A DNA stretch of 64,000 bases from positions 62,001-126,000 of the forward strand of contig VBLC01000040.1 of the NCBI GenBank assembly GCA_005879315.1. Reading direction: 5' to 3'. Shown here piece by piece: positions 1 to 64,000 of the stretch (positions are counted from its first letter, which is position 1; every line of letters begins with the position of its first letter). The notes beneath the pieces are model-generated. The model was not told the DNA's origin. It ran no database searches and saw only the letters and a list, made by a program, of their open reading frames with translations. The position numbers were made by a program, and so were the translations under genes. This DNA is from Deltaproteobacteria bacterium. Its GTDB lineage: Bacteria > Myxococcota > Myxococcia > Myxococcales > 40CM-4-68-19.

Positions 1-1
1 A

Positions 2-802
2 GGACAGCCTACTTTCCTTACCTCGCTGCTCGCCGACCTGCGGCCGCGCCACATCATCACCGCGGTCGTTCTCCTGGCGCTGGCCACGGTCTTGAATCGG
101 GCCATCCATCTCGCCTTCCGTCGTGCGGTCGAGCGGCACCGCGCCCGCGGCACGCTCCTCCCCGAGACGATGACCCAGTTCGCGCTCGCTCGCCGGCTCC
201 TGAGCGCCGCGACCTGGCTCGTGGCGCTGGGCATCGCGCTCACCCAGTTCACCGAGCTGCGCGTGCTCTCGACGGGGCTGCTCGCCTCTGCCGGCCTCTC
301 GGGTCTGATCGTCGGCTTCGCGGCTCGCGGCACTCTGGGAAATGCCATCGCCGGGCTGACCATCTCACTGGCGCAGCCCGTCCGCATCGGCGACGACATC
401 GAGCTTCGCGGCGAGCGCGGGGTGGTGGAGGACATCCACCTCATCTATACCGTGCTGCGCCTGGCGGACGGCAAGCGGCTCATCATCCCCAACGACACCC
501 TCGCCAACGAGGTGATCAAGAACCTGACCATGGGTGGGGTGACGAAGGTGGCGCGCGTCGAGGTCAAGGTCCCGCCGGCAGGCAATCCGCAGCAAGTGCA
601 GGAGGCGATGGCGTCCGTGGCCCGCGGCTTCGAGAGCCTCGACCGGCAAGCCGCTGAGCCAGAAGTCTACTGGGTGAAGATTGACGAGACGGGAACGGTG
701 CTGCGGCTGGTCGCGACCTGCACCGACGCCGTCTCGGCCGACCGGCTCGCCCAGAAAGTGCTGGCTCGCGCGGCCCAACTGGTACACCGCGCGAGCCCGT
801 GA
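2..802 (+). CDS. MscS-family mechanosensitive channel, 5' end outside window
   Basis: The frame is open from the left edge with no stop, so the gene is truncated by the window. A TTG at 92 could serve as a start but interrupts a hydrophobic helix that begins upstream. The visible part has two or three membrane helices, then the glycine/alanine-rich pore helix and beta-domain entry typical of MscS (GLSGLIVGFAARGTLGNAIA, then PVRIGDDIEL). The soluble C-terminal domain follows. MscS proteins open under membrane tension and release solutes during osmotic downshock. The gene converges on a small minus-strand gene, and its TGA stop runs directly into an AT palindrome. The family call is firm; the true start is not visible. 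Confidence 0.85.
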   Translation, partial: GQPTFLTSLLADLRPRHIITAVVLLALATVLNRAIHLAFRRAVERHRARGTLLPETMTQFALARRLLSAATWLVALGIALTQFTELRVLSTGLLASAGLSGLIVGFAARGTLGNAIAGLTISLAQPVRIGDDIELRGERGVVEDIHLIYTVLRLADGKRLIIPNDTLANEVIKNLTMGGVTKVARVEVKVPPAGNPQQVQEAMASVARGFESLDRQAAEPEVYWVKIDETGTVLRLVATCTDAVSADRLAQKVLARAAQLVHRASP

Positions 803-822
803 AAAAAATAATTATTTTTTTC
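801..822. terminator. AT palindrome (A7-TAATTA-T7), putative bidirectional terminator
   Basis: A perfect 20-bp palindrome, A7 TAATTA T7 at 802-821, is extended by one G/C pair to 22 bp. It lies between the convergent genes ending at 802 and 828, and the first gene's TGA overlaps it. RNA from either strand would form an A-U stem ending in seven U residues, which suits factor-independent termination in both directions. This is inferred from symmetry and position. It is the first of five related elements in the first 10.2 kb. Confidence 0.6.
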
Positions 823-827
823 GCGCG

Positions 828-1037
828 CTACTTGGCGGGGGGAGTGGTGCTGGGTGTCGTGGTGGTGTCGCCCGTCTTGGCCCCCATGTCCTTCTTCATC
901 TTCTTGCCCTTCTTCTTCATCTTCTTGCCGGCCTTCTTGGTGTCGCTCTTCATGGCGTCGCCGGTCTTCTCCTCCGCCCTGGCCTGGGCGGCAGCGAGGA
1001 AGGCGAATGCACAGAGCGCGAGCAAGAGCTTCTTCAT
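828..1037 (-). CDS. Small secreted lysine-rich protein
   Basis: A 69-residue protein starts with a clear signal peptide (MKKLLLALCAFAFLAAAQARA). A very basic stretch rich in KK and KM pairs follows, then a Thr/Pro tail. The start is supported by a GAGGTG ribosome-binding site just upstream of the ATG on the minus strand. There is no enzymatic motif. Composition resembles the low-complexity exported proteins at 40901 and 48476. Its role is unknown; binding to an acidic polymer or the cell surface is only a guess. It is divergent from the triple DsbA-like gene and shares no obvious operon. Confidence 0.7.
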   Translation of the reverse strand: MKKLLLALCAFAFLAAAQARAEEKTGDAMKSDTKKAGKKMKKKGKKMKKDMGAKTGDTTTTPSTTPPAK

Positions 1038-1195
1038 TGGGCACCTCGGCGGGGGGCGGGCGAGATGCCCGCGCGGGGGTGGTTGAAGCCTACGCCGGGC
1101 GTACTGTCAAGCGCTCCCCTTGCCGTCTGCAATCGGCGGAGTGAAATTCAGGGTCCGTGTGTTAGATGTGCGCCGCCAAACGAGGGAGTGGTGAC

Positions 1196-3163
1196 GTGAA
1201 AAGCAATTGGAACGTGTTCATCGGCGTCTGCGTGGGCGCCGTTCTCGGTTTTGCCGTCGGCCAGCATCTGGGCGCCAAGGCCCCCTTGGCGACGCCGATC
1301 AAGGGCGCGCAGGCCAATAGCCCCACGGCCCCCGCCGCGGCGCTGCCGCCGGGCTCCGACACCATCTACAAGGTCATCCTCGGCGATGCGCCGATGAAGG
1401 GCGAGGCCGAGGCCAAGGTGACCATCGTCGAATGGTCCGACTTCCAGTGTCCCTACTGCGGTCGCGTCATCGACACCCTGAAGCAGGTCGAACGAAACTA
1501 CGGCTCGGACGTGCGCTTCGTCTTCAAGCACAACCCGCTCCCCATGCATCCCGACGCACCAGGCGCGGCCAAGGCGTCCATCGCAGCCTGGCGGCAGGGC
1601 AAGTTCTGGGAGATGCACGACAAGCTCTTCGAGGCCAACGTCGCGCGCGGCTCGCTGTCGCGCGCTGCAGTCGAGAAGATGGCGGCCGACATCGGCCTCG
1701 ACCTGGAACGCTTCCGCACGGACCTGGAGGCGTCGGAGACGCAGGACATCCTCCGCTCCGACCAGGCGCAGGCGGCCAAGCTGGGCGCGACCGGCACGCC
1801 CTTCTTCTTCGTCAACGGCGCGCGCATCTCCGGCGCGCTGCCGTACGAGAGCTTCAAGGCAGTCATCGACCTGCAGCTCAAGCGCGCCGCACAGTCGCTG
1901 GCGAGCGGCGTCTCGCGCAAGGAGCTCTACGACGACCTGATCAAGAACGGCATCGATGCGCCTCCGGTTCCGCCGCAGCAGGCGCCGCCGCCCCCGCAGG
2001 CGCGCAACGTCGATCCCGGCGACGGCCCCTGGACCGGGGCCAAGAAGCCCAAGGTGACAATCGTCGAGTGGTCCGACTTCCAATGCCCCTTCTGCGGCCG
2101 CGTCGAGCCGACGCTTCGGCAGATTCTCGACACTTACAAGAACGAGGTGCGCGTCGTCTGGCGCAACGAGCCGCTCAGCTTCCATCCCAATGCGATGCCG
2201 GCCGCCAAAGCCGCCATGGCGGCGGCGAAGCAGGGCAAGTTCTGGGAGATGCACGACCTGATGTTCGTCCATCAACAAGATTTGTCGGACGCGAAGTACG
2301 AGGAGTGGGCGAAGCAGATCGGCCTCAACGTCGCCCGCTGGAAGGCGGACAAGGAATCGCCTGAGATTGCCACGGTCATCAGCAAGGACTCGAGCTACGG
2401 CCAGTCGGTCGGGGCCGACGGCACGCCCTCTTTCTTCATCAACGGCAAGTTCATCTCCGGCGCCATGCCCTTCGACACTTTCAAGACGGTCATCGACGAG
2501 CAGATCAAGAAGGCCGACGAGATGCTCAAGAAGGGAACCAGGCAGGACAAGCTCTACGAGACGCTGGTGGCCGAGAACGTCAAGGCCGGCGCGCCGACCG
2601 CGCAGGCCGCGCCTGCCGCCGAGCAGAAGTTCAAGGTCGAGGTCGGCAATGCACCCGCGCGGGGGCCGAAGAATGCGCCGGTGACCATCGTCGAGTGGTC
2701 AGACTTCCAGTGCCCCTTCTGCAGCCGGGTCGAGCCGACCCTCAAGCAGATCGAGAACGACTACAAAGGCAAGGTGCGCATCATCTGGAAGAACCAGCCG
2801 CTCAGCTTCCACCCGAATGCGATGCCGGCCGCCGAGGCCGCCATGGCCGCTTACGAGCAGGGCAACGACAAGTTCTGGGCGATGCACGACAAGCTCTTCG
2901 CCAATCAGCAACAGCTCTCGCCGCAGTACTACGAGCAGGTGGCGCAGGAGATCGGCCTCGACCTGGGCAAGTTCAAGGCTTCGCTCGAGGCGCATCGGGC
3001 GCAGTCCTCCATCCAGGCCGACATGACCGCCGGCAGCGCGCTCGGTGCCAGCGGCACGCCGACTTTCTTCATCAACGGCCGCCGGCTGGTGGGCGCCCTG
3101 CCCTTCGATTCCTTCAAACAGGTCATCGACGCCGAACTCGCCGCCAAGGTGGCCAAGAAGTAA
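1196..3163 (+). CDS. Membrane-anchored protein with three DsbA-like thioredoxin domains
   Basis: The GTG at 1196 is chosen because GAGGGAG lies seven bases upstream; an earlier ATG at 1166 lacks such a site. The 655-residue product starts with a single hydrophobic helix (VFIGVCVGAVLGFAVG), so it is exported or anchored. It then has three tandem copies of a DsbA/Thioredoxin_4-type domain. Each copy has EWSDFQCPxC with the redox cysteines at about C85 (CPYC), C297 (CPFC) and C506 (CPFC), and a cis-Pro segment (GTPFFF, GTPSFF, GTPTFF). Such domains oxidise or isomerise protein disulfides in the periplasm. Single-domain members are about 200 residues, so this is a triplication. A Pro/Ala-rich linker joins domains 1 and 2. 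Confidence 0.88.
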   Translation: MKSNWNVFIGVCVGAVLGFAVGQHLGAKAPLATPIKGAQANSPTAPAAALPPGSDTIYKVILGDAPMKGEAEAKVTIVEWSDFQCPYCGRVIDTLKQVERNYGSDVRFVFKHNPLPMHPDAPGAAKASIAAWRQGKFWEMHDKLFEANVARGSLSRAAVEKMAADIGLDLERFRTDLEASETQDILRSDQAQAAKLGATGTPFFFVNGARISGALPYESFKAVIDLQLKRAAQSLASGVSRKELYDDLIKNGIDAPPVPPQQAPPPPQARNVDPGDGPWTGAKKPKVTIVEWSDFQCPFCGRVEPTLRQILDTYKNEVRVVWRNEPLSFHPNAMPAAKAAMAAAKQGKFWEMHDLMFVHQQDLSDAKYEEWAKQIGLNVARWKADKESPEIATVISKDSSYGQSVGADGTPSFFINGKFISGAMPFDTFKTVIDEQIKKADEMLKKGTRQDKLYETLVAENVKAGAPTAQAAPAAEQKFKVEVGNAPARGPKNAPVTIVEWSDFQCPFCSRVEPTLKQIENDYKGKVRIIWKNQPLSFHPNAMPAAEAAMAAYEQGNDKFWAMHDKLFANQQQLSPQYYEQVAQEIGLDLGKFKASLEAHRAQSSIQADMTAGSALGASGTPTFFINGRRLVGALPFDSFKQVIDAELAAKVAKK

Positions 3164-3175
3164 GCTCGGCCACCG

Positions 3176-3643
3176 ATGGAGTTGAAGGACTACCGGATCC
3201 GGTTGCTCAAGCGCGGCGACCGGGAGGTGATCTTCAAGCTGCTGGCGTCGGACGGCTGGGCAGTGCCGGCCAATGACCAGGAGGCGGCCATCTCCTGGGT
3301 GGTGCAGCATCCGGAGATCGAGACTTTCGTCGCGCACGACGCCGCGGCCTTTTCGAGGCTTTACGGGATCATCAGCATGTCGCACCGGCCGCAGCTCAGG
3401 CTCGGGGGGCGGGTGGCGTGCATCGACCTGTTTCTGGTCGTGCCCGAGCAGCGGCACAAAGGCATCGGCAACGACCTGCTCGCCCAGGCTCTGCGGCGGA
3501 GCGCGGCGTTGGGGTGCAAGCGCGTGGAGGTCCACTTGCCGGCCAAAGTCGATGATCGGCACGAGTTCTTCCGCGGACACGGTTTCGCGCCAGCCGAAAA
3601 CAACCTGTACATCCGGCCGGGTACGCCGCTGGAAAAAAAATAA
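3176..3643 (+). CDS. GNAT family N-acetyltransferase
   Basis: The 155-residue protein has the GNAT core: a strand ending DLFLVVPEQRHKGIGNDLL (motif A, acetyl-CoA pyrophosphate loop RHKGIG) and the C-terminal HEFFRGHGF segment. The acceptor substrate cannot be read from sequence. It starts 13 bases after the triple DsbA-like gene and is probably co-transcribed. The last codons (KK then TAA) are inside an A8-TAATTA-T6 palindrome shared with the convergent kinase gene, so the DNA element determines the C-terminus. Confidence 0.85.
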   Translation: MELKDYRIRLLKRGDREVIFKLLASDGWAVPANDQEAAISWVVQHPEIETFVAHDAAAFSRLYGIISMSHRPQLRLGGRVACIDLFLVVPEQRHKGIGNDLLAQALRRSAALGCKRVEVHLPAKVDDRHEFFRGHGFAPAENNLYIRPGTPLEKK

Positions 3644-3654
3644 TTATTTTTTCC
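3631..3654. terminator. AT palindrome (GG-A8-TAATTA-T6-CC) carrying both stop codons
   Basis: The element GG A8 TAATTA T6 CC lies exactly at the junction of two convergent genes. The plus gene stops with TAA at 3641-3643 and the minus gene with TAA at 3646-3644, so the abutting stops form the central TAATTA. Each strand gives an A-U hairpin ending in a U tract. Function as a bidirectional terminator is inferred. Confidence 0.65.
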
Positions 3655-5287
3655 TCTCCGGCTTCTTCCCCGCCTCCTGCGCGGGAGGCTTCTGCCGCAG
3701 GACGACCCCCTCCACCTCCATCGGCCTGTCAGCAGTCAGCTGCGCGTCCAGTTCCATCGGCCGCCCACCCGAAGGCACGTCCACCACGGCCGACCACGGC
3801 TTGTACCCTTCGGCGCGAACTTCGATCCGGTGCTTCCCCGCCGCGACCGTGTGCACGAAGGGCGGCAGCTGCCCCGAGGGCCTGCCATCGATGAGCAGGT
3901 CCGCGATCACCGAGGGTGACGGCGTGACGATCACCTTCCCCGGCCGCATTTCCTCCTGCGGCCACAGGGACCAGACGCACAGCCCGACGATGGCGAGCGC
4001 CGCGCCGCCGCCCGCCGCCCACGGCCACCATTTCGGTGCCGCGACCTTCTGCTGCTCTCGCAACGAGCGAGACATCGGCGCCTTTCGCTGCGCCCGAGGC
4101 GCATGGGTCCGCTCGTCAAAGACATTGAACCCTTCCTCTTGCGCGTCCTCCCTCCGCACGATCGAGGTCGCCGCGGACCCGACAGGCGGAGTGGGCGGCA
4201 TCGCGAGCGTGTCCTGGTCGGCTTGGATGCGCCACTTCTGCGTGCTCTCCATCTGCGCCTTGGCCGCCTCGGCGAGGAAGGCCGGGCCAGGAAAGGGATC
4301 GCGCGGCGTCACGGCGAGGTCGCTCCCCAGCCAGGAGCTGAGCCGGCTCTGCTCCTTCTCGTACTCCGTCTTGAACTCCGCGCGCAGCCACTCGGCCAGC
4401 TGGCGCGAGCCATAGACGATGTCGCGCACCATCGTGAAGTGCATCAGCTCGTCGTGCAGCTCGCTGGCGGTCTGGTAGCGCTCTTTCGAGTCGATGGCGA
4501 GGGCCTTGAGGATGACGCGCTCGAGCCCCTCCGGCACCGCGCGGTTCACCCGGCGGGGCGAGGGGACGAGGCCGTTGCGCACTTTCTCCAGCACGGCGAA
4601 GTCGCTTTCGCCAGTGAAGAGCTTCTCGCCGCAGACCAACTCCCAGAGGAGGATGCCGGCGGCGAAGATGTCGCTGCGGCCGTCGACCGGAAGCCCCTGC
4701 ACCTGCTCGGGAGACATGTAACTGAACTTGCCTTTGAGGATTCCCGCCTGCGTGTTCTGCAGCCGGCTTTCCGCCTTGGCGATGCCGAAGTCGATCAGCT
4801 TCACCTCGCCGTCGAAGGAGACGAGCACGTTCTGCGGCGAGACGTCCCGGTGGACGATGCCGAGCGCGTGCCCGCGGGTATCCTTCTTGCGGTGCGCATA
4901 GTCGAGCGCCTCGCAGACCTCGGCCATCACCTGGCATGCCTGGGCGATGGGCATCGGCCGCTGCAGCTTGCGGAAACGCTCCATCAGCTGCCGCAGGTCG
5001 CGCCCGGAGATGTACTCCATTGCGATGTAGAGGTTCTCGTCGTGCTTCCCCAGCTCGAGCACCTGGACGATATTCGCGTGAGAGAGCTGCACGGCGATGC
5101 GCGCTTCGTCCACGAACATGCGGATGAACTCGGGGTCGTCTCCCATGGTGGGGAGGATTTTCTTGATGGCGAGCAGGCGCTCGAACCCTTCCACGCCGAA
5201 GGCTTTGGCGACGAAGACTTCGGCCATGCCGCCCACGGCGATCCGCTCGAGCAGCAAGTACTTCCCGAATTTTAGCGGGGAGCGCAC
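3644..5287 (-). CDS. Ser/Thr protein kinase with C-terminal PEGA domain
   Basis: The Hanks-type kinase domain spans about residues 5-275, with a glycine loop (RIAVGGMAEVF), a catalytic lysine (AIKK), the catalytic loop HRDVSPQNVL and the DFG motif DFGIA. A low-complexity juxtamembrane segment follows, then one membrane helix around WWPWAAGGGAALAIVGLCVW and a PEGA-type extracytoplasmic domain. This layout is common in Myxococcota. The GTG at 5287 is preferred (547 residues) because longer starts at 5350 or 5452 overlap the divergent gene at 5336 and add no domain. The substrate is unknown. The last codons, Lys-Lys-stop, sit in the shared AT palindrome. Confidence 0.88.
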   Translation of the reverse strand: MRSPLKFGKYLLLERIAVGGMAEVFVAKAFGVEGFERLLAIKKILPTMGDDPEFIRMFVDEARIAVQLSHANIVQVLELGKHDENLYIAMEYISGRDLRQLMERFRKLQRPMPIAQACQVMAEVCEALDYAHRKKDTRGHALGIVHRDVSPQNVLVSFDGEVKLIDFGIAKAESRLQNTQAGILKGKFSYMSPEQVQGLPVDGRSDIFAAGILLWELVCGEKLFTGESDFAVLEKVRNGLVPSPRRVNRAVPEGLERVILKALAIDSKERYQTASELHDELMHFTMVRDIVYGSRQLAEWLRAEFKTEYEKEQSRLSSWLGSDLAVTPRDPFPGPAFLAEAAKAQMESTQKWRIQADQDTLAMPPTPPVGSAATSIVRREDAQEEGFNVFDERTHAPRAQRKAPMSRSLREQQKVAAPKWWPWAAGGGAALAIVGLCVWSLWPQEEMRPGKVIVTPSPSVIADLLIDGRPSGQLPPFVHTVAAGKHRIEVRAEGYKPWSAVVDVPSGGRPMELDAQLTADRPMEVEGVVLRQKPPAQEAGKKPERKK

Positions 5288-5335
5288 CGCTTTCAGCGTA
5301 GCGTCACAAGACGAGCCGCGGCAAGCTAGGTCCCC

Positions 5336-5632
5336 ATGTACGTCTGCCATGCCTGCCGGAAGGAAATCGATCTGGGGGTGAGCGGCGCCGCGGGCCGACG
5401 CGACGACTGCCCGCACTGCCGCGCCGCGCTCCACTCTTGCCTCAACTGCCACGCTTACGACGAGAGCATGCGCTACGGTTGCCGCGAACCGATGGCCGAA
5501 CCGCCCGCCGACAAGGAGCGGAGCAACGCCTGCGAGCTGTTCGTATTCAAGAAAGGGGAGCGGGCGGCGCGCGAGGAGGACCCGCGCGCCACGGCGCTGG
5601 CAGCCCTCGACGCACTCTTCAAAAAAAAATAA
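5336..5632 (+). CDS. Small zinc-ribbon protein
   Basis: This 98-residue protein has three CxxC-type knuckles: CHAC near residue 4, CPHC near 25 and CLNCH near 35, followed by a conserved-looking CREP. It probably binds one or two zinc ions, but no catalytic motif is seen. It is divergent from the kinase gene, 48 bases away, with AGGT just upstream of the ATG. The C-terminus FKKK-stop is encoded inside the A9-TAATTA-T7 element. The function is unknown. Confidence 0.75.
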   Translation: MYVCHACRKEIDLGVSGAAGRRDDCPHCRAALHSCLNCHAYDESMRYGCREPMAEPPADKERSNACELFVFKKGERAAREEDPRATALAALDALFKKK

Positions 5633-5642
5633 TTATTTTTTT
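5621..5642. terminator. AT palindrome (A9-TAATTA-T7), putative bidirectional terminator
   Basis: A9 TAATTA T7 lies between the convergent zinc-ribbon and cutA genes. The plus-strand stop TAA is at 5630-5632, and the cutA stop (TAA on the minus strand, 5643-5641) begins at the end of the T run. Same architecture as the elements at 801 and 3631. Confidence 0.62.
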
Positions 5643-5958
5643 ATCCGGTTTCGGCGGCCAGCCACTCCAGGTAGGCTGCGTGGCCGTCTTCCACTGGAAC
5701 CGCCAGCACTTCGGGCACTTCGTAGGGGTGCAACTCGAGCAAGCGTGCTTTGAGCGCCTCGAACCTGGCCCGCCGGGTCTTGAACAGGACCAAAACCTCG
5801 TTCTCGTCCTGCACTTTGCCCTGCCACCGGTAAATCGACCGCAGCGCCGGGATGAGGTTGGCGCAAGCCGCCAGCTTCTCGCCCACCAGCGTCTTCGCCA
5901 ACTCCGCCGCGACGTTCGAGTTGGGAAGCGTCGTGAGGACGAAGAGGGCGTCGGTCAC
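5641..5958 (-). CDS. cutA: Divalent-cation tolerance protein CutA
   Basis: The 105-residue product matches CutA1 in full: N-terminal ALFVLTTLPN, the ACANLIP strand, YRWQGKV, then EVLVLFKT and HPYEVPEVLAVPV. CutA1 forms a small trimer with a ferredoxin-like fold, linked to copper and divalent-cation tolerance, though its biochemical role is unsettled. The length is normal. It is convergent with the zinc-ribbon gene and followed on the same strand, 12 bases away, by the SCP2-like gene that precedes it in transcription. Confidence 0.92.
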   Translation of the reverse strand: MTDALFVLTTLPNSNVAAELAKTLVGEKLAACANLIPALRSIYRWQGKVQDENEVLVLFKTRRARFEALKARLLELHPYEVPEVLAVPVEDGHAAYLEWLAAETG

Positions 5959-5970
5959 ACCGCGGGTTTA

Positions 5971-6477
5971 TCAGCCCTTTTTCAGTCGCGCCAGAGCGCT
6001 GGCGATGGCCGAGGGGCCCTTGAGCCCCTTCATCGCCAGCCAGCCCATCACCTTGGCGCCGCCGAGAGCCATCACCGAGAGCCAGCCGCGCAGGGTCAGC
6101 TTGATGAGACCGCTGTGCAGCTTGACGCTGATCTTCTCGTCAGGGTCCCTGGCCACGATGCGCTGGAAAAACACGATGCCGAGGTCGCCCACGTCTGCGT
6201 CGGGCTGCGCAGCGATGGCGCGCACCGCCCCCGGAGCCAATGTCAGCTCGAAGTCGGGGTCTGCGGCGCGGCCCTCCGTGAAGCGCGGCTTGCCGTCGAT
6301 GAGCTTGAAGGTGAACTCGCCGGTTATGTCGGTGAAGCGCACGCCGACTTCGGCGGCCTTCTTCAGCGGCGAAGAAGCGCGCCGCGCCGCTTCGCTCGTC
6401 TCGAAAAAACGCTGCAGGACGACATTCGAAGGTTCCACGCCGGGCTGGAAGCTAAGTCCGCTGCTATCATTGCGCAA
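5971..6477 (-). CDS. SCP2 sterol-binding-like domain protein
   Basis: The protein, up to 168 residues, resembles the SCP2 fold: the GEFTFKLIDGKPRF strand pair, a FELTLAPGAVRAI segment and a C-terminal hydrophobic helix region. Such proteins bind lipids or acyl chains, but the ligand here is unknown. The longest frame starts with TTG at 6477 and shares one base with the divergent polX ATG. A GTG at 6438 is an alternative; neither has a convincing ribosome-binding site. Probably co-transcribed with cutA. Confidence 0.6.
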   Translation of the reverse strand: MRNDSSGLSFQPGVEPSNVVLQRFFETSEAARRASSPLKKAAEVGVRFTDITGEFTFKLIDGKPRFTEGRAADPDFELTLAPGAVRAIAAQPDADVGDLGIVFFQRIVARDPDEKISVKLHSGLIKLTLRGWLSVMALGGAKVMGWLAMKGLKGPSAIASALARLKKG

Positions 6478-8222
6478 TGACCGCCAAAGAGGTCGCCGCG
6501 GTGCTGCGGGAGATCTCGCAGCTCCTGCAGCTGAAAGGCGAGAACGCCTTCAAGATACGCGCCTACGACATGGCGGCCGACGCCTTCGAGGGCCTCCCCG
6601 GCGACCCCGCCGCGCCGGGCGGACTGCACGAGCGCGTCCAGAACGGGACATTGAGCGAGATCTCCGGAGTCGGGAAAGCGATCGACCAGAAGGTGACCGA
6701 GCTGGTCAAGACGGGCTCGCTCAAATACCTCGAGGAGCTTCGCCGCGAGTTTCCCCACGGCGCGCTCGATCTCGTGCGCGTGCCGGGCCTCGGGCCGCGC
6801 AAGGCTGTCGTGCTCATCCGCGAGCTCGACGTGACGTCACTCGACGATCTGGAGAAGGCGGCGCGGGAAGGCCGGGTGCGGGGCCTCAAGGGGTTCGGCG
6901 AGAAGACGGAGCAGATGATTCTCGAGGGCATCGTCAAGGTGCGCGAGCGGCAGGCCTCGCGCCGGCCTCTCTGGGAGACGCGGCCGCTGGCGGAAAGCCT
7001 CCTCGAGCGGGTCCGCGGGGCGCCGGGAGTGGTCCGCGCCGAGATCGCCGGCAGCGTCCGCCGCTATGCCGAGACGAACGGCGACATCGATATCGTCGCC
7101 GCCGCCCAGGGGCCGGTCGAGCCCGTCATGGAAGTCTTCGCCACCTCGCCAGGCGTGAGCGAGATCCTAGCGCGCGGCGGAACAAAGTGTTCCGTGCGCA
7201 TGCGCGAACCGCCGATGCAGGCGGACTTGCGCGTCGTGACGGAGTCTCAGTTCGCCACCGCCCTCCATCACTTCACCGGCAGCAAGCAGCACCACGTCAA
7301 GCTGCGGGGGATCGCGCGCAGCAAGGGCCTGAGCATCTCCGAGTATGGCCTGGCGCGCATCGAGGGCGGCGGCGCGCTGCAGCCCGCGAGTGAAGAAGAG
7401 CTCTACGGCCTGCTCGACCTCGAGCCTGTTCCGCCCGAGCTGCGCGAGGACCTCGGCGAAATCGAGCTGGCCCAGCAGCGCGCGCTGCCGGAGCTGGTCG
7501 AGCTCGGCGATGTCCGCGGCTTCGTCCACTGCCACTCGACCTGGTCGGATGGCAAGGCCTCCATCGCGCAGATGGTCGGCGCGGCGCAGGACCTCGGCGC
7601 CGCGTACATCACCATCACCGACCACACCAAAGCGGCCCACTACGCCAACGGTCTCGACGAGGACCGGCTGCTGCGCCAATGGGACGAGATCGCGAAGGTC
7701 CAGGAGCAGTTTCCTCGCCTGCGCATCCTGCGGGGGAGCGAGGTCGACATCCTCGAGGACGGCTCCCTCGACTGGCACGAGCGAGTCCTGGAGAAGCTCG
7801 AGGTAGTCATCTGCTCGGTACACCAGCGGTTCAAGCTCGATCTCGATCGGCAGACCGAGCGAATTCGCCGGGCGCTGGAGAATCCGCTCTGCCGCATCTG
7901 GGGGCATCCCAGCGGCCGCTATCTCGGCGACCGCGATCCGATGCCCGCTCGCTGGGAAGAGCTCATCGCTCTCGCTGCCGAGCGCGGCGTGACCATCGAA
8001 TGCAACGGCACGCCCCACCGGCTCGACCTGAATTGCGAATTGCTGCGCGTCGCCCGCAAGCACGGCGCCAAGATCTGCCTCTCGGTCGATGCCCATTCCA
8101 CCCGCGAGCTGCGGAACCTTCACTATGCGGTCGGCACCGCCCGCCGCGGCTGGACCGAACGGTCCCGCGTGGTCAACGCTCGCGACGCCAGCAGTTTCCT
8201 TTCCATGCTCCAACACGCCTGA
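6477..8222 (+). CDS. polX: Family X DNA polymerase with PHP domain (PolX)
   Basis: At 581 residues this is full length for bacterial PolX. The N-terminal 8-kDa-like helix-hairpin-helix region has GVGKAI and PGLGPRKA hairpins. The nucleotidyltransferase core contains GSVRR and the metal-binding DIDIV aspartates, with a third Asp in MQADLRVV. The C-terminal PHP domain starts at HCHSTWSDG and has further metal ligands (TDHT, GSEVDI, HPSGR, SVDAHS). Family members fill short gaps in base-excision repair, and the PHP domain gives 3'-5' exonuclease activity. The ATG overlaps the divergent neighbour's TTG, so both would share one tiny promoter region. Confidence 0.93.
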   Translation: MTAKEVAAVLREISQLLQLKGENAFKIRAYDMAADAFEGLPGDPAAPGGLHERVQNGTLSEISGVGKAIDQKVTELVKTGSLKYLEELRREFPHGALDLVRVPGLGPRKAVVLIRELDVTSLDDLEKAAREGRVRGLKGFGEKTEQMILEGIVKVRERQASRRPLWETRPLAESLLERVRGAPGVVRAEIAGSVRRYAETNGDIDIVAAAQGPVEPVMEVFATSPGVSEILARGGTKCSVRMREPPMQADLRVVTESQFATALHHFTGSKQHHVKLRGIARSKGLSISEYGLARIEGGGALQPASEEELYGLLDLEPVPPELREDLGEIELAQQRALPELVELGDVRGFVHCHSTWSDGKASIAQMVGAAQDLGAAYITITDHTKAAHYANGLDEDRLLRQWDEIAKVQEQFPRLRILRGSEVDILEDGSLDWHERVLEKLEVVICSVHQRFKLDLDRQTERIRRALENPLCRIWGHPSGRYLGDRDPMPARWEELIALAAERGVTIECNGTPHRLDLNCELLRVARKHGAKICLSVDAHSTRELRNLHYAVGTARRGWTERSRVVNARDASSFLSMLQHA

Positions 8223-8245
8223 CCCCCCGGCGGCCTGCGGCAAAG

Positions 8246-8262
8246 AAAAAATGATTTTTTTT
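8246..8262. terminator. A-run/T-run element downstream of polX
   Basis: A6-TGA-T8 lies 24 bases after the polX stop, preceded by a GC-rich CGGCGGCCTGCGG segment. It is a less symmetric relative of the elements at 801, 3631 and 5621. Here it separates two co-directional genes, so it would end polX transcription before the gene at 8306. This is inferred from composition and position only. Confidence 0.45.
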
Positions 8263-8305
8263 ACCCGCCCCCGGGATGTCAGACCCCCGTGGCAGGCTGG
8301 TAGGC

Positions 8306-8665
8306 ATGACTGAAACTTGTGTGTCAGTGTCCCATTTTCGAGTGCACCTCAAAGAGATCGCCAACGCAGTCGCTCGCGGAGAAGAGCGGCTCCTGGTCGC
8401 GCGGCATGAGCTGGAGATGTTCGCCATCGTCAGCCGCGAAGACCTCGAGTTCCTTCGCAAGCACAGACCCGCGACCGACGCGCCTGTAATGAGCGAGAAA
8501 AAGCTCCGCCTCGTCCATCCCGACGAAATGCCGGGGGAGATGGTCGACGAGCTCTATCGAGCGACCACCGGCGCGACGGACCTGGCAATCGTCGCCTGGC
8601 GCGGCAAAGCCTACGTCAACATCCGGGCGCGGACCGGGAAATATCCCGACAAGCCGCCCTACTGA
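8306..8665 (+). CDS. Phd/YefM-like small protein (orphan antitoxin-like)
   Basis: The 119-residue protein begins with a segment like the Phd/YefM antitoxin fold (VSVSHFRVHLKEIANAVARG, then VARHELEMFAIVSREDLEFL). A C-terminal region with no recognised domain follows. The ATG at 8306 is preferred over an upstream start at 8276 because it begins just before the domain. No toxin gene is adjacent: the neighbours are polX and an acyltransferase. It may act as a solitary DNA-binding protein. The family call is moderate. Confidence 0.6.
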   Translation: MTETCVSVSHFRVHLKEIANAVARGEERLLVARHELEMFAIVSREDLEFLRKHRPATDAPVMSEKKLRLVHPDEMPGEMVDELYRATTGATDLAIVAWRGKAYVNIRARTGKYPDKPPY

Positions 8666-8677
8666 GCCCTGTGCTGC

Positions 8678-10039
8678 CTACAAAGTGAACTGAGCGGCCT
8701 CGATCAGCTCGCGGACGCGATGGAGGAAGCCGTTGCCGGTGACCCCGTCGATGACGCGGTGATCGTACGAGAGCGTCAGGTACATCATCTGGCGGATGAC
8801 GATGGCGTCCTCGGAGTCGATCTCGCGGACGACGGCGCGCTTGACGATCTCCCCCATGCGAAGGATGCCGACCTGCGGCTGGTTGATGATGGCTGCGCCG
8901 AAGAGATTTCCTTTCAACCCTGGGTTGGAGACCGTGAAGGAGCCGCCCGAGAGCTCGTCGGCCGTGACCTTGCCGGTTCGCGCGCGCGCGGCCAGATCCT
9001 CGAGAGCGCGCGCGAGGCCGAGCACGCTCTTCTCGTTGGCCTTGCGGATGACCGGAACGAGCAGGCCCTTTTCCGTCTCGACAGCGATACCGAGGTTGAT
9101 GTCCTTGCGAAGGATGAGGGTCTCGTCCTGCACGACGGCATTGATCCGGGGAAACTCGGCCAACGCCTGGACCGTGGCGCGGCAGATCGCGACCAGGAAG
9201 CTCGGTGCGCGGCCGCCGGTCTCCTTTGCGTTCTTCCACTCGCCGCGGAGCTTGGACAGATTCGTCATGTCCACTTCCGCGGTGCAGGGAACGTGCGGGC
9301 TCGTGACCTTCGAATAGACCATGTGCTCGGCGATGAGCCGGCGACGCTGGTCGAAGGGGATCGACTGGTCGCCCTCCTTTGGCGTGTAGCGCGGCGGTTT
9401 GTAGGCGCGCAGCGAGATGGCCACCGGTCCAAAGCCCGCATATCCGGTCGGGCCGGGCGGAAAGCTCAAGGGCGGCGGCTGCGAGAACGCCGGCGCTACC
9501 GGCGGCTGGCTCGGAGGTGGCGGCGCCGTCGGGGCTTTCTGGCCAGGGAAGGTGCTCACGGGCGGCTGCAGCTCGCTCTGCGTCGCGCCGGTGGCACCTT
9601 TCTCCAGGTAATTGATGACGTCGGCCTTGGTGACGCGGCCGCCAGCGCCGGATCCTGGGACCTGATTGATGTCGACGCCGTGCTCCTGCGCAACGTTGCG
9701 CCCGACGGGGCTGGCCCGGACAACCTCGGCGGGCGGAGGCGCTGAGGGGCGGGCTTGCGCTGCCGGCGTTGAGGTCTGCGCCGTCGGGGCCGAGGGTTGC
9801 GCGCTCGAATCATCGAGTCGGGCGAGGGCTGCACCGACGGGAACGACCGATCCTTCCTTGGCGAGCGTCTCCACCAGAACGCCCGAGGCGGGCGAAGGGA
9901 CTTCGGTATTTGCTTTGTCCGTGGCGATCTCGACCAGCGGCTCGTCGCGCTCGACGTGCTGACCGGGGCGGGCGATCCAGCGCACGACCGTCCCCTCCAT
10001 CACGGACTCGCCCAACTGGGGCATCACTACAGTGGTCAT
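8678..10039 (-). CDS. Dihydrolipoamide acyltransferase (E2) of a 2-oxoacid dehydrogenase complex
   Basis: The 453-residue product has the full E2 layout. The lipoyl domain starts at MPQLGES, with the lipoylated lysine in ATDKAN near K42. A Pro/Ala linker leads to the E3/E1-binding domain (SPVGRNVAQEHGVDI to GRVTKADVINYL, about 110-145), then a second linker. The catalytic domain ends with SYDHRVIDG, whose His is the acyltransferase base. Substrate class (pyruvate, 2-oxoglutarate or branched chain) cannot be decided. No E1 or E3 genes lie beside it, so partners must be elsewhere. Confidence 0.9.
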   Translation of the reverse strand: MTTVVMPQLGESVMEGTVVRWIARPGQHVERDEPLVEIATDKANTEVPSPASGVLVETLAKEGSVVPVGAALARLDDSSAQPSAPTAQTSTPAAQARPSAPPPAEVVRASPVGRNVAQEHGVDINQVPGSGAGGRVTKADVINYLEKGATGATQSELQPPVSTFPGQKAPTAPPPPSQPPVAPAFSQPPPLSFPPGPTGYAGFGPVAISLRAYKPPRYTPKEGDQSIPFDQRRRLIAEHMVYSKVTSPHVPCTAEVDMTNLSKLRGEWKNAKETGGRAPSFLVAICRATVQALAEFPRINAVVQDETLILRKDINLGIAVETEKGLLVPVIRKANEKSVLGLARALEDLAARARTGKVTADELSGGSFTVSNPGLKGNLFGAAIINQPQVGILRMGEIVKRAVVREIDSEDAIVIRQMMYLTLSYDHRVIDGVTGNGFLHRVRELIEAAQFTL

Positions 10040-10111
10040 CTGTCTCGGGGCCTCGCCTCAGGGGCGCTTTCGTTAGCGCGCGGGGCGCACCGTGTCAAAC
10101 GGAGCGGCGCA

Positions 10112-10132
10112 GAAAAAAATAATTTTTTTTTC
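10112..10132. promoter_or_regulatory. A7-TAA-T9 element between divergent genes
   Basis: G A7 TAA T9 C is a fifth relative of the AT palindromes, but it lies upstream of two divergent genes (E2 starting at 10039, EIIC at 10149). It starts 37 bases before the EIIC ATG. A terminator is less natural here. It could be an upstream AT-rich promoter element, a protein-binding A-tract, or a barrier to readthrough. Its role is unresolved. Confidence 0.35.
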
Positions 10133-10148
10133 CAGGGCGCGCCTCACA

Positions 10149-11378
10149 ATGGGCGGTGTGCGGGAGCGGCTTCATGCGTTGGGTAGCGCCCTAGGCCGCC
10201 AGCCGCACCTGCAGGCGGTGCGGGACGGCGTGGTGGGCAGCCTGCCGCTCATCCTGCTCGGGAGCCTTTTCCTCCTCCTCGGGCAGCCGCCCTGGCCGGC
10301 GCTGGCGCGGATCCTGCCGCCGTCGGCCACCCTCCTCGCCGGCTACTCGGCCTGCGCCGGTCTCGTGTCGATCTATGCCTGCGCCGCCACGGCGCTCTCA
10401 TTGGCGCGCAGACGGGAAGTCGACGCCGTGGCGAGCGTCACGACCGCCCTCGCCGTCTTTCTCGTGGCGCAGCGGCCGGTGAACAAGCTGCTCGCCATGT
10501 CGACGCTGGGCGCCGCCGGCCTCTTCCCCTCCTTCGCCGCGGCGATTCTGGCCGTCGAGACGCTGGCCTTCTTCGCGCGGCGCAAATGGGGCATCCGCCT
10601 GTCGGGCGGCGCGCCCGATGTCGTGGTGCGCAGCTTCGCCGCGCTCCTCCCGACGGTCAGCTGCGTCGTTGTGGTGTGGTTCCTGGTGCATGTCTTGGGC
10701 ATCGACCTGGCGGGGGGCATCGCCGCCATCTTCCGGCCGCTGCTGCTCGGCGGCGATTCGCTGGCAGCGGTGCTGATCGTGGTGCTCATCGACAGCGCTC
10801 TCTGGATGGTCGGAGTCCACGGGCTCTCGGTCCTGGCGGCGGTGCGGCCGCTCTGGCTCGCCGCGCTGGCCGAAAACATGGCCGCCGCCAGCTCTGGACA
10901 GCCGCCGGTCCACGTCTTCACCCAGGAGTTCTTCATCTGGTTCACCTGGCAGGGCGGCTCGGGCACGACGCTGGCGATGGCGTTGCTCCTGCTCAGCGCG
11001 AAGTCGAAGCAGCTGCGGCTGGTCGGGCGGGCGGGGATCGTGCCCGCTCTTTTCAACATCAACGAGCCGCTCCTCTTCGGGACCCCGGTGGTGATGAACG
11101 GCAAGCTGGCTGTGCCCTTCGTGGCGACGCCGGCAGTGCTGGTGACGCTGACCTGGCTGGCGATGCGCTTCGGCCTCGTGCGCCCTCCCTACATCGAAGT
11201 GGTCTGGACGCTGCCGGCGCCCATCGGCGCCTGGCTCAGCACCGGCGGCGATCCGCGCGCCGTCGCGCTGCAGATGATCAATCTCATCCTCGCGCTCGCC
11301 ATCTGGTGGCCTTTTCTGCGCAGGTACGATCGCGCGCTGCTCAGCGCGGAGGCGTCTTCAGCGGCACCCGATAAGTGA
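10149..11378 (+). CDS. PTS EIIC component, lactose/cellobiose-type permease
   Basis: The 409-residue polytopic membrane protein matches PTS EIIC of the lactose/cellobiose group: about ten hydrophobic helices, [10 protein letters not shown] near the middle and the signature [16 protein letters not shown] near residue 310. EIIC proteins move a sugar while it is phosphorylated by EIIB. No EIIA, EIIB, HPr or EI gene is nearby, so coupling is unknown and it may act as a stand-alone permease. The ATG at 10149 follows AGGGCG. Its last 38 bases overlap the 3' end of convergent nuoI, which is unusual for two real genes but both frames are well supported. Confidence 0.85.
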
Positions 11379-11910
11379 GCACGTCGGTCGAGTGCTCGAC
11401 GGCCGGTCCCCGCAAGAGAGACTCCTTGTCGAAGACCGCGAGCGGCCGGGAGAGAACTGCGGGAGCGTGGGTGCCCGTGTCCATCCGGATGGCGTCCTTG
11501 GGGCAAGCCTCGACGCAGAAGCCGCAGACGATGCAGCGCAACTCGTCGATCTCGAATCGAACCGGGTACTTCTCGATCGCCTCTTCCTCGTACTCCCCGG
11601 CCTCGATGTAGATGCACTGCGCGGGGCAGGCGGTGGCGCACATGTAGCAGGCGACGCAGCGCGGTTTGCCATCCAGCCGCGGCACCAGGCGATGCATGCC
11701 GCGATAGCCGGGCGGATATTCCTTGCGCTCCTCGGGATAATTGATCGTCGAGACGAGGTTCACGCCCCGACCTTTGCGCTCCATCACTTCCGGAGCGGGG
11801 TCGCGGAAGCCGAAGAGGTTCTTCCAGAAATGGCGGGCGAGGACGCCCATGCCGCGGACGGCCTCGCGCAGATAGAGCCGCTCGCCCGGGCTCAAGTCAG
11901 TGCGAGGCAT
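11341..11910 (-). CDS. nuoI: NADH-quinone oxidoreductase subunit I (first nuo set)
   Basis: The 189-residue ferredoxin-type subunit has two [4Fe-4S] motifs, [15 protein letters not shown] and [12 protein letters not shown], which bind clusters N6a and N6b between NuoG/D and NuoB. An N-terminal amphipathic region ([13 protein letters not shown]) fits membrane association. It is the last gene of the minus-strand nuo set and overlaps nuoH by 14 bases. Length is normal, unlike the extended NuoI at 27158. Confidence 0.93.
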
Positions 11911-13336
11911 GCGGCGCCTCCTCTGCTCGCGGCGCCCTGGCCGAGAGCGCGACGAAGGCGATGATGGCCAGCCACTCGATCCCGCCCATCCAGGCCAGGC
12001 CCTCGCGGCCGGCCCAGAGAAAGATGCCGGCGGTGAGCGCGACGTTGAAGAGCGAGATGGGCAGCATCATCTTCCAGCCCAGCCGCATGATCTGGTCGTA
12101 GCGGAATCGCGGAAAAGCCCAGCGCACGACGAACATCACCCAGATGATGAAGAGCATCTTGACGATGAAGGCGAACACTTGAAAGACCGAAAGCCAGGCG
12201 AAATCGAAGTGGCGGACGACGGTGGGTTCGATGAAGGGTAGATGATAGCCGCCGAGAAAGATGGTGGTGACGATGCCGGCCACCACCACTGTCTCGGCAT
12301 ACTCGGCGATGAGAAAAAGCCCGCTCTTCAATCCCGAGTATTCGAGGAAATAACCGATGATCTCGCTCTCCCCTTCAGGGGTATCGAAGGGAGCGCGCTT
12401 GATCTCGGCCTGCGCGGCGACGAGAAAGAGGATCATTCCGATCGGCTGATAGACGAATCCCCAGGACGGCAGCCAGCCGAAGAGGACGGAGTCGTCGCGC
12501 ACGAGGAAGTCGCCGGCCCGCGCCGCCAGGACGACGGCGCTGCGCAGGGCCGGCCCGAGCATGCCCTGCAGCCGCGCCATCTCCTCCAGCCGCAGCGTGC
12601 CGAAAGCGATGAAGGCGCCCACCAGCGTGAGGCCCAGCGTCACCTCGTAGCTGATCAGCTGCGCAGAAGCGCGCAGGCCGCCGAGCAACGCCAGCTTGTT
12701 GTCCGAGGTCCAGCCGGCCAGCGCCGTCGCGAACACGGCGAGCGAGGCGAGAGCGAAGACGTAAAGGATGCCCCAGTCGACGCGCGCGACCTGCAGCTGG
12801 ATGCGCTGGCCGAGAAAAGTCACCTCGGGGCTCACCGGTACGATGGCGAAGAGCATGAAGGCCGGGGCGAAGGCGAGGAGCGGCGCGAGATTGAACAACA
12901 CCTTGTTGTTCATCGCGCCCTCGGGGATGAAGTCCTCCTTGAAGAGCATCTTCAATACGTCGGCGAGGACGTGGGGAATGCCCTTCAAGGGCCGGTTGCG
13001 CAAGCCGGGGATGATGCTCAGGCGCGCGCGGTTCGGTCCGACGCGGTCTTGCATCAACGCCGACCATTTCCGGTCAGCCATGGTGAGGAGCGTGGCGGTG
13101 ACCATCACCAGGATGAGGATGAGCCCGACGATGTTGCCGACGGCGGCGCCGATCGGGCCGAGGCGAGCAAAGAGCGCGGCGATGGCCAGGAGCAGCCAGG
13201 AAATGAAGAGCAGGAAGGCGACGAATGCCGTCCAGCCGGCGATGGTGCCCGCGAGCCAGCGGCCGAAGGCGGGCCGGGGAGGAATGGCCGGTCCGAAATC
13301 CTCGAATGCGAGCCGGGCGGTGGGCGTTTCGATCAT
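11897..13336 (-). CDS. nuoH: NADH-quinone oxidoreductase subunit H (first nuo set)
   Basis: The 479-residue membrane subunit shows the NuoH hallmarks: [19 protein letters not shown] at the quinone chamber, [19 protein letters not shown] in the conserved acidic loop and the C-terminal [13 protein letters not shown]. It forms the quinone cavity with NuoB and NuoD and starts the proton path. The ATG at 13336 overlaps the nuoG stop as ATGA, so translation is probably coupled. It is longer than the common 320-430 residues because of extra N- and C-terminal hydrophobic segments. Confidence 0.92.
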
Positions 13337-14841
13337 CGCGCGGCTCCGGCGGGCCGCGGCGCTCGCTTCGGCCACTGCGCGGGGAGAAGCTGCTCGAGCA
13401 CCACGCCTTCTTCGGGAATCGCCTCGAGCTTCAATCCAGGCAGGCCGAGCAGATCGAAGGCAGCCGCCGCGCTCCGAGGTGCCCCGGCGATGCCGAGCCC
13501 GGCGAGGATTCTCTCGGCCCAGCTCCAGGCGGGAGCCGATTCGCCGCGCTCCGCAGGCACGCCCGGCCAGGTGCGCTGCAGGCGGCCATAGTAATTGATC
13601 ACCGAGCCGTCCTGCTCATAGACGCTCTGGCAAGGAAGGGTGACCTGGCCTTCGATGCCCTGGTTCTGGGCGATGGCGATGAAGACCTCGAGAGGCTTCT
13701 CGAGGAGGAGTCCGTCGGTGCGGAAGGCGACCAGGGCCTTGATGCCCTCGACGCTGTCGTGGAGCGTGACGCCCGCAGCTCTGGCCGCCAGCTCGACGCC
13801 CCGCCGGTTGGGATTCTTGTCCTGGCGGATGAGGAAATCATCGCCGTCGCCGTCGAGGCGGGCGGTAAAGAAATACTTCTCCGCTCCGATCCGCGCGCCG
13901 AAATCGAAGGCCGCCGCGGCCTCTTCATTGGTGCACTGCGCGGAGAGAGAAATGCCGATGCCGGGCTTTCCCGCGATGGGCCTGAGGAGCTCGATCGCGC
14001 GCGCCAGATCGCCCTGCTCCACCCGCTTCTCGTTCGTCTCGTGATGGGTGAGCCGGCCCTCGTCGCACATCCAGACCTGGTTGACCTCTTCGTTGCGGCG
14101 CGGGAGCAACCGGTAGATGAGATTTCCGCGGCTCTCCAGATAGACGTTGCAGCCGTTGGCGCAGCCGGTGCAGACCGCCGGGCTCTTCTCTACGAACCAG
14201 ACCCGCGATTGAAAGCGGAAATCGCGGTTCAAGAGAGCTCCGACCGGGCAGATGTCGACGGTGTTGCCCGAGTACTTGCTGTCGAGCGGCTGCCCGGGGA
14301 AGGTGCTGATCAAGGAGTGCGAGCCGCGGTCCACCACCGCCAGCTGCGGCTCCTGCGCGATCTCGTCCATGAAGCGCACGCAGCGGGTGCACATGATGCA
14401 GCGCTCAGCGTCGTAGACGACCAGCGGCCCGAAGATCTCGCGCTTGGGCTTGTTCAACTTGGAAGTGCGGATGCGCGAGGGCTGGTGATCGAACTCCATG
14501 TAATAATCCTGGAGCTTGCATTCGCCCGATTGATCGCAGATGGCGCAATCGACCGGATGATTGATCAAATGGAATTCCATGCAGCCGCGCTGGTTGTCGC
14601 GCACGGCGGGGCTGCTGGTGACGACCTTCATCCCTTCCTTGACCCGTACCTGGCATCCCGGAACGAGGCGGCCGGGCGCGTCGCTCGTTTCCACCAGGCA
14701 CATGCGGCACTGGCCGGCGATCGAGAGCCGCGGGTGATAGCAGAAGTAGGGGATGGCGACCCCGATGCGCCGCGCGGCCTCGATCAGGTTGTCGCGGGGG
14801 TCGGCCTCCACCTCGCGGCCGTCGACGAAGACCTTGGTCAT
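13333..14841 (-). CDS. nuoG: NADH-quinone oxidoreductase subunit G, short form
   Basis: The 502-residue protein has the NuoG Fe-S region in order: [2Fe-2S] (CYHPRLSIAGQCRMC), a His-Cys [4Fe-4S] site (HPVDCAICDQSGEC), a third cluster (CIMCTRC) and the molybdopterin-family cluster (CTGCANGCN). The remaining molybdopterin-like domain is much shorter than in the usual 690-900-residue NuoG. The ATG at 14841 overlaps the nuoD stop (ATGA). This is the only NuoG in the window. No nuoE/F partner is encoded here, so electron entry into this module is not explained. Confidence 0.9.
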   Translation of the reverse strand: MTKVFVDGREVEADPRDNLIEAARRIGVAIPYFCYHPRLSIAGQCRMCLVETSDAPGRLVPGCQVRVKEGMKVVTSSPAVRDNQRGCMEFHLINHPVDCAICDQSGECKLQDYYMEFDHQPSRIRTSKLNKPKREIFGPLVVYDAERCIMCTRCVRFMDEIAQEPQLAVVDRGSHSLISTFPGQPLDSKYSGNTVDICPVGALLNRDFRFQSRVWFVEKSPAVCTGCANGCNVYLESRGNLIYRLLPRRNEEVNQVWMCDEGRLTHHETNEKRVEQGDLARAIELLRPIAGKPGIGISLSAQCTNEEAAAAFDFGARIGAEKYFFTARLDGDGDDFLIRQDKNPNRRGVELAARAAGVTLHDSVEGIKALVAFRTDGLLLEKPLEVFIAIAQNQGIEGQVTLPCQSVYEQDGSVINYYGRLQRTWPGVPAERGESAPAWSWAERILAGLGIAGAPRSAAAAFDLLGLPGLKLEAIPEEGVVLEQLLPAQWPKRAPRPAGAAR

Positions 14842-16049
14842 TGCTCGACCTCGCCGCCGATCATGTTGATCGAGTCGAAGATGGGGATCAGATCGGCGAT
14901 GGCATGGCCTTTGATGAGCCGCGGCAATGCGGAGAGGATCGGCAATCCCGGGCCGCGCACTTGAATGGCGTACGGCTTTCCTTTGCCGTTGCTCACCAGA
15001 TGGAAGCCGAGCTCGCCGTTCGCCCCCTCGGTGTAGACATAGACTTCGCCGGGTGGCACCTGGATGCCTTCGGTGATCAGCTTGAAGTGGGCCATCACGC
15101 CCTCGATGGAGCCGAAGACCTCCTTCTTGGGCGGCAGCGCATAGCGCCAGTCGTCGATGAGGATCGGCCCGGGCGGCATCTGCTCCAGGCATTGCAGGAC
15201 GATGCGGTGCGATTGACGGATCTCTTCCAATCGCAGGATGTATCGATCGTAAGTATCGCCGCTCGCGCCGAGCGGGACTTCGAAATCCATCCGATCGTAG
15301 ACCAGATAAGGATGCGCCTTGCGCACGTCATAGTTGACGCCGGTGGCGCGCAGGCAAGGCCCGGTGAATCCCCAGTCGACGGCCTCCTCGGCGGAGAGCA
15401 CGCCGATCCCGCGGGTGCGATCGATGAAGATGCGGTTGCGGGTGAGGAGCGTGTCGACCTCCCCGGTCAGCTCCATCACCCGCGGCAGGCAGTCGCGCAG
15501 CTTCTGCTCCCAGCCGGGCGGCAGGTCGCTGGCCACGCCGCCGACGCGCGTCCAGGAAGTGGTCACGCGGGCGCCCGTCAATTCCGAGATGCGGTCCCAG
15601 AGCAGCTCGCGCGCCTCCATGGCATAGAGAAAGACGGTGAATGCGCCCAGCTCCAATCCGATGGCGCCGATGCAAGTCAGATGATCGGTGATGCGCGAGA
15701 TCTCCCCCGCCAGGACCCGCAGGTATTGCGAGCGCTCGGTGTCCTTGATGCCGAGCAATTTCTCGACGCCCATGATGTAGCCGACGTTGTTCAGGATCGG
15801 CGAGACGTAATTCAATCGATCGGTATAGGGCAGGACCTGGTGCCAGGTGCTGTGCTCGGACGACTTGCTGAAGCCGCGATGGAGAAAGCCGATCTCCGGG
15901 ACGGCCTCGACGATGGTCTCGCCGTCGAGCGTGACGATCAGACGAACCGTGCCGTGCATGGCCGGATGCGAAGGTCCGAGATTGACCGTCATCGTCGAGG
16001 AAGGAAGCTCAGCCTCGACCGCGAGCGAGTCTTGGATCTGCTCAGTCAT
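14838..16049 (-). CDS. nuoD: NADH-quinone oxidoreductase subunit D (first nuo set)
   Basis: The 403-residue 49-kDa subunit has NLGPSHPAMHG near the N-terminus (quinone-site His), the FLHRGFSKSSEHSTWHQ segment, PYTDRLNYVS and the C-terminal DSINMIGGEVEQ. With NuoB it forms the quinone-binding site. It differs clearly from the copy at 24742, for example FSKSSE here and SIEKIGE there, so the two sets are not a recent duplication. It overlaps nuoC by 8 bases and nuoG by 4. Confidence 0.93.
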   Translation of the reverse strand: MTEQIQDSLAVEAELPSSTMTVNLGPSHPAMHGTVRLIVTLDGETIVEAVPEIGFLHRGFSKSSEHSTWHQVLPYTDRLNYVSPILNNVGYIMGVEKLLGIKDTERSQYLRVLAGEISRITDHLTCIGAIGLELGAFTVFLYAMEARELLWDRISELTGARVTTSWTRVGGVASDLPPGWEQKLRDCLPRVMELTGEVDTLLTRNRIFIDRTRGIGVLSAEEAVDWGFTGPCLRATGVNYDVRKAHPYLVYDRMDFEVPLGASGDTYDRYILRLEEIRQSHRIVLQCLEQMPPGPILIDDWRYALPPKKEVFGSIEGVMAHFKLITEGIQVPPGEVYVYTEGANGELGFHLVSNGKGKPYAIQVRGPGLPILSALPRLIKGHAIADLIPIFDSINMIGGEVEQ

Positions 16050-16692
16050 AGGCGTCGGGGTCCACGTTCTGCCGGCCGACGTGCGTCTGGCTCATCGGCA
16101 CGCCCGCTCCGCCCGGACCGGGACCGGGGCCGCGCACCAGATCGGGAAAGTCCAGCTCCGGCACGAGCGGCTGCCGCTTGCGGACCGGATAGTCCTTTCG
16201 CAATGGATATCCGACGAATTCGGGATAGAGAAGCAATCGCTGCAGATTGGGATGGCCGACGAATTCAATGCCGAACATGTCGAAGACATATCGCTCCCAC
16301 CAGTCGGCCGTTCGATAGAGAGGGGTGATGGTCGGTACCTTCAAGTCGTCCGAGCGCAGCTCGACGCGGACCCGCAGCGATTGTTTCCGGACGATCGAAT
16401 AAAGGTTGTAGGCGACCTGAAATCGCGGCTCGACTCGGGGCTTCTTCTCCAATGCATAGGCGGGCACTTCGATGGAAGCCAATGCGCCTCCACCGGTGCT
16501 CTCGCCGGCGAAGGTGAGCAGATCGACCGCGGCGATCTGCCGCAAGAGCTTCATCTCCGCCTGGTTGCGCAGCAGGGCGACGACGTCGACGACCTGCTCG
16601 CGCCGGACGGTCACCACTTCGTCGCCGCGGTGGGAGGAGCCTTTGGCATCGGGAAACCGCTCCCGGACCAGATCGACCAGGGCCTGCGACAT
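16042..16692 (-). CDS. nuoC: NADH-quinone oxidoreductase subunit C (first nuo set)
   Basis: The 216-residue 30-kDa subunit carries the conserved C-terminal block: TADWWERYVFDMFGIEFVGHPNLQRLLLYPEF, then GYPLRKDYPV. NuoC is structural and docks on NuoD in the peripheral arm. A Gly/Pro-rich tail follows the conserved region. It starts 8 bases after nuoB and overlaps nuoD by 8 bases. Confidence 0.92.
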   Translation of the reverse strand: MSQALVDLVRERFPDAKGSSHRGDEVVTVRREQVVDVVALLRNQAEMKLLRQIAAVDLLTFAGESTGGGALASIEVPAYALEKKPRVEPRFQVAYNLYSIVRKQSLRVRVELRSDDLKVPTITPLYRTADWWERYVFDMFGIEFVGHPNLQRLLLYPEFVGYPLRKDYPVRKRQPLVPELDFPDLVRGPGPGPGGAGVPMSQTHVGRQNVDPDAYD

Positions 16693-16699
16693 GGCGGCG

Positions 16700-17275
16700 C
16701 TATCCCTTCTCGACGGTGGCGGCGCGGTGGAGCTGCGTCTGGATCTTCTCCTGCAGGATCTTGAGGCCGTCGAGTACCTGCTCGGGCCGCGGCGGGCAGC
16801 CGGGCACGTACACGTCCACCGGAATGACGCGGTCGGCGCCCTGCAGGGTGGCGTAGTTGTCGTAGAAGCCGCCCGAGCTGGCGCAGACGCCGAAGGCCAT
16901 CACCCATTTCGGCTCGCACATCTGCTCGTAGACGCGCTTCAGGACCGGGCTCTGCTTGACGTTGATGGTGCCGACGATCATCAAGAGATCCGCCTGGCGC
17001 GGCGTGAATCGAGGGAACTCGGCGCCGAAGCGGGCGATGTCGTAGCGCCCCGCCATCGCCGACATGTACTCCATGCCGCAGCAGGCGGTGACGAAGGGAT
17101 ATTGGAAGATGCTGTTCTTGCGGGCCCAGCCGAGCGCGCTGGAGAGGTTCTTCTCGAAGAAACCGATCGACTCCTTCAGGCGCGAGAGCAGGACGGGGAC
17201 GTTGCCCTCCTCGCCACCCAGCCGCGCCGACTCCGGAACGTTGCCTTCCGGCCGCACCACCGGCAGCGTCTTCAC
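16700..17275 (-). CDS. nuoB: NADH-quinone oxidoreductase subunit B (first nuo set)
   Basis: NuoB holds cluster N2. Its ligands are visible in CCGMEYM, in the Cys of FGVCASSGG and in PGCPPRPE. The GTG at 17275 overlaps the nuoA stop as GTGA; longer in-frame starts run through nuoA and are rejected. The product is 191 residues, with an N-terminal tail of about 30 residues absent from the copy at 23642. Confidence 0.92.
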   Translation of the reverse strand: MKTLPVVRPEGNVPESARLGGEEGNVPVLLSRLKESIGFFEKNLSSALGWARKNSIFQYPFVTACCGMEYMSAMAGRYDIARFGAEFPRFTPRQADLLMIVGTINVKQSPVLKRVYEQMCEPKWVMAFGVCASSGGFYDNYATLQGADRVIPVDVYVPGCPPRPEQVLDGLKILQEKIQTQLHRAATVEKG

Positions 17276-17691
17276 GGATTCCACTCCAGCGCGCCCTTGC
17301 GCCAGACGTAGACGAGGCCGAGCGCGAGCGTGGCCATGAAGGAGAGCATCTCGACATAGGCGAACCAGCCGAGCCCCTCGGCCTGGAAGTCGCGCAAGAG
17401 CGAGCCCCAGGGATAGATGAAGACGCTCTCGACGTCGAAGACGACGAAGAGCAGCGCGACCAGATAGAACTTGACCGAGTGGCGGGAGTGCGAGTCGCCG
17501 ATCGAGGGAGAGCCGCACTCGAAAGCGGTCTCCTTGATGGCGGTGATGCGCTTCGGGCCGAGAAAAGTCGCGGCGGCGCCGATCAATGCGCAGAGCACTC
17601 CCGCGAAGAGAAGCAGGATCAAGACCGGAAGGTAAGGCGAGAGATAATCCAAGGCGCGCAAGCTAATAGCCGCCGGGTGATCCTCTGTCAA
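17272..17691 (-). CDS. nuoA: NADH-quinone oxidoreductase subunit A (first nuo set)
   Basis: The small membrane subunit, up to 139 residues, has three helices, the ECGSPSIGDSHSRHSVKFYLVALLF loop-helix region containing the conserved Cys, and a C-terminal GALEW motif. The start is ambiguous: TTG codons at 17691, 17661 and 17652 are in frame. The last gives the N-terminus typical of the family (DYLSPYLPVLILLL) and does not overlap the upstream gene. It is the first gene of the A-B-C-D-G-H-I set. Confidence 0.88.
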   Translation of the reverse strand: MTEDHPAAISLRALDYLSPYLPVLILLLFAGVLCALIGAAATFLGPKRITAIKETAFECGSPSIGDSHSRHSVKFYLVALLFVVFDVESVFIYPWGSLLRDFQAEGLGWFAYVEMLSFMATLALGLVYVWRKGALEWNP

Positions 17692-19852
17692 CGCGCCGCG
17701 CCGCGAGCTTCAAGAGGGCGACCAGGGCTGCGGCGGCGAGGATGGCGATGGCGAGGCCGGGGAGCAATCGGCGAGGAAAATACCAGAGCCGCACCGTATG
17801 CCGGCCGGCCTGGACCGGCACCGCCATGAAGGCATAGTTGGCGCGAAGCAAGGTCGCGGGAGCGCCGTCGACGGTCGCCGACCAGCCGGGAAACCAAGGG
17901 TCGAGGACGACGACGAGCCCATCGCGCGGGGCTTCGATGGTCGCGACCGTGGACGAGTTGTAGACGCGCGTCTCCGTCGCAGGAACGGGCGGTTCTTCGG
18001 CGCCGCTCGGGGAACCGATCGCCTGCGGGACGATGGCGATCGCCCCGGTCGCGGCACGGCGCAGAAGCGGTGCCGTCAGCTCGCTGTCCTCGGCGGCCAG
18101 CCAGGCGGAAGTCCAGTAAGCGCGAGGCAGAGCCGCCATGCGGTAGAGCCGCACCTCGCCCTCGCGCGCCAGAGGCGCACTGCTCGCCTCGCGGGTGGCG
18201 GCGAGCAGCGGTGCGGCGAAGAGCTGCGTCAGCTCCGAATCGGTGCGGAAGCGGGGAAAGTTCGGATCGCCCTCCAGCGGCTGCGGACGCGGCGGCGCGC
18301 CTCTCCACGTCCCATAGAGAAGAAGCAAGACGCGCTGGATCGGCGTGGGGCCATAGCCGGTCACTCCTTCCCAGCCGCGAAGGAGCGTGGCGTTGTTCAT
18401 CTCGCCCCAGTCGAGCAGCGCCGCCACCCGCCGCGGCGCGGGTGCAGAGGGCACGAAAGCGCTGAAGGCATCGAGCGCATGGCCCTCGCGCGCGGCCTCG
18501 CCGATCTCGGGCGAGTCCCAGGACTGCACCGCGACGTCGGCGAGAAAGAGGGGCACGACGAGGAGAGCCCAGCGCGGGGGCGCGAAGATCCACGCCGCCG
18601 CCAGCGCGAGAAGAGCCGCAGCCCAGGCGGCATCGGCGCGAAGGGCCTGCGCCCAGTACGGACCAGGAAAAGCAGCGAGCAGCGCGACGCCTGCGCCGAG
18701 CGCACCGAGCGCCGGGAGCACGCGCATTCGCAGGCGCGGATCGGCGCGCAACGCTGCGAGCCCCTCGGCCGCGAGCAGCGCGACGCAGAACATGCTGAGC
18801 ATCAGCGCGCGGGTGGGATTGCGGAAGGAGCCGTAACCGGGAACCAGCTCCACCGCCCAGGCGTGCAAGCCGAGCCAGGAATTGCTGCCGAAAGAGATCC
18901 ACAGGCCGAGGATCGCAACGGCGGCAAAGAGCCACAATCCTTTCTTGCGAAAGGGTGCAACGGCGAGCAGCGCCATCGGCAAGAGGCCGAAGTACCCTTG
19001 CAGCTCCCAGTAGTTCATCGGCCCGCGGAAGTCCGGGCGGCCGCCCCAGGCGCGCGGCAGGAGCATCGCGCCCCAGACGGAGCGGTCGGGCCAGCTCCAG
19101 GAGGCGGCGAATCGGTACGTCACGCCGGCGCCGCGCGGACCCAGCTCGTTCAACTCCGCGACGGGCAGAAGAAGCGGAGCGGCGAACGCCACGCCGAGCC
19201 CGAGCGCAAAGGCCGCAGCCCACCTCCGCAACCAGAGCGCGTAGAGCAGCGCGAGACCCGTCCCGAAATACGCCATCTGCGGCGAGCTGCCGATCCAAGT
19301 GCCAAAGGTGGCGAGCGCGGCGAGAGCGAGGAATCGCGGACGGCCGCTCGCCGCGAAGCCGTCGACCCCGGCCATCATCCACGGCCAGGCGCACGTCGAG
19401 GCGGCGAAGGTCCAGTGGTGCAGATGCACGGTCTGCTTGAGACAGAGGGCAAAGGCGACGCCGGCAAAGACGCCCTCGATGGGCCCCAAGCCGCGCTGCT
19501 TCATCCAGAACGCCATCCCCGCGGCGCAGAGGCAGAGCTCGATCAAGCTCTGGACGGTGATGCCGCGCGCCGCGTCGAGCGGCAGCGTCAGCCAGCTGAG
19601 AGGATTGAAGATCTGGAACTGGATGTCGCCCAGGATGGGATAGCCGAGGAAGATTCCCCGCTGCCAGATGGGCCACTCGCCGGCGCGGACGATGTTCTGC
19701 AGGCCGGCGCGCAAGGGGATGAAGAGCGCGCGGAAATCGTTCGCGATCAGCGCTCGGCCGGGGAGCGCGAGGCGGAAGTGAAAGAGCAGCACCAGCAGCG
19801 CCGCCACCGCGAAGGCGAGCCGCCAACGAACCGCGAGAGCGCCGGTGCGCAT
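17663..19852 (-). CDS. YfhO-like polytopic membrane protein
   Basis: The 729-residue protein has about a dozen hydrophobic helices and the YfhO-family pattern: the N-terminal FRLALPGRALIANDF region, ending in ANDF like many family members, SWLTLPL, and a C-terminal extracytoplasmic part with DPWFPGWSATVDG followed by LRANYAFMAVPVQAG. YfhO proteins resemble GT-C glycosyltransferases and are linked to cell-wall or glycolipid modification. Donor and acceptor here are unknown. It lies upstream of nuoA on the same strand, 30 bases from the divergent FabG-like gene. Confidence 0.8.
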   Translation of the reverse strand: MRTGALAVRWRLAFAVAALLVLLFHFRLALPGRALIANDFRALFIPLRAGLQNIVRAGEWPIWQRGIFLGYPILGDIQFQIFNPLSWLTLPLDAARGITVQSLIELCLCAAGMAFWMKQRGLGPIEGVFAGVAFALCLKQTVHLHHWTFAASTCAWPWMMAGVDGFAASGRPRFLALAALATFGTWIGSSPQMAYFGTGLALLYALWLRRWAAAFALGLGVAFAAPLLLPVAELNELGPRGAGVTYRFAASWSWPDRSVWGAMLLPRAWGGRPDFRGPMNYWELQGYFGLLPMALLAVAPFRKKGLWLFAAVAILGLWISFGSNSWLGLHAWAVELVPGYGSFRNPTRALMLSMFCVALLAAEGLAALRADPRLRMRVLPALGALGAGVALLAAFPGPYWAQALRADAAWAAALLALAAAWIFAPPRWALLVVPLFLADVAVQSWDSPEIGEAAREGHALDAFSAFVPSAPAPRRVAALLDWGEMNNATLLRGWEGVTGYGPTPIQRVLLLLYGTWRGAPPRPQPLEGDPNFPRFRTDSELTQLFAAPLLAATREASSAPLAREGEVRLYRMAALPRAYWTSAWLAAEDSELTAPLLRRAATGAIAIVPQAIGSPSGAEEPPVPATETRVYNSSTVATIEAPRDGLVVVLDPWFPGWSATVDGAPATLLRANYAFMAVPVQAGRHTVRLWYFPRRLLPGLAIAILAAAALVALLKLAARRVDRGSPGGY

Positions 19853-19882
19853 CCGTTCGCCTTTCTGCTATGACCGCGCGCC

Positions 19883-20635
19883 ATGCACAAGGACTTCGAG
19901 GGCAAGGTCGCGCTCGTCACCGGCGGCTCGCGCGGCATCGGCCGCGCCGCCGTGGTCCGGCTGGCGGAGGGCGGCGCGAAGGTGGCCATCGCCTACGCCG
20001 GCAACGACGCCGCCGCGCAGGAGGCCCAGGCCGCGGCGGAGAAAGCCGGCGCGCCCGGCGCGCAATTGATCAAGTTCGACGTGGCCGACCCGGCGGCCTG
20101 CGCCAGTGCCGTCGAGGAAGTGGTCGCGAAGTTCGGCGCGCTGCACGTGCTGGTCAACAACGCCGGCATCTCCATCGACGGGCTCATCCTCCGCTACAAG
20201 CCGGAGGACCTGCGCCGCACGCTCGACGTCGACCTGGCTTCGGCCTTCCATCTCTCCAAGGCAGCGTGCCGTCCGATGATGAAGCAGCGCTGGGGAGCGA
20301 TCGTCAATCTCACCAGCGTCGTCGGCGAGCAGGGCAACGCCGGGCAGACGGCATACTCGATGGCCAAGGCCGGCCTCCTCGGCCTCACCAAATCGCTGGC
20401 GCGCGAGCTGGGCAGCCGCAACATCCGCGTCAACGCCGTCAGCCCCGGCTGGATCGAGACCGACATGACCAAGGAATTGCCCGAGGCCGCCAAGAAAGCG
20501 ATGGCCGAAGGCGCAGCGCTCGGCCGCGCCGGCAGCGCACGAGAGGTGGCGGAGGCCATCGCCTTCCTCGCTTCCGACCGCGCCGCCTTCATCACCGGCG
20601 AGGTCCTGCGGGTGAACGGCGGCCTCTACATGTGA
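19883..20635 (+). CDS. 3-oxoacyl-ACP reductase FabG-like short-chain dehydrogenase
   Basis: The 250-residue SDR has a TGGSRGIGRA NAD(P)-binding loop near residue 14, NNAG near 90, and a catalytic Ser-Tyr-Lys set (NLTSVVG, YSMAKAG). The C-terminus ITGEVLRVNGGLYM is typical of FabG. The usual reaction is NADPH reduction of 3-oxoacyl-ACP or -CoA, but SDR specificity is hard to read and there is no fatty-acid cluster around it. It converges on the DUF3618-like gene with a 10-base overlap. Confidence 0.85.
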   Translation: MHKDFEGKVALVTGGSRGIGRAAVVRLAEGGAKVAIAYAGNDAAAQEAQAAAEKAGAPGAQLIKFDVADPAACASAVEEVVAKFGALHVLVNNAGISIDGLILRYKPEDLRRTLDVDLASAFHLSKAACRPMMKQRWGAIVNLTSVVGEQGNAGQTAYSMAKAGLLGLTKSLARELGSRNIRVNAVSPGWIETDMTKELPEAAKKAMAEGAALGRAGSAREVAEAIAFLASDRAAFITGEVLRVNGGLYM

Positions 20636-21039
20636 GGCTTCTGCCAGGCGCGCTCGATCAGCTTCTTGGTCAAGCTGACGGCAACCGTCGTCCCCACCGC
20701 GGCGAGGATCTTCTCCCAGACCGGCGCTTCTCCGCGCGCCACCTTGTGCGGCTTTTCGACCGCGCGCCCGATGGCGATGCGGATGCGCCGCGCTTTCGCC
20801 GGCAGCTCTTCGCGCTTGTGCGCGCGCCAGACGGCGAAGACCACCCCGCCCGCCAGGGCGAGGAGCACGACGCCAGCTCCGACGGCGACCTGCGGATGCC
20901 GCCGCAGCTGCAGCTTCACGTCGGTCAGCTCGTGCCGGCGCCGGTCCAATTCCGCCAGCGACCGATCGAGGCGCGTGCGCAGGTGCTCGATCTCTTTCTC
21001 CAGCTTCCTCGGTTCTACGCCAGCCGTTCCTTCGCCCAC
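20626..21039 (-). CDS. DUF3618-like membrane protein
   Basis: The GTG at 21039 is supported by AAGGAGG six bases upstream. The 137-residue product starts with a charged coiled-coil helix (LEKEIEHLRTRLDRSLAELD) as in DUF3618. One membrane helix (VAVGAGVVLLALAGGVVFAVW) and a second, weaker hydrophobic segment follow. Its start overlaps the upstream YqjE/holin-like gene by 25 bases, so they form one unit. Such pairs occur in envelope-stress or ribosome-tethering operons; here the role is unknown. Confidence 0.72.
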   Translation of the reverse strand: MGEGTAGVEPRKLEKEIEHLRTRLDRSLAELDRRRHELTDVKLQLRRHPQVAVGAGVVLLALAGGVVFAVWRAHKREELPAKARRIRIAIGRAVEKPHKVARGEAPVWEKILAAVGTTVAVSLTKKLIERAWQKPHM

Positions 21040-22505
21040 GTGACGTCCTCCTTCAAGCTCCGGCGCGTCGCCTCGAGCGGCTCCTTGACGCGCTTGCCCC
21101 AGCCGATCAGTCCCACCGCAGTCCCCAGGAGGAGCACGGCGGCGGCGACGATCAGCGCCGCGCCCCACTCGACCATGACTCCGCCGAGCGCCATGGCGAT
21201 GGCGACCAAAAGAAGATTGAGCGTGCAGAGCGCGCAGATGCCGGCGGCGGTGAGCCCCTTGGCCATCGCCACCTCCTTCTTCAGATCCGCGCGCAGCTCG
21301 GTCTTGGCCAGCTCGAATTCCTTTTTCGCCAGGAGCGCGCCACCCTCGAGGACGTGGGCGAGCAGCTGCCGGTTGCTCATCCCCTCGACGGAGACGGGGA
21401 CCGCCACGCGCTCGTCGGGCAGCTTCTCCATGGTGCGCGGGCTGGGCAAGGGAATCTTCTCTTCGGCCATCTCGATCTCCTCTCGCGCGTCGGGTCTTTC
21501 CAACAGAGGCCGGTCGCCGCGCAGGGCGCGGTCGAGCTGCAGCAGCAGCCGGTAGATGATCTGCCATTCGTCCCAGGGCAGGTTGCTCTCCGCCAGGTCG
21601 CGGGCGATCTCGTCGAGCCGGCCGCGCAGCGGCTTTGCGCCTGCGTGCGCCTCGGGCTGCTCGCGGTAGACGGACCAGACCCGCTTGATCTGCTTCTCCA
21701 GCTCGCGCGCGTCGGCGCTGAAGGCTTGCAGGACCGGGCGGGCCGCGAAGACCTCGGTGCAGAGCGCGTGAGCGCGCGCGACCGCCTCCGGCTTGCCGCG
21801 CAGGATGGTCTCGTTGGGCAGCATGGCGACTTCCAGCACGCCGCTGCGGCGGAACTCGACCCGCTCGGCGGCCATCGAGGCGAATGCCGCGCCCCCGAGC
21901 CGGAGCATGATCCGCGACGGCGCGGTCATGTGCCAGGGCGCCTCCGCGGTCTGCAGAGGCAGGCCGTGCGCGCTCAGCTCGCCGCAGAGAGCCGCCATCA
22001 CTTCGGCGGTCAGGGTCCGCTCCATCACCGAAGGGACGCGCACCACCTCGCGCCCCCGCGCGATGGCCGCGAGGCGCAGGATGGGCGCGATCACCAGCAT
22101 GATGAGAAAGGCCGCCGCGAGCGCCAGCGTGATGGGAAAGCCGCGCAAGAGTCTCTTCCACGCCGGCTCGGGCAGCCGCTCCTGCGAACCGAAGCGCGCG
22201 ACCGCGACGCCCACCACCAGAGGCACGAGCAGTGCGAGTGCGATCCAGACGATGCGCAGCGAGAGGTCGGGCACGGACCTGGCGAGCGGGATGAAGGCGA
22301 TGAGGAAGAGCGCCACCTTGGGAAGAAGCGCGCCGAGCAGGAGCAGCGGCCACGCCGCGGCGACCGCCACCAGCGCCGAGAGCATGGTCTGCTCGCGCGG
22401 CGACCGCTGCCCGAAGAGCGCGATCACCGCCCAGCCGAAGATGGCATTGAGCGCCGTGCCCGCCGAGCGGGTGAGATAGCTGATCAGCGCCTGCAGGATC
22501 GCCAC
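21015..22505 (-). CDS. Membrane protein with C-terminal YqjE/holin-like domain
   Basis: The open frame of 496 codons joins two parts. Residues 1-345 have four N-terminal hydrophobic helices and a soluble region with a coiled-coil-like stretch. Residues 346-496 match the YqjE/Actinobact_holin (PF07332) pattern: SNRQLLAHVLEGGALLAKKE, then two long helices. An internal ATG at 21470 has AGGAG six bases upstream and would give a normal 151-residue YqjE-like protein on its own. The locus may therefore make both a fusion and a short product, or the long frame may be two genes joined by loss of a stop. Confidence 0.7.
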   Translation of the reverse strand: MAILQALISYLTRSAGTALNAIFGWAVIALFGQRSPREQTMLSALVAVAAAWPLLLLGALLPKVALFLIAFIPLARSVPDLSLRIVWIALALLVPLVVGVAVARFGSQERLPEPAWKRLLRGFPITLALAAAFLIMLVIAPILRLAAIARGREVVRVPSVMERTLTAEVMAALCGELSAHGLPLQTAEAPWHMTAPSRIMLRLGGAAFASMAAERVEFRRSGVLEVAMLPNETILRGKPEAVARAHALCTEVFAARPVLQAFSADARELEKQIKRVWSVYREQPEAHAGAKPLRGRLDEIARDLAESNLPWDEWQIIYRLLLQLDRALRGDRPLLERPDAREEIEMAEEKIPLPSPRTMEKLPDERVAVPVSVEGMSNRQLLAHVLEGGALLAKKEFELAKTELRADLKKEVAMAKGLTAAGICALCTLNLLLVAIAMALGGVMVEWGAALIVAAAVLLLGTAVGLIGWGKRVKEPLEATRRSLKEDVTWAKERLA

Positions 22506-22532
22506 TCAGGAAAGCTAGGTCCCGCGAGAGGC

Positions 22533-23048
22533 TCAGAACAGGCCGGCGTCGTAGGCGATGCTGGCGTGAAGATCGACATCGAGGATGAAATCCGCGGCGC
22601 CGTCGGCGGTCCCGTCGAGGACGGCATAGAACGTTCCCTGCTCGTGCAATTGCTGGAGCAAGAAGGCGTCGAGCTCCGGCGTGCCGTTCAGGCGCTTGGT
22701 CGTCCCGTTGACGATCGCGAGGTCGACGGTGCCGACGGTGACGTCAGGCGAGCCGCTCAGGGTGCGGCGCAGCTTGAGCGTACCGCTGATTGTGGTCGCG
22801 GCGTTCGCAGCGTTGATCTTCCCGACGGTGACCTCGGCGTAGTCGAGATCGAGGCTCCGGATCTGGGCTTTGTGGTCGGTGATCTCGCTGTATTGCGAAA
22901 GATCGAGGAGGACATTCTGCGAGACCGCCGTCGCGCCTGGCTGCGTCTGCAGCGGGAGCGACTTCTTCATGTCGAAGGTCAGATTGACGATGCAGGCGGT
23001 GAGCGCGAGCAAGCCCAGCGCGAGGTGCATGGCGCGGCGGCGACCCAT
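22533..23048 (-). CDS. Putative lipoprotein
   Basis: The ATG at 23048 gives 171 residues beginning MGRRRAMHLALGLLALTAC, a signal peptide ending in a lipobox (LTAC), so lipidation is likely. The rest is a Thr/Leu/Asp-rich beta-type sequence with no family I recognise. It is divergent from the second nuo operon; the roughly 145-base gap between them contains the nuo promoter. Confidence 0.65.
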   Translation of the reverse strand: MGRRRAMHLALGLLALTACIVNLTFDMKKSLPLQTQPGATAVSQNVLLDLSQYSEITDHKAQIRSLDLDYAEVTVGKINAANAATTISGTLKLRRTLSGSPDVTVGTVDLAIVNGTTKRLNGTPELDAFLLQQLHEQGTFYAVLDGTADGAADFILDVDLHASIAYDAGLF

Positions 23049-23137
23049 CGAGGCGCAGCTTGCCACAATGGGCGGCAACCGGCGCAGCGAATGTCCGCCC
23101 CCCGGACGGCCGGGCCGATGCGGCCGATTGCCGCACC

Positions 23138-23165
23138 TTGACTTGCCTCCCCTCTCCCATAGACT
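23138..23165 (+). promoter_or_regulatory. Sigma-70-type promoter of the second nuo operon
   Basis: TTGACT (23138-23143) and TAGACT (23160-23165) are separated by 16 bases, giving 5/6 and 4/6 matches to the -35 and -10 consensus. A start near 23172 would leave a leader of about 22 bases containing GAGGGAG before the nuoA GTG at 23194. Predicted from sequence only. Confidence 0.5.
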
Positions 23166-23193
23166 CTGCGCGGCCATTTCCCGAGGGAGAACC

Positions 23194-23640
23194 GTGCCCT
23201 TCCAGTTCGCCAACGTCCTCATCTTCTCGGCGACAGCCGTCCTTTTCGTCTTCGGATCGCTCGTGGCCGGGCGCTTCTTGCGGCCCGATGCGCCCAACCG
23301 CGAGAAGAGCATGATCTACGAGTGCGGCGAGAAGCCCATCGGGCAGGCCTGGTTCAACTTCAATCCGCGCTTCTACCTGATCGCGCTCGTCTTCGTCATT
23401 TTCGAGGTGGAGATCGCCTTCATGTTCCCGGTCGCCGCCGTCTACAAGTCGTTCATCGAGCGCGGCGAGGGCCTGCTCGCCTTCTTCGAGATCGCCCTCT
23501 TCGTCGGCATCCTCGCGGTGGGCCTGGCCTACGTCTGGGCGATGGGCGATCTGGAATGGGTCAAGGGTCTCAAGCAGGACGTGCTGGCACAGCTGCGCGA
23601 GAAGCAGGCGGCGCCGCCGGCGGAAAAGAAGGCAGCATAA
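23194..23640 (+). CDS. nuoA: NADH-quinone oxidoreductase subunit A (second nuo set)
   Basis: The GTG at 23194 follows GAGGGAG, which decides the start. The 148-residue subunit has three helices, the Cys-containing loop [20 protein letters not shown] and the C-terminal MGDLEW motif. A charged 25-residue tail (to AEKKAA) follows. First gene of an eleven-gene operon; the next gene starts two bases after its stop. Confidence 0.93.
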
Positions 23641-23641
23641 A

Positions 23642-24187
23642 ATGTCGAAGCATTACGCCCAGGACATCGGCTCGGTGGTCACCACCAAGGCCTCGTTCAT
23701 CGACGAGATCATCAATCTCGCCCGCAAGAGCAGCATCTTCTACCTGCTTTTCGGCCTCGCCTGCTGCGGCATCGAGCTGATGCAGACGGGCGGGCCGCGC
23801 GCCGACATCGACCGCTTCGGCAGCGTCCCGCGCGCCACGCCCCGGCAGAGCGATCTGATGATCGTGGCCGGAACCCTGACCTACAAGATGGCCGAGCGCT
23901 GCCGGCTCTTGTACGAGCAGATGGCGGAGCCGAAGTACGTCATCTCGATGGGCTCCTGCGCCAGCTGCGGCGGTCTCTTCCAGTACGCCTATTCGGTGTG
24001 CAAGGGCGTCGACAAGCTCGTGCCGGTGGACATCTACGTCCCGGGCTGCCCGCCGCGGCCCGAGGCGCTCACCGAAGGCCTCCTGCGCGTGCAGGACAAG
24101 ATCATCCGCGAGCGCTGGTTCAGCGAGCGGCAGAAGATCGGCCGCAAGCAGCCGGGCCTGGGCATCGATTACAAGGTGACCGCCTAG
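23642..24187 (+). CDS. nuoB: NADH-quinone oxidoreductase subunit B (second nuo set)
   Basis: The 181-residue subunit has the N2 cluster ligands [15 protein letters not shown] and PGCPPRPE, and the [15 protein letters not shown] block. It joins the quinone site to the Fe-S chain. It abuts nuoC, with TAG then ATG and no gap. Confidence 0.94.
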
Positions 24188-24745
24188 ATGACGTTCGAAG
24201 AGATCCACCAGCGGCTCGCCGCGAAGTTCGGCGACCGCATCGGCCCTCTCGCGCCGGCGAACAAGGACGCCTTTGCTCCCGTGCAGACGCCGGCGATCGT
24301 CGAGATCTGCGAATTCTTGAAAACCGATCCCGAGCTCGCCTTCGATTGCCTGATCAATCTCTCCAGCGTGGACTGGCCGAAGAAGAACCAGATCGAGGTC
24401 GTCTATCACTTCTGGTCCTATCAGAAGCAGCACTCCTTCATCGTCAAATGCCTGCTCGATCGCGCCAAGCCGGAGTTGCCTTCCGTCACCTCGGTCTGGA
24501 ACGCGGCCAACTGGCTCGAGCGGGAGCAGTTCGATCTGATGGGCGTGGTCTTCACCGACCACCCCGACCTGCGCCGCATCATGCTGCCCGACGACTGGGT
24601 GGGAAACCCCTTGCGCAAGGACTACGCAGAGCAGCCCGAGTGGCACAACATCACCACCACCCGCGAGAGCCCGCTGGACGGCTTCGTCCGCCTCGATGAG
24701 CTGGTGAAGAAGAAGGCCTCCGAGAAGAAGGAGGTGCTTCAGTGA
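24188..24745 (+). CDS. nuoC: NADH-quinone oxidoreductase subunit C (second nuo set)
   Basis: The 185-residue subunit has the conserved region [28 protein letters not shown], then [12 protein letters not shown]. It is structural and pairs with NuoD. The stop overlaps the nuoD GTG start, and GGAGGTG near 24731 provides the nuoD ribosome-binding site inside nuoC. Confidence 0.93.
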
Positions 24746-25920
24746 GCAAGCCTCTGGAAATCCCGACCATGGACATGACCCACAAGGAGGTCATGCGCCG
24801 CATCGAGTACACGGGCGACATGCTGCTCAACATGGGCCCGCAGCATCCCTCGACCCACGGCGTGATCAATTTCCTCGTCCAGACCGACGGCGAGGTGATG
24901 AAGCGCGCCATCCCCGAGGTCGGCTACCTGCACCGGAGCATCGAGAAGATCGGCGAGCGCTGCACGTACAACGGCTTCATGCCCTACACCGACCGGGTCG
25001 ACTACATCGCCGCGATGTTCGCCAACCAGGGCTGGGCAATGGCGGTGGAGAGGCTGGGCGGCTTCCAGGTCCCGAAGTACGCCGAATACTGCCGGGTGAT
25101 CGCCTGCGAGTTGAACCGCATCGCCAGCCACCTGATCTCGGTCGGCACCATGGCGATGGACGTCGGCGCGGTGACTCCCTTCCCCTATGCGCTGCGCGAG
25201 CGCGAGTTCATCAACGATCTCCTCGAAGAGCTCTGCGGCGCGCGCCTGACCTACAATTACCTGCGCATCGGCGGGGTCGCCTTCGATCTCCCCACCGGCT
25301 ACGAGGACAAGGTCGCCCACTTCCTCGATCACTTCGAGAAGATCCTCGACGAGTTCAACCGCCTCATCACCTACAACGAGATCTTCATCAAGCGGCTGGC
25401 GAACCTGGCGCCGATCCCCGCCGAGATGGCCATCGACTACTGCCTGGTGGGACCGAACCTGCGCGCCAGCGGCCTGAGCTTCGACGTGCGCAAGCAGCTG
25501 CCCTATTCGGTCTATCCCGAGCTTCACTTCGAAGTTCCGGTGGGCAAGGGCGAGGTCGGGGCCAAAGGCGACGCCTGGGACCGCTTCTGGTGCCGCGTCG
25601 AGGAGATGCGCCAGTGCTGCCGCATCCTCCGGCAGTGCCTCGCCCAGATTCCCAAGGACAAGGAGATCATGGGGAAGGTGCCGCGCAAGATCAAAGTGCC
25701 CGAAGGCGTCGAGGCCTACAGCCGCATCGAGAGCGCGCGCGGCGACATGCAGTACTACGTGGTCGGCGGCGCGGGCGAGAACGCGCACCGCGTGAAGATC
25801 CGCACCGGCAGCTTCACCGCCATGGGGATCATCGACGAGCTCTCGCGCGGGTTGATGATCGCCGACCTGGTGGCGCTGATCGCCTCGCTCGACGTCGTGG
25901 CGCCGGAGATCGACCGATAA
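24742..25920 (+). CDS. nuoD: NADH-quinone oxidoreductase subunit D (second nuo set)
   Basis: The 392-residue 49-kDa subunit shows [38 protein letters not shown] and ends VVAPEIDR, all typical of canonical NuoD. The GTG start overlaps the nuoC stop. It supplies the quinone-binding His and Tyr of complex I. It is clearly a different lineage from the copy at 14838. Confidence 0.94.
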
Positions 25921-25921
25921 A

Positions 25922-27151
25922 ATGCAAGACTTCATCGACAACCTCATCCGCAGCTGGGGCCACGACCCCGCCGCCTGGCCGTGGACGCAGTTCCTCTATC
26001 TCGCCTTCATGGGCGCGGCCGCCTTCATCGTCGTCAATTTCGCCGCCATCTCCGCCGGCATCTTCTCCTGGGCCGAGCGGCGGGTCGCGGCGCGCATGCA
26101 GAGCCGCGTCGGACCCAACCGCGTCGGGCCCTTCGGCTTTCTCCAGTGGGTCGCCGATGCGGTGAAGCTGCTCCTCAAGGAAGACCTGGTGCCCGCCGAG
26201 GCCGACGCGGTGCTCTTCCGCGCCGCGCCCTACTTCATGATGGTGGGATTCGCCTGCGTCTTCGTCTGCCTGCCCTTCAGCCACAAATTGATCGTCGCCG
26301 ACCTGAACATCGGCATCTTCTACATCCTCGCGGTCACGGCGCTGATCGTGGTCGGCATCATCATGAGCGGCTGGAGCAGCAATTCGAAGTGGAGCTTGTT
26401 CGGCGCCATCCGCTCCGCCGCGCAGATCATCTCCTACGAGATTCCCGCAGGCATGGCGTTGATGATCCCGGTGCTGCTCGCCGGCACGCTCAGCACGCAG
26501 GGCATCATTCGCGCCCAGGGCGGCTGGCCCTGGCAGTGGTTCATCTTCGACAACCCGGCCGCCTTCGCCGCTTTCTTCATCTACTTCATCAGCGCGCTCG
26601 CCGAGGGAAACCGCACGCCCTTCGACCTCCCCGAGGCGGAGTCGGAGCTGGTCTCGGGCTACAACACCGAGTACAGCGGCATGCGCTTCTCCTATTTCTT
26701 CCTCGTCGAATGGGGAAACATGTGGGTGATGAGCGCGATCGCCACCACCATGTTCCTCGGCGGATGGCAGCTCCCCGGCCTCTCGCCGGCCAGGTTCGAC
26801 GCGCTCACCGGCGGCGTCGCGGTCATCGCCGAGATCGCCTCGCTGGCGCTCTTCGCCTTCAAGACGCTCTTCTTCGTCTTCGTGGTGATGTGGCTGCGCT
26901 GGACGCTGCCGCGCATCCGCGTCGATCAGATGATGAACATGTGCTGGAAGTACCTGGTGCCGGCCAGCTTCGCCGGCGCGCTCTTCGTCGCGGCCTGGAT
27001 GCTTCTGGTGCACGAGGCGCCCTGGCTCGGCCAGGCGATGCGCTTCGCGCTCACCGCCATCGCCGCCGTGACCGTGGCCGCCTTTGCTCTGCGCACGCTG
27101 AAGAACCTCCGCGACACCGGCGACAAGTTCGATTTCACGAGCAACTGGTGA
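25922..27151 (+). CDS. nuoH: NADH-quinone oxidoreductase subunit H (second nuo set)
   Basis: The 409-residue membrane subunit has ERRVAARMQSRVGPNRVGP near residue 50, PFDLPEAESELVSGYNTEYSGM in the conserved loop and LRWTLPRIRVDQMM near the C-terminus. It forms the quinone chamber and links to the proton path. The gene starts two bases after the nuoD stop. Confidence 0.94.
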   Translation: MQDFIDNLIRSWGHDPAAWPWTQFLYLAFMGAAAFIVVNFAAISAGIFSWAERRVAARMQSRVGPNRVGPFGFLQWVADAVKLLLKEDLVPAEADAVLFRAAPYFMMVGFACVFVCLPFSHKLIVADLNIGIFYILAVTALIVVGIIMSGWSSNSKWSLFGAIRSAAQIISYEIPAGMALMIPVLLAGTLSTQGIIRAQGGWPWQWFIFDNPAAFAAFFIYFISALAEGNRTPFDLPEAESELVSGYNTEYSGMRFSYFFLVEWGNMWVMSAIATTMFLGGWQLPGLSPARFDALTGGVAVIAEIASLALFAFKTLFFVFVVMWLRWTLPRIRVDQMMNMCWKYLVPASFAGALFVAAWMLLVHEAPWLGQAMRFALTAIAAVTVAAFALRTLKNLRDTGDKFDFTSNW

Positions 27152-27157
27152 CCGAAC

Positions 27158-28240
27158 ATGGCTGAACAGCTCGCACCTCCCGCGAAGTCCTCTGGCCCGA
27201 TGGGCGCGTACGCCAAGAACGTGCGCGACACCGCCAAGAGCTTCTGGGAAGGCATGAGCATCACGCTCAGCTACATGTTCCGGAAGCCGATCACGACGCA
27301 GTATCCGGACCGGGTGGGCGTGCCGGTGCGCGACACCATCCCGGCGCGCTACCGCGGCTTCCTCGAAGTGGACATGGACATCTGCACGGCCTGCCTGGCC
27401 TGCGAGCGCGCCTGTCCCATCGCGGTCATCAACATCGACGTCGTCAAAGGCGATGGAAAGACCCGCCCCAAGCTCAACATGGAGCGGTTCGACATCGACA
27501 TCGGCAAGTGCATGTACTGCGGATTGTGCGTCGAGCCCTGCCCGACCGGCGCCATCCAGCACACCCGCGAGTTCGAAGGCGCCGTCATGCACTTCGACAA
27601 CCTGACGCTGCGCTTCGTGCCCGACCCGACCAACCCCATCCCGGCCTACAAGGTCCCGAAAGGCTCCGACGCATTCCCGCGCCGGCCGCTCGGCGAGATC
27701 ACCCGCAAGCTGATCAAGGCCTGGGACGCGCCGCCGCCGCCCTTCCCCTCGATGGAGGAGGCAGCGAAGGCGAAGGAACACGGCGCGCCCAAGGAGGGCG
27801 GGCTCGATCCCTCCGCGATGGGCCGGCAGCTCGCCGCCAAGGCTCTCTCCGTCAAGGAGGACAAGCCCAAGCTGCAGAAGGTGCTGGAAGAGGCCATGGC
27901 CGGCACCGACTGCGGCGATTGCGGCTATCCCGACTGCTTCGGCTATTCGAACGCCATCGCGCAGGGCAAGGATACCGCGACCGACAAATGCGCTCCGGGC
28001 GGCGCCGATTCGAAGGCGATGCTGGAGACCATTCTCGTCACGCTCAAGACCGGCGCCGTTCCCGCCCCAGCCACGCCCGCAGCCGGCGCCGTTCCCGCCC
28101 CGGCCACGCCCGCAGCAGCCGCCTCTCCAGCGCCGCCAGCCGAGGCGAAACCCGAAGCTCCCGCAGCTCCCGAAGCTCCGGCGAGCCCGCCGCCCGCGCA
28201 GGACGAGATCCCGCTGGGCACCAAGCCTCCTCCGAAGTAG
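27158..28240 (+). CDS. nuoI: NuoI fused to an RnfB-like FeS domain and Pro/Ala tail
   Basis: The first 195 residues are a complete NuoI with two [4Fe-4S] motifs, CTACLACERACP and CMYCGLCVEPCP. A linker follows, then CGDCGYPDCFGYSNAIAQGK with a fourth Cys in TDKCAPGG. This C-x2-C-x4-C-x(16)-C spacing is that of the FeS domain (PF04060) in RnfB and corrinoid Fe-S proteins. The last 60 residues are Pro/Ala-rich and contain a tandem repeat. At 360 residues it is twice the usual NuoI. The extra cluster could be another electron entry or relay point, which matters because this operon lacks E, F and G. The fusion is seen directly; its function is inferred. Confidence 0.88.
   Translation: MAEQLAPPAKSSGPMGAYAKNVRDTAKSFWEGMSITLSYMFRKPITTQYPDRVGVPVRDTIPARYRGFLEVDMDICTACLACERACPIAVINIDVVKGDGKTRPKLNMERFDIDIGKCMYCGLCVEPCPTGAIQHTREFEGAVMHFDNLTLRFVPDPTNPIPAYKVPKGSDAFPRRPLGEITRKLIKAWDAPPPPFPSMEEAAKAKEHGAPKEGGLDPSAMGRQLAAKALSVKEDKPKLQKVLEEAMAGTDCGDCGYPDCFGYSNAIAQGKDTATDKCAPGGADSKAMLETILVTLKTGAVPAPATPAAGAVPAPATPAAAASPAPPAEAKPEAPAAPEAPASPPPAQDEIPLGTKPPPK
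28052..28117 (+). repeat. Two-copy 33-bp in-frame tandem repeat in nuoI tail
   Basis: Two adjacent 33-base units, 28052-28084 and 28085-28117, differ at two positions and encode an 11-residue Pro/Ala unit (GAVPAPATPAA). This is probably a slippage expansion of a disordered tail and may vary in length between strains. Confidence 0.8.
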
Positions 28241-28252
28241 AGTGCGCCGCCC

Positions 28253-29092
28253 ATGGCCAGCTCCAACCTGCGCGCGTATCTCGTGCGCCTCGCGGTCCTT
28301 CTCGCGGGTCTGTTTCTCCTGGCGGGCGCGGGGCTCCTGCACCGCTTCGCGCAGCTCCCCACTGCGCTGACGCTGCTCGCGCAGTACCTGGGCATGGTGG
28401 GCATCCTCTGGGGGCTGAACGCCTTCTTCTTCCGCCGCGTGCCGCTCACCGGGGTGGTGCTGTTCGTCTTCTCTGGCGCGGCCTTCGGCGTGCTCTTCTT
28501 TCTCGGCTTCGTCCTCCAGGAAATCGTCGGACCCTGGCTGATCGACTCGGCCGGCCGCTTCATCGGCCTGGTGCGCCTCACCGATCTGATCTTCTACGCC
28601 TTCGCCCTGATGACGGTCCTGGGCGCGGCCGGCTGCGCCTTCTCGGGCAACATCATCTACTCGGCCTGGTCGCTGCTCTTCGCCTTCATGGGCGTGGCCG
28701 GGCTCTACGTCTTTCTCGGCGCTGATTTCCCGGCGGTGGCGCAGGTGCTCATCTACGTGGGCGGCATCCTCGTCCTCATCCTCTTCGCCATCATGCTCAC
28801 CAAGCAGATCGGCGAGGACCCCAAGCTGACCAACGCGCACCTCGCGCTCCCGGTGGGCGGCGCTCTGGGCGCGGTCACGGTGGGCACGCTCTCGTACATG
28901 GCAGTGATGGCGCCCTGGAAGGTTGTGGCCGCACCCAGCTACCAGCCGGTGAGCGCCGCGCTGGGCGTCGCCTTCTTGACCGACTATCTCTTGCCCTTCG
29001 AAGTCGTGTCGGTGGTCCTGCTCGCGGCGCTGGTCGGCGCGGTGGTGATCGCGCGCAAGGAGATCAAGGAGACTTCGGACCAGCCGATATGA
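28253..29092 (+). CDS. nuoJ: NADH-quinone oxidoreductase subunit J with N-terminal extension
   Basis: Residues from about 115 on are a normal NuoJ: LIFYAFALMTVLGAAGCAF, then FVGGILVLILFAIML-like (VYVGGILVLILFAIMLT region) and further helices. The first roughly 110 residues add about three more hydrophobic helices not present in usual 170-200-residue NuoJ proteins. I do not recognise the extension. It may be an accessory membrane domain fused to the subunit. The stop overlaps the nuoK ATG (ATGA). Confidence 0.88.
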   Translation: MASSNLRAYLVRLAVLLAGLFLLAGAGLLHRFAQLPTALTLLAQYLGMVGILWGLNAFFFRRVPLTGVVLFVFSGAAFGVLFFLGFVLQEIVGPWLIDSAGRFIGLVRLTDLIFYAFALMTVLGAAGCAFSGNIIYSAWSLLFAFMGVAGLYVFLGADFPAVAQVLIYVGGILVLILFAIMLTKQIGEDPKLTNAHLALPVGGALGAVTVGTLSYMAVMAPWKVVAAPSYQPVSAALGVAFLTDYLLPFEVVSVVLLAALVGAVVIARKEIKETSDQPI

Positions 29093-29406
29093 CCAGCATC
29101 GGATTGCCCCATTTCCTCATCGTCGGCGCCGCTCTCTTCGCGCTGGGGATGATCACGGTGGTCACGCGGCGCAACGCCGTCGGCATCCTCATGGGCGTCG
29201 AGCTCATCTTGAATGCCGCCAACGTCAACTTCATCGCCTTCAACCATTATGTCGAAGGCCCCGGCAAGGTGACCGGCCAGGTCTTCTCCATCTTCGTCAT
29301 CGTGCTGGCGGCGGCGGAGGCGGCGGTGGGGCTCGCCATCGTCCTCGCCATCTATCAGACCTTCCGCACCATCGACGTGCAGGAGACCGACACGCTTCGC
29401 CAATAG
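29089..29406 (+). CDS. nuoK: NADH-quinone oxidoreductase subunit K
   Basis: The 105-residue protein has three helices with the conserved membrane glutamates, in GVELILNAANVNFIAF and AAAEAAVGLAIVLAIY. NuoK is related to MrpC and helps carry protons. Size and pattern are canonical. It overlaps nuoJ by 4 bases and precedes nuoL by 4. Confidence 0.94.
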   Translation: MTSIGLPHFLIVGAALFALGMITVVTRRNAVGILMGVELILNAANVNFIAFNHYVEGPGKVTGQVFSIFVIVLAAAEAAVGLAIVLAIYQTFRTIDVQETDTLRQ

Positions 29407-29410
29407 CTCC

Positions 29411-31789
29411 ATGGAACACGCCGACAACATCGCTCGCGCCATCGAGGTGAGCTGGCTCTGGCTCATCCCCGCCTTCCCGCTCCTCGGCGCGGCCCTCAAC
29501 GGCCTCTTCGGCGCGCGGCTGCAGAAGCGCTACGGCAAGCCCGCGGTGCACACCATCGCGGTCGGCGCCATGGTGCTCTCCTGCCTCGTCGCCGAAGCCG
29601 TCCTCTGGGGAAAGATCTTCGGCGCCGCGCCCTCCGATCGCTTCCTGGAAAATCATCTCTGGACGATGTGGCAGTCGGGCGCGCTCAAGGTGGACCTGAG
29701 CTTCGGCATCGACCCTCTCGGCATGGTGATGACGATGATCGTCACCCACGTCGCGACGCTCATCCACGTCTATTCCGTCGGCTACATGGCCGACGAACCG
29801 TCCTACTGGCGCTTCTTCTTCTGGCTCAACCTCTTCGTCTTCGCGATGCTGCTTCTGGTGATGGGCAGCAACTTCCTCGTCATGTTCTTCGGCTGGGAGG
29901 GAGTGGGCCTCTGCAGCTGGGGGCTGATCGCTTTCTGGTACACCGATCTGGAGAAGGCGAAGGCGGGCTTCAAGGCATTCATCGTCAACCGCTTCGGCGA
30001 CTTCGGCTTCATCATCGGGCTGTTCATCCTCTTCTGGTCGCTGAGCGGCAGCTGGTCGTCCAGCGGCAAGTACCTTCCCGAGCGTCGCCTGTCCGGCCGC
30101 GTCCTCGGCACCTTCGCCGAGCCGGCCCGCCTCTCGCAGAACGGCGTCCGGCTGGGCCCGACCGTCGAGTTCCGCGAGCTGCGCAACCAGGTCGTCGACG
30201 AGAAGAGCGGCGTGGCCGAGCGCCTCTCGCACATGCAGCTCTGGGGCGTGCCGGTCCTGGCGCTGATCTGCATCCTCTTCTTCGTCGGCGCGGCGGGAAA
30301 AAGCGCGCAGATTCCCCTCTACGTCTGGCTCCCGGACGCGATGGCCGGACCAACGCCCGTCTCGGCGCTGATCCACGCGGCGACGATGGTCACCGCCGGC
30401 GTCTACATGGTGGCGCGGCTCAACTTCCTTTTCGCGCTGAGCAGCGCGGCGATGAGCGTGGTGGCTTGCATCGGCGTCCTCACCGCGCTCTTCGCCGCCT
30501 CGATCGGCTTCTTCCAGTACGACATCAAGAAAGTCCTCGCTTACAGCACCGTCAGCCAGCTCGGCTTCATGTTCATCGGCGTCGGAGTGGGCGCCTACTG
30601 GGCGGGAATCTTCCATCTGATGACGCACGCCTTCTTCAAGGCCTGCCTCTTCCTCGGCAGCGGCAGCGTCATCCTCGCCTGCCACCACGAGCAGGACATG
30701 CGCAAGATGGGCGGTCTGGCGAAGTACACGCCCATCACCCGCTGGACCTATCTGATCGCCTGCGTCACCATCGCCGGCTTCCCGGTGGCGAGCGCCTTCT
30801 ATTCCAAGGACGAGATCCTCTGGAAGGCGTGGACGGCGGGCTCGCTCGCGGCGCCCTGGCTGGGCCAGGCGATCTATCTGGTGGGCGCGATCGCCGCGCT
30901 CGGCACCAGCTACTACATGTTCCGCTCCTATTACATGACCTTCACCGGCGAGTACCGCGGCGGGAGCGGCCACAAGGACAAGGAGCGCCTCGAGGACCCT
31001 CACTCCATGGCCGCGCACGTGCACGCCCACGCCTCAGCCCTGGCTCACGGAGAGGACGGCGCGCAGGTCGCGGCCAGCACCCAGCCGCACCAGCACGACG
31101 CCTCGCACGGCGCGGGGCCCGATCCGCATCACGGCGGCGTGCCGCACGAGTCGCCGAAGAGCATGACCTACGTGCTGATCGCGCTCGCCGCCGCGTCGAT
31201 CCTCGCTGGATTCATCTTCGGATTGCCTTCCGCCTGGACCGGGCAGGAACCGCTCCTCGAGCGCTTCCTCGCGCCGAGCCTCCCCGCGGCCGAGCTGGTG
31301 AAATTCCACGAGGAGCCGCACGCGACCGAATTCCTCTTCCAGTTGGTCGGCGGCGTCGTCATCGCCGGCGGCGGCTGGCTGGTCGCGCGCATCCTCTACA
31401 AGGATGCGCGCAGCACCGCTCCGGCGCGCCTCAAGGAAATGTTCCCGCGCGTCTGGGCGCTCGTCTACAACAAGTACTACGTCGACGAGATCTACCAGGC
31501 CACCGTCGTGCGCGGCGCGCTCCTGCTCGACCGGGTCGCTTACTGGTTCGACCAGAACGTCATCGACAGCCTGGTCAACTTCATCGCCCTGCTCGGCCGC
31601 GCCGTCGCCTACTTCGACAAGTTCATCGACGAGCACCTCGTCGACGGCGCAGTCAACGGCATCGCGGACTTGACCCTCAACGGCGGCCGCGCGCTCCGGC
31701 GGCTGCAGACCGGCCACATCCAGTCCTACCTCTACGGAGCGCTGGGCGGCGCAATCGCCTTCGTCATCCTCCAGTACGTCATCCGATAA
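29411..31789 (+). CDS. nuoL: NADH-quinone oxidoreductase subunit L with long inserts
   Basis: This antiporter-like subunit has FFGWEGVGLCSWGLIAFW, the helix VWLPDAMAGPTPVSALIHAA and FFKACLFLGSGSV. At 792 residues it exceeds the usual 610-690. One insert at about residues 217-273 is polar. A second at about 534-583 is very His-rich, with ten His in about 50 residues (segments HVHAHA, QPHQHD, PHHGG). The lateral helix and final helix follow. The inserts lie in loops between helices; the His-rich one could bind metal, which is inference. Confidence 0.93.
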   Translation: MEHADNIARAIEVSWLWLIPAFPLLGAALNGLFGARLQKRYGKPAVHTIAVGAMVLSCLVAEAVLWGKIFGAAPSDRFLENHLWTMWQSGALKVDLSFGIDPLGMVMTMIVTHVATLIHVYSVGYMADEPSYWRFFFWLNLFVFAMLLLVMGSNFLVMFFGWEGVGLCSWGLIAFWYTDLEKAKAGFKAFIVNRFGDFGFIIGLFILFWSLSGSWSSSGKYLPERRLSGRVLGTFAEPARLSQNGVRLGPTVEFRELRNQVVDEKSGVAERLSHMQLWGVPVLALICILFFVGAAGKSAQIPLYVWLPDAMAGPTPVSALIHAATMVTAGVYMVARLNFLFALSSAAMSVVACIGVLTALFAASIGFFQYDIKKVLAYSTVSQLGFMFIGVGVGAYWAGIFHLMTHAFFKACLFLGSGSVILACHHEQDMRKMGGLAKYTPITRWTYLIACVTIAGFPVASAFYSKDEILWKAWTAGSLAAPWLGQAIYLVGAIAALGTSYYMFRSYYMTFTGEYRGGSGHKDKERLEDPHSMAAHVHAHASALAHGEDGAQVAASTQPHQHDASHGAGPDPHHGGVPHESPKSMTYVLIALAAASILAGFIFGLPSAWTGQEPLLERFLAPSLPAAELVKFHEEPHATEFLFQLVGGVVIAGGGWLVARILYKDARSTAPARLKEMFPRVWALVYNKYYVDEIYQATVVRGALLLDRVAYWFDQNVIDSLVNFIALLGRAVAYFDKFIDEHLVDGAVNGIADLTLNGGRALRRLQTGHIQSYLYGALGGAIAFVILQYVIR

Positions 31790-31793
31790 TCCA

Positions 31794-33392
31794 ATGGATC
31801 ATCCGACCACATCGACAATCCTCAGCTGGATGACTTTCCTGCCGCTCATCGGCGCGGCGCTCATCCTCTGCGTCGTCGGCCTGCGCGCCAGCGGGCTCGT
31901 GCCAAAAGCGATGGCCGACCAGATCCACCGCGTCATCGCGCTCGCCGCCTCGAGCGCGGTGCTGGTGCTCGCCTTCGTGCTCTGGCGCGGGTTCGATCCG
32001 GACAATCCCGGGGTGCAATTCGTCCAGCACGCCCGCTGGATCACCGCCTACAACATCGAATACTTCGTCGGCGTCGACGGCATCTCCATCACGCTGATCA
32101 TGCTCACCGCGCTGATCAGCTTCATCGCCACCATCGCCTCGATGCCCTGGTGGCCGGGCAATGCGCACCTCGACGAGCACCACTTCACCCAGCGCGGCGT
32201 CGCCGGGTACATGGCGATGCTGCTCATCCTGCAGACGGGCATGATGGGGGTCTTCGTCGCGCTCGACATGTTCCTCTTCTACGTCTTCTGGGAAGTGATG
32301 CTCCTGCCCATGTACTTCCTCATCGGCATCTGGGGCGGCTCGCGCAAGGAGTACGCCGCGATCAAGTTCTTCCTCTACACCCTGGCGGGCTCGGTCCTGA
32401 TGCTGCTCGCCATCATCGGCCTCTACTTCAACGGCCCACAGGAGGTCGTCGACGGCCGGCTGGTCCACTCCTTCAACATCCTGAAGATGGCGCAGTGGGG
32501 CCGCGCGGGCGGATACCTCGCGGCGCCGCTGGTCCTCGGCTTCACTTTCGTGCGCGCTGCCTGGATCGCGCTGTTCATCGGATTCGCGATCAAGATCCCC
32601 ATGTTCCCCTTCCATACCTGGCTGCCCGACGCGCACGTCGAGGCGCCCACGCCCATCTCCGTCATCCTCGCCGGCATCCTGCTCAAGATGGGCATCTACG
32701 GCATCCTCAGAGTCAATTTCGCCATCTTGCCGCAGGCGACCAAATGGGCCGCGCCGGCGATGGCCACGTTCGGCGCCATCAACATTGTCTACGCCGCCTT
32801 CGTCTGCCTGGCGCAGAAGGATCTCAAGCGGATGATCGCCTACTCGTCGGTTTCCCACATGGGCTTCTGCCTGTTGGGCATGAGCGCCTTCACCCAGCAG
32901 GGGATCGACGGCGCCGTCTTGAATCTCTGGACGCATGGATTGATCAGCCCGATGCTCTTCCTCATCGCCGGCGTGATCTACGACCGCGCCCACCACCGCA
33001 ACATCGAAGGCTTCGGCGGGTTGGCCCAGCAGGTCCCCGAGTACGCCGGGCTGATGGGCCTGGCCTTCTTCGCCTCGCTCGGTCTGCCGGGCCTGTGCGG
33101 CTTCGTCAGCGAGTTCACCGTCTTCCTCGGCTCGCTCGTGCGCTGGCAGACCCTGACCATCCTCAGCGCCGTCAGCGTGATCGTCACCGCCGCGTACTAT
33201 CTCTGGGCCATCCAGCGGATGATGCTCGGCAAGCTCAATCCGCAGTACAGCACGCTGCCCGACGTCAACTGGCGCGAGCGCCTCACCCTCTATCCCTTGG
33301 GCGCTTTGATCATCGTCTTCGGCTTCTATCCCCAGGCCATCTTCACGCTGATCGAAGGCTCGCTGAGAAACCTCCTCCTGCCTTTGCAATGA
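31794..33392 (+). CDS. nuoM: NADH-quinone oxidoreductase subunit M
   Basis: The 532-residue antiporter-like subunit has FYVFWEVMLLPMYFLIGIWGG with the key Glu, PFHTWLPDAHVEAPTPISVILA and AYSSVSHMGFCLLG. It provides one of the proton channels of complex I. Length is normal. The stop overlaps the nuoN ATG. Confidence 0.94.
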   Translation: MDHPTTSTILSWMTFLPLIGAALILCVVGLRASGLVPKAMADQIHRVIALAASSAVLVLAFVLWRGFDPDNPGVQFVQHARWITAYNIEYFVGVDGISITLIMLTALISFIATIASMPWWPGNAHLDEHHFTQRGVAGYMAMLLILQTGMMGVFVALDMFLFYVFWEVMLLPMYFLIGIWGGSRKEYAAIKFFLYTLAGSVLMLLAIIGLYFNGPQEVVDGRLVHSFNILKMAQWGRAGGYLAAPLVLGFTFVRAAWIALFIGFAIKIPMFPFHTWLPDAHVEAPTPISVILAGILLKMGIYGILRVNFAILPQATKWAAPAMATFGAINIVYAAFVCLAQKDLKRMIAYSSVSHMGFCLLGMSAFTQQGIDGAVLNLWTHGLISPMLFLIAGVIYDRAHHRNIEGFGGLAQQVPEYAGLMGLAFFASLGLPGLCGFVSEFTVFLGSLVRWQTLTILSAVSVIVTAAYYLWAIQRMMLGKLNPQYSTLPDVNWRERLTLYPLGALIIVFGFYPQAIFTLIEGSLRNLLLPLQ

Positions 33393-34924
33393 ACAACATC
33401 CACTCGCTGCGGTTCTTCTGGCCGGAAAGCGTCCTCACCGTCGCGGTGCTGGCGATGTTGGTGCAGGACCTCTTGGTGCGACGCAGCCCGCGGCGCGTGG
33501 GCTTGCTGACCATCGGCGCTCTCTTCTGGCTGGCGCTGACCGCACTCGCCACCTGGAGGACGCCCTGGGGGAACTTCCCCATCTTCGGCGGCCTCCTGGT
33601 GCACGACCCGCTGCGGATCTTCTTCGCCTGGCTCTTCCTCGCCGCCGCGCTGCTCACCGTCGTCATCGTCCCCCGCAGCAAGGAGATCTCCAGCGCGCGG
33701 CTGGGCGAATTCTTCGCGCTACTCTTCGCTCTCTTGCTCGGCATGTACCTGATGGCGAGCGCGGCCGATCTGCTGCTCATCTACCTGAGCATCGAGACGG
33801 TCTCGCTGGTCAGCTACGTGCTCACCGGCTTCCAGCGCGGCAGGCGCCGCGCCAACGAGGCGGCGCTCAAGTACGTCATCTACGGCGGCGTCGCCTCCGG
33901 CATCATGCTCTACGGGATCAGCATCCTCTACGGACTGTTCGGGACGACGCGCGTCGCCGGCGAGGGCGGGATCGGCGCGCAGCTGGCCGACGTCACCAGC
34001 CGTCTCTTTCTCGCCCACGCCTTCGGCGGCCAGCCCGCGGCGCAGCTGGCGCTCGTGGTCGCGGTCGTCTTCCTTCTCGCCGGCGTCGGCTACAAGATCG
34101 CCGCGGTCCCCTTCCACATGTGGTCGCCCGACGTGTACGAGGGCGCGCCGACGCCGTTCACCGCCTTCCTCTCGGTCGGACCCAAGGCGGCCGGATTCGC
34201 CGTGGCCATCCGCTTCTTCTTCGCCGCTTTCGAGCGGCAGCTGCCGGGCGGCGGCTACGCCCAGGTCGGCGACCTCCCCTGGCCCGCCATCATCGGGATC
34301 ATCAGCGCGATCAGCATGACCCTGGGGAACCTCACCGCCATCGTCCAGTCGAACGTCAAGCGGCTCCTGGCGTACAGCTCCATCGCCCACGCCGGATATC
34401 TCTTGATGGGCCTCGCTGCGGCCAGCACCGCCGGGGTGCAGTCGATCCTCATCTATCTCATCATCTACGTGCTGATGAACGTGGGCGCTTTCCTCGTCGT
34501 CATCGCCGTCTCGCGCGAGACGGGCGGCGAGGACATCAAGGACTTTCGCGGTCTCGGCACGCGCGCTCCCATCGCCGCATTGGCGCTGGTCATCTTTCTC
34601 TTCAGCCTGACGGGAATCCCGCCCTTTGCCGGCTTCATCGGCAAGTACCTCATCTTTGCCGCGGTGGTGCAGCGGGGCGGTTTCTGGAACGTGCTGCTGG
34701 CGGTGATCGGCGTCCTCAACAGCGCCATCTCGCTCTTCTATTACGCGCGGCTGATCAAGGCGATGTACCTCGAGGAGGCGATCGACCAGCGCCCCTTCCG
34801 GGTGCCCGCGGTCTACACCGGCGTTCTCGTCGCGCTGGCGGTGCCGAACAGCTTCCTCATCTTCTACTGGACGCCGCTGGTGCGCTGGGCGGCTGCGGCC
34901 TTCGGCGGCTCGCCATCGTCATAG
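33389..34924 (+). CDS. nuoN: NADH-quinone oxidoreductase subunit N
   Basis: The ATG at 33389 overlaps the nuoM TGA and gives 511 residues; longer frames are read through nuoM and rejected. Hallmarks are LLIYLSIETVSLVSYVL, PFHMWSPDVYEGAPTPFTAFLS and LLAYSSIAHAGYLLMG. It is the last gene of the operon. No clear terminator follows in the 230-base gap. Confidence 0.94.
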   Translation: MNNIHSLRFFWPESVLTVAVLAMLVQDLLVRRSPRRVGLLTIGALFWLALTALATWRTPWGNFPIFGGLLVHDPLRIFFAWLFLAAALLTVVIVPRSKEISSARLGEFFALLFALLLGMYLMASAADLLLIYLSIETVSLVSYVLTGFQRGRRRANEAALKYVIYGGVASGIMLYGISILYGLFGTTRVAGEGGIGAQLADVTSRLFLAHAFGGQPAAQLALVVAVVFLLAGVGYKIAAVPFHMWSPDVYEGAPTPFTAFLSVGPKAAGFAVAIRFFFAAFERQLPGGGYAQVGDLPWPAIIGIISAISMTLGNLTAIVQSNVKRLLAYSSIAHAGYLLMGLAAASTAGVQSILIYLIIYVLMNVGAFLVVIAVSRETGGEDIKDFRGLGTRAPIAALALVIFLFSLTGIPPFAGFIGKYLIFAAVVQRGGFWNVLLAVIGVLNSAISLFYYARLIKAMYLEEAIDQRPFRVPAVYTGVLVALAVPNSFLIFYWTPLVRWAAAAFGGSPSS

Positions 34925-35012
34925 TTCATTCAATGATTCCAGAGAATTACTGCAATGGCCTTTCGTCTCTACAGCCTTTTCCCGATACTGCCGGTGAAAT
35001 CCGGAATCTTTT

Positions 35013-35033
35013 TCAGGGAAGATGAGTCCCTGA
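35013..35033. repeat. Inverted repeat TCAGGGA-N7-TCCCTGA
   Basis: A perfect 7-bp inverted repeat with a 7-base loop sits in the AT-richer 233-base gap between nuoN and the PilZ gene. No T tract follows on either strand, so a simple intrinsic terminator is unlikely. It could be an operator for the gene at 35158. No promoter could be assigned with confidence in this gap. Confidence 0.35.
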
Positions 35034-35157
35034 CAGGACCTTTGACCGAGTCCCCTGTTCATTGCTGCTGCACGGTTGCACATCGCTCCTCGATGGCGAT
35101 GGTGTGTCGCGGCCCAGTCGGGCGTGTGGCTGCGCCCTTGCACTACATCGGCGCCGG

Positions 35158-35868
35158 ATGAGTGTTTCCGCCACCAACCGCTTCCTCCGGTATCAATTCG
35201 ACAGTCCCGCGCAGCTGAGGCGGCACTCGAGGCTGCTCGACGGTCGCCTTCTCTTGTTCTTTCCCGAACAGCGGCCGCGTCTGCCCGAGCGAACCCGGAC
35301 TCTGCTGGAGATCTGCTTCAGCCGATCCAGCCAGCAGGTGGCGCTGCCCGCCACGGTCTACGCTCGCGACATGTACGGCGCGACGCCGGGCATGTGGCTC
35401 GAGCTGCGCGCGCTCAGCGTCGTCGCCGGGCTGCAGTCCGCGCTGGTGGCGCCGCAGCGCAAGCGGCCCCGGCTGGGGATGGATCTGCTCGCCTGGGTGC
35501 AGCGCCCGCAGGGAGCGAGCCTCGCCTGCCCCGTCCTCGACGTCAGCGAAAGCGGCGCGCGCCTCTGGGGTGTGCCGGGCAATCCGCCGCGGCGCAACGA
35601 GGAGCTGATCGTCCGCCTGCCCGACTGCCGCGCCGTTCGCGGGCGCGTGGCCTGGTCACACGGGCGGGAGGTCGGGATCGAGTTCGGTCGCGATGCGCGG
35701 CCCGCGGCGGCGGCCGTCTTCGCCCGCGCCGCAGAGCAGTGGGCCGGCGCGAGCCTGGCGGTTCACGATCGCGCTTGCACCTGCACGAGCGGCGGCGCGC
35801 CGCGCGATCCGCCGCTGAAGCAGCCGGCGCTGAAGCAGCCGGCGCTGCGCTACGGGAAGCCGTCATGA
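35158..35868 (+). CDS. PilZ domain protein
   Basis: The ATG at 35158 is used (236 residues). A PilZ-type domain is suggested at about residues 100-185: RKRPRLGMDLLAW, then DVSESGARLWG, and VRGRVAWSHGREVGIEF. The classical RxxxR plus (D/N)xSxxG pair that binds cyclic-di-GMP is present in relaxed form. The N-terminal 90 residues look like a degenerate second copy. The C-terminus has a tandem ALKQP repeat. It probably receives or structurally mimics c-di-GMP signalling. Its stop overlaps the next ATG. Confidence 0.7.
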   Translation: MSVSATNRFLRYQFDSPAQLRRHSRLLDGRLLLFFPEQRPRLPERTRTLLEICFSRSSQQVALPATVYARDMYGATPGMWLELRALSVVAGLQSALVAPQRKRPRLGMDLLAWVQRPQGASLACPVLDVSESGARLWGVPGNPPRRNEELIVRLPDCRAVRGRVAWSHGREVGIEFGRDARPAAAAVFARAAEQWAGASLAVHDRACTCTSGGAPRDPPLKQPALKQPALRYGKPS

Positions 35869-36194
35869 ACCCCGTCGCGCCCTGGACCGACTGGCTGACG
35901 CCCTCCTTCTTCCGCATCCGCGTCGCGCCCGCCGCGATCGAGAAGCTGAGCGCGCTTCCACCCGACCTCCAGGAACGGCTCCGGCACATGCTGCTCGACA
36001 TCGTCGAGCTGGCCGACCTGGTGCCGCCCAGCACCGCTCGCTCCTGGCGCGCCAGCGAACAGGGCCGCCCTCTCTTGCAGTTGCGGCTGGGAAAGCTGGA
36101 CGTGCGGTACTCGATCTCCGAGGACGACCGCTCGCTGACCATCGAGCACGTCATCATCCCCGAAGACGATACCGAGCTGGAGAAGACCGCCTGA
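35865..36194 (+). CDS. RelE/ParE-fold small protein
   Basis: The 109-residue protein resembles the RelE/ParE fold: VAPAAIEKLSALPPDLQERL as the first helices, then LLQLRLGKLDVRYSI strands and a final LTIEHVII strand. There is no antitoxin gene beside it; it overlaps the PilZ gene by 4 bases (ATGA) and seems co-translated with it. It may be a housekeeping or regulatory derivative rather than a toxin. The related fold at the C-terminus of the protein at 45967 is notable. Confidence 0.6.
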   Translation: MNPVAPWTDWLTPSFFRIRVAPAAIEKLSALPPDLQERLRHMLLDIVELADLVPPSTARSWRASEQGRPLLQLRLGKLDVRYSISEDDRSLTIEHVIIPEDDTELEKTA

Positions 36195-36200
36195 TCTGAC

Positions 36201-37037
36201 TCAGCCCCTTCGGCTGCGCGCCCGCTCTTCCAAGGCAAAGAAACGCTCGCGCGACAGACTGCGATCGCCGAGCTTGCGGCCGGGCTGCACGGTGATGCCG
36301 TGATAATCGCTGCCGGCCGTCACCAGGAGACCCAGCTCTCCGGCCCAGCGCTGGTAAGCCTCCGCCTGATTGGGCGCGTGGTCGGGATGGAATGCCTCGA
36401 CAGCATCGAGCCCCGTAGAAGCCATTGCGATCAGCTCCTGCCGGGAGATGCCGTTTGCGCCCGGATGCGCCACGCTGGCGGTGCCCGACGAGCGGTGCAC
36501 GAGCTCGACCGCCTCGACGACGGAGAGCCGCCGCCGATCGACCCAGAGCGGGCCGCGCGTGCGCAGGTAGCGGGCGAAGGCGTCCTGGATGCTGTCGGCG
36601 TGCCCGCAGTCGACCAGCACGCGCGCCAGGTGCGGCCGGCCGAAGTTCTCCCCCCCGCTGCAGGCGATCACCCGCTCCAGGGTGACGGCGGTGAAGCCCA
36701 TCCCCTGGGCGAGCGCGATCATCCGCTCCATCCGTTCCCGCCGCTCGGCGATCATCCCGGTCGCGAGGCGCAGAAGGCCCTCGGCTTTCGGATCGAGGAA
36801 ATGGCCGAGGATGTGCACCTCGCGGCCGTGCAGCTCGGAGGAGAGCTCGATGCCCGGGACCAGCCGCACCCCGACCGCGTCCGCAGCAACCTGGCACTCC
36901 GCGATGCCGGCGACGGTGTCGTGATCGGTCACCGCGAGCACTTCCAGCCCGGCCGCCGCGGCCTCGGCGAAGAGCTGGGCTGGCGAGCGGTCGCCGTCGC
37001 TGTGCAGGGTGTGGGAGTGGAGGTCGATCGCTGGCAT
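36201..37037 (-). CDS. PHP-domain phosphoesterase (RNase AM/TrpH-like)
   Basis: The ATG at 37037 gives 278 residues. The PHP metal motifs are complete: DLHSHTLHSDG at the start, TDHDTVAG, PGIELSSE, HILGHF, SVAHPGAN and GSDYHG near the end. Family members (YciV/TrpH) act on nucleoside 3',5'-bisphosphates or as 5'-3' exoribonucleases on short RNA and rRNA ends. The long upstream extension in the same frame crosses the divergent Rrf2 gene and is rejected. Confidence 0.85.
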   Translation of the reverse strand: MPAIDLHSHTLHSDGDRSPAQLFAEAAAAGLEVLAVTDHDTVAGIAECQVAADAVGVRLVPGIELSSELHGREVHILGHFLDPKAEGLLRLATGMIAERRERMERMIALAQGMGFTAVTLERVIACSGGENFGRPHLARVLVDCGHADSIQDAFARYLRTRGPLWVDRRRLSVVEAVELVHRSSGTASVAHPGANGISRQELIAMASTGLDAVEAFHPDHAPNQAEAYQRWAGELGLLVTAGSDYHGITVQPGRKLGDRSLSRERFFALEERARSRRG

Positions 37038-37076
37038 TCCTTGACGCCCTTGGTAGCTGCTGGTTATGTCCTTGCA

Positions 37077-37538
37077 GTGCAGCATGTCCTGCAGATCAGC
37101 CGCAAGATCGACTACGCCCTGCGGGCGATGATCTACCTTGCCGGCGTTCCGGCAGGGAAGGTGGCATCGCTGCAGGAGCTTTCCGCGCCGCTGCGGCTGC
37201 CGCGCGAGTTTCTCGCCAAGATCCTCAAGATCCTCGCCGGGCGCGGCCTGGTGCGCTCGGCGCGCGGCGCGCACGGGGGATATCAGCTGGCGCGGCCGGC
37301 GCGCGACATCTCCTTCCTGGAGGTGATCGAAGCCGTCGAAGGGCCGGTGCAGCTCAACGTCTGCCTCGATCACAAGGACCGCTGCGACGTGAGCGCGAAC
37401 TGCACCATGTACCATGTCTGGAAGGACGGCCAGGAGCGCATGCTCGAGGTCTACCGGCGCACTTCGCTGGCCGAGCTGTCCGAGCCGGAACGCGCCGCGG
37501 CGCCAGTGCTGCTCGGCCTTCCCGGCGCAAGGAACTAG
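37077..37538 (+). CDS. Rrf2-family transcriptional regulator, likely Fe-S binding
   Basis: The 153-residue protein has the Rrf2 winged helix: ISRKIDYALRAMIYLA, LPREFLAKILKILAGRGLV, and the wing GAHGGYQLARP. Three cysteines follow in CLDHKDRCDVSANC, matching the [2Fe-2S] region of IscR/NsrR/RsrR, with spacing close to but not identical with IscR. It may sense iron-sulfur status, NO or redox. A GTG at 37077 is the likely start. It is divergent from the PHP gene with a 40-base gap. Confidence 0.85.
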   Translation: MQHVLQISRKIDYALRAMIYLAGVPAGKVASLQELSAPLRLPREFLAKILKILAGRGLVRSARGAHGGYQLARPARDISFLEVIEAVEGPVQLNVCLDHKDRCDVSANCTMYHVWKDGQERMLEVYRRTSLAELSEPERAAAPVLLGLPGARN

Positions 37539-37972
37539 AAAACCTTGAGCGCGAGATCGAGCGCGTCGCGGTGCGCTTTCCAGCGGACTGCGGCGCGCGC
37601 CTCGTCGGGCGAAACCCAGCGGTAGGCGACGTGCTCGTCGGAGAGCTGCGGCTCGGCGTCCTTCCCGGTGCGGAGAAGAAAGGCATGCTCCTCGAAGTCG
37701 CCCTTCTTGCCGCGGTAGTGGTGGGCGAGCTCGAGGTCCACCAGCTCGCCGTCCAGGCCCGTCTCCTCCCTCGCCTCGCGCGCCGCGCATTGTGCAGGCG
37801 ACTCGCCAGCGTCGGCCTTGCCGGTGACCGGATGCTCACCGGCGCCGCGCCGATCCGGCCGCTTCAAGAGCAGCACTTGTGGGCCGGGTCGCACGATCCA
37901 GACCAGCGCTTTCGTCCGAGCATCGGCCAAGTCCGGCCACTGTAACAGAGCGGCCCTTGTGGTAGATGGCAC
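37535..37972 (-). CDS. NUDIX hydrolase
   Basis: The Nudix box GKADAGESPAQCAAREAREE followed by TGL matches Gx5Ex7REUxEExGU. The 145-residue size fits a single-domain MutT-type pyrophosphatase. The substrate is not evident. The frame starts at GTG 37972, which overlaps the divergent aminotransferase ATG; a TTG at 37930 would avoid this. Its stop overlaps the Rrf2 stop region by 4 bases. Confidence 0.85.
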   Translation of the reverse strand: MPSTTRAALLQWPDLADARTKALVWIVRPGPQVLLLKRPDRRGAGEHPVTGKADAGESPAQCAAREAREETGLDGELVDLELAHHYRGKKGDFEEHAFLLRTGKDAEPQLSDEHVAYRWVSPDEARAAVRWKAHRDALDLALKVF

Positions 37973-39261
37973 CGATGCCGCCGAAGCTGCCGCTCGAGCT
38001 TTTGGGGCCCGACCCGCGCCGCGGCCTCTCCGGCATGGCCCGCCATCTGATCGGCAGCGAGATCCTCAAGATCGCTGCCGAGGTCCGCGCCGCGAAGAGC
38101 GGCGGCCAGCGCATCGCCGATTTCACGGTGGGGGATTTCTCCTCCCGCGAGTTCCCCGTCCCCGCGCAGCTGCGCGACGGGATCGTCCGCGCGCTCGAGG
38201 CAGGAGAGACCAACTATCCGCCTTCCGACGGCGTGCTGCGGCTGCGCGAGGCGCTGCGCGAGTTCTACCAGGCGCGCCTCTCGCTCGAGGTGCCGCTCGA
38301 GGCGACCCTCATCGCCGGCGGCTCGCGCCCGGTCATCTACGCGACCTATCGCGCGCTGATCGAGCCTGGTGACGTGGTCCTCTACCCGGTGCCGAGCTGG
38401 AACAACAACCACTATTGCCATCTGGTGGGAGCGCGCGGCGTGCCGATCGAGACGCGCCCCGAGGACGGCTTTCTCCCCACCGCGGAGTCGCTGCGGCCGC
38501 ATCTGCGCCAGGCGCGGCTGATCGCCCTCTGCACGCCCTTGAATCCTGCCGGGACCGTCCTCGCGCCCGAGGAAGTGGGCCGCATCGCCGAGGCGGTCGT
38601 CGAGGAGAACCAGCGCCGCGGCGCTTCCGAGCGGCCGCTCTATCTCCTCTATGACCAGGTCTACTGGATGCTCTGCTACGGGTCGGCCCGCCACGAGACG
38701 CCGGTGCATCTCGTGCCCGAGGCAGCGCGGTACACCATCCTCATCGACGGAATCTCCAAGTCGATGGCCGCGACCGGCGTCCGGGTAGGCTGGGGCGTCG
38801 GGCCGCCAGCCGTCATCTCCGCCCTGCGCGACATCCTCGGCCACGTCGGCGCCTGGGCTCCGCGCGCCGAACAGGTTGCGGTGGCCGCGCTTCTGCGCGA
38901 TGCGCCCGCGCTCGACGCTCACCTGCGCACCCACCTGGGCGGGCTGCAGGCGCGACTCGACAAGCTACACCAGGGATTCTTGCGGATGGCCAAGGCCGGC
39001 CTGCCGGTGCGCGACATTCCTCCGCAGGGCGCCATCTACCTTTCGGCTCAGTTCGACCTGGTGGGGCGCAAAGGTCTGCGCACCAACGACCAGGTCCGGC
39101 GCTACCTGCTGGAGGAGGCCGGATTCGCCGTCGTGCCCTTCCAGGCCTTCGGCCTCTCCGGCGAGAACGGCTGGTTCCGCCTCAGCGTCGGCGCGGTCTC
39201 GCTGCAGGACATCGAGGAAGCATTGCCCCGCATCGAGACCGCACTGCGCAAGCTGATCTGA
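37966..39261 (+). CDS. Pyridoxal-phosphate aminotransferase, class I/II
   Basis: The 431-residue protein has the fold-type I pattern: NYPPSDGVLRLREALREFY, PVPSWNNNHY, the CTPLNPAGTVL segment, LYDQVYW with the PLP-binding Asp/Tyr, and DGISKSMAATGVRVGW with the Schiff-base lysine. Closest recalled types are aspartate/tyrosine aminotransferases; the exact substrate is unknown. An internal ATG at 37975 (MPPKLP) could be the start instead. It stands alone. Confidence 0.88.
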   Translation: MAPMPPKLPLELLGPDPRRGLSGMARHLIGSEILKIAAEVRAAKSGGQRIADFTVGDFSSREFPVPAQLRDGIVRALEAGETNYPPSDGVLRLREALREFYQARLSLEVPLEATLIAGGSRPVIYATYRALIEPGDVVLYPVPSWNNNHYCHLVGARGVPIETRPEDGFLPTAESLRPHLRQARLIALCTPLNPAGTVLAPEEVGRIAEAVVEENQRRGASERPLYLLYDQVYWMLCYGSARHETPVHLVPEAARYTILIDGISKSMAATGVRVGWGVGPPAVISALRDILGHVGAWAPRAEQVAVAALLRDAPALDAHLRTHLGGLQARLDKLHQGFLRMAKAGLPVRDIPPQGAIYLSAQFDLVGRKGLRTNDQVRRYLLEEAGFAVVPFQAFGLSGENGWFRLSVGAVSLQDIEEALPRIETALRKLI

Positions 39262-39262
39262 C

Positions 39263-39598
39263 TCAGCGGGTCGGCGTGCTGCCGCTCGGGCTCGTCGAAC
39301 CGGCCGGGGCGGTGCTGTCGCTCGGCGCCTTCGACGTGTCGCTCGTGCCTGTGCCGGTGCTCGAGGGCGTGCTGCCGCTCGAGGTGCTGCCGGCGGCGCT
39401 GCCCGACGAGGTGTCGGAAGTGCCCGGCGCTCGCGGCGAGGTCATGTCGTTGCCGCTGCGGTCGCGCGGGAGCGTCTCGCCGCTGCGGCCCTGCGGCTGG
39501 CTGCTGCCCGGCCTGGCGGCATTGGGGTTGTCCTTGCAGGCGCCGACGGTGACGAGAGCGGCGGTTGCACCCAGGGTGAGCCATCTGCGAATCGACAT
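39263..39598 (-). CDS. Ser/Thr-rich low-complexity lipoprotein
   Basis: The ATG at 39598 follows GGAGGA. The 111-residue product has a signal peptide with a lipobox (ALVTVGAC at about 15-22). A disordered Ser/Thr/Gly/Pro tail with SGST-like repeats follows. No domain is seen. It converges on the aminotransferase gene with one base between them. Confidence 0.65.
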   Translation of the reverse strand: MSIRRWLTLGATAALVTVGACKDNPNAARPGSSQPQGRSGETLPRDRSGNDMTSPRAPGTSDTSSGSAAGSTSSGSTPSSTGTGTSDTSKAPSDSTAPAGSTSPSGSTPTR

Positions 39599-39714
39599 GC
39601 GATCCTCCGTGTCAGGGTGGACCCTCAATCTTGGGAGCGGCCCTTGCGCAGGCAATCCGCGGCGCCGCGGAGGCGGGCGGGCATCCGGGTGGCGGTCCGA
39701 GGTACAATCGGGCC

Positions 39715-40842
<1,128 letters not shown>

Positions 40843-40900
40843 CGCAGGATTGCGCTGCCGGCGGGCGGTGCGCACCGTTTGGGTCAAACGGAGCGACGCC

Positions 40901-41152
40901 ATGAGACTCGCATTGGCCATCTTCAGCGCAGTGTTCTTCCTCGGCGCGGCTTCCCCTGGCGCAGAAAAGACCCAGGACCAGCCGCCGCCGCCGAAGCATC
41001 ACAGCAAGCTCAAGGGAGCGGTCGTCGGTGGAGCGGGCGGCGCGGTCGTCGGCGGCAAGAAAGGCGCGGTCGCCGGCGCAGCGGGCGGCGCGCTCTGGCA
41101 GCACCACAAGAACAAGAAGGAAGCGAAGCAGCGAGCGAAGCAGCAGCAGTGA
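40901..41152 (+). CDS. Small secreted glycine-zipper protein
   Basis: The 83-residue protein has a signal peptide (MRLALAIFSAVFFLGAASPG) and a Pro/His/Lys linker. A glycine-zipper helix (GAVVGGAGGAVVGGKKGAVA) and a basic tail ending in KQQQ follow. Glycine zippers insert in or pack against membranes. The role is unknown. The ATG at 40901 is chosen at the signal peptide. Confidence 0.65.
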   Translation: MRLALAIFSAVFFLGAASPGAEKTQDQPPPPKHHSKLKGAVVGGAGGAVVGGKKGAVAGAAGGALWQHHKNKKEAKQRAKQQQ

Positions 41153-41191
41153 TTCTCGCGCGTGGCTGCGGCCGAAGCCCGCGGCACCGCC

Positions 41192-41716
41192 TCAGCGCGC
41201 TTCGGTCAGCTTCTTTTTCAGCGGCGTCGGCTGCTTCAGCTCGGTGATGAGATTCACTTCCGTCGCCGCCGCCAGCGCGTTCGAGTGATCCAGCCCCAGT
41301 TTCGCGACCGGCGTGTCGTGCTCCACGTGCGACATGTGCGGCCGGACGAGCGCGACCAGCGAAGCGACGGCCCAGGCAACCAGCAGTCCCTTGGCCGCCC
41401 CGACGCCGAAGCCGCCGACTTTGTCGACCGATCCGGTGAATCCGTGCGCCAGGTTCTTGTGGAGAGAGTTGCCGATCAGCTTGGAGACGATCTCCACCAC
41501 CAGGAAGATGGCCACCGCCATCGCCGCGGTCGCGACGGTGGCGGGCAAGGACAGATCCTTGGCGAAGGCGTCCCCGAACGGCTCGGCAAAGAGCCGCGCC
41601 AGCACGATGCCGCCGATGAACCCCACCACGCCGAAGATCTGCCGCATCAGCCCGCGCCAGGCGCCGAGCAGCGCGAAGAGGGCGATCAGCCCCAGGCAGA
41701 GGAGATCGAAGATCAC
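41192..41716 (-). CDS. CvpA family membrane protein
   Basis: The 174-residue protein has four hydrophobic helices with the CvpA pattern: FDLLCLGLIALFALLGAWRG, then GFIGGIVLAR, and GLLVAWAVASLVAL. CvpA proteins affect colicin production and envelope robustness; mechanism unclear. The ATG overlaps the J-protein stop, so it is in one operon with dnaK and the J-protein. Confidence 0.82.
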   Translation of the reverse strand: MIFDLLCLGLIALFALLGAWRGLMRQIFGVVGFIGGIVLARLFAEPFGDAFAKDLSLPATVATAAMAVAIFLVVEIVSKLIGNSLHKNLAHGFTGSVDKVGGFGVGAAKGLLVAWAVASLVALVRPHMSHVEHDTPVAKLGLDHSNALAAATEVNLITELKQPTPLKKKLTEAR

Positions 41717-42248
41717 CTGACACTCATGTCGGTCTTGACCAGCTTGCCGGCCTCGTCGCGCTTGGCCTTGAAGTTGGGATTGTTCGGCTCGTAGGTGAGC
41801 GCCATCTTGAAATTGCGCTCTGCCGCAGCGAAGCGCTGCGCCGCCATGTCGGCCAGCCCGGCCATGAAGAACTTGCGCCCTTGCGGCGTGGCGCCGACCT
41901 CCTGCTCCTTCTCCTTCTTCAGCTCCTGCTCGCTCGCCTCGACGAAGCGCAGCTTCTTCTGCCGCTCGCCGCCGAGGATGTCGGCCAGGTACTTGATCCG
42001 CTTGCTGTCCTCGCGCAGGCAGACGTAGGCCTCGTTGATGCGCTTGTAGATCCTGCCGATGTTGTCCTTCAGCCCGCTCGCCGGCAGCGTCGAGAAGCGG
42101 TCCGGATGATAGGCGCGCGACTCGCGATAGTAAGCGGCCTTGATCTCCGTCGGGCTGGCTGCCTGCCCGACCTTGAGGATTTGAAAATAGTCGAGCTCGT
42201 CGAGGATCTGCGCCAGCGCCTGCGCCTCGATCTCGAACGCCTCGTCCG

Positions 42249-42252
<4 letters not shown>
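41713..42252 (-). CDS. J-domain co-chaperone
   Basis: A TTG at 42252, overlapping the dnaK stop (TTGA), starts a 179-residue protein. The J-domain spans about residues 17-75: DYFQILKVGQAASPTEIKAA and the HPD motif in YHPDRF. The C-terminus has a TPR-like repeat (AAAERNFKMALTYEPNNPN). It probably stimulates the adjacent DnaK and selects its clients. The longer frame starting within dnaK is a shadow. Confidence 0.87.
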
Positions 42253-43844
<1,592 letters not shown>

Positions 43845-43983
43845 GGAGGGAGAGTCTCCGGGTGGAGGGACCCGGCGAGTCTACGGGCCGGTCGTGGGGC
43901 GGTCAACGCGCGGACCGCGTGGTCTGCGGCATGGCGAATTGAGGAAATGTGCGCTACGATCAAGAAGGCACCCGGAGGGTCAC

Positions 43984-44811
43984 GTGGCTGAATTCCTCGC
44001 CATCCACCAGACTGACGCGAGTCTCTTGTCCTGCCTGCTCAGGCGGCTGGTGGGCAAGGTCTCGCTCGGTCCGGCGGACGGCGTCGCGGGCGTGGGGTTC
44101 TTCCAGAGCGACGACGTCCTCCTGCGCAAGCGACCACTCCTCGGCCCGCCGTTGCCGGAAAAGCTCGCCGAAGGAGTGGAGAGCGAGGCGGCGTTGATCT
44201 GCAGCGGTGCGGTGGGGGCGCAGGGGGGCCGCGCCTTCAATGAGCAGACCGCCCTGCCCTTCCGCTTCAAGCGCTGGCTGTTTGCCATCGCCGGACAGCC
44301 CGACTCGCTGGCGCCGATCCGTTCGCAGATGCAGAAGGAGCTGCCCGATTATTTGCGGCGCTCGGTCAAAGGCGATTCCGCCGCCGAGGCGCTCTTCGTC
44401 ACCTTCCTCTCCAGACTGCGCGACGTCGGCCGGCTCGACGATGCCGACGTCGATGCGGTCACTTCCGGCCGGGCGCTGGCCGCAGCGGTGGGCGAGGCCG
44501 AGCGCGCGTTCGAGCAGCAAGGCAAGCCGCTGCCGCCGCTCTCCGCGGTGGCGACCAACGGGCGGGTGATGGCGGCGCTGCGGCGCGGGCATCCGCTCTT
44601 CCTCGGCGTAATCGACGGGCTCATTCCCTGCCAGCGCTGCGAGATCGGCGCGGGGGCGAGCGACCTCGATCCGCGGGTCAATTCGCACAAGATGCTGCGG
44701 GCGGCGATGCTCCTCTCCGGCGCGCAGCCTGCGCCGGAAGGCTTCCGCGAAGTGGCGGAGCGCGAGGTCCTCGCGGTCCCGCGCGGCTTCAGCGAGATCG
44801 AGAGTCTTTAA
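43984..44811 (+). CDS. Class II glutamine amidotransferase-like protein without catalytic Cys
   Basis: The GTG at 43984 follows GGAGG. The 275-residue product resembles the YafJ/EgtC-type GATase II fold: an N-terminal AEFLAIHQTD strand, GVGFFQSDDVLLRKRPLL, and FNEQTALPFRFKRWLFAIAG, which parallels the TxPFRx(x)WLFAHNG block. In active enzymes the second residue is the nucleophilic Cys; here it is Ala. The protein is probably non-hydrolytic or has a changed role. The family call rests on these segments and is moderate. Confidence 0.6.
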   Translation: MAEFLAIHQTDASLLSCLLRRLVGKVSLGPADGVAGVGFFQSDDVLLRKRPLLGPPLPEKLAEGVESEAALICSGAVGAQGGRAFNEQTALPFRFKRWLFAIAGQPDSLAPIRSQMQKELPDYLRRSVKGDSAAEALFVTFLSRLRDVGRLDDADVDAVTSGRALAAAVGEAERAFEQQGKPLPPLSAVATNGRVMAALRRGHPLFLGVIDGLIPCQRCEIGAGASDLDPRVNSHKMLRAAMLLSGAQPAPEGFREVAEREVLAVPRGFSEIESL

Positions 44812-44832
44812 CCCCGCTGCTCAGTTGAGTTG

Positions 44833-44953
44833 GGTACGTGTACCTTCGACGTAACGCTCTTCGATCCGGCGCCTCTGGCGCCTCCACCAGGGGGGATCTC
44901 GCTCCCCCCTGGACCCCCCAACTTCCCACCGTCAACAAAGATGGGCGGTGGGA
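44833..44953. terminator. Cluster of stem-loops between convergent genes
   Basis: The 142-base gap holds four inverted repeats: GGTAC/GTACC (44833-44844); GGCGCC-TCT-GGCGCC (44869-44883); a 10-bp stem CCAGGGGGGA/TCCCCCCTGG with a 6-base loop (44887-44912); and TCCCACCG/CGGTGGGA (44924-44931 with 44946-44953). It sits between genes ending at 44811 and 44954. It probably ends transcription from both sides, though no U tract is present. It could also be a dispersed repeat. Confidence 0.55.
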
Positions 44954-45655
44954 TTAGAACGTCGAGCGCTCGAGGATCAGCAGCCAGACGTTGCTGAGAA
45001 AATGCGCGATCGAGGCGCCGAGGATGGTGCCCGTCCGCCAGCGCAGCCAGGCGAACCAGAGCGCAGGAAAGAAGACGGCGAGCCGCCACGGCGCCGGCTC
45101 CAGCAGATGGCCGACCGCGAAGAGCGCCGCCACCACCACCGCAGTGCGCACCGCGCTCCACCGTTCCTGGAAGCGCAGCGTCAGGTAGCCGCGATAGAAG
45201 AACTCCTCGGCGAAGGCGACCGCGGCATTGCCCGCCACCTGCCCCGCGAACTCGAGCGAGATCGGAACCCGCAGCTCGAATCGCAATCCGCCTTTCGCAT
45301 ACGGCGCGAGCATTGCCTGCATCGGCGCAGGCAGCCGGCCGAGCCAGGAGGTAAAGAGAAAAAACCCGAGCGCGAAGAGCGGCAACACCAGCGCGCAAGT
45401 GCCGAGCGACCAGGCGAGATCCTGGCGAAGCCGGTCGAACCGCCATCCCGCGTCGCGCGCGTCCTGTCCGCGCTTCTCCAGATATCGCACTGGCGCGTAC
45501 AGGAAAGCGGCCACCGCCACCGCGCCGACCAGGCCGTGCAGGAAGGGAACGGCGAGCGCGATCACCTCGATCGCCGCCAGGCCGAGAATGACCGCCGCCC
45601 ACACGGCCACCGCTTCGCGAACCGGGCCCGCCAGAGGCGCGGCCGGCATCGTCAT
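44954..45655 (-). CDS. CPBP-family intramembrane metalloprotease
   Basis: The 233-residue polytopic protein has the CPBP/Abi motifs: EEFFYRGYLTLRFQ (Glu-Glu and Arg), a second His region in FAVGHLLEPAP and the final HFLSNVWLLI. These residues form the metal site of Rce1-like glutamic/metallo proteases. Possible roles are processing of lipidated or sorted proteins; some myxobacterial members act as sorting proteases. The ATG at 45655 overlaps the rhodanese stop (ATGA). Confidence 0.85.
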   Translation of the reverse strand: MTMPAAPLAGPVREAVAVWAAVILGLAAIEVIALAVPFLHGLVGAVAVAAFLYAPVRYLEKRGQDARDAGWRFDRLRQDLAWSLGTCALVLPLFALGFFLFTSWLGRLPAPMQAMLAPYAKGGLRFELRVPISLEFAGQVAGNAAVAFAEEFFYRGYLTLRFQERWSAVRTAVVVAALFAVGHLLEPAPWRLAVFFPALWFAWLRWRTGTILGASIAHFLSNVWLLILERSTF

Positions 45656-45966
45656 CGTGCAGTAGCGACGGGAAGGCGATTGGCCTTCCAGGCGTCCATG
45701 CCTCCGCGCATGCTGAGGGCATTGCGGCCCATCTGCTTGAGCCACATCGCCGCGTTGTAGGAGCGCATCCCGCGGTGGCAGACGGTGACCACCTCACGGT
45801 CCTCAGGGACTTCGGTCAGGCGCGCGGGCAGCTCGTTCATGGGGATGAGCAGCGCACCTTCGATGATGCCCTCCGCCTGCCATTCCTTCGCCTCGCGCAC
45901 GTCGAGGACGAGCGGCGGGTTCTCTCCCGCGAGCTTCTGCGACAGATCCTTGGGGTCGATTTCCAT
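45652..45966 (-). CDS. Single-domain rhodanese-like sulfurtransferase
   Basis: The 104-residue protein has the rhodanese pattern: LVLDVREAKEWQAEGIIEGA, then the active-site loop TVCHRGMRS with the persulfide Cys. The C-terminal GGMDAWK motif is intact. It is cytoplasmic, since no signal peptide is present. It lies between the RelE-fold coiled-coil gene and the CPBP gene, with one-base or overlapping junctions, so all three are one operon. Confidence 0.9.
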   Translation of the reverse strand: MEIDPKDLSQKLAGENPPLVLDVREAKEWQAEGIIEGALLIPMNELPARLTEVPEDREVVTVCHRGMRSYNAAMWLKQMGRNALSMRGGMDAWKANRLPVATAR

Positions 45967-47175
45967 CTATCTCGTCCTCGCCTGGCGAATGTAACGATCG
46001 AGGTCCTCGCGGTCGATGAGCGAGAGGATCTCCAGCGTGTTCCCCTCGCCGCGCCGGTAGATGAGCCGCACGTCGGTCGCCACCCGGATGCGATAGTAGC
46101 CGGGCAGCCCCTCCAGCGCAGTGGCGCGCAGCGATCCATGACGCCAGTCGCGCGCCAGCAGCGAGACCTTGTCGAAGGCAGCGCGCTGCATGCGGCGGTC
46201 CCAGCGCTGGATGGAATCGTAGAATTCCTTGGTGAAGATGGGGACGAGGAAGGTGGCCGCTTCTTCCGCCGAGGGGAGATCCTCCCCTGGCACCGGGGCG
46301 GGGACCGGCGCCGGCGCCACTGTCCGCTCGGCGCGGGCCAGCTTCTCGCGCAGCTGATCGCGCTCCTCCTGCGCCGCGCGCAGTTTCTCGGCGAGCGAGC
46401 GCGCCTCGTCGGCCAGGCGGCGCGCCTCCGCCAGCGCGCGGCCCTCGCCGGCGGCGGTGAGGCGAGCCACTTCGGCGGAGGCCTTCGCCAGCTCGGCCCG
46501 CAGCCGCTCCAGCTCGTCGCGCGCCTCGGCGAGCGACTTCTCGCGCGTCGCAATGTCCGCCCGCGCCGCGACCAGCTGCTCCCTGGCGGCGGTCCGTTCC
46601 TTCTCGGCGCGTTCGGCGGCCTTGAGGGCGGCATCGCGTTCCTTGCGCAGCTCCGAGGGCGGTGGCGGCGGCTTGCGCGGCGCCTTGCCCGTGGGCGCCT
46701 CCAGCATCTCCACGCCGAGGTCGATGGCGGTCAGCGCCGCGCCCTGCATCTTCTCCTCTTCTTCGAGCAGCGCCCGCCAGGCGATGCGAGCCAGGTGCTG
46801 GAGCGGGTCGCCGGTGAACAGCTCGAGAGCGTCGCGGTACTGCTCTTCGTCGAGTCTCTTCCCCTCGAAGGCAGGATTGCGCAGTGCCTCGCGGATGGCT
46901 TTGTCGAGCAGCTGCGCGGCATCTTTCGCCGCCTTGGCCTCGTCAGCCAACAGGCGCGCCACCTGGTTGGGCGGCATCGCCTCCAGCCGATATCCGGGGC
47001 TGTAGAGCCGCAGCTCGCCGCAAAGGTCGAGCAGGCGCTTGTCAGGAAAGCAAAGCTCGAGGAATTCGCCGAGCCGCGCCGCGTCCAGCCGGTCGAGCGG
47101 CAGCGGCGCCGGCGAGATGGGAATCTCCTGCCCGGGCGGCGGCGCTTCGGCAGCGGTCTTGGCCTTCTTGGCCAT
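45967..47175 (-). CDS. Coiled-coil protein with C-terminal RelE/ParE-like domain
   Basis: The ATG at 47175 gives 402 residues. The N-terminal 140 residues are helical with no recognised family. Residues about 175-295 are a long Ala/Glu/Arg coiled coil. The C-terminal 90 residues look like a RelE/ParE fold: YDSIQRWDRRMQRAAFDKVS, then LPGYYRIRVATDVRLIYRRG and EILSLIDRED. Joining a toxin-like fold to a coiled coil is unusual. It might act on ribosomes or simply use the fold as a binding module. Confidence 0.7.
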   Translation of the reverse strand: MAKKAKTAAEAPPPGQEIPISPAPLPLDRLDAARLGEFLELCFPDKRLLDLCGELRLYSPGYRLEAMPPNQVARLLADEAKAAKDAAQLLDKAIREALRNPAFEGKRLDEEQYRDALELFTGDPLQHLARIAWRALLEEEEKMQGAALTAIDLGVEMLEAPTGKAPRKPPPPPSELRKERDAALKAAERAEKERTAAREQLVAARADIATREKSLAEARDELERLRAELAKASAEVARLTAAGEGRALAEARRLADEARSLAEKLRAAQEERDQLREKLARAERTVAPAPVPAPVPGEDLPSAEEAATFLVPIFTKEFYDSIQRWDRRMQRAAFDKVSLLARDWRHGSLRATALEGLPGYYRIRVATDVRLIYRRGEGNTLEILSLIDREDLDRYIRQARTR

Positions 47176-47281
47176 GGCGAGCGGCCAATACCACAAAGGG
47201 GGTGAAACGAAGGCGCTTTCGCTGCATCCAAAGCCTGTTTCGCCTATACTTCATGGCAACGCCAACCGAAAGGCAGGAGCA

Positions 47282-47665
47282 ATGGAGAACGTCGAGACCA
47301 GCATCCCCCAGGCCACCAGCCAGGCAGAGCCTCCTCCGCCCATCAAGCTGACGGACAGGGCCGCGGCGATGGTCAAGGAAACCATCGGGCGCGAGAACCT
47401 CGAGGGCTCCGGCCTGCGCGTGGCGGTGGTGGGCGGCGGCTGCTCCGGCTTCCAGTACAGCCTCGACCTCGACAAGGACGCGCGCCCCGGCGATCTGGTC
47501 TTCGACGTGCAGGGCGTCAAGGTCTTCGTCGACCCGATGAGCTCGATGTACCTGCTCGGCGTCGAGGTCGACTACGTCGAGGGTCAGTTCGGCCAGAGCG
47601 GGTTCTCCTTCAAGAACCCCAACGCCAAGCACACCTGCGGTTGCGGCTCGAGTTTCTCGGCGTAG
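47282..47665 (+). CDS. A-type iron-sulfur carrier (IscA/ErpA family)
   Basis: The 127-residue protein has the A-type motif: GGGCSGFQYSLDLD with the first Cys, and the C-terminal HTCGCGSSF with the other two. It delivers or inserts Fe-S clusters, which suits a genome with two complex I sets. An N-terminal Gln/Pro-rich tail of about 20 residues precedes the domain. The ATG at 47282 follows GGAGCA. Confidence 0.9.
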   Translation: MENVETSIPQATSQAEPPPPIKLTDRAAAMVKETIGRENLEGSGLRVAVVGGGCSGFQYSLDLDKDARPGDLVFDVQGVKVFVDPMSSMYLLGVEVDYVEGQFGQSGFSFKNPNAKHTCGCGSSFSA

Positions 47666-47686
47666 AGAAAAGCCGCTCGTCCGATC

Positions 47687-47709
47687 GCCCGCGAGCCATC
47701 TTCGCGGGC
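47687..47709 (+). terminator. Stem-loop after the A-type carrier gene
   Basis: GCCCGCGA and TCGCGGGC form a perfect 8-bp stem with a 7-base loop, 22 bases after the stop. There is no clear U tract, so it may act with Rho or stabilise the 3' end. Confidence 0.45.
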
Positions 47710-47786
47710 CCTCGTCGGTTGGAATCGCCTCCGCGCATCGCCAAGGTTGATGCGTACACCAACCGAACCCAGAAAGAGGAGGCATC

Positions 47787-48368
47787 GTGAAGATCACCGT
47801 CATCTCCGCCTTGGCGCTCGTCCTGTCTGCTTTTGGGGCGCAGGCACAGCAGCGCGACCACGACGAGGCGATCAATCAAGGCTCGTCGACCTCGACAGCG
47901 CAACCCGGCACTCCCACCCCCGACCAGGTGGACAAAGCGAGCCGGCCCGAGGATGGTGAAGCGAAGTCGAAGCCCGAATCGAAGAGCAACGAGCCGTCGG
48001 CGACGACCGAAGCGGATCAGGCCGGCCAGAGCGACCAGCTGAAAGTGAAGCGGCACCGCGACGGCTCGCAGGCGCGCACCGGCGTCAGCAGCCGCCACCG
48101 GACGCGGACTCCGCCGAGCACTTCGGAGGACATTCCGCCCTCGAGCGATCGCGACTCGAGCGCGACCAACCCGAAGAACCGCACTGATCTTGGGATGAGC
48201 GGCACGACGGGCAGCTCCAGCTCGGCGACCGGCGCACCCAGCACTCCGCCGCCTGACAACAGCTCGGGCGACAGCGTCGCGCGGCCAGCCGCCCCCAGCC
48301 CGACCGATGACCAGCGGCCGATCGACAGCACGACGCCCCCTCCGAAAGACAAGCCCGAACCCAAGTAG
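47787..48368 (+). CDS. Secreted low-complexity protein
   Basis: The GTG at 47787 follows AGAGGAGG. The 193-residue product has a signal peptide (ITVISALALVLSAFGAQA) and is otherwise disordered: Ser, Thr, Pro, Asp and Lys rich, without cysteines or motifs. The role is unknown. The composition is like the exported proteins at 39263 and 48476. Confidence 0.6.
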   Translation: MKITVISALALVLSAFGAQAQQRDHDEAINQGSSTSTAQPGTPTPDQVDKASRPEDGEAKSKPESKSNEPSATTEADQAGQSDQLKVKRHRDGSQARTGVSSRHRTRTPPSTSEDIPPSSDRDSSATNPKNRTDLGMSGTTGSSSSATGAPSTPPPDNSSGDSVARPAAPSPTDDQRPIDSTTPPPKDKPEPK

Positions 48369-48475
48369 GCGAGCGGGCGGTGTCGCACGCGGCGGGCGCG
48401 CTCGGCGTCCGCCGCGTTGTCTTTCCGACATCCCGTCTCCACTTTTGTCGGAGACAACCAGCCAGGGGGACTTCC

Positions 48476-48739
48476 ATGCTCAAAGGGATCATCGCAGCGG
48501 TCGGACTGAGCCTCGCCCTGCCCGCCTTCGCGCAGCAGTCGCCGATCCAGAAGGACATGAACGACGCGTCGAAGGACGTGCGCGACTCCTCGAAGGATGC
48601 CGTCGACAAGACCAAGGACGTCCTCGGCACGGACAGCGGCGCGTCGAAGGCCAAGCGGCACAGCGAGAAGAAGGCGCGCGACGTCAAGAAGAAGGTCCGG
48701 CACACGAAGCACAACCTGCGCCACGACCTGAACAAGTAG
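48476..48739 (+). CDS. Small secreted basic protein
   Basis: The 87-residue protein has a signal peptide (MLKGIIAAVGLSLALPAFAQ). An amphipathic Lys/Asp repeat (DASKDVRDSSKDAVDKTKDV) resembles LEA-type stress proteins, and a very basic tail follows. A GGGGGA site lies seven bases upstream of the ATG. The role is unknown; membrane or DNA shielding under stress is a guess. Confidence 0.65.
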   Translation: MLKGIIAAVGLSLALPAFAQQSPIQKDMNDASKDVRDSSKDAVDKTKDVLGTDSGASKAKRHSEKKARDVKKKVRHTKHNLRHDLNK

Positions 48740-48740
48740 C

Positions 48741-49205
48741 TCAGGCGCTGGGAAGTCCGGCAGCCTCGAGAGCCTGGATGATGTCGTCCACGCTCCGGTA
48801 GCTGAGCGACAGGCGCTCCTCCCGCCGGTAGCGGACGAAGCCCTCCGGGTCGATGATGATCAGCGACCGCCGGGCGCTGCCGAGCATGGACTTGACGCCG
48901 TAGAGCTGCGCCACCTTGGCTCCCTCGTCGGCGAGCAGCGGGAAGGAGATGGCGTAGCCCTTGGCCATGCGCTCGTGGGACTCGAGCGTGTCGGTCGAGA
49001 TGGCCCAAAGGGTGGCGCCGGTGTCGATGAGCCTCTGGCGCCGCTCTTCGTAATGCTGCAGCTGCCGGGTGCAGACGGGCGTGAAATCTCCCGGATAGAA
49101 GGCTAGAACCACCACCTTGCCGCGCTGGTCGGCGAGGTGATACGCGCCAGGCGGCACGCCATTCAAGGTGAAGTCGGGCGCCGGATCGCCTTCCTTGGGC
49201 CCCAT
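48741..49205 (-). CDS. Peroxiredoxin (AhpC/TSA, apparently 1-Cys)
   Basis: The 154-residue protein has the peroxiredoxin core: [20 protein letters not shown] with the peroxidatic Cys near residue 45, and a [12 protein letters not shown]-like strand ([16 protein letters not shown]). No other Cys is seen, so a resolving Cys must come from a partner. It reduces peroxides using thiol donors. It converges on the secreted-protein gene and is divergent from the thiolase gene. Confidence 0.88.
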
Positions 49206-49234
49206 GCGCGGAATGTAATCGAAAGCGAGGCGCG

Positions 49235-50392
49235 ATGCAGGACGCGGTCATCGTCGATGCGGTTCGGACACCGGTGGGACGCATCCGCGGCGCGCTCTCC
49301 AAGGTGCGGCCCGACGACCTCGCGGCGCTGGTGATCGAGAAGCTGCTCGAGCGGAATCCCGCCGCTCGCGAGATCGAGGAGGTCTTCTTCGGCTGCGCCA
49401 ACCAGGCCGGCGAAGACAACCGGAACGTCGCCCGGATGGCGCTGCTCCTCGCCGGGCTGCCCGAGCGGGTGCCAGGCGTGACCGTCAACCGGCTCTGTGC
49501 CAGCGGGCTCGACGCGGCGGTGCAAGCGTCGCGGGCCATCCGCCTGGAAGACATGGAGCTGTGCATCGCCGGCGGCGTGGAGAGCATGACGCGCGCGCCC
49601 TGGGCGGTGGCCAAGCCAGCCGACGGATTCGCGGCCGGATCGTTGCAGAGCTACGACACCGCGCTCGGCTGGCGCTTCCCCAATCCGCGGCTGGCGGCGC
49701 GCTTTCCGCTGGAGAGCATGGGCGAGACGGCGGAGAACATCGCCGTGAAGTATCGCGTGCCGCGCGAAAAGCAGGATGAGTTCGCGCTGCGATCGCACCG
49801 GCTCGCTCTCGCCGGCAAGTTCGAGCGCGAATTGATCCCGGTGGGCGAGGTGGCGCGCGACGAGGGCCCGCGCGCCGACACTTCGCTGGAGAAGCTCGGC
49901 AAGTTGAAGCCTGCCTTCCGCGAGGGAGGCACGGTCACCGCCGGCAATTCCAGCTCGTTGAACGACGGCGCTGCGGCGCTTCTCCTGGCTTCCGCGCGCA
50001 AGGCGAAAGAGCTGGGGCTCGAGCCGCTCGCGCGGATCGTCGCCTCGGCGAGCGCCGGAGTGGATCCGCGCTACATGGGCCTCGGCCCTCTCCCTGCCAC
50101 GCAGAAGGCGCTCGCGCGCACCGGGCTCTCGCTGCGGCAGATCGATCTCGTCGAGCTGAACGAGGCCTTCGCGGCGCAGGCGCTGGCGGTGATGGCCGAG
50201 CTGCAGCTCGATCCCGAGCGCGTCAACGTCGACGGCGGCGCCATCGCGCTCGGACATCCCTTGGGGATGAGCGGCGCGCGCATCCTCGGCCACCTCGCTC
50301 ACGCGCTGCGGCTGCGCGGCGGGCGATACGGGCTGGCCACGCTCTGCGTCGGCGTCGGGCAGGGCGTGTCGGTGATCATCGAAGCGCTCTGA
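49235..50392 (+). CDS. pcaF: Thiolase, 3-oxoadipyl-CoA (PcaF/PaaJ) type
   Basis: The 385-residue thiolase has the acyl-accepting Cys in [10 protein letters not shown] (C88), the [10 protein letters not shown] His and the C-terminal CVGVGQG Cys. [17 protein letters not shown] and the [11 protein letters not shown] plus SMGETAEN segments are those of 3-oxoadipyl-CoA thiolases, which split 3-oxoadipyl-CoA to succinyl-CoA and acetyl-CoA. That is the last step after the box pathway, whose genes lie 4-8 kb downstream. The subfamily assignment is by recall and moderately sure. Confidence 0.78.
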
Positions 50393-50434
50393 GCCGCGGT
50401 TGACGCGCACGGCAGAGGCGGACAATGTCCTGCC

Positions 50435-51034
50435 ATGCCCGCCCTCGGCAAGGACGCGCAGTATCTCTCGTCGCTGGTGACCAGCGACCGTCCCGCGCGG
50501 ATGGTGGGTCTCTTCACCAGCCATTCGCTCAAGCCGCGCGATATCGAGCGGCTGGTCGACGCTTGTCTCGGGGCGATGCGCGAGGAGGACGCTGGAGCCG
50601 CGCTGACGCTCGCGCCGCTGGGAAATCCTTCGCCCAGGGAGCTGGACCTGCAGCGCAGCTGGCGCGTCAGCGTCGTCGAGCACGCCGGCGCGGCGCCGCA
50701 CGACTGTCTCGTGCAAGTCTTCGCCATGGGCGATCCGGAGAGCCCGCACCGCGCGCTGCTCGACCACATCGGCGGGATGGATCGGGAGCTGTCGGAGGCG
50801 GCCAGCTCGCTGCAGCAGTCGGCGCAGACCTATCTCTCCATCGCCAGCGGCAAGCTCGACGATGGAAAGCGCGTCCATGCCTTCCAGAATCTCGTCTCCC
50901 TCTTCACCAGCGCGCTGGGCGCGGCCATCGTCGATCCGGCGGGGGCCATCGTCAGCACCGACCCGGGCGAATGGGCCGACGCGATGGAGATGTCACTGCA
51001 GCTGGAGAAGGACATGGGCACCCTGCGAAAGTGA
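50435..51034 (+). CDS. Conserved hypothetical protein
   Basis: The 199-residue soluble protein has no recognised family. It contains a mixed alpha/beta sequence with a helical segment (LSEAASSLQQSAQTYLSIAS). It has no signal peptide or membrane helix. It lies between the thiolase and a lipoprotein protease in the same direction, with 42- and 115-base gaps. Confidence 0.55.
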   Translation: MPALGKDAQYLSSLVTSDRPARMVGLFTSHSLKPRDIERLVDACLGAMREEDAGAALTLAPLGNPSPRELDLQRSWRVSVVEHAGAAPHDCLVQVFAMGDPESPHRALLDHIGGMDRELSEAASSLQQSAQTYLSIASGKLDDGKRVHAFQNLVSLFTSALGAAIVDPAGAIVSTDPGEWADAMEMSLQLEKDMGTLRK

Positions 51035-51149
51035 ATCCTTGCAGCCCTCCGATCGCAGACCAGAGCCATCAGCATCCAGCGCGCGCGGAGAAGCAGGGAT
51101 TCGCCTCGCGAAGACCACCACGAGTCTTGCGCCTGGTGCCTCGGGCTCG

Positions 51150-52673
51150 ATGGGTAAAAAGGCGATGCGCCAGACGTGCATCGCGCTGCTGCTCGGCTCT
51201 TGCGCCCATTGGCACGAGCCGATGCGGCTCCCCTCGAAAGGTGGTCCGCCCTGGGTCGAGTACAACACCAGGCACTTCCGCCTGCAGACGGACCTGGACG
51301 TCGAGCCGGCGCGCAAGCTGGCCATCCAGATGGAGGAGCGCCGCAGCGGTCTGATTAGCGCCGCTTGGCACGGCGCGACTTTCGAGGGTCCGCGCACGCG
51401 GGTGGTGGCGTTCCGCAATTCGAGCGAGTTGCAGACCTTCCTCCGGAGGGGCGTCGCCGGCATTTGGACGCTCGACACGGCGGGAGAGAAGTTGATGGTG
51501 CTGGCGGCGAGCTTCACGGACCAACGCGCGGATCTGGCCGGCTACGGCATCCAGGTCTTCACCCACGAGCTCGCGCACGACCTCGCCAGCTCGTACTTCG
51601 CCCGCCAGCCACGCTGGCTCTCCGAGGGGATGGCGCGCTTTCTCGAGACGATGATCCTCGACGAGAAGCACCACAAGGTCATCATCGGCGTCCCTACGCG
51701 GACGGCGTTCCGTATCGAGTCGCTGCCAAGACTTTTCCGCGCCGAGCGCGAGGGCCGCGGCATCGACGAGGACGAGGCGGGTGGGCTGGTCTTCTACCTC
51801 GAGAACCGCGAGGGCAAGGCCTTCAACGAGTATCAGAAGGCGCTCTACCGCGGCGACGACCCCGACGCGGCCTGGGCCTCGTTCTTCCCCGCCTACGCGA
51901 CCGAGGACGGCCAGTGGGTCCTGCAGAAGAAGGTGAGCGAGTACGTCAAGGAGGTGGGCTACACGCAGAGGGGCTTCAACATCGGCGGCGCCGAATTGAT
52001 CGATTACCTGGGCGCCGTCGAAGAGCGGCCCATGCCCGAGCCGGAGCTGCGCGCGCTGCGCGGCGAGCTTTGGCTGACGCTGCAGGGCGACGACGAGCAG
52101 CGCGCGCGCGGGGAGGTAGCGGAGGAGGCCCGGGCGGCGCTGGCACAGGACCCCTCGTTGGTGCGTGCGCTCGAGCTGCAGCTGAAGCTGGCTGAAACGC
52201 GCGCCGACCGGCTGGCCCTCGCGACCGCCGCGCAGCAGCAGCGACCGGAGGACTTCCGTGCCTGGATGCTCACCGACGAGGCGCTGGGCGACGACACCGC
52301 CCTGCCCGCGCAGGAGGCCGAGCGCACCCGCGCGCTGGAGAAGGCGGTGCAGCTGGGCCCCGACAACTCCTGGGCGCTGCACCGGCTGGCGCGCGCCTAC
52401 GCGCGAGCGGGCCGCGCCGACGAAGCCTTCGAGCTGGGACGCAAGTCGCTGAACATCTTCCCCGACAGCGCCTACGCCCTCGACTCGCTCGCGCTGGTGG
52501 CGAAGGCGTGGGGCGACTGCGGTGCCGCGCAGCGGCTGCAGCAGATGGCCGTCGACCGGCTGCCGCACCTGCCCCCGGAGTTCAAGGCCACCTCGAAGAG
52601 CACCAGCGAGTTCCTCGCCCGCTGCGACGCCATCCGCAAGCGCCTCGACGAATACAAGACTGGCTGCCGATAG
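51150..52673 (+). CDS. Lipoprotein metalloprotease-like protein with TPR region
   Basis: The 507-residue product has a short signal peptide with a lipobox (ALLLGSC). A zinc-protease motif HELAHDL (HExxH) is followed about 20 residues later by WLSEGMARFLE, where the Glu is the expected third ligand, as in gluzincins of the DUF1570 type. The C-terminal 200 residues are helical repeats like TPR (AVQLGPDNSWALHRLARAYA). Probably anchored in the outer membrane or facing the periplasm. The substrate is unknown. A second ATG at 51165 is also possible. Confidence 0.75.
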   Translation: MGKKAMRQTCIALLLGSCAHWHEPMRLPSKGGPPWVEYNTRHFRLQTDLDVEPARKLAIQMEERRSGLISAAWHGATFEGPRTRVVAFRNSSELQTFLRRGVAGIWTLDTAGEKLMVLAASFTDQRADLAGYGIQVFTHELAHDLASSYFARQPRWLSEGMARFLETMILDEKHHKVIIGVPTRTAFRIESLPRLFRAEREGRGIDEDEAGGLVFYLENREGKAFNEYQKALYRGDDPDAAWASFFPAYATEDGQWVLQKKVSEYVKEVGYTQRGFNIGGAELIDYLGAVEERPMPEPELRALRGELWLTLQGDDEQRARGEVAEEARAALAQDPSLVRALELQLKLAETRADRLALATAAQQQRPEDFRAWMLTDEALGDDTALPAQEAERTRALEKAVQLGPDNSWALHRLARAYARAGRADEAFELGRKSLNIFPDSAYALDSLALVAKAWGDCGAAQRLQQMAVDRLPHLPPEFKATSKSTSEFLARCDAIRKRLDEYKTGCR

Positions 52674-52757
52674 GCCTCCTTGCCGGTGTACAGGGGACAG
52701 GCAGGCCCACGATTCATCGAGTCAACTTTCACGTGCCGCGGTGATAAAAAGCGCCGC

Positions 52758-53552
52758 ATGACGACGCCCCTGGTGAATGCCTCGAAGCACGAAGGCGTGA
52801 TGGTCCTCGAGCTGAACGCGCCGCCGGCCAACACCTACAGCTACGAGATGATGCGCGAGCTGGACGCGCAGGTCTTGAGCGCGCGGTTCGATCCGGCAGC
52901 GCACGTCATCGTCCTCACCGGCGCGGGCGACAAGTTCTTCTGCGCGGGGGCGGACATCAAGATGCTCGAGACCGCCGACCCTTACTTCAAGTACAACTTC
53001 TGCCTCCACGCCAACGAGACGCTCTGCAGGCTGGAGCAGACCCCGAAGCTGGTCATCGCCGCCATCAACGGGCATTGCGTCGGCGGCGGGCTGGAAGTGG
53101 CGCTGGCCTGCGACTTGCGCATCGCCCGCGCCGGGGCGGGAAAGATGGGCCTGCCGGAGGTCTCGCTCGGCGTCTTGCCCGGAACCGGCGGCACGCAGCG
53201 GCTGGCGCGGGCGCTCGGGCGGGCGAAGGCGATCGAGCTGATGGCCGAGGGAACGACGTTCTCCGTCGAGGAAGCCAAGGCTCTCGGTCTGGTGAATTCG
53301 ATCCTCGATTCAGGGCCGGGAGAATTCCGCTCCAAGGTCATCGAATTTGCTCGTCGCTTCGTGCCGCCCGCCAAGGCCTCGCGCGCGGTCGGATTCATCA
53401 AGCGCGCGGTGACGACGGGCCTCGAGGTGGGGCTGGAGCAAGGTCTCGCACTCGAGCGCGAGTTGCAGCAGCGCCTGTTCGAGGGGCAGGACGCCAAGGA
53501 GGGTCTGGCCGCCTACAACTCCCGCCGCCCGCCGAGCTTCAGCGGCAAGTGA
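52758..53552 (+). CDS. Enoyl-CoA hydratase/isomerase family protein
   Basis: The 264-residue crotonase has the oxyanion-hole segments FCAGADIKML and NGHCVGGGLEVALACD, with GLPEVSLGVLPGTGG carrying the catalytic Glu. The usual reaction is hydration of 2,3-enoyl-CoA. Its position between the thiolase and the box genes suggests a role in turning the ring-cleaved C6 acyl-CoA into 3-oxoadipyl-CoA, which is inference. Confidence 0.87.
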   Translation: MTTPLVNASKHEGVMVLELNAPPANTYSYEMMRELDAQVLSARFDPAAHVIVLTGAGDKFFCAGADIKMLETADPYFKYNFCLHANETLCRLEQTPKLVIAAINGHCVGGGLEVALACDLRIARAGAGKMGLPEVSLGVLPGTGGTQRLARALGRAKAIELMAEGTTFSVEEAKALGLVNSILDSGPGEFRSKVIEFARRFVPPAKASRAVGFIKRAVTTGLEVGLEQGLALERELQQRLFEGQDAKEGLAAYNSRRPPSFSGK

Positions 53553-53604
53553 TCTAGCGGTCACTCAGCGCGAAAACGATTCACCCGAATCAGAACGAGC
53601 ACGG

Positions 53605-53654
53605 GCTCGACATCGGGCACGAAAAGGAGCACCAGCACGAGCTCGATATCGAGC
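53605..53654. repeat. Imperfect direct repeats with a 14-bp palindrome
   Basis: GCTCGACATCGGGC (53605-53618) and GCTCGATATCGAGC (53641-53654) are related 14-mers 36 bases apart; the second is a perfect palindrome. They sit in a low-complexity GAGCAC/GAACGAG tract between convergent genes. They may be a terminator region or a decayed repeat. Confidence 0.4.
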
Positions 53655-53689
53655 ACGCACACAAGAACGAGAACGGCTCTTGATTTGCG

Positions 53690-54445
53690 CTAGCGGACTA
53701 CGGCGACTTTGCGAAAAATCTCTTCGACCGCCCCGGCAATACCCAGCCGCGAAGTGTCCACCGAAAGCTCGGCCTGCGCGTAGAGCGGCTCGCGCGTCCT
53801 GAGCAGCGCGCGCAATTCGTCCTGCGCGTGCGGGCTCGCGGCGCTGGGCCGCACGTCGCCCTGGGCGAGGACGCGGCGCCAATGATCCTCCGGAGTGGCC
53901 TGCAGCCACACCGTCCGGCAGCGCTTCTGCAACAGGCGATAGGACTCGCGGTCAGTCACGACGCTGCCCCCCGTCGCCAGCACGGCGGCGTCGGTGTCGG
54001 CGAGAAAGCGCGCCAGCACCTCGCGCGCCAGCCGGCGGTAGTAGGCCTCGCCGTGCAGCGAGAAGATCGCGCTGAGCGGCAGCCCGGCCTGGCGCTCGAC
54101 CAGCGCATCGAGCTCGACGAAAGGCACACGCAGCCGCGCCGCCAGCGACTTGCCGATCGTCGTCTTGCCGGCGCCTCGCAGGCCGACCAGCGCCACCACC
54201 CGCTTGTCGGACCGCTCCGGCTGTGCCGAGACGAGGAGCTCCCCGGCCGAGGTGCCGAGCGCCCGGCCCACGTCCTGCAGCCGGGCCACCGAGATGTTGC
54301 CCTGCCCCGCCTCCAGCTCGGCCAGGTATCGCTCCGAGACGCCGCTCTTCTCGGCCAGCTCACGCCGCGTCAGGCCGCGCTCCTCGCGCCTCCCTCGCAC
54401 CGCGGCGCCGACAGCGGAGAGCAAGAGCAGGTGTTCGTCTCTCAC
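53690..54445 (-). CDS. boxR: BoxR/BzdR-type regulator: HTH plus shikimate-kinase-like domain
   Basis: The 251-residue protein has an N-terminal XRE helix-turn-helix (LTRRELAEKSGVSERYLAELE). A shikimate-kinase-like domain follows with the P-loop GLRGAGKTTIGK and LATGGSVV. This two-domain layout is that of BzdR and BoxR, which bind benzoyl-CoA in the kinase-like part and release DNA. The GTG at 54445 lies only eight bases from a TATACT box, so the mRNA is probably leaderless. It is divergent from boxC-boxB. Confidence 0.9.
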   Translation of the reverse strand: MRDEHLLLLSAVGAAVRGRREERGLTRRELAEKSGVSERYLAELEAGQGNISVARLQDVGRALGTSAGELLVSAQPERSDKRVVALVGLRGAGKTTIGKSLAARLRVPFVELDALVERQAGLPLSAIFSLHGEAYYRRLAREVLARFLADTDAAVLATGGSVVTDRESYRLLQKRCRTVWLQATPEDHWRRVLAQGDVRPSAASPHAQDELRALLRTREPLYAQAELSVDTSRLGIAGAVEEIFRKVAVVR

Positions 54446-54450
54446 GGGTA

Positions 54451-54495
54451 TGCAGTATAGTGCATCACATGGAACGTTGACAAGCAATATAGTGC
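54451..54495. promoter_or_regulatory. boxR/boxC divergent control region with two operator-like sites
   Basis: TGCA-N6-TGCA lies at 54451-54464, matching the BoxR/BzdR operator pattern. A variant, GCAATATAGTGC at 54484-54495, matches 11 of 12 bases of GCAGTATAGTGC at 54452-54463, centred 32 bases away. On the minus strand, TTGTCA and TATACT with an 18-base spacer form a boxR promoter (5/6 matches each) whose -10 lies inside the first operator. On the plus strand, TATAGT (54488-54493) in the second site could be the boxC -10. The regulator would thus repress both genes. Confidence 0.65.
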
Positions 54496-54513
54496 GTGCT
54501 ACCTTTGCAGCCG

Positions 54514-56148
54514 ATGGACAAGACCGCCTCCGCGCCCGCCCCTTCCTTCGACACGCACCCGACCCGCTACCGCCACTGGACGCTCGCGGTCGACGGCGAG
54601 ATCGCGCGCCTGACCATGAAGGTCCAGCCCTTCGGCGGGGCCGACTCGGAAGTGGAGCTGAAGTCCAATTCCTACGACCTGGCGGTGGACATCGAGCTGG
54701 CCGACGCAGTCCAGCGGCTTCGCTTCACCCATCCGCAAGTGAAGGTCTGCGTCATCACCAGCGGGCAGGAGAAGATCTTCTGCGCCGGCGCGAACATCTA
54801 CATGCTCGCCTCGTCGTCGCATCCCTTCAAGGTCAACTTCTGCAAGTTCACCAACGAGACCCGCCTCGCCATCGAGGACGCCTCGCAGAACAGCGGCCTC
54901 AGGTTCCTCGCCGCCTGCAACGGCGCGACCGCCGGCGGCGGCTACGAGCTCGCGCTCGCCTGCGACGAGATCGTTCTCGTCGACGACGGCTCGAGCACCG
55001 TCAGCCTCCCCGAGGTGCCGCTCCTCGGCGTCCTGCCCGGCACCGGCGGCCTCACCCGCGTGGTCGACAAACGCAAGGTGCGCCGCGATCTGGCCGACGC
55101 CTTCTCCACTCTCGCCGAAGGCGTCAAGGGCAAGCGCGCTGTCGAGTGGGGCCTGGTCGATGCGGTCGTGCCGCGCAGCAAGTTCAAGGACACCATCGCG
55201 CAGCGCGCGCGCGACCTCTCCGCCAAGGCGCCGCAGGTCGATCGCGGACCGGGCATCGAGCTGGACGAGATCGGCGACTACCGGCACGTCTCGCTGAAGG
55301 TCGACGAGAAGACGCGCGTCGCTCAATTGACCGTGCGCGCGCCGGCCGGCGAGGTGCCGCAGACCGCCGCCGAGGCGCTGGCCAAAGGCGCTCAGGGCTG
55401 GGCGCTGCGAATGGCGCGCGAGCTCGACCATGCCCTGCTGCGGCTGCGCTTCGAGCACGAGACCGTGGGGCTGGTGATCGTTCGCACCGAGGGCGACCGG
55501 GCCAAGGCGGACGCGGTGGGAAAGCTTCTCAGCGGCCCCGAGAAGGATTCCTGGATCCTGCGCGAGACGCGCCTGCTCCTCGCCCGCGCCCTGCGCCGGC
55601 TGGACGTGACCGCGCGCAGCTTCTTCGCGGTGGTCGACGAGAAGTCGTGCTTCGCCGGGCCGCTCTTCGAGCTGCTCGTCGCCTGCGATCGCAGCTACGT
55701 CCTCGACGCGGAAAAAGTGGAAGTGTGGCCCGGCCCGCTTTCGGGCGGTGCCCTTCCCGGCTGGAACGGCCTCTCACGCCTGCAGACGCGCTTCCTCGCC
55801 GAGCCGGCGCGGGCAGACAAGGTGCTCGCCGCCGGCAAGGAGGGCCCCATCGACGCGGCTACCGCCGACAAGCTGGGCCTCGCGACGGTGTTCGCCGACG
55901 AGATCGACTTCGAGGAGGAGCTTCGCGTCGCGGTCGAAGAGCGCGCCTCGCTCAGCCCCGACGCGCTCACCGGCATGGAGCAGAACTACCGCTTCGCCGG
56001 GCCGGAGACGCTGGCGACGAAGATCTTCGGCCGCCTCTCCGCCTGGCAAAACTGGATCTTCATCCGCCCCAACGCGACGGGCGAGAACGGCGCGCTCACC
56101 ATGTACGGCAAGCCCGAGCGGCCCCGATTCGACTTCCGGAGGACATGA
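54514..56148 (+). CDS. boxC: 2,3-epoxybenzoyl-CoA dihydrolase BoxC
   Basis: The 544-residue protein has the BoxC layout, a crotonase fold with a long C-terminal part: FCAGANIYMLASSSHPFKVN, CNGATAGGGYELALACDE and LPEVPLLGVLPGTGG. It hydrolytically opens the epoxidised ring of benzoyl-CoA, releasing formate and giving 3,4-dehydroadipyl-CoA semialdehyde. The ATG at 54514 is preferred to 54496, which lies in the promoter region. It is followed by boxB with a one-base gap. Confidence 0.93.
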   Translation: MDKTASAPAPSFDTHPTRYRHWTLAVDGEIARLTMKVQPFGGADSEVELKSNSYDLAVDIELADAVQRLRFTHPQVKVCVITSGQEKIFCAGANIYMLASSSHPFKVNFCKFTNETRLAIEDASQNSGLRFLAACNGATAGGGYELALACDEIVLVDDGSSTVSLPEVPLLGVLPGTGGLTRVVDKRKVRRDLADAFSTLAEGVKGKRAVEWGLVDAVVPRSKFKDTIAQRARDLSAKAPQVDRGPGIELDEIGDYRHVSLKVDEKTRVAQLTVRAPAGEVPQTAAEALAKGAQGWALRMARELDHALLRLRFEHETVGLVIVRTEGDRAKADAVGKLLSGPEKDSWILRETRLLLARALRRLDVTARSFFAVVDEKSCFAGPLFELLVACDRSYVLDAEKVEVWPGPLSGGALPGWNGLSRLQTRFLAEPARADKVLAAGKEGPIDAATADKLGLATVFADEIDFEEELRVAVEERASLSPDALTGMEQNYRFAGPETLATKIFGRLSAWQNWIFIRPNATGENGALTMYGKPERPRFDFRRT

Positions 56149-56149
56149 C

Positions 56150-57559
<1,410 letters not shown>

Positions 57560-58399
57560 TCACGCCTTCGCGCCCGACTCGCGGAACGCCTCGGCGGCGC
57601 GGAAGTCGCTCTCTTCGAGGTCGCGCATCGGTTTGTTGCTCTCGCTGCGCACGCGCTTGAAGACTTCCATCACCTGCAGCTTGTGCGGCCGCGAGTTCGA
57701 GAGCGGGCAGGCCTCATAGGCTTTCATCTCCTCGTCGCAGTAGCCCATCCGCTTCTCGCCGCACTTGGGCTGCATGTACTTCGCCAGCTCGGGCACCTTC
57801 TTCATCAGCTCCGAGCGCATGCGCGCGACCATCGAGCGGATCTCCCACTGCGCCCGGGTGCAGAGCCGCAGGTCGCCGATGTGGAGCAGCTCGGCGAAGT
57901 TGACCATGATCTGGAAGTTGGTGGGCGCGGCATTGGGCAAGACGAAGCGCGCATCCTCGGCAGGGATGCCCGCCGCCACCGCCTCGCGGTAGACGCGGGT
58001 GATCTCGGCCATGAGATTTTCGAACATGGCCTCGCGGCCCGCATCCTTCCAGCTCTCGGGCATGACGAACTCGAGCCGCTCCTCGTTCTTGCCGGTGAAG
58101 CGCACGTACCGCTGCGACTGCTGCTCGAAGGAGATGCCGATGCGATGGCGCACGAACTGGTGCGAGAGCGCGCGCGAGACGCCGCTGATCCCGAACCAGA
58201 AGACCACCTGCTCGAGCGGAGAGACATGGCCGGTCTTGAGACGCTCCTCGACGAACTGGGCGATCTTCTCTCGCGACACCGCCTGCGAGGCGATGTCTTC
58301 CCAGACCTCGCGCGGGGTCTTGGGCGTATAGCAGGTGCGGTAGGCGCCGTAGAGCTTGACGAGCGGGTCGTTGGCGATGTCGATGAGCACGACGTCCAT
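57560..58399 (-). CDS. thyX: Flavin-dependent thymidylate synthase ThyX
   Basis: The 279-residue protein has the ThyX signature RHRIGISFEQQSQRY (RHRx7S), FWFGISGVSRALSHQ before it and RMRSELMKKVPELAKYM in the C-terminal part. It makes dTMP from dUMP using FAD, NADPH and methylenetetrahydrofolate. The ATG at 58399 is preferred to GTG 58414. It abuts boxB convergently, with no gap. Confidence 0.93.
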   Translation of the reverse strand: MDVVLIDIANDPLVKLYGAYRTCYTPKTPREVWEDIASQAVSREKIAQFVEERLKTGHVSPLEQVVFWFGISGVSRALSHQFVRHRIGISFEQQSQRYVRFTGKNEERLEFVMPESWKDAGREAMFENLMAEITRVYREAVAAGIPAEDARFVLPNAAPTNFQIMVNFAELLHIGDLRLCTRAQWEIRSMVARMRSELMKKVPELAKYMQPKCGEKRMGYCDEEMKAYEACPLSNSRPHKLQVMEVFKRVRSESNKPMRDLEESDFRAAEAFRESGAKA

Positions 58400-58447
58400 G
58401 GCTGCGTTGTACACCGACTCGCGCCGCGAAGCTGATACCTTGCGCAG

Positions 58448-58834
58448 GTGCTCGGCCGCGCCACGCCCTACCTGCTCGTCGCCGTCGGCGGCGCCTTGGG
58501 TGCGGTGGCGCGCTTCGCCGTCGCCAACGGATTCGCCCGCCGCCTCGGCACCAGCTGGCCCTACGCCACGCTTTGCATCAACCTGAGCGGCTGCTTCTTC
58601 ATCGCGCTCTTTCTCGCCGCGGCGAGCGAGCGCAACTTCGATCCTGCCTGGCGCTATCTCTTTCCCACCGGCTTCGTCGGCGCGTACACCACCTTCTCCA
58701 CCTACGGGTACGAGACCGTCCGGCTCGTCCAGCTCGGCCAGGCGGCCGGCGCAGTCGTCTACGTCGCGGCCTCGAACGTGCTCGGATTCGGCGCGGTGCT
58801 CCTCGGCAGCTGGATGGCGCGGAGGCTTTTTTGA
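58448..58834 (+). CDS. crcB: Fluoride ion exporter CrcB (Fluc)
   Basis: The 128-residue protein with four helices has the Fluc motifs: VGGALGAVARFAVANGF, NLSGCFFIALF with the conserved Asn, and TGFVGAYTTFSTYGYE with the Phe/Ser/Thr track. Fluc works as a dual-topology dimer and lets fluoride out. The start is a GTG at 58448. No fluoride riboswitch is recognised upstream. Confidence 0.93.
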   Translation: MLGRATPYLLVAVGGALGAVARFAVANGFARRLGTSWPYATLCINLSGCFFIALFLAAASERNFDPAWRYLFPTGFVGAYTTFSTYGYETVRLVQLGQAAGAVVYVAASNVLGFGAVLLGSWMARRLF

Positions 58835-59502
58835 AGCGCCTGGTCGTCTACCTGAGCGAGACCGACAGGCATGGCCTGCGGCCCCTCTGGCGCGAGGTGC
58901 TCGACCTGCTGCGCAAGCACGGCCTCGCCGGTGCCACCGCCAGCAAGGGCCTGGCCGGCTTCGGCCAGAGCGGCAAGCTGCACGAGGACATCGATCCCGA
59001 TGCGATGCCCGACCGGCCGGTGACCGTCGAGGCCATCGACGAAGAGGCCGCCATCGACCGCGCGCTCCCCGACCTCGATGTGCTCGTCCCTCGTGGCCTC
59101 ATCGCCGTGCACGACGTCCAGGTGATCAAGTCGCTCCGGCACGAGAGCAAGGAGACAGCGGTGACGCACAAGAAGCTCACCGGCAAGGCGAAGATGCTGC
59201 GCATCCACATCGGCGCGAACGACACCTGGGAAGGCGAGCCGCTCTTCGATGCGCTCCTCAAGCGCTTCCACCAGCTCGACCTCGCCGGCGCGACCGTCTA
59301 TCGCGGCATCGAGGGCTACGGCGCAACCGGCCGCATCCACCGGCGCGCGGTGTGGCGGTCGAAGGACGAGCCGATCACGGTGGTCATCGTCGATGCCGCC
59401 GAGAAAATCGAGAAGGCGCTGCCCTATCTCGATCAGATGCTGCGCAGCGGGCTCGTCGCCATGTCGGACGTCGACGTCATCATCTACCGCGAGGAGAAGT
59501 GA
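58831..59502 (+). CDS. Tandem DUF190 protein
   Basis: A TTG at 58831, overlapping the crcB stop and preceded by GGAGG, starts a 223-residue product. It has two copies of the DUF190 domain: LKRLVVYLSETDRH at the start and KMLRIHIGANDTWEGEPLFD in the middle, each followed by a GIxGxG-type loop and a DVQVI / DVDVIIY end. DUF190 genes often accompany crcB and are PII-like in fold. A role in fluoride sensing is plausible. Confidence 0.88.
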   Translation: MKRLVVYLSETDRHGLRPLWREVLDLLRKHGLAGATASKGLAGFGQSGKLHEDIDPDAMPDRPVTVEAIDEEAAIDRALPDLDVLVPRGLIAVHDVQVIKSLRHESKETAVTHKKLTGKAKMLRIHIGANDTWEGEPLFDALLKRFHQLDLAGATVYRGIEGYGATGRIHRRAVWRSKDEPITVVIVDAAEKIEKALPYLDQMLRSGLVAMSDVDVIIYREEK

Positions 59503-59757
59503 TTGAGCCCTTTCCTGCGCGCAGTGAGGCGGGTCGTGCGAAGCATCCGGCGCGGGACCACTCTCTCCTACGGAGAGGTGGCTCTGCGGGTCGGCAAGCC
59601 AGGCGGGGCGCGGGCGGTGGTCGCCGCGCTGAACCACCTCGACGACGTCCCCTGGTGGCGGGTGGCGCGGCACGACGGCACGCTCGCTCCGCTCGTCGCT
59701 CGCGAGCAGGCCCGCCTCCTACGCGCGGAAGGATGGAAACTGCGGAAGCGCAGTTAG
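59503..59757 (+). CDS. Alkyltransferase-like (ATL) protein
   Basis: The 84-residue protein is the DNA-binding part of MGMT: GTTLSYGEVALRVGKPGGAR, then VAALNHLDDVPWWRV. In methyltransferases the matching motif is PCHR; here it is PWWR, so the acceptor Cys is missing and the protein is an ATL. ATLs flag O6-alkylguanine for excision repair. A TTG at 59503 is the start, immediately after the DUF190 stop. Confidence 0.85.
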   Translation: MSPFLRAVRRVVRSIRRGTTLSYGEVALRVGKPGGARAVVAALNHLDDVPWWRVARHDGTLAPLVAREQARLLRAEGWKLRKRS

Positions 59758-59766
59758 ACTCCCCCC

Positions 59767-60873
59767 ATGGGCCTCTTCGTGGTCAGCGATCTGCACCTGG
59801 CCGAGCGGGCCTTGGCCTCGATGTTCCACGACGAGGAGCAGGGCCAGCGCCTCGCCGATCTGTGCGCCGAGATCGCCAAAGGCGACGACAACGAGCTCAT
59901 CCTTCTCGGCGACATCTTCGACCTCACCGCCGCCCATCCCCCCAAAGGAGTGGCCGCCTTCGGGCGGTCGCTGGAAGTTCCGCTCGAGGACAAGCCTGCC
60001 CCGCCGCTGCCGTCGATCCTGGCCGCCATCCGCGAGTACAATCCGATCGCTCTCGGCGCCCTCGAAGCGCTCGCCGGGCGCGCCAAGGTCACGCTCGTTC
60101 CCGGCAACCACGACCGTCACCTGGGGGAGGCCGGCGGGCGCGAGGCGCTCGATGCCGCGGGCCTGAAGAACGTGCAGATCGAAGCGAGCGCGGTGCGCCG
60201 CATGCTCGACAAGATCGTGGTTTTGCAGCACGGCCACGCCTGGGATCCCTCGAACGCCACGCCGGCCGGCGGCGGCGAGGCGATGACCGCCGTGCTCCAT
60301 CACGCGGTCGTCCCCTTCCTCCGCTACCTCGCCCCCCGCAGCAACGTGCGCATCGACGCCGACCGCGTGGTGGCGCTCCGTCCCGAGGAGCGGGTCATGC
60401 CGGTGCTCGAGCGCTGGCTGAAGCCGGGGGTCTTCGAGCGCTTCATCGACGCGCTCCTGGCCATTCTCGTCGCCAACCACGCGCTGTCGCGCTCGGTGGC
60501 CTGGCTGGTGACGCCGGCGGTCTTGCGATCGCGGCTGCGCGACGACGACGACCTCTGGGAGCGCGCCGGGCACAGCGCGCTCGGCGCCCTGCAGGGATCG
60601 ACCCCGCTCCCCGGCCGGCCGCCGCCTCCCGACGTGCTGGTGCTGGGGCACACCCACGTCATCGACTGGGCGGTGCACGAGGGCCGGCCAGGCGTGCAGC
60701 GGCTCTACGTCAATCTGGGGACCTGGTCGGCGCGCGCCTCGGATGCGGCCGGCCCGATGGACGCGACGATGCCGACCCTGCAGCTCTCCGCCGACGCGCG
60801 GCGTTTGAGCGCGCATCTCTTCGACCTCTCCGCGAAGTGGCGGACGCTGCAGCGCTTCGAGGTGAACCGATGA
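59767..60873 (+). CDS. Calcineurin-type metallophosphoesterase
   Basis: The 368-residue protein has the full metal-site set: SDLHLAE near the start, LGDIFDL, GNHDRH and GHTHVID near the C-terminus. A long insertion between the third and fourth motifs includes hydrophobic helices (FIDALLAILVANHALSR). It is related to UDP-diacylglucosamine-type phosphoesterases, but the substrate is unknown. The stop overlaps the next ATG. Confidence 0.88.
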   Translation: MGLFVVSDLHLAERALASMFHDEEQGQRLADLCAEIAKGDDNELILLGDIFDLTAAHPPKGVAAFGRSLEVPLEDKPAPPLPSILAAIREYNPIALGALEALAGRAKVTLVPGNHDRHLGEAGGREALDAAGLKNVQIEASAVRRMLDKIVVLQHGHAWDPSNATPAGGGEAMTAVLHHAVVPFLRYLAPRSNVRIDADRVVALRPEERVMPVLERWLKPGVFERFIDALLAILVANHALSRSVAWLVTPAVLRSRLRDDDDLWERAGHSALGALQGSTPLPGRPPPPDVLVLGHTHVIDWAVHEGRPGVQRLYVNLGTWSARASDAAGPMDATMPTLQLSADARRLSAHLFDLSAKWRTLQRFEVNR

Positions 60874-61385
60874 TCGACCGACCCAAGACCCCGCGCGCCT
60901 CGCGGGTGGTGATGACGCAGTCGGTTTTGCCAGGCGACGGAAATCCGCTGGGGACGGCCTTCGGCGGACGGATCGCCCAGTGGATCGACATCGCCGGCGC
61001 CATCGCCTGCCAGCGCCATTGCCGCAGGCGGGTGGTCACGGCCTCGATGGACGACCTCCATTTCCTGCTGCCCATCAAGGTCGGCATGATCGTGGAGTTG
61101 CGCGCGCAGGTGAATGCCGCCTTCCGCACCTCGATGGAGGCCGGTGTGCGCATCGAGAGCGAGAGCCCCTTGACCGGCGAGCGCGCCCACGTCTGCACCG
61201 CGTACCTGACGTTCGTGGCGCAGGACGAGAGCGGCCGCGCCGTCGAGGTGCCCGCGCTGCAGATGGAAGACGACGAGGACCGCCGCCGCGCCCACGACGC
61301 CGGGGAACGCCGGGCGCTGCGGCTCGCGCGCGCGCGCATCCGCAAGGAGCGGCTGCTCTCGGAGCAGAAGGAGCGCAAGGGTTGA
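60870..61385 (+). CDS. Acyl-CoA thioesterase, hotdog fold
   Basis: The 171-residue 4HBT-type thioesterase has SVLPGDGNPLGTAFGGRIAQ and a WIDIAGAIACQRH segment, then MDDLHFLLPIKVGMIVE. This pattern is that of YciA/acyl-CoA hydrolases, where the Asp of WxD is catalytic. It cleaves acyl-CoA to the acid and CoA. The C-terminal 30 residues are basic and helical. It overlaps its neighbours at both ends. Confidence 0.88.
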   Translation: MIDRPKTPRASRVVMTQSVLPGDGNPLGTAFGGRIAQWIDIAGAIACQRHCRRRVVTASMDDLHFLLPIKVGMIVELRAQVNAAFRTSMEAGVRIESESPLTGERAHVCTAYLTFVAQDESGRAVEVPALQMEDDEDRRRAHDAGERRALRLARARIRKERLLSEQKERKG

Positions 61386-62200
61386 GGCGCGCCTCCGCGC
61401 TGCTGCTCGCCCTCGCCGTGTCTCCTCCGGCGCTGGCTCGCGGGAAGCATCTCCCGCCGCGGGTGCGGCCCGAGGACAATCGCCGCCTCAAGGGCAACGC
61501 CAAGGCTTTCTTCAGAGCGCGCGTCGCCTTCGCCGCGCCGCATGACCGCGCCCAGCTCGAAGCAGGCGATCCGGTGCCCATCCAGCTGCGCGTGACCGGC
61601 TACGCCATCGGCGCGCTCTCGCCTGGCGGGCCGGTGCCGCACGCGCATCTCATCGTCGACAACGCGCCGGCGATGGAGATCGACGACCTGCACGCGCCAC
61701 TGCAGCTCAAAGGACTCTCGCCCGGGCCGCACCTCCTGCGCGCGGTGCTGTGCCGGCCTTGGCACGAAGTGGTCAAGGCGCCCAAGGCCTTTGCCATGGT
61801 GCGCTTCTGGGTGGGGCCGAGGCTGCAAGGCAAGGAAGGCTGGGTCGCCGAGCGCGCCGCCTGGCCCGATCCGCGAAACCCCATCCTCACTTACGTGCTT
61901 CCCGTCGGGCGCGGCGAGAAGGTCGAGCTTTCAGGCGCGGCCGATCCCGCGCAGGGACCCGAGCGGCCGCTGCTCGACTTCTATCTCTCCCATGCGCACC
62001 TCGCCCGCCGCGGAGCGAAGGTGCGCGTCGTGCTCGACAAGCGCGAGCTGCCGCTCATCACCGAATGGAAGCCGCTCACCCTGCGGCGGGCGCGCTGGGG
62101 CGCGCATCACGTCACCATCGACCTGCTCAGCAGGAAAGGGGTGCTGGTGAAGAACGCCGTCAACCGAACGCACCGCGCGTTCGAGGCGGGGGGTAGCTAG
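61382..62200 (+). CDS. Secreted hypothetical protein
   Basis: A TTG at 61382, overlapping the thioesterase stop, gives 272 residues with a signal peptide (RRASALLLALAVSPPALA). The mature part is beta-rich with a repeated LRxxRxGxH pattern (DGLSPGPHLLRAVLC-like and RRARWGAHHVTID segments), suggesting an Ig-like fold. No enzyme motif is seen. Its TAG stop lies inside the CTAG at the left end of the repeat element. Confidence 0.6.
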   Translation: MRRASALLLALAVSPPALARGKHLPPRVRPEDNRRLKGNAKAFFRARVAFAAPHDRAQLEAGDPVPIQLRVTGYAIGALSPGGPVPHAHLIVDNAPAMEIDDLHAPLQLKGLSPGPHLLRAVLCRPWHEVVKAPKAFAMVRFWVGPRLQGKEGWVAERAAWPDPRNPILTYVLPVGRGEKVELSGAADPAQGPERPLLDFYLSHAHLARRGAKVRVVLDKRELPLITEWKPLTLRRARWGAHHVTIDLLSRKGVLVKNAVNRTHRAFEAGGS

Positions 62201-62305
62201 TATATCTGCCCGGAAATTCGTTCCGTGTGGTTGAGCGATGAATGCCAGGGGTGGGTTGTAGATTGTTCCGTGATTCGGATCGAAGGCAGGACGGTCAGCT
62301 TCAGG

Positions 62306-62329
62306 AGCCCCAGGCTGAAGCCTGGGGCT
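62306..62329 (+). repeat. REP hairpin, left copy
   Basis: AGCCCCAGGC and GCCTGGGGCT form a perfect 10-bp stem around TGAA. It is the reverse complement of the right copy at 62624-62647. Confidence 0.85.
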
Positions 62330-62412
62330 AGAGAGGCACCAAGCCTCCTTCGGAGGCTCGAGCGCAGTGTTCTGATCGCTCAGCCGTTGATCTCCGCCGA
62401 TCTCGAGGCAGA

Positions 62413-62595
62413 GCCTCATCTCATCTCGTGACTCATCGGTTGGCGCCGGGATCCTTCTTCCGCTGGCAAGCCGGCTACGGTGCCTTCACGATCTCCACTG
62501 CTGACGTGCCGGCCGTCGAACGCTACGTTCTGGATCAGAAGCAGCAGCACGCGAGTCGGGCCCTTGAGCCAACTCTGGAACTTGCCGGTCTTTGA
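62413..62595 (+). pseudogene. C-terminal remnant of a REP-associated tyrosine transposase
   Basis: The frame ending at TGA 62593-62595 reads FFRWQAGYGAFTIS, then AVERYVLDQKQQH. This matches the end of TnpA_REP/Y1 transposases (F-x-WQ-x-GYGAFSVS, then a helix with RY-Q-H). The HUH and tyrosine catalytic region is absent, because only about 60 codons remain. It was too short and degenerate to be listed as an ordinary gene. Confidence 0.7.
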
Positions 62596-62623
62596 GCTTC
62601 CGCAGGAGGCTTGGTGCTCTTTT

Positions 62624-62647
62624 AGCCCCAGGCTTCAGCCTGGGGCT
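62624..62647 (-). repeat. REP hairpin, right copy
   Basis: AGCCCCAGGC, TTCA, GCCTGGGGCT: a perfect 10-bp stem, inverted relative to the left copy. It lies 29 bases after the transposase remnant's stop, the usual place for a REP beside its transposase. Confidence 0.85.
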
Positions 62648-62723
62648 CCTGAAGGCGACAATCTACAACCCACTCCTGAGATCCATCGCCAACCAACACG
62701 GAACGAATTTACGGTTACGCGTA

Positions 62724-63128
62724 CTAGCCCTTCTCGACCGGCTTGCCGGACTTCTCCCAGCCCCTGATGCCGTCCGGCATGATGTAGACGTTCTTGAATC
62801 CGAAGGAGAGCGCCGCCCGGGCGCCCTGGTGGCAGGCCAGTCACTTCCTGTCGTGACAGTAGAAGACCACCTTGCGCGAGCGGTCCTTGGGCAGGTCGGC
62901 TTCCTTCACGTCCTTGAAGCTGACCCACTTCGCGGTCGGGACGTGGCCGGCCTTCCAGTCGTCGTAGGCGTTGTTGTCGAATATGTCGATGTCGCGCTTG
63001 GCGATGAGGTCGGCAACCTCATCGACCGACAGCTCGTTGAAGCCCTCGTGCTTCGCCTCGCCGGCGCGGGCCGCAAAGGCGAGGAAGAGAACGCCGAGTG
63101 CGACGAGAGTCGTGCGGAGGATGGTCAT
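62724..63128 (-). CDS. Periplasmic rhodanese-like protein with in-frame TGA (selenocysteine candidate)
   Basis: The ATG at 63128 begins a signal peptide (MTILRTTLVALGVLFLAFAARA) and a rhodanese domain. After KVVFYCHDRK a TGA occurs at 62843-62841, yet the frame continues with LACHQGARAALSFGFKNVY, then GIRGWEKSGKPVEKG and a TAG at 62726-62724. The tail is standard rhodanese sequence. In recalled homologs the TGA position is Cys in FYCxxxC-x-A-(C/S)-H, so decoding as Sec would give UxxC. A hairpin lies 17-31 bases after the TGA. A nonsense mutation or sequencing error is the alternative. Total 134 codons. Confidence 0.7.
62810..62824 (-). promoter_or_regulatory. SECIS-like stem-loop downstream of in-frame TGA
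   Basis: On the minus strand, GCGCC, loop CGGGC, GGCGC forms a perfect 5-bp GC stem. The loop starts 22 bases after the TGA and has G at its second position, which agrees with the described bacterial SECIS features (small apical loop, early G, loop 16-37 bases from UGA). Such hairpins also arise by chance in GC-rich DNA. Confidence 0.4.
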
Positions 63129-63148
63129 GGGCGGGGAAGGTAATTGGC

Positions 63149-63580
63149 TCAAGTCTGCTTGTCCATGCGGATGTGGGGGATGCCGGCGTCTTGAAACACA
63201 GGACCCGTCGCGACGTATCCGGCGCGCTCGTAGAAGGGCCGCGCCTCCACCTGCGCCCAGAGACTGAACCTGCGCGCTCCGCGGCGGCGCGCCTCCTCCT
63301 CGAGAAAGGCGAGCAGCGCCCTCCCCGCCCCCCGGCCGCGGACGCCGTCGGCGATCGCCATGCGCTGGATCTTCGCCACGCCCGGCTGCTCGAAGATGAA
63401 GCGGCCCGCCCCGCAGGGCACGCCCTCCGCCAGCACCAGGGCGTGGACCGCGTCGGAGCGGTCGTGCTCGTCGACTTCCAGCGAAGGCGGCACGCCTTGC
63501 TCCTCGACGAAGACCGCCCAGCGCAGCCTCAGGCAGAGCTGGATCTGCTCGGGCGAGTCAGCCAGCCGGACTTGAATCAT
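63149..63580 (-). CDS. GNAT family N-acetyltransferase (ElaA-like)
   Basis: The 143-residue protein has the GNAT core IQRMAIADGVRGRGAGRALL, with the acetyl-CoA loop RGRGAG, and ARPFYERAGYVATG. The N-terminal LRLRWAVFVEEQGVP and the EVDEHD segment are typical of the ElaA/YjgM-like group. The acceptor is unknown. It overlaps the OPT gene by 23 bases and precedes the rhodanese gene by 20. Confidence 0.88.
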   Translation of the reverse strand: MIQVRLADSPEQIQLCLRLRWAVFVEEQGVPPSLEVDEHDRSDAVHALVLAEGVPCGAGRFIFEQPGVAKIQRMAIADGVRGRGAGRALLAFLEEEARRRGARRFSLWAQVEARPFYERAGYVATGPVFQDAGIPHIRMDKQT

Positions 63581-64000
63581 CGCTCTTGAGGAGCCGCTCC
63601 GACGCCACCGCCCAGAGCACGGCGCCGAGGCCGAGGAAGAGAAGCAGCGAGACCAGATCGCTCGCGGCGAAGGCGGGGATCTTCGCGCTCACGTTGATGC
63701 GGCCGAGGAAATTGCGGGTCGTCTCGGAGAGCTGCAGGAAGGCGAGGATGGTCCCGATCACCGACGCGCCGGCGATCAGCCCCGAGGAGAAGAGGACTCC
63801 GGGGCCGCTCTCCGCCTCGGCGCCGCTCAGCTTGCGGCGCGCGGTCTTGTCGGCGACGTAGCGGACGAGGCCGCCCAGCAGGATCGGCGTCGAGGTCGAA
63901 AGCGGCAGATAGACCCCGACGGCGAAGGCGAGCGAGGAGAGCCCGCACAATTCCAGCACGACGGAGATGAAGACGCCGATGAGCACCAGTCCCCAGGGCA
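63558..64000 (-). CDS. OPT-family oligopeptide/metal-chelate transporter, 5' end outside window
   Basis: The frame runs off the right edge with no start needed; an internal ATG at 63986 is not the likely start. The visible C-terminal 147 residues are hydrophobic helices with the OPT signature FAVGVYLPLSTSTPIL and GLVRYVADK. OPT transporters import peptides or iron-siderophore-like chelates. The gene is partial. Confidence 0.85.
   Translation of the reverse strand, partial: PWGLVLIGVFISVVLELCGLSSLAFAVGVYLPLSTSTPILLGGLVRYVADKTARRKLSGAEAESGPGVLFSSGLIAGASVIGTILAFLQLSETTRNFLGRINVSAKIPAFAASDLVSLLLFLGLGAVLWAVASERLLKSDDSSPAG

Follow-up and report, generated by a model that had tools for sequence, protein, structure and literature searches.

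The NDH-1 complexes of cyanobacteria and chloroplasts (6l7o), which comprise 11 core subunits together with accessory subunits, amount to a complex I without the NADH module and use ferredoxin as their electron donor. In the cyanobacterial complex, ferredoxin docks on NdhI and reduces cluster N6a (PMC7021789). An 11-gene complex I without nuoE, nuoF and nuoG has also been described in bacteria, in a recent study that reports having identified no shared donor protein (PMC11238625); for most bacteria the source of electrons for this 11-subunit form is still unsettled. In the Rnf complex, another major respiratory pump, the FeS domain of RnfB is described as mobile, picking up electrons where ferredoxin docks and relaying them to the membrane core (PMC9588780; PMC12174285). 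This RnfB domain, FdI (PF04060; 8ahx_B, 7zc6_B), has CxxC-x4-C...C ligands, is solvent-exposed and is tethered by flexible linkers, with a two-cluster ferredoxin fold beside it in the same chain.

The window—the whole stretch of DNA that was analysed, 64 kb in length—carries nuoABCDHIJKLMN on the plus strand at 23.2–34.9 kb, without nuoE, nuoF or nuoG, and so encodes an 11-subunit complex I by gene content. These are the same 11 genes as in PMC11238625, a likeness drawn from the description given there and not from sequences; unlike the window's NuoI, an FeS extension of NuoI goes unmentioned in the available part of that paper. The genes of this operon (operon A) are as follows.

23257..23640, plus strand: nuoA (PF00507; start codon not settled)
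23642..24187, plus strand: nuoB (TIGR01957)
24188..24745, plus strand: nuoC (TIGR01961)
24742..25920, plus strand: nuoD (NF004739 above cut-off)
25922..27151, plus strand: nuoH (NF004741 above cut-off)
27158..28240, plus strand: nuoI-FeS, 360 aa (open reading frame with Fer4 and FeS Pfam matches, flanked by nuoH and nuoJ)
28253..29092, plus strand: nuoJ (PF00499 at aa 125–266; long N-terminus)
29089..29406, plus strand: nuoK (NF004320)
29411..31789, plus strand: nuoL, 792 aa (TIGR01974)
31794..33392, plus strand: nuoM (TIGR01972)
33389..34924, plus strand: nuoN (PF00361; start inferred)

NuoJ of this operon has about 110 additional N-terminal residues, which include likely membrane helices, ahead of its conserved part. 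The 792-aa NuoL has an insert near aa 210–270 and a His-rich loop near aa 530–590, both numbered from the translation of the window's protein alone. Among those genes flanking the operon that were identified, no ferredoxin or dedicated electron-donor gene was recognised: upstream lies a gene at 22533–23312 with no Pfam match, and downstream a PilZ gene. Nor was such a gene recognised between nuoI and nuoJ of genome G068, where two small ORFs (L064:6184-6818) resemble, by eye, a PIN-domain toxin and its antitoxin. No RNA family reached its gathering score in the 64-kb window.

The nuoI-FeS product can be divided into four parts.

27206..27727, plus strand: NuoI core with two 4Fe-4S motifs, aa 17–190 (Fer4_7 at aa 76–132; fold match to NdhI/NuoI chains)
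27728..27808, plus strand: Pro-rich flexible linker, aa 191–217 (low pLDDT, fast evolving)
27809..28054, plus strand: RnfB/CFeSP-type FeS domain, aa 218–299 (PF04060, AF2 pLDDT 88, structural match to the CFeSP N-terminal domain)
28055..28237, plus strand: Pro/Ala tail (a second FeS domain with the same LGTKPPPK end is found here in relatives)

A preliminary description had read this gene as a two-cluster NuoI joined to a third Fe-S domain of the RnfB or corrinoid Fe-S type, followed by a repetitive Pro/Ala tail, and each of these elements is present. The 360-aa protein contains two intact C-x2-C-x2-C-x3-C-P motifs of NuoI/TYKY, CTACLACERACP and CMYCGLCVEPCP, whose clusters are N6a and N6b in complex I nomenclature. 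A third group is formed by Cys 252, 255, 260 and 278 (codons at 27911, 27920, 27935 and 27989), giving C-x2-C-x4-C-x17-C; the first part of this pattern agrees with the earlier reading, while its last spacing had been given as x16. The profile search proposed at that stage places PF04060 (FeS) at aa 249–276 with 30.1 bits (E 4e-7), above the Pfam gathering cut-off of 23 bits, and the family is matched by all 21 homologous domains from related loci. Across those 21 rows the four cysteines and the motif DCGxCxYxxC are nearly invariant. A chance match is thereby dismissed.

The protein is not RnfB itself. The NCBIfam rnfB model TIGR01944 aligns to the FeS part only (aa 221–294) and, at 62.3 bits, falls short of the 68.7 required; moreover, the FeS domain lies at the C-terminal end and the neighbours are nuo genes. 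The nuoI-FeS gene is also the single PF04060 match of the window's genome, and there is therefore no RnfB there, so that an Rnf operon was likewise rejected. Against the NuoI model TIGR01971 the protein scores 94.4 bits, with a curated cut-off of 113.05 that no NuoI in the 116 genomes of the class attains, those of the 14-gene type included. NuoI-FeS, though no RnfB, may work as the FeS domain of RnfB does.

An AlphaFold2 model from 25 sequences has a confident core and FeS domain joined by a low-confidence linker, with a pTM of 0.42, as expected for tethered domains. Foldseek with the full-length model gives NdhI or NuoI chains as top matches, the first being NdhI from the ferredoxin-NDH-1L complex (6l7o_I, E 8e-8). 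Modelled alone from 21 sequences, the FeS domain has a pLDDT of 88.4; Foldseek with this domain alone returned no significant match. When the best 111 Foldseek chains were re-aligned to it, the N-terminal [4Fe-4S] domain of CFeSP ranked first and second (4c1n_G, Z 5.4; 2ycl_A, Z 5.1; 56 residues, rmsd 2.2–2.4), modest Z scores that are followed by 3.0 for the next, unrelated row. An hmmsearch of the PDB with the domain found RnfB (8ahx_B, 2.2e-7; 7zc6_B, 1.4e-3) and, weakly, CFeSP. The closest solved relatives of the domain are thus RnfB by sequence and the CFeSP [4Fe-4S] domain by fold, as the preliminary description had supposed. Ligands and fold are in place, and the domain is predicted to bind a [4Fe-4S] cluster.

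With the RnfB FdI domain, to which it is homologous, the NuoI-FeS domain shares the cysteine ligands, solvent exposure, the flexible tether and the adjoining two-cluster ferredoxin fold. It differs in lying C-terminal to the dicluster domain, in lacking a membrane helix and in its last ligand spacing, which is one residue longer than in the three RnfB proteins compared. An acidic cluster loop and the complex I operon context are further features of NuoI-FeS: the loop around the first FeS-domain cysteine is acidic in 21 of 21 distinct rows, many of them near copies (net charge -1 to -5), whereas in three RnfB from the phylum it carries 0 to -1. A more basic NuoI core in FeS-bearing proteins was ruled out, since core net charge does not vary with the domain (the two means are 1.57 and 1.58). 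NDH-1, whose NdhI is closest in fold to the full-length model, uses a separate [2Fe-2S] ferredoxin aided by NdhS/V/O; in NuoI-FeS a [4Fe-4S]-type domain is instead part of the NuoI chain itself. The CFeSP N-terminal domain, which reactivates corrinoid, is alike in fold and cluster motif (2ycl, 4c1n), but the corrinoid domain is absent from NuoI-FeS. A full-text literature search, to which subscription papers did not belong and which is weak evidence in that respect, showed no such NuoI–PF04060 fusion in the titles and opening lines of abstracts among the matches listed, and 'NuoI' and 'extension' are absent from the main text of a recent genome survey of complex I (PMC12361115).

The mobile domain of Rnf and the docking of ferredoxin on NDH-1 together make the FeS domain most likely a swinging [4Fe-4S] carrier at N6a. 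On balance we consider it probable, from these parallels, that a mobile RnfB-like arm passes electrons from ferredoxin through the FeS domain to the NuoI of an 11-subunit complex I without an NADH module, and so to quinone. An FeS domain with one [4Fe-4S] cluster (two such domains in close relatives) would be tethered to NuoI of the 11-subunit complex and would swing on the Pro-rich linker. Reduced ferredoxin, or a ferredoxin-reducing enzyme such as 2-oxoacid:ferredoxin oxidoreductase, would donate electrons to it, and it would hand them to the exposed outer NuoI cluster N6a, from which they would run via N6b and N2 to quinone with proton pumping. The arm would occupy the place of NuoG and act like the mobile FeS domain of RnfB. 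Of this scheme, the analysis shows the domain with its ligands and tether, the selection acting on it, the operon devoid of nuoE/F/G and the separate 14-gene complex with a NuoI that has no such domain; binding of the cluster, its docking at N6a, the donor and the flow direction are what we infer. More tentatively, and with some doubt, one or two RnfB-type [4Fe-4S] domains tethered to NuoI could take over from the entire NADH module as a swinging arm, producing a built-in ferredoxin:quinone proton pump beside a normal NADH-oxidising complex I of the same cell, with electron entry split by redox potential.

That some orthologous operons encode an FeS domain covalently joined to NuoI, which close relatives do not have, points to a donor of the ferredoxin type. 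Its presence and absence among relatives is a natural experiment, in that the arm can be deleted, mutated and transplanted, and such an arm would connect Rnf and complex I, two major respiratory pumps, via a common moving part.

The same genome encodes a second complex I (complex B) with all 14 genes, split over two loci. Seven of them, nuoA, B, C, D, G, H and I, lie in the window at 11341–17691 on the minus strand, divergent to operon A.

17272..17691, minus strand: nuoA (PF00507)
16700..17263, minus strand: nuoB (PF01058; start approximate)
16042..16692, minus strand: nuoC (PF00329)
14838..16049, minus strand: nuoD (PF00346)
13333..14841, minus strand: nuoG (PF10588, PF22117; start inferred)
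11897..13375, minus strand: nuoH (PF00146; start not settled)
11341..11910, minus strand: nuoI, 189 aa, without an FeS extension (Fer4_7)

The other seven, nuoE, F, J, K, L, M and N, are on contig C65 of the same genome (G000; L009, 6246–13960). The absence of NuoE, NuoF and NuoG noted earlier thus holds for operon A and not for the genome, which has nuoG in the window itself and nuoE and nuoF on another contig. The same divergent pair of an 11-gene and a 14-gene complex I was observed in Anaeromyxobacter-like relatives.

Among the genomes surveyed, operons like operon A are here called type A, the 14-gene complex I type B, and a more distant 11-gene kind type C. The extension profile (A2) matches 12 of 116 genomes of the class (10 NuoI-FeS and two RnfB) and 18 of 195 genomes of the phylum; reading of the loci assigned the latter to 16 NuoI-FeS and two RnfB (G073 and G123). 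The 16 include G136, where only a fragment beginning within the domain is available, and G108, which has a 34-aa gap in the NuoI core. A profile of the type-A NuoI core (A3, E <= 1e-50) matches in 56 of 195 genomes, to which G108 and G136 are added for a type-A total of 58. The FeS domain is found in 16 of these and missing from 42, and it is therefore not needed for running without an NADH module: it is an improvement that type-A operons can do without. Every match of the FeS profile on a NuoI falls on a type-A NuoI, and none on a NuoI of the 14-gene type.

Of the 47 type-A stretches that were read, none has nuoE or nuoF, and where nuoG appears it belongs to the divergent type-B operon; five of the 47 offer little operon information, since they show only nuoI or nuoH–nuoI. 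In these five, L060 (G053), L135 (G190), L142 (G192), L143 (G194) and L144 (G127), nuoI-FeS or nuoH–nuoI stands apart from the remaining nuo genes, followed in two of the five (L135 and L142) by a large adenylate-cyclase-like gene. Type C, about 30–55% identical to type A, was observed in other genomes of the class (L063, L066, L067, L070–L073, L075, L076 and L079–L081); the type-C stretches read have neither nuoEFG nor the FeS domain.

All 116 genomes of the class have NuoF (TIGR01959), as do 14 of 15 additional genomes. It occurs in 15 of the 16 genomes with the extension, G137 (91% complete) having given none. Genome-wide loss of NuoEFG was accordingly rejected as the cause of the extension, the window's own genome having a full 14-gene complex I, and the co-occurrence with nuoEFG loss that the preliminary description had proposed to check fails. 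That description also held that the entry-point idea would weaken if the extension accompanied complete 14-gene operons; counted by species it does accompany them, and counted by operon it does not. Its reading of the extension as an alternative electron input is partly supported and is still the best available: it keeps the identity of the domain and the NuoEFG-less paralogue, and loses the link to nuoEFG loss, and it is weakened further by the 42 of 58 type-A operons lacking the domain. The extension marks a NuoEFG-less paralogue in genomes that have a normal complex I too and does not follow NuoEFG loss. The hosts are soil and groundwater bacteria related to myxobacteria, with a second complex I that lacks the NADH-reading part.

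The presence of NuoE, NuoF and NuoG in the same genome, and of NuoF in nearly all extension genomes, also allows that the 11-gene complex borrows these three subunits from complex B, with the FeS domain adding to or stabilising that input. We regard this as very unlikely: the remaining 11 subunits are all encoded for complex B as well, which accounts for its NuoEFG, and an RnfB-type domain would be expected to crowd the NuoG site.

As to candidate donors of electrons to the arm, the window's genome encodes a 2-oxoacid:acceptor oxidoreductase (TIGR03710, 596.5 bits against a cut-off of 482.75), and PF01558, the gamma component of 2-oxoacid:ferredoxin oxidoreductase, is found in 103 of 195 genomes. 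Within the class, an 11-gene operon of type A or C is encoded by 42 genomes, of which 40 have PF01558, as against 10 of the 74 without such an operon (Fisher 3e-19, ignoring kinship; G059, with two NuoI matches, is counted in this 116-genome table as lacking the operon). Across the phylum the figures are 54 of 56 type-A genomes and 49 of 139 others (Fisher 1e-16, again ignoring kinship). Both PF01558 and the 11-gene operon may follow lifestyle. Inside type A, a tie between the FeS domain and PF01558 was rejected, PF01558 being present in 15 of 16 FeS-bearing and 41 of 42 FeS-lacking genomes; G068 has the FeS domain and no PF01558 match.

The association with PF01558 is also compatible with flow in the opposite direction, in which proton motive force would drive the uphill reduction of ferredoxin by quinol and electrons would leave through the low-potential FeS domain as the exit port. 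The RnfB and CFeSP domains serve low-potential chemistry, and a variant complex I of Nitrospina has been proposed for flow from quinol to ferredoxin (PMC3578206). An ordinary 2-oxoacid dehydrogenase E2 in the window's genome suggests ordinary oxidative metabolism, however, and reverse flow appears quite unlikely; forward flow from ferredoxin is preferred on the present analysis.

The repetitive tail that follows the FeS domain ends in LGTKPPPK, the sequence that closes a second FeS domain (CGDCEYPDC...) in close relatives. A profile search of database contigs found six loci encoding a relative, all of this group (Myxococcales and Deltaproteobacteria MAGs); five of them have a tandem pair of FeS domains, and L006 has one, like the window. 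Two FeS domains are also present in G068, which belongs to the same order but to a different family, and the second is missing in the window's genome and in G108. Because the ends are the same, the second domain has most likely been lost in the window's protein, which would make it a shortened form of a two-domain protein. Beside the site of the relatives' second domain, the tail contains a tandem repeat of about 33 bases (PAPATPAAGAV, 28053–28130), possibly a deletion scar or an assembly problem.

The tree of type-A NuoI comprised 52 cores and one outgroup over 163 columns, with the trait columns excluded. On it the FeS trait changes seven times, of which at least five changes are forced by well-supported branches (shuffled mean 12.5), and some sister pairs differ in state, for example G165/G166 and G091/G156. 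These changes, together with the 42 of 58 genomes without the domain, make the FeS domain dispensable. Seven families have the extension, and in six of them the domains share the motif TDCG-x-C-x-Y, which favours one old origin followed by repeated loss, on a tree that has long branches and is itself equally open to gain and loss. Seven sequences from families f1 and f8 have a mean pairwise identity of 0.80 in both the NuoI core and the FeS domain, 0.59 in the linker and 0.57 in the tail; in pairs with the window's sequence the domain has dN of 0.06–0.27 and dS of 0.49–1.63. As judged from these alignments, the FeS domain is as conserved as NuoI itself, and linker and tail drift.

Patchy presence with repeated gain or loss, the viability of relatives without the domain and the loss of the second domain in the window's lineage would all suit an FeS domain that lies off the electron path, as a docking, assembly or redox-sensing appendage or as a cap that shields the outer NuoI cluster from oxygen where the NADH module is missing. 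The near invariance of the four cysteines and of DCGxCxYxxC, and evolution as slow as that of the catalytic core, are what is expected of a working cluster, and an off-path role is in our view unlikely. The preferred reading remains that of a mobile carrier between ferredoxin and NuoI.

Two relatives have changes in the NuoI clusters themselves. In G108 (L088/L006), NuoI is missing 34 aa in frame, the second cluster motif among them, which could be real decay or an assembly fault. In G165 (L137:2825-4156), a NuoI-FeS whose FeS motif is C-x3-C-x4-C, the second cysteine of the first cluster motif is replaced by Asp (CIGDLQCQRVCP), so that, on the predicted protein, one ligand of a complex I cluster has changed naturally.

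Follow-up and report, generated by a model that had tools for sequence, protein, structure and literature searches.

An in-frame TGA in a small rhodanese gene of a myxococcal genome probably encodes selenocysteine

The minus-strand gene at 63128-62724 of the window, that is, of the whole stretch of 64,000 nucleotides that was analysed, very probably codes for a small single-domain rhodanese with one selenocysteine (Sec), likely to be periplasmic, whose UGA is decoded via SelB and whose Cys91 and Sec96 lie in one loop. We put the probability of this reading at about 0.93. The original prediction was that the TGA in this rhodanese gene may encode Sec, and it is supported by the conservation of the TGA, by a SECIS hairpin, and by the presence of selA, selB, and selD. 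That UGA 96 is decoded as Sec is, as far as sequence comparison goes, strongly supported. The features of the locus are:

63128-62724, minus strand: predicted rhodanese selenoprotein gene, ATG at 63128-63126 to TAG at 62726-62724, 134 residues with Sec at position 96
63060-63128, minus strand: signal-peptide-like N-terminal segment MTILRTTLVALGVLFLAFAARAG, with a basic start, a hydrophobic core, and AxA, recognised by inspection
62856-62858, minus strand: Cys91 codon, invariant, aligned with the catalytic Cys63 of YgaP (loop C-x4-U)
62841-62843, minus strand: in-frame TGA (Sec96); the homologous codon is TGA in 41 of 97 sequences, Cys in 55, and Tyr in 1
62832-62834, minus strand: Cys99 codon (UxxC), present in the own family, Ser in Anaeromyxobacter-type relatives
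62727-62840, minus strand: tail of 38 codons after the TGA, with a helix at residues 98-108, a strand at 114-117, and a helix at 120-126
62807-62827, minus strand: predicted bacterial SECIS hairpin, 8 bp arms 62827-62820 and 62814-62807, 5-nt loop CGGGC at 62819-62815
63149-63580, minus strand: GNAT acetyltransferase (PF13673, PF00583), upstream in the same direction, a recurrent neighbour in the family
63558-64000, minus strand: 3' part of an OPT-family transporter gene (PF03169), upstream of the GNAT gene and running off the window

Retranslation of the frame gives MTILRTTLVALGVLFLAFAARAGEAKHEGF...VVFYCHDRK, then the TGA, then LACHQGARAALSFGFKNVYIMPDGIRGWEKSGKPVEKG and the terminal TAG. The TGA at 62843-62841 is the sole interruption and, as had been predicted, the frame continues beyond it for 38 codons without a frameshift. 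When the TGA was read as Cys the protein scored 59.6 bits with the Pfam Rhodanese model PF00581, whose cut-off is 22.2. The standard, mechanical ORF call starts at an upstream TTG and ends at the TGA, giving 103 aa; gene finders would cut this rhodanese short because the apparent stop codon is, on our reading, a Sec codon. Such a short call costs more than a quarter of the protein plus the Sec residue. That it would lose a functional tail had also been foreseen, and this is borne out by the selection on the tail: among seven congeneric sequences pN/pS beyond the SECIS stretch is 0.16. Judged from sequence and model together, strong purifying selection acts on the tail after the TGA, which is predicted to complete the rhodanese fold.

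A six-frame search of 99 genomes of the genus, family, and order found TGA at this rhodanese codon in all seven genomes of the genus (the own genome and six congeners), in G007, G008, G010, and G012, and in a set of genomes of family f6, while Cys replaces Sec in two members of the own family f1, G009 and G011. The Anaeromyxobacter records L141, L154, and L156, whose loci were fetched by name, carry the TGA as well. When distinct homologues were pooled from all loci, 97 in number, 41 had TGA (Sec), 55 had Cys, and one had Tyr, so that the alignment of homologues suggested with the original prediction gave mainly TGA or Cys at this position. In a phylum survey of 179 genomes there were 75 matches at E<=1e-20; by a count from the table, 33 of them have exactly one internal TGA and none has an internal TAA or TAG. 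Thus, the further stops in the tails of relatives that would have told against the prediction are absent, and the chance that resequencing would show TGC or TGG is countered by the recurrence of TGA in independent assemblies of relatives. That TGA recurs at this codon in dozens of genomes goes beyond chance. In a quick tree, in which few forks are well supported, the Sec/Cys label takes about 10 changes. A scan of the genome contigs with the single protein found no relatives, while an alignment used as the query found 79.

A hairpin of 5 bp had been noted at 62824-62810; it exists, and its stem extends to 8 bp with a loop that starts 21 nt after the TGA. The bacterial SECIS model calls for a loop of 3-9 nt with a G in its first two positions, a stem of 4-16 bp, a UGA-to-loop distance of 16-37 nt, and an energy of -7.5 kcal/mol or better (PMC13188914). 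These published rules were scripted and applied to 41 Sec and 55 Cys genes, and they were satisfied in 41/41 of the former vs 4/55 of the latter, so that the proposed search for a bSECIS 3' of the TGA had a positive outcome. In all 41 TGA genes a SECIS-like hairpin lies 20-22 nt downstream of the codon, and in several other Myxococcota lineages the hairpin of the Sec genes is displaced by one base. The difference in hairpins between Sec and Cys genes is significant (Mann-Whitney p ~2e-15, with related sequences treated as independent). Recoding the same peptides synonymously weakens the hairpins on average in the Sec set and not in the Cys set, the combined p being ~3e-15 for Sec genes and 0.997 for Cys genes, again with related sequences treated as independent. 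Among 23 sequences in one register, 7 pairs are formed in 98% of cases with two-sided changes in 3 pairs, a level of covariation that was reached in 0/500 shuffles; for example, Gly/Ala and Leu/Val differences co-occur and swap a G-C for a C-G pair in the stem. In seven congeneric sequences synonymous change is suppressed in the SECIS stretch only, with a pS of 0.15 there as compared with 0.41 upstream of the TGA and 0.45 downstream of the stretch. The stability of the window hairpin by itself is no greater than expected by chance in such GC-rich DNA (z ~ +1 against dinucleotide shuffles), and Rfam models at the gathering threshold had no match in the window. The case for the SECIS therefore rests on conservation and covariation, because the dinucleotide-shuffle stability gave no support; the hairpin exceeds chance in its conservation, its covariation, and its restriction to TGA genes.

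The machinery for Sec was then looked for, as had been suggested, in the own genome. It has selB (contig C65), selD (C78), and selA (C113), all above the curated cut-offs, and the absence of selB that had been named as a ground for rejection did not occur. The selD gene (L017, contig C78, 31788-32720, minus strand) itself has one TGA, read from the sequence in the context LLSHGSG-U-ACKLRP, and GSG-U-ACK is what we take to be the classic SelD Sec site. Since this in-frame TGA is at the usual SelD Sec position, selD is likely to code for a second selenoprotein of this genome. The search for the machinery succeeded only in part, and tRNA-Sec was not found in the own draft assembly (125 contigs, 97.6% complete) with the Rfam model or with two pattern searches, one for the anticodon arm with 2 mismatches and the other a looser gapped pattern. 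Nor did ARAGORN find it in the 20-kb regions around selB, selA, selD, and the window locus. It is present in four of the six congeners (G001, G002, G003, and G005), and the three of these genes tested with ARAGORN were all tRNA-Sec with anticodon TCA; the ORFs that flank tRNA-Sec in the congeners showed no obviously shared neighbours. We infer that the missing tRNA-Sec of the own genome is an assembly gap. The relatives G004, G006, G007, and G010 also have SelB and the TGA rhodanese with no tRNA-Sec match, and assembly gaps are the simple reading there too. By our tally SelB is present in 24 of the 26 genomes with the TGA rhodanese, the remaining two being 61% and 66% complete, and the TGA rhodanese is present in none of 11 near-complete SelB-free genomes. 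The sole genomes of family f1 with the Cys version, G009 and G011, have neither SelB nor a tRNA-Sec match; the only other genome of this family without SelB is the incomplete G002.

Could the TGA nevertheless be a real stop, the gene being a pseudogene or coding for a truncated protein as a result of a point mutation or a sequencing error? The standard ORF call, which ends at the TGA, and the failure to find tRNA-Sec in the assembly agree with this, but the TGA is kept at this codon in dozens of species and independent assemblies, the tail is under purifying selection, truncation takes away part of the fold, and no other stop codon is found inside any of the 75 matches. A pseudogene or a sequencing error was therefore rejected on the grounds of conservation, and we consider a real stop scarcely credible. 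It is also very improbable, though a little less so, that the UGA is read through by suppression as Cys, Trp, or another residue, or that tRNA-Sec has been lost and the gene is decaying or only partly read through. The draft assembly without tRNA-Sec is what such a loss would leave, but selA, selB, and selD are all intact, the selD product in turn requires Sec at its own TGA, the Sec-coding gene retains a covarying SECIS, four of six congeners have tRNA-Sec, and the gene has no frameshift or extra stop. A general reassignment of TGA was judged unlikely because TGA also terminates genes here, among them the neighbouring GNAT gene and, in several congeners, the rhodanese gene. A crude scan of the window for internal TGAs with coding-like sequence on both sides gave six more, at 59500, 50390, 27149, 26926, 6837, and 2272, which likely stem from adjacent genes or from chance.

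The AlphaFold model, built with 45 window and locus sequences, has a rhodanese fold with a mean pLDDT of 89, which is about 98 from residue 31 on and 51-52 over residues 1-20. Its matches in the PDB are rhodaneses, YgaP and GlpE among them. Without decoding of the UGA by SelB and Sec-tRNA-Sec, which the downstream hairpin would direct, the product would be short of two helices and one strand of this fold. The N-terminal segment suggests that the protein is probably exported to the periplasm. In a phmmer alignment Cys91 falls on Cys63 of YgaP and residue 96 on the loop arginine, and the alignment of 45 sequences shows no variation at Cys91 or in the Cys/Sec column 96, whereas Cys99 varies. Alignment and model would thus place Sec96 in the active-site loop, five residues past the putative catalytic Cys91, at the position taken by the loop arginine in YgaP and other canonical rhodaneses. 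The original prediction had described a UxxC motif and had the tail supply the second redox residue. The motif is present here, but it is not family-wide, the Anaeromyxobacter-type relatives having UxAS, and the second claim did not hold because Cys99 is specific to a clade and the invariant partner, Cys91, precedes the TGA.

Because Cys91 and column 96 are invariant and Cys99 is not, Cys91-x4-Sec96 is the likely redox pair. Cys91 would accept sulfane sulfur as a persulfide, Sec96 would attack this persulfide with release of sulfide and formation of a Cys-Sec selenenylsulfide, and a thiol reductant would reset the latter; Cys99 may help as a resolving thiol in the own clade. Candidate substrates are thiosulfate, polysulfide, protein persulfides, and selenite-derived species. 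A different role for Sec96, which concerns the mechanism only and not Sec decoding, is that it is structural, or binds a metal or selenium, or forms a thioredoxin-like UxxC pair with Cys99 instead of Cys91. UxxC is indeed found throughout the own family and in many Myxococcota relatives, but the Anaeromyxobacter-type relatives keep Sec96 with Ser at position 99, Cys91 is invariant, and Cys91 and Sec96 are both within the active-site loop; we regard this alternative as a serious one that is on balance unlikely. Returning to the Cys91-Sec96 pair, we propose tentatively, and with more doubt than belief, that these proteins are a distinct exported C-x4-U subfamily, found widely in Myxococcota and in single records of Acidobacteriota and Pseudomonadota, where Sec would replace the loop arginine as a second redox centre and not as the sulfur acceptor, so that the enzyme would be a selenium-dependent persulfide reductase and not a sulfurtransferase.

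The surroundings of the gene give no clear functional clue. In several family f1 genomes, one of them with the Cys version, the rhodanese gene is downstream of the OPT transporter and GNAT genes, and the OPT gene, a recurrent neighbour, has a full-length ORF of 774 aa in locus L053. In the Anaeromyxobacter-type relatives the surroundings differ, with ThiC and enolase recognised by sequence inspection. Beyond the OPT gene the conserved neighbourhood has a ferredoxin-like protein with many CxxCxxC-type motifs (L053, 11976-12476, on contig C92 of the own genome). On the other side, a MITE-like element at 62196-62728 with nested inverted repeats (62294-62359/62594-62659, 88%; 62196-62266/62658-62728, 79%) adjoins the rhodanese stop codon, which its outer arm overlaps. 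A 24-nt palindrome, AGCCCCAGGCTTCAGCCTGGGGCT, occurs twice in the element, whose core translation, SFFRWQAGYGAFTIS, presumably resembles REP-associated tyrosine transposases.

The natural Sec and Cys versions, which track the presence and absence of SelB in family f1, are a ready pair for studying the benefit of selenium to a rhodanese. In a 2006 table Anaeromyxobacter dehalogenans has 11 selenoproteins and no rhodanese among them (PMC1794560), and later catalogues may include one; the record of the Anaeromyxobacter isolate PSR-1 (L141) is among those that carry the TGA rhodanese gene. Since none of the NCBIfam models scores this family above its cut-off, annotation would yield short calls for the gene and for many of its relatives.

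That rhodanese-related selenoproteins have already been described, as the original prediction stated, is correct: a 2026 review lists five rhodanese-like forms, namely, UxxS, UxxG, CxU, UxxG, and TsoB with UxxxxU (PMC13188914), and UxxC is absent from this list. Form 1 (PF00581, UxxS, WP_010941598.1; PMC13188914) is likewise a rhodanese domain with one Sec. Its motif is that of the Anaeromyxobacter-type relatives, which suggests that the present family may be kin to form 1; the own clade differs in having UxxC. TsoB (NF045694, rhodanese/DsbD fusion-like) is the best NCBIfam match (47.7 bits, E 6e-13), and its two Sec have the same spacing as Cys91-x4-Sec96. However, TsoB has two Sec in a long fusion protein, whereas the window protein is a single domain with one Sec and has Cys at the first position, and its 47.7 bits, far below the 805 bits set as cut-off, and its one Sec rather than two place it outside NF045694. 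The rhodanese-related (seleno)protein of NF041203 (rhodanese_LYCAU, CxU, 'LYCAU') is also a small single-domain rhodanese selenoprotein, but the motif listed for it puts Sec two residues past the Cys and not five as here, and at 40.8 bits against a cut-off of 115 bits the window protein is outside this model as well. It is therefore well supported that the window protein adds to the known rhodanese selenoproteins and is outside both curated selenoprotein rhodanese models. With the rhodanese domain of E. coli YgaP and with other single-domain rhodaneses it shares the fold and the catalytic Cys, whereas YgaP is without Sec, has Arg at the loop position of Sec96, and has its rhodanese domain in the cytoplasm.
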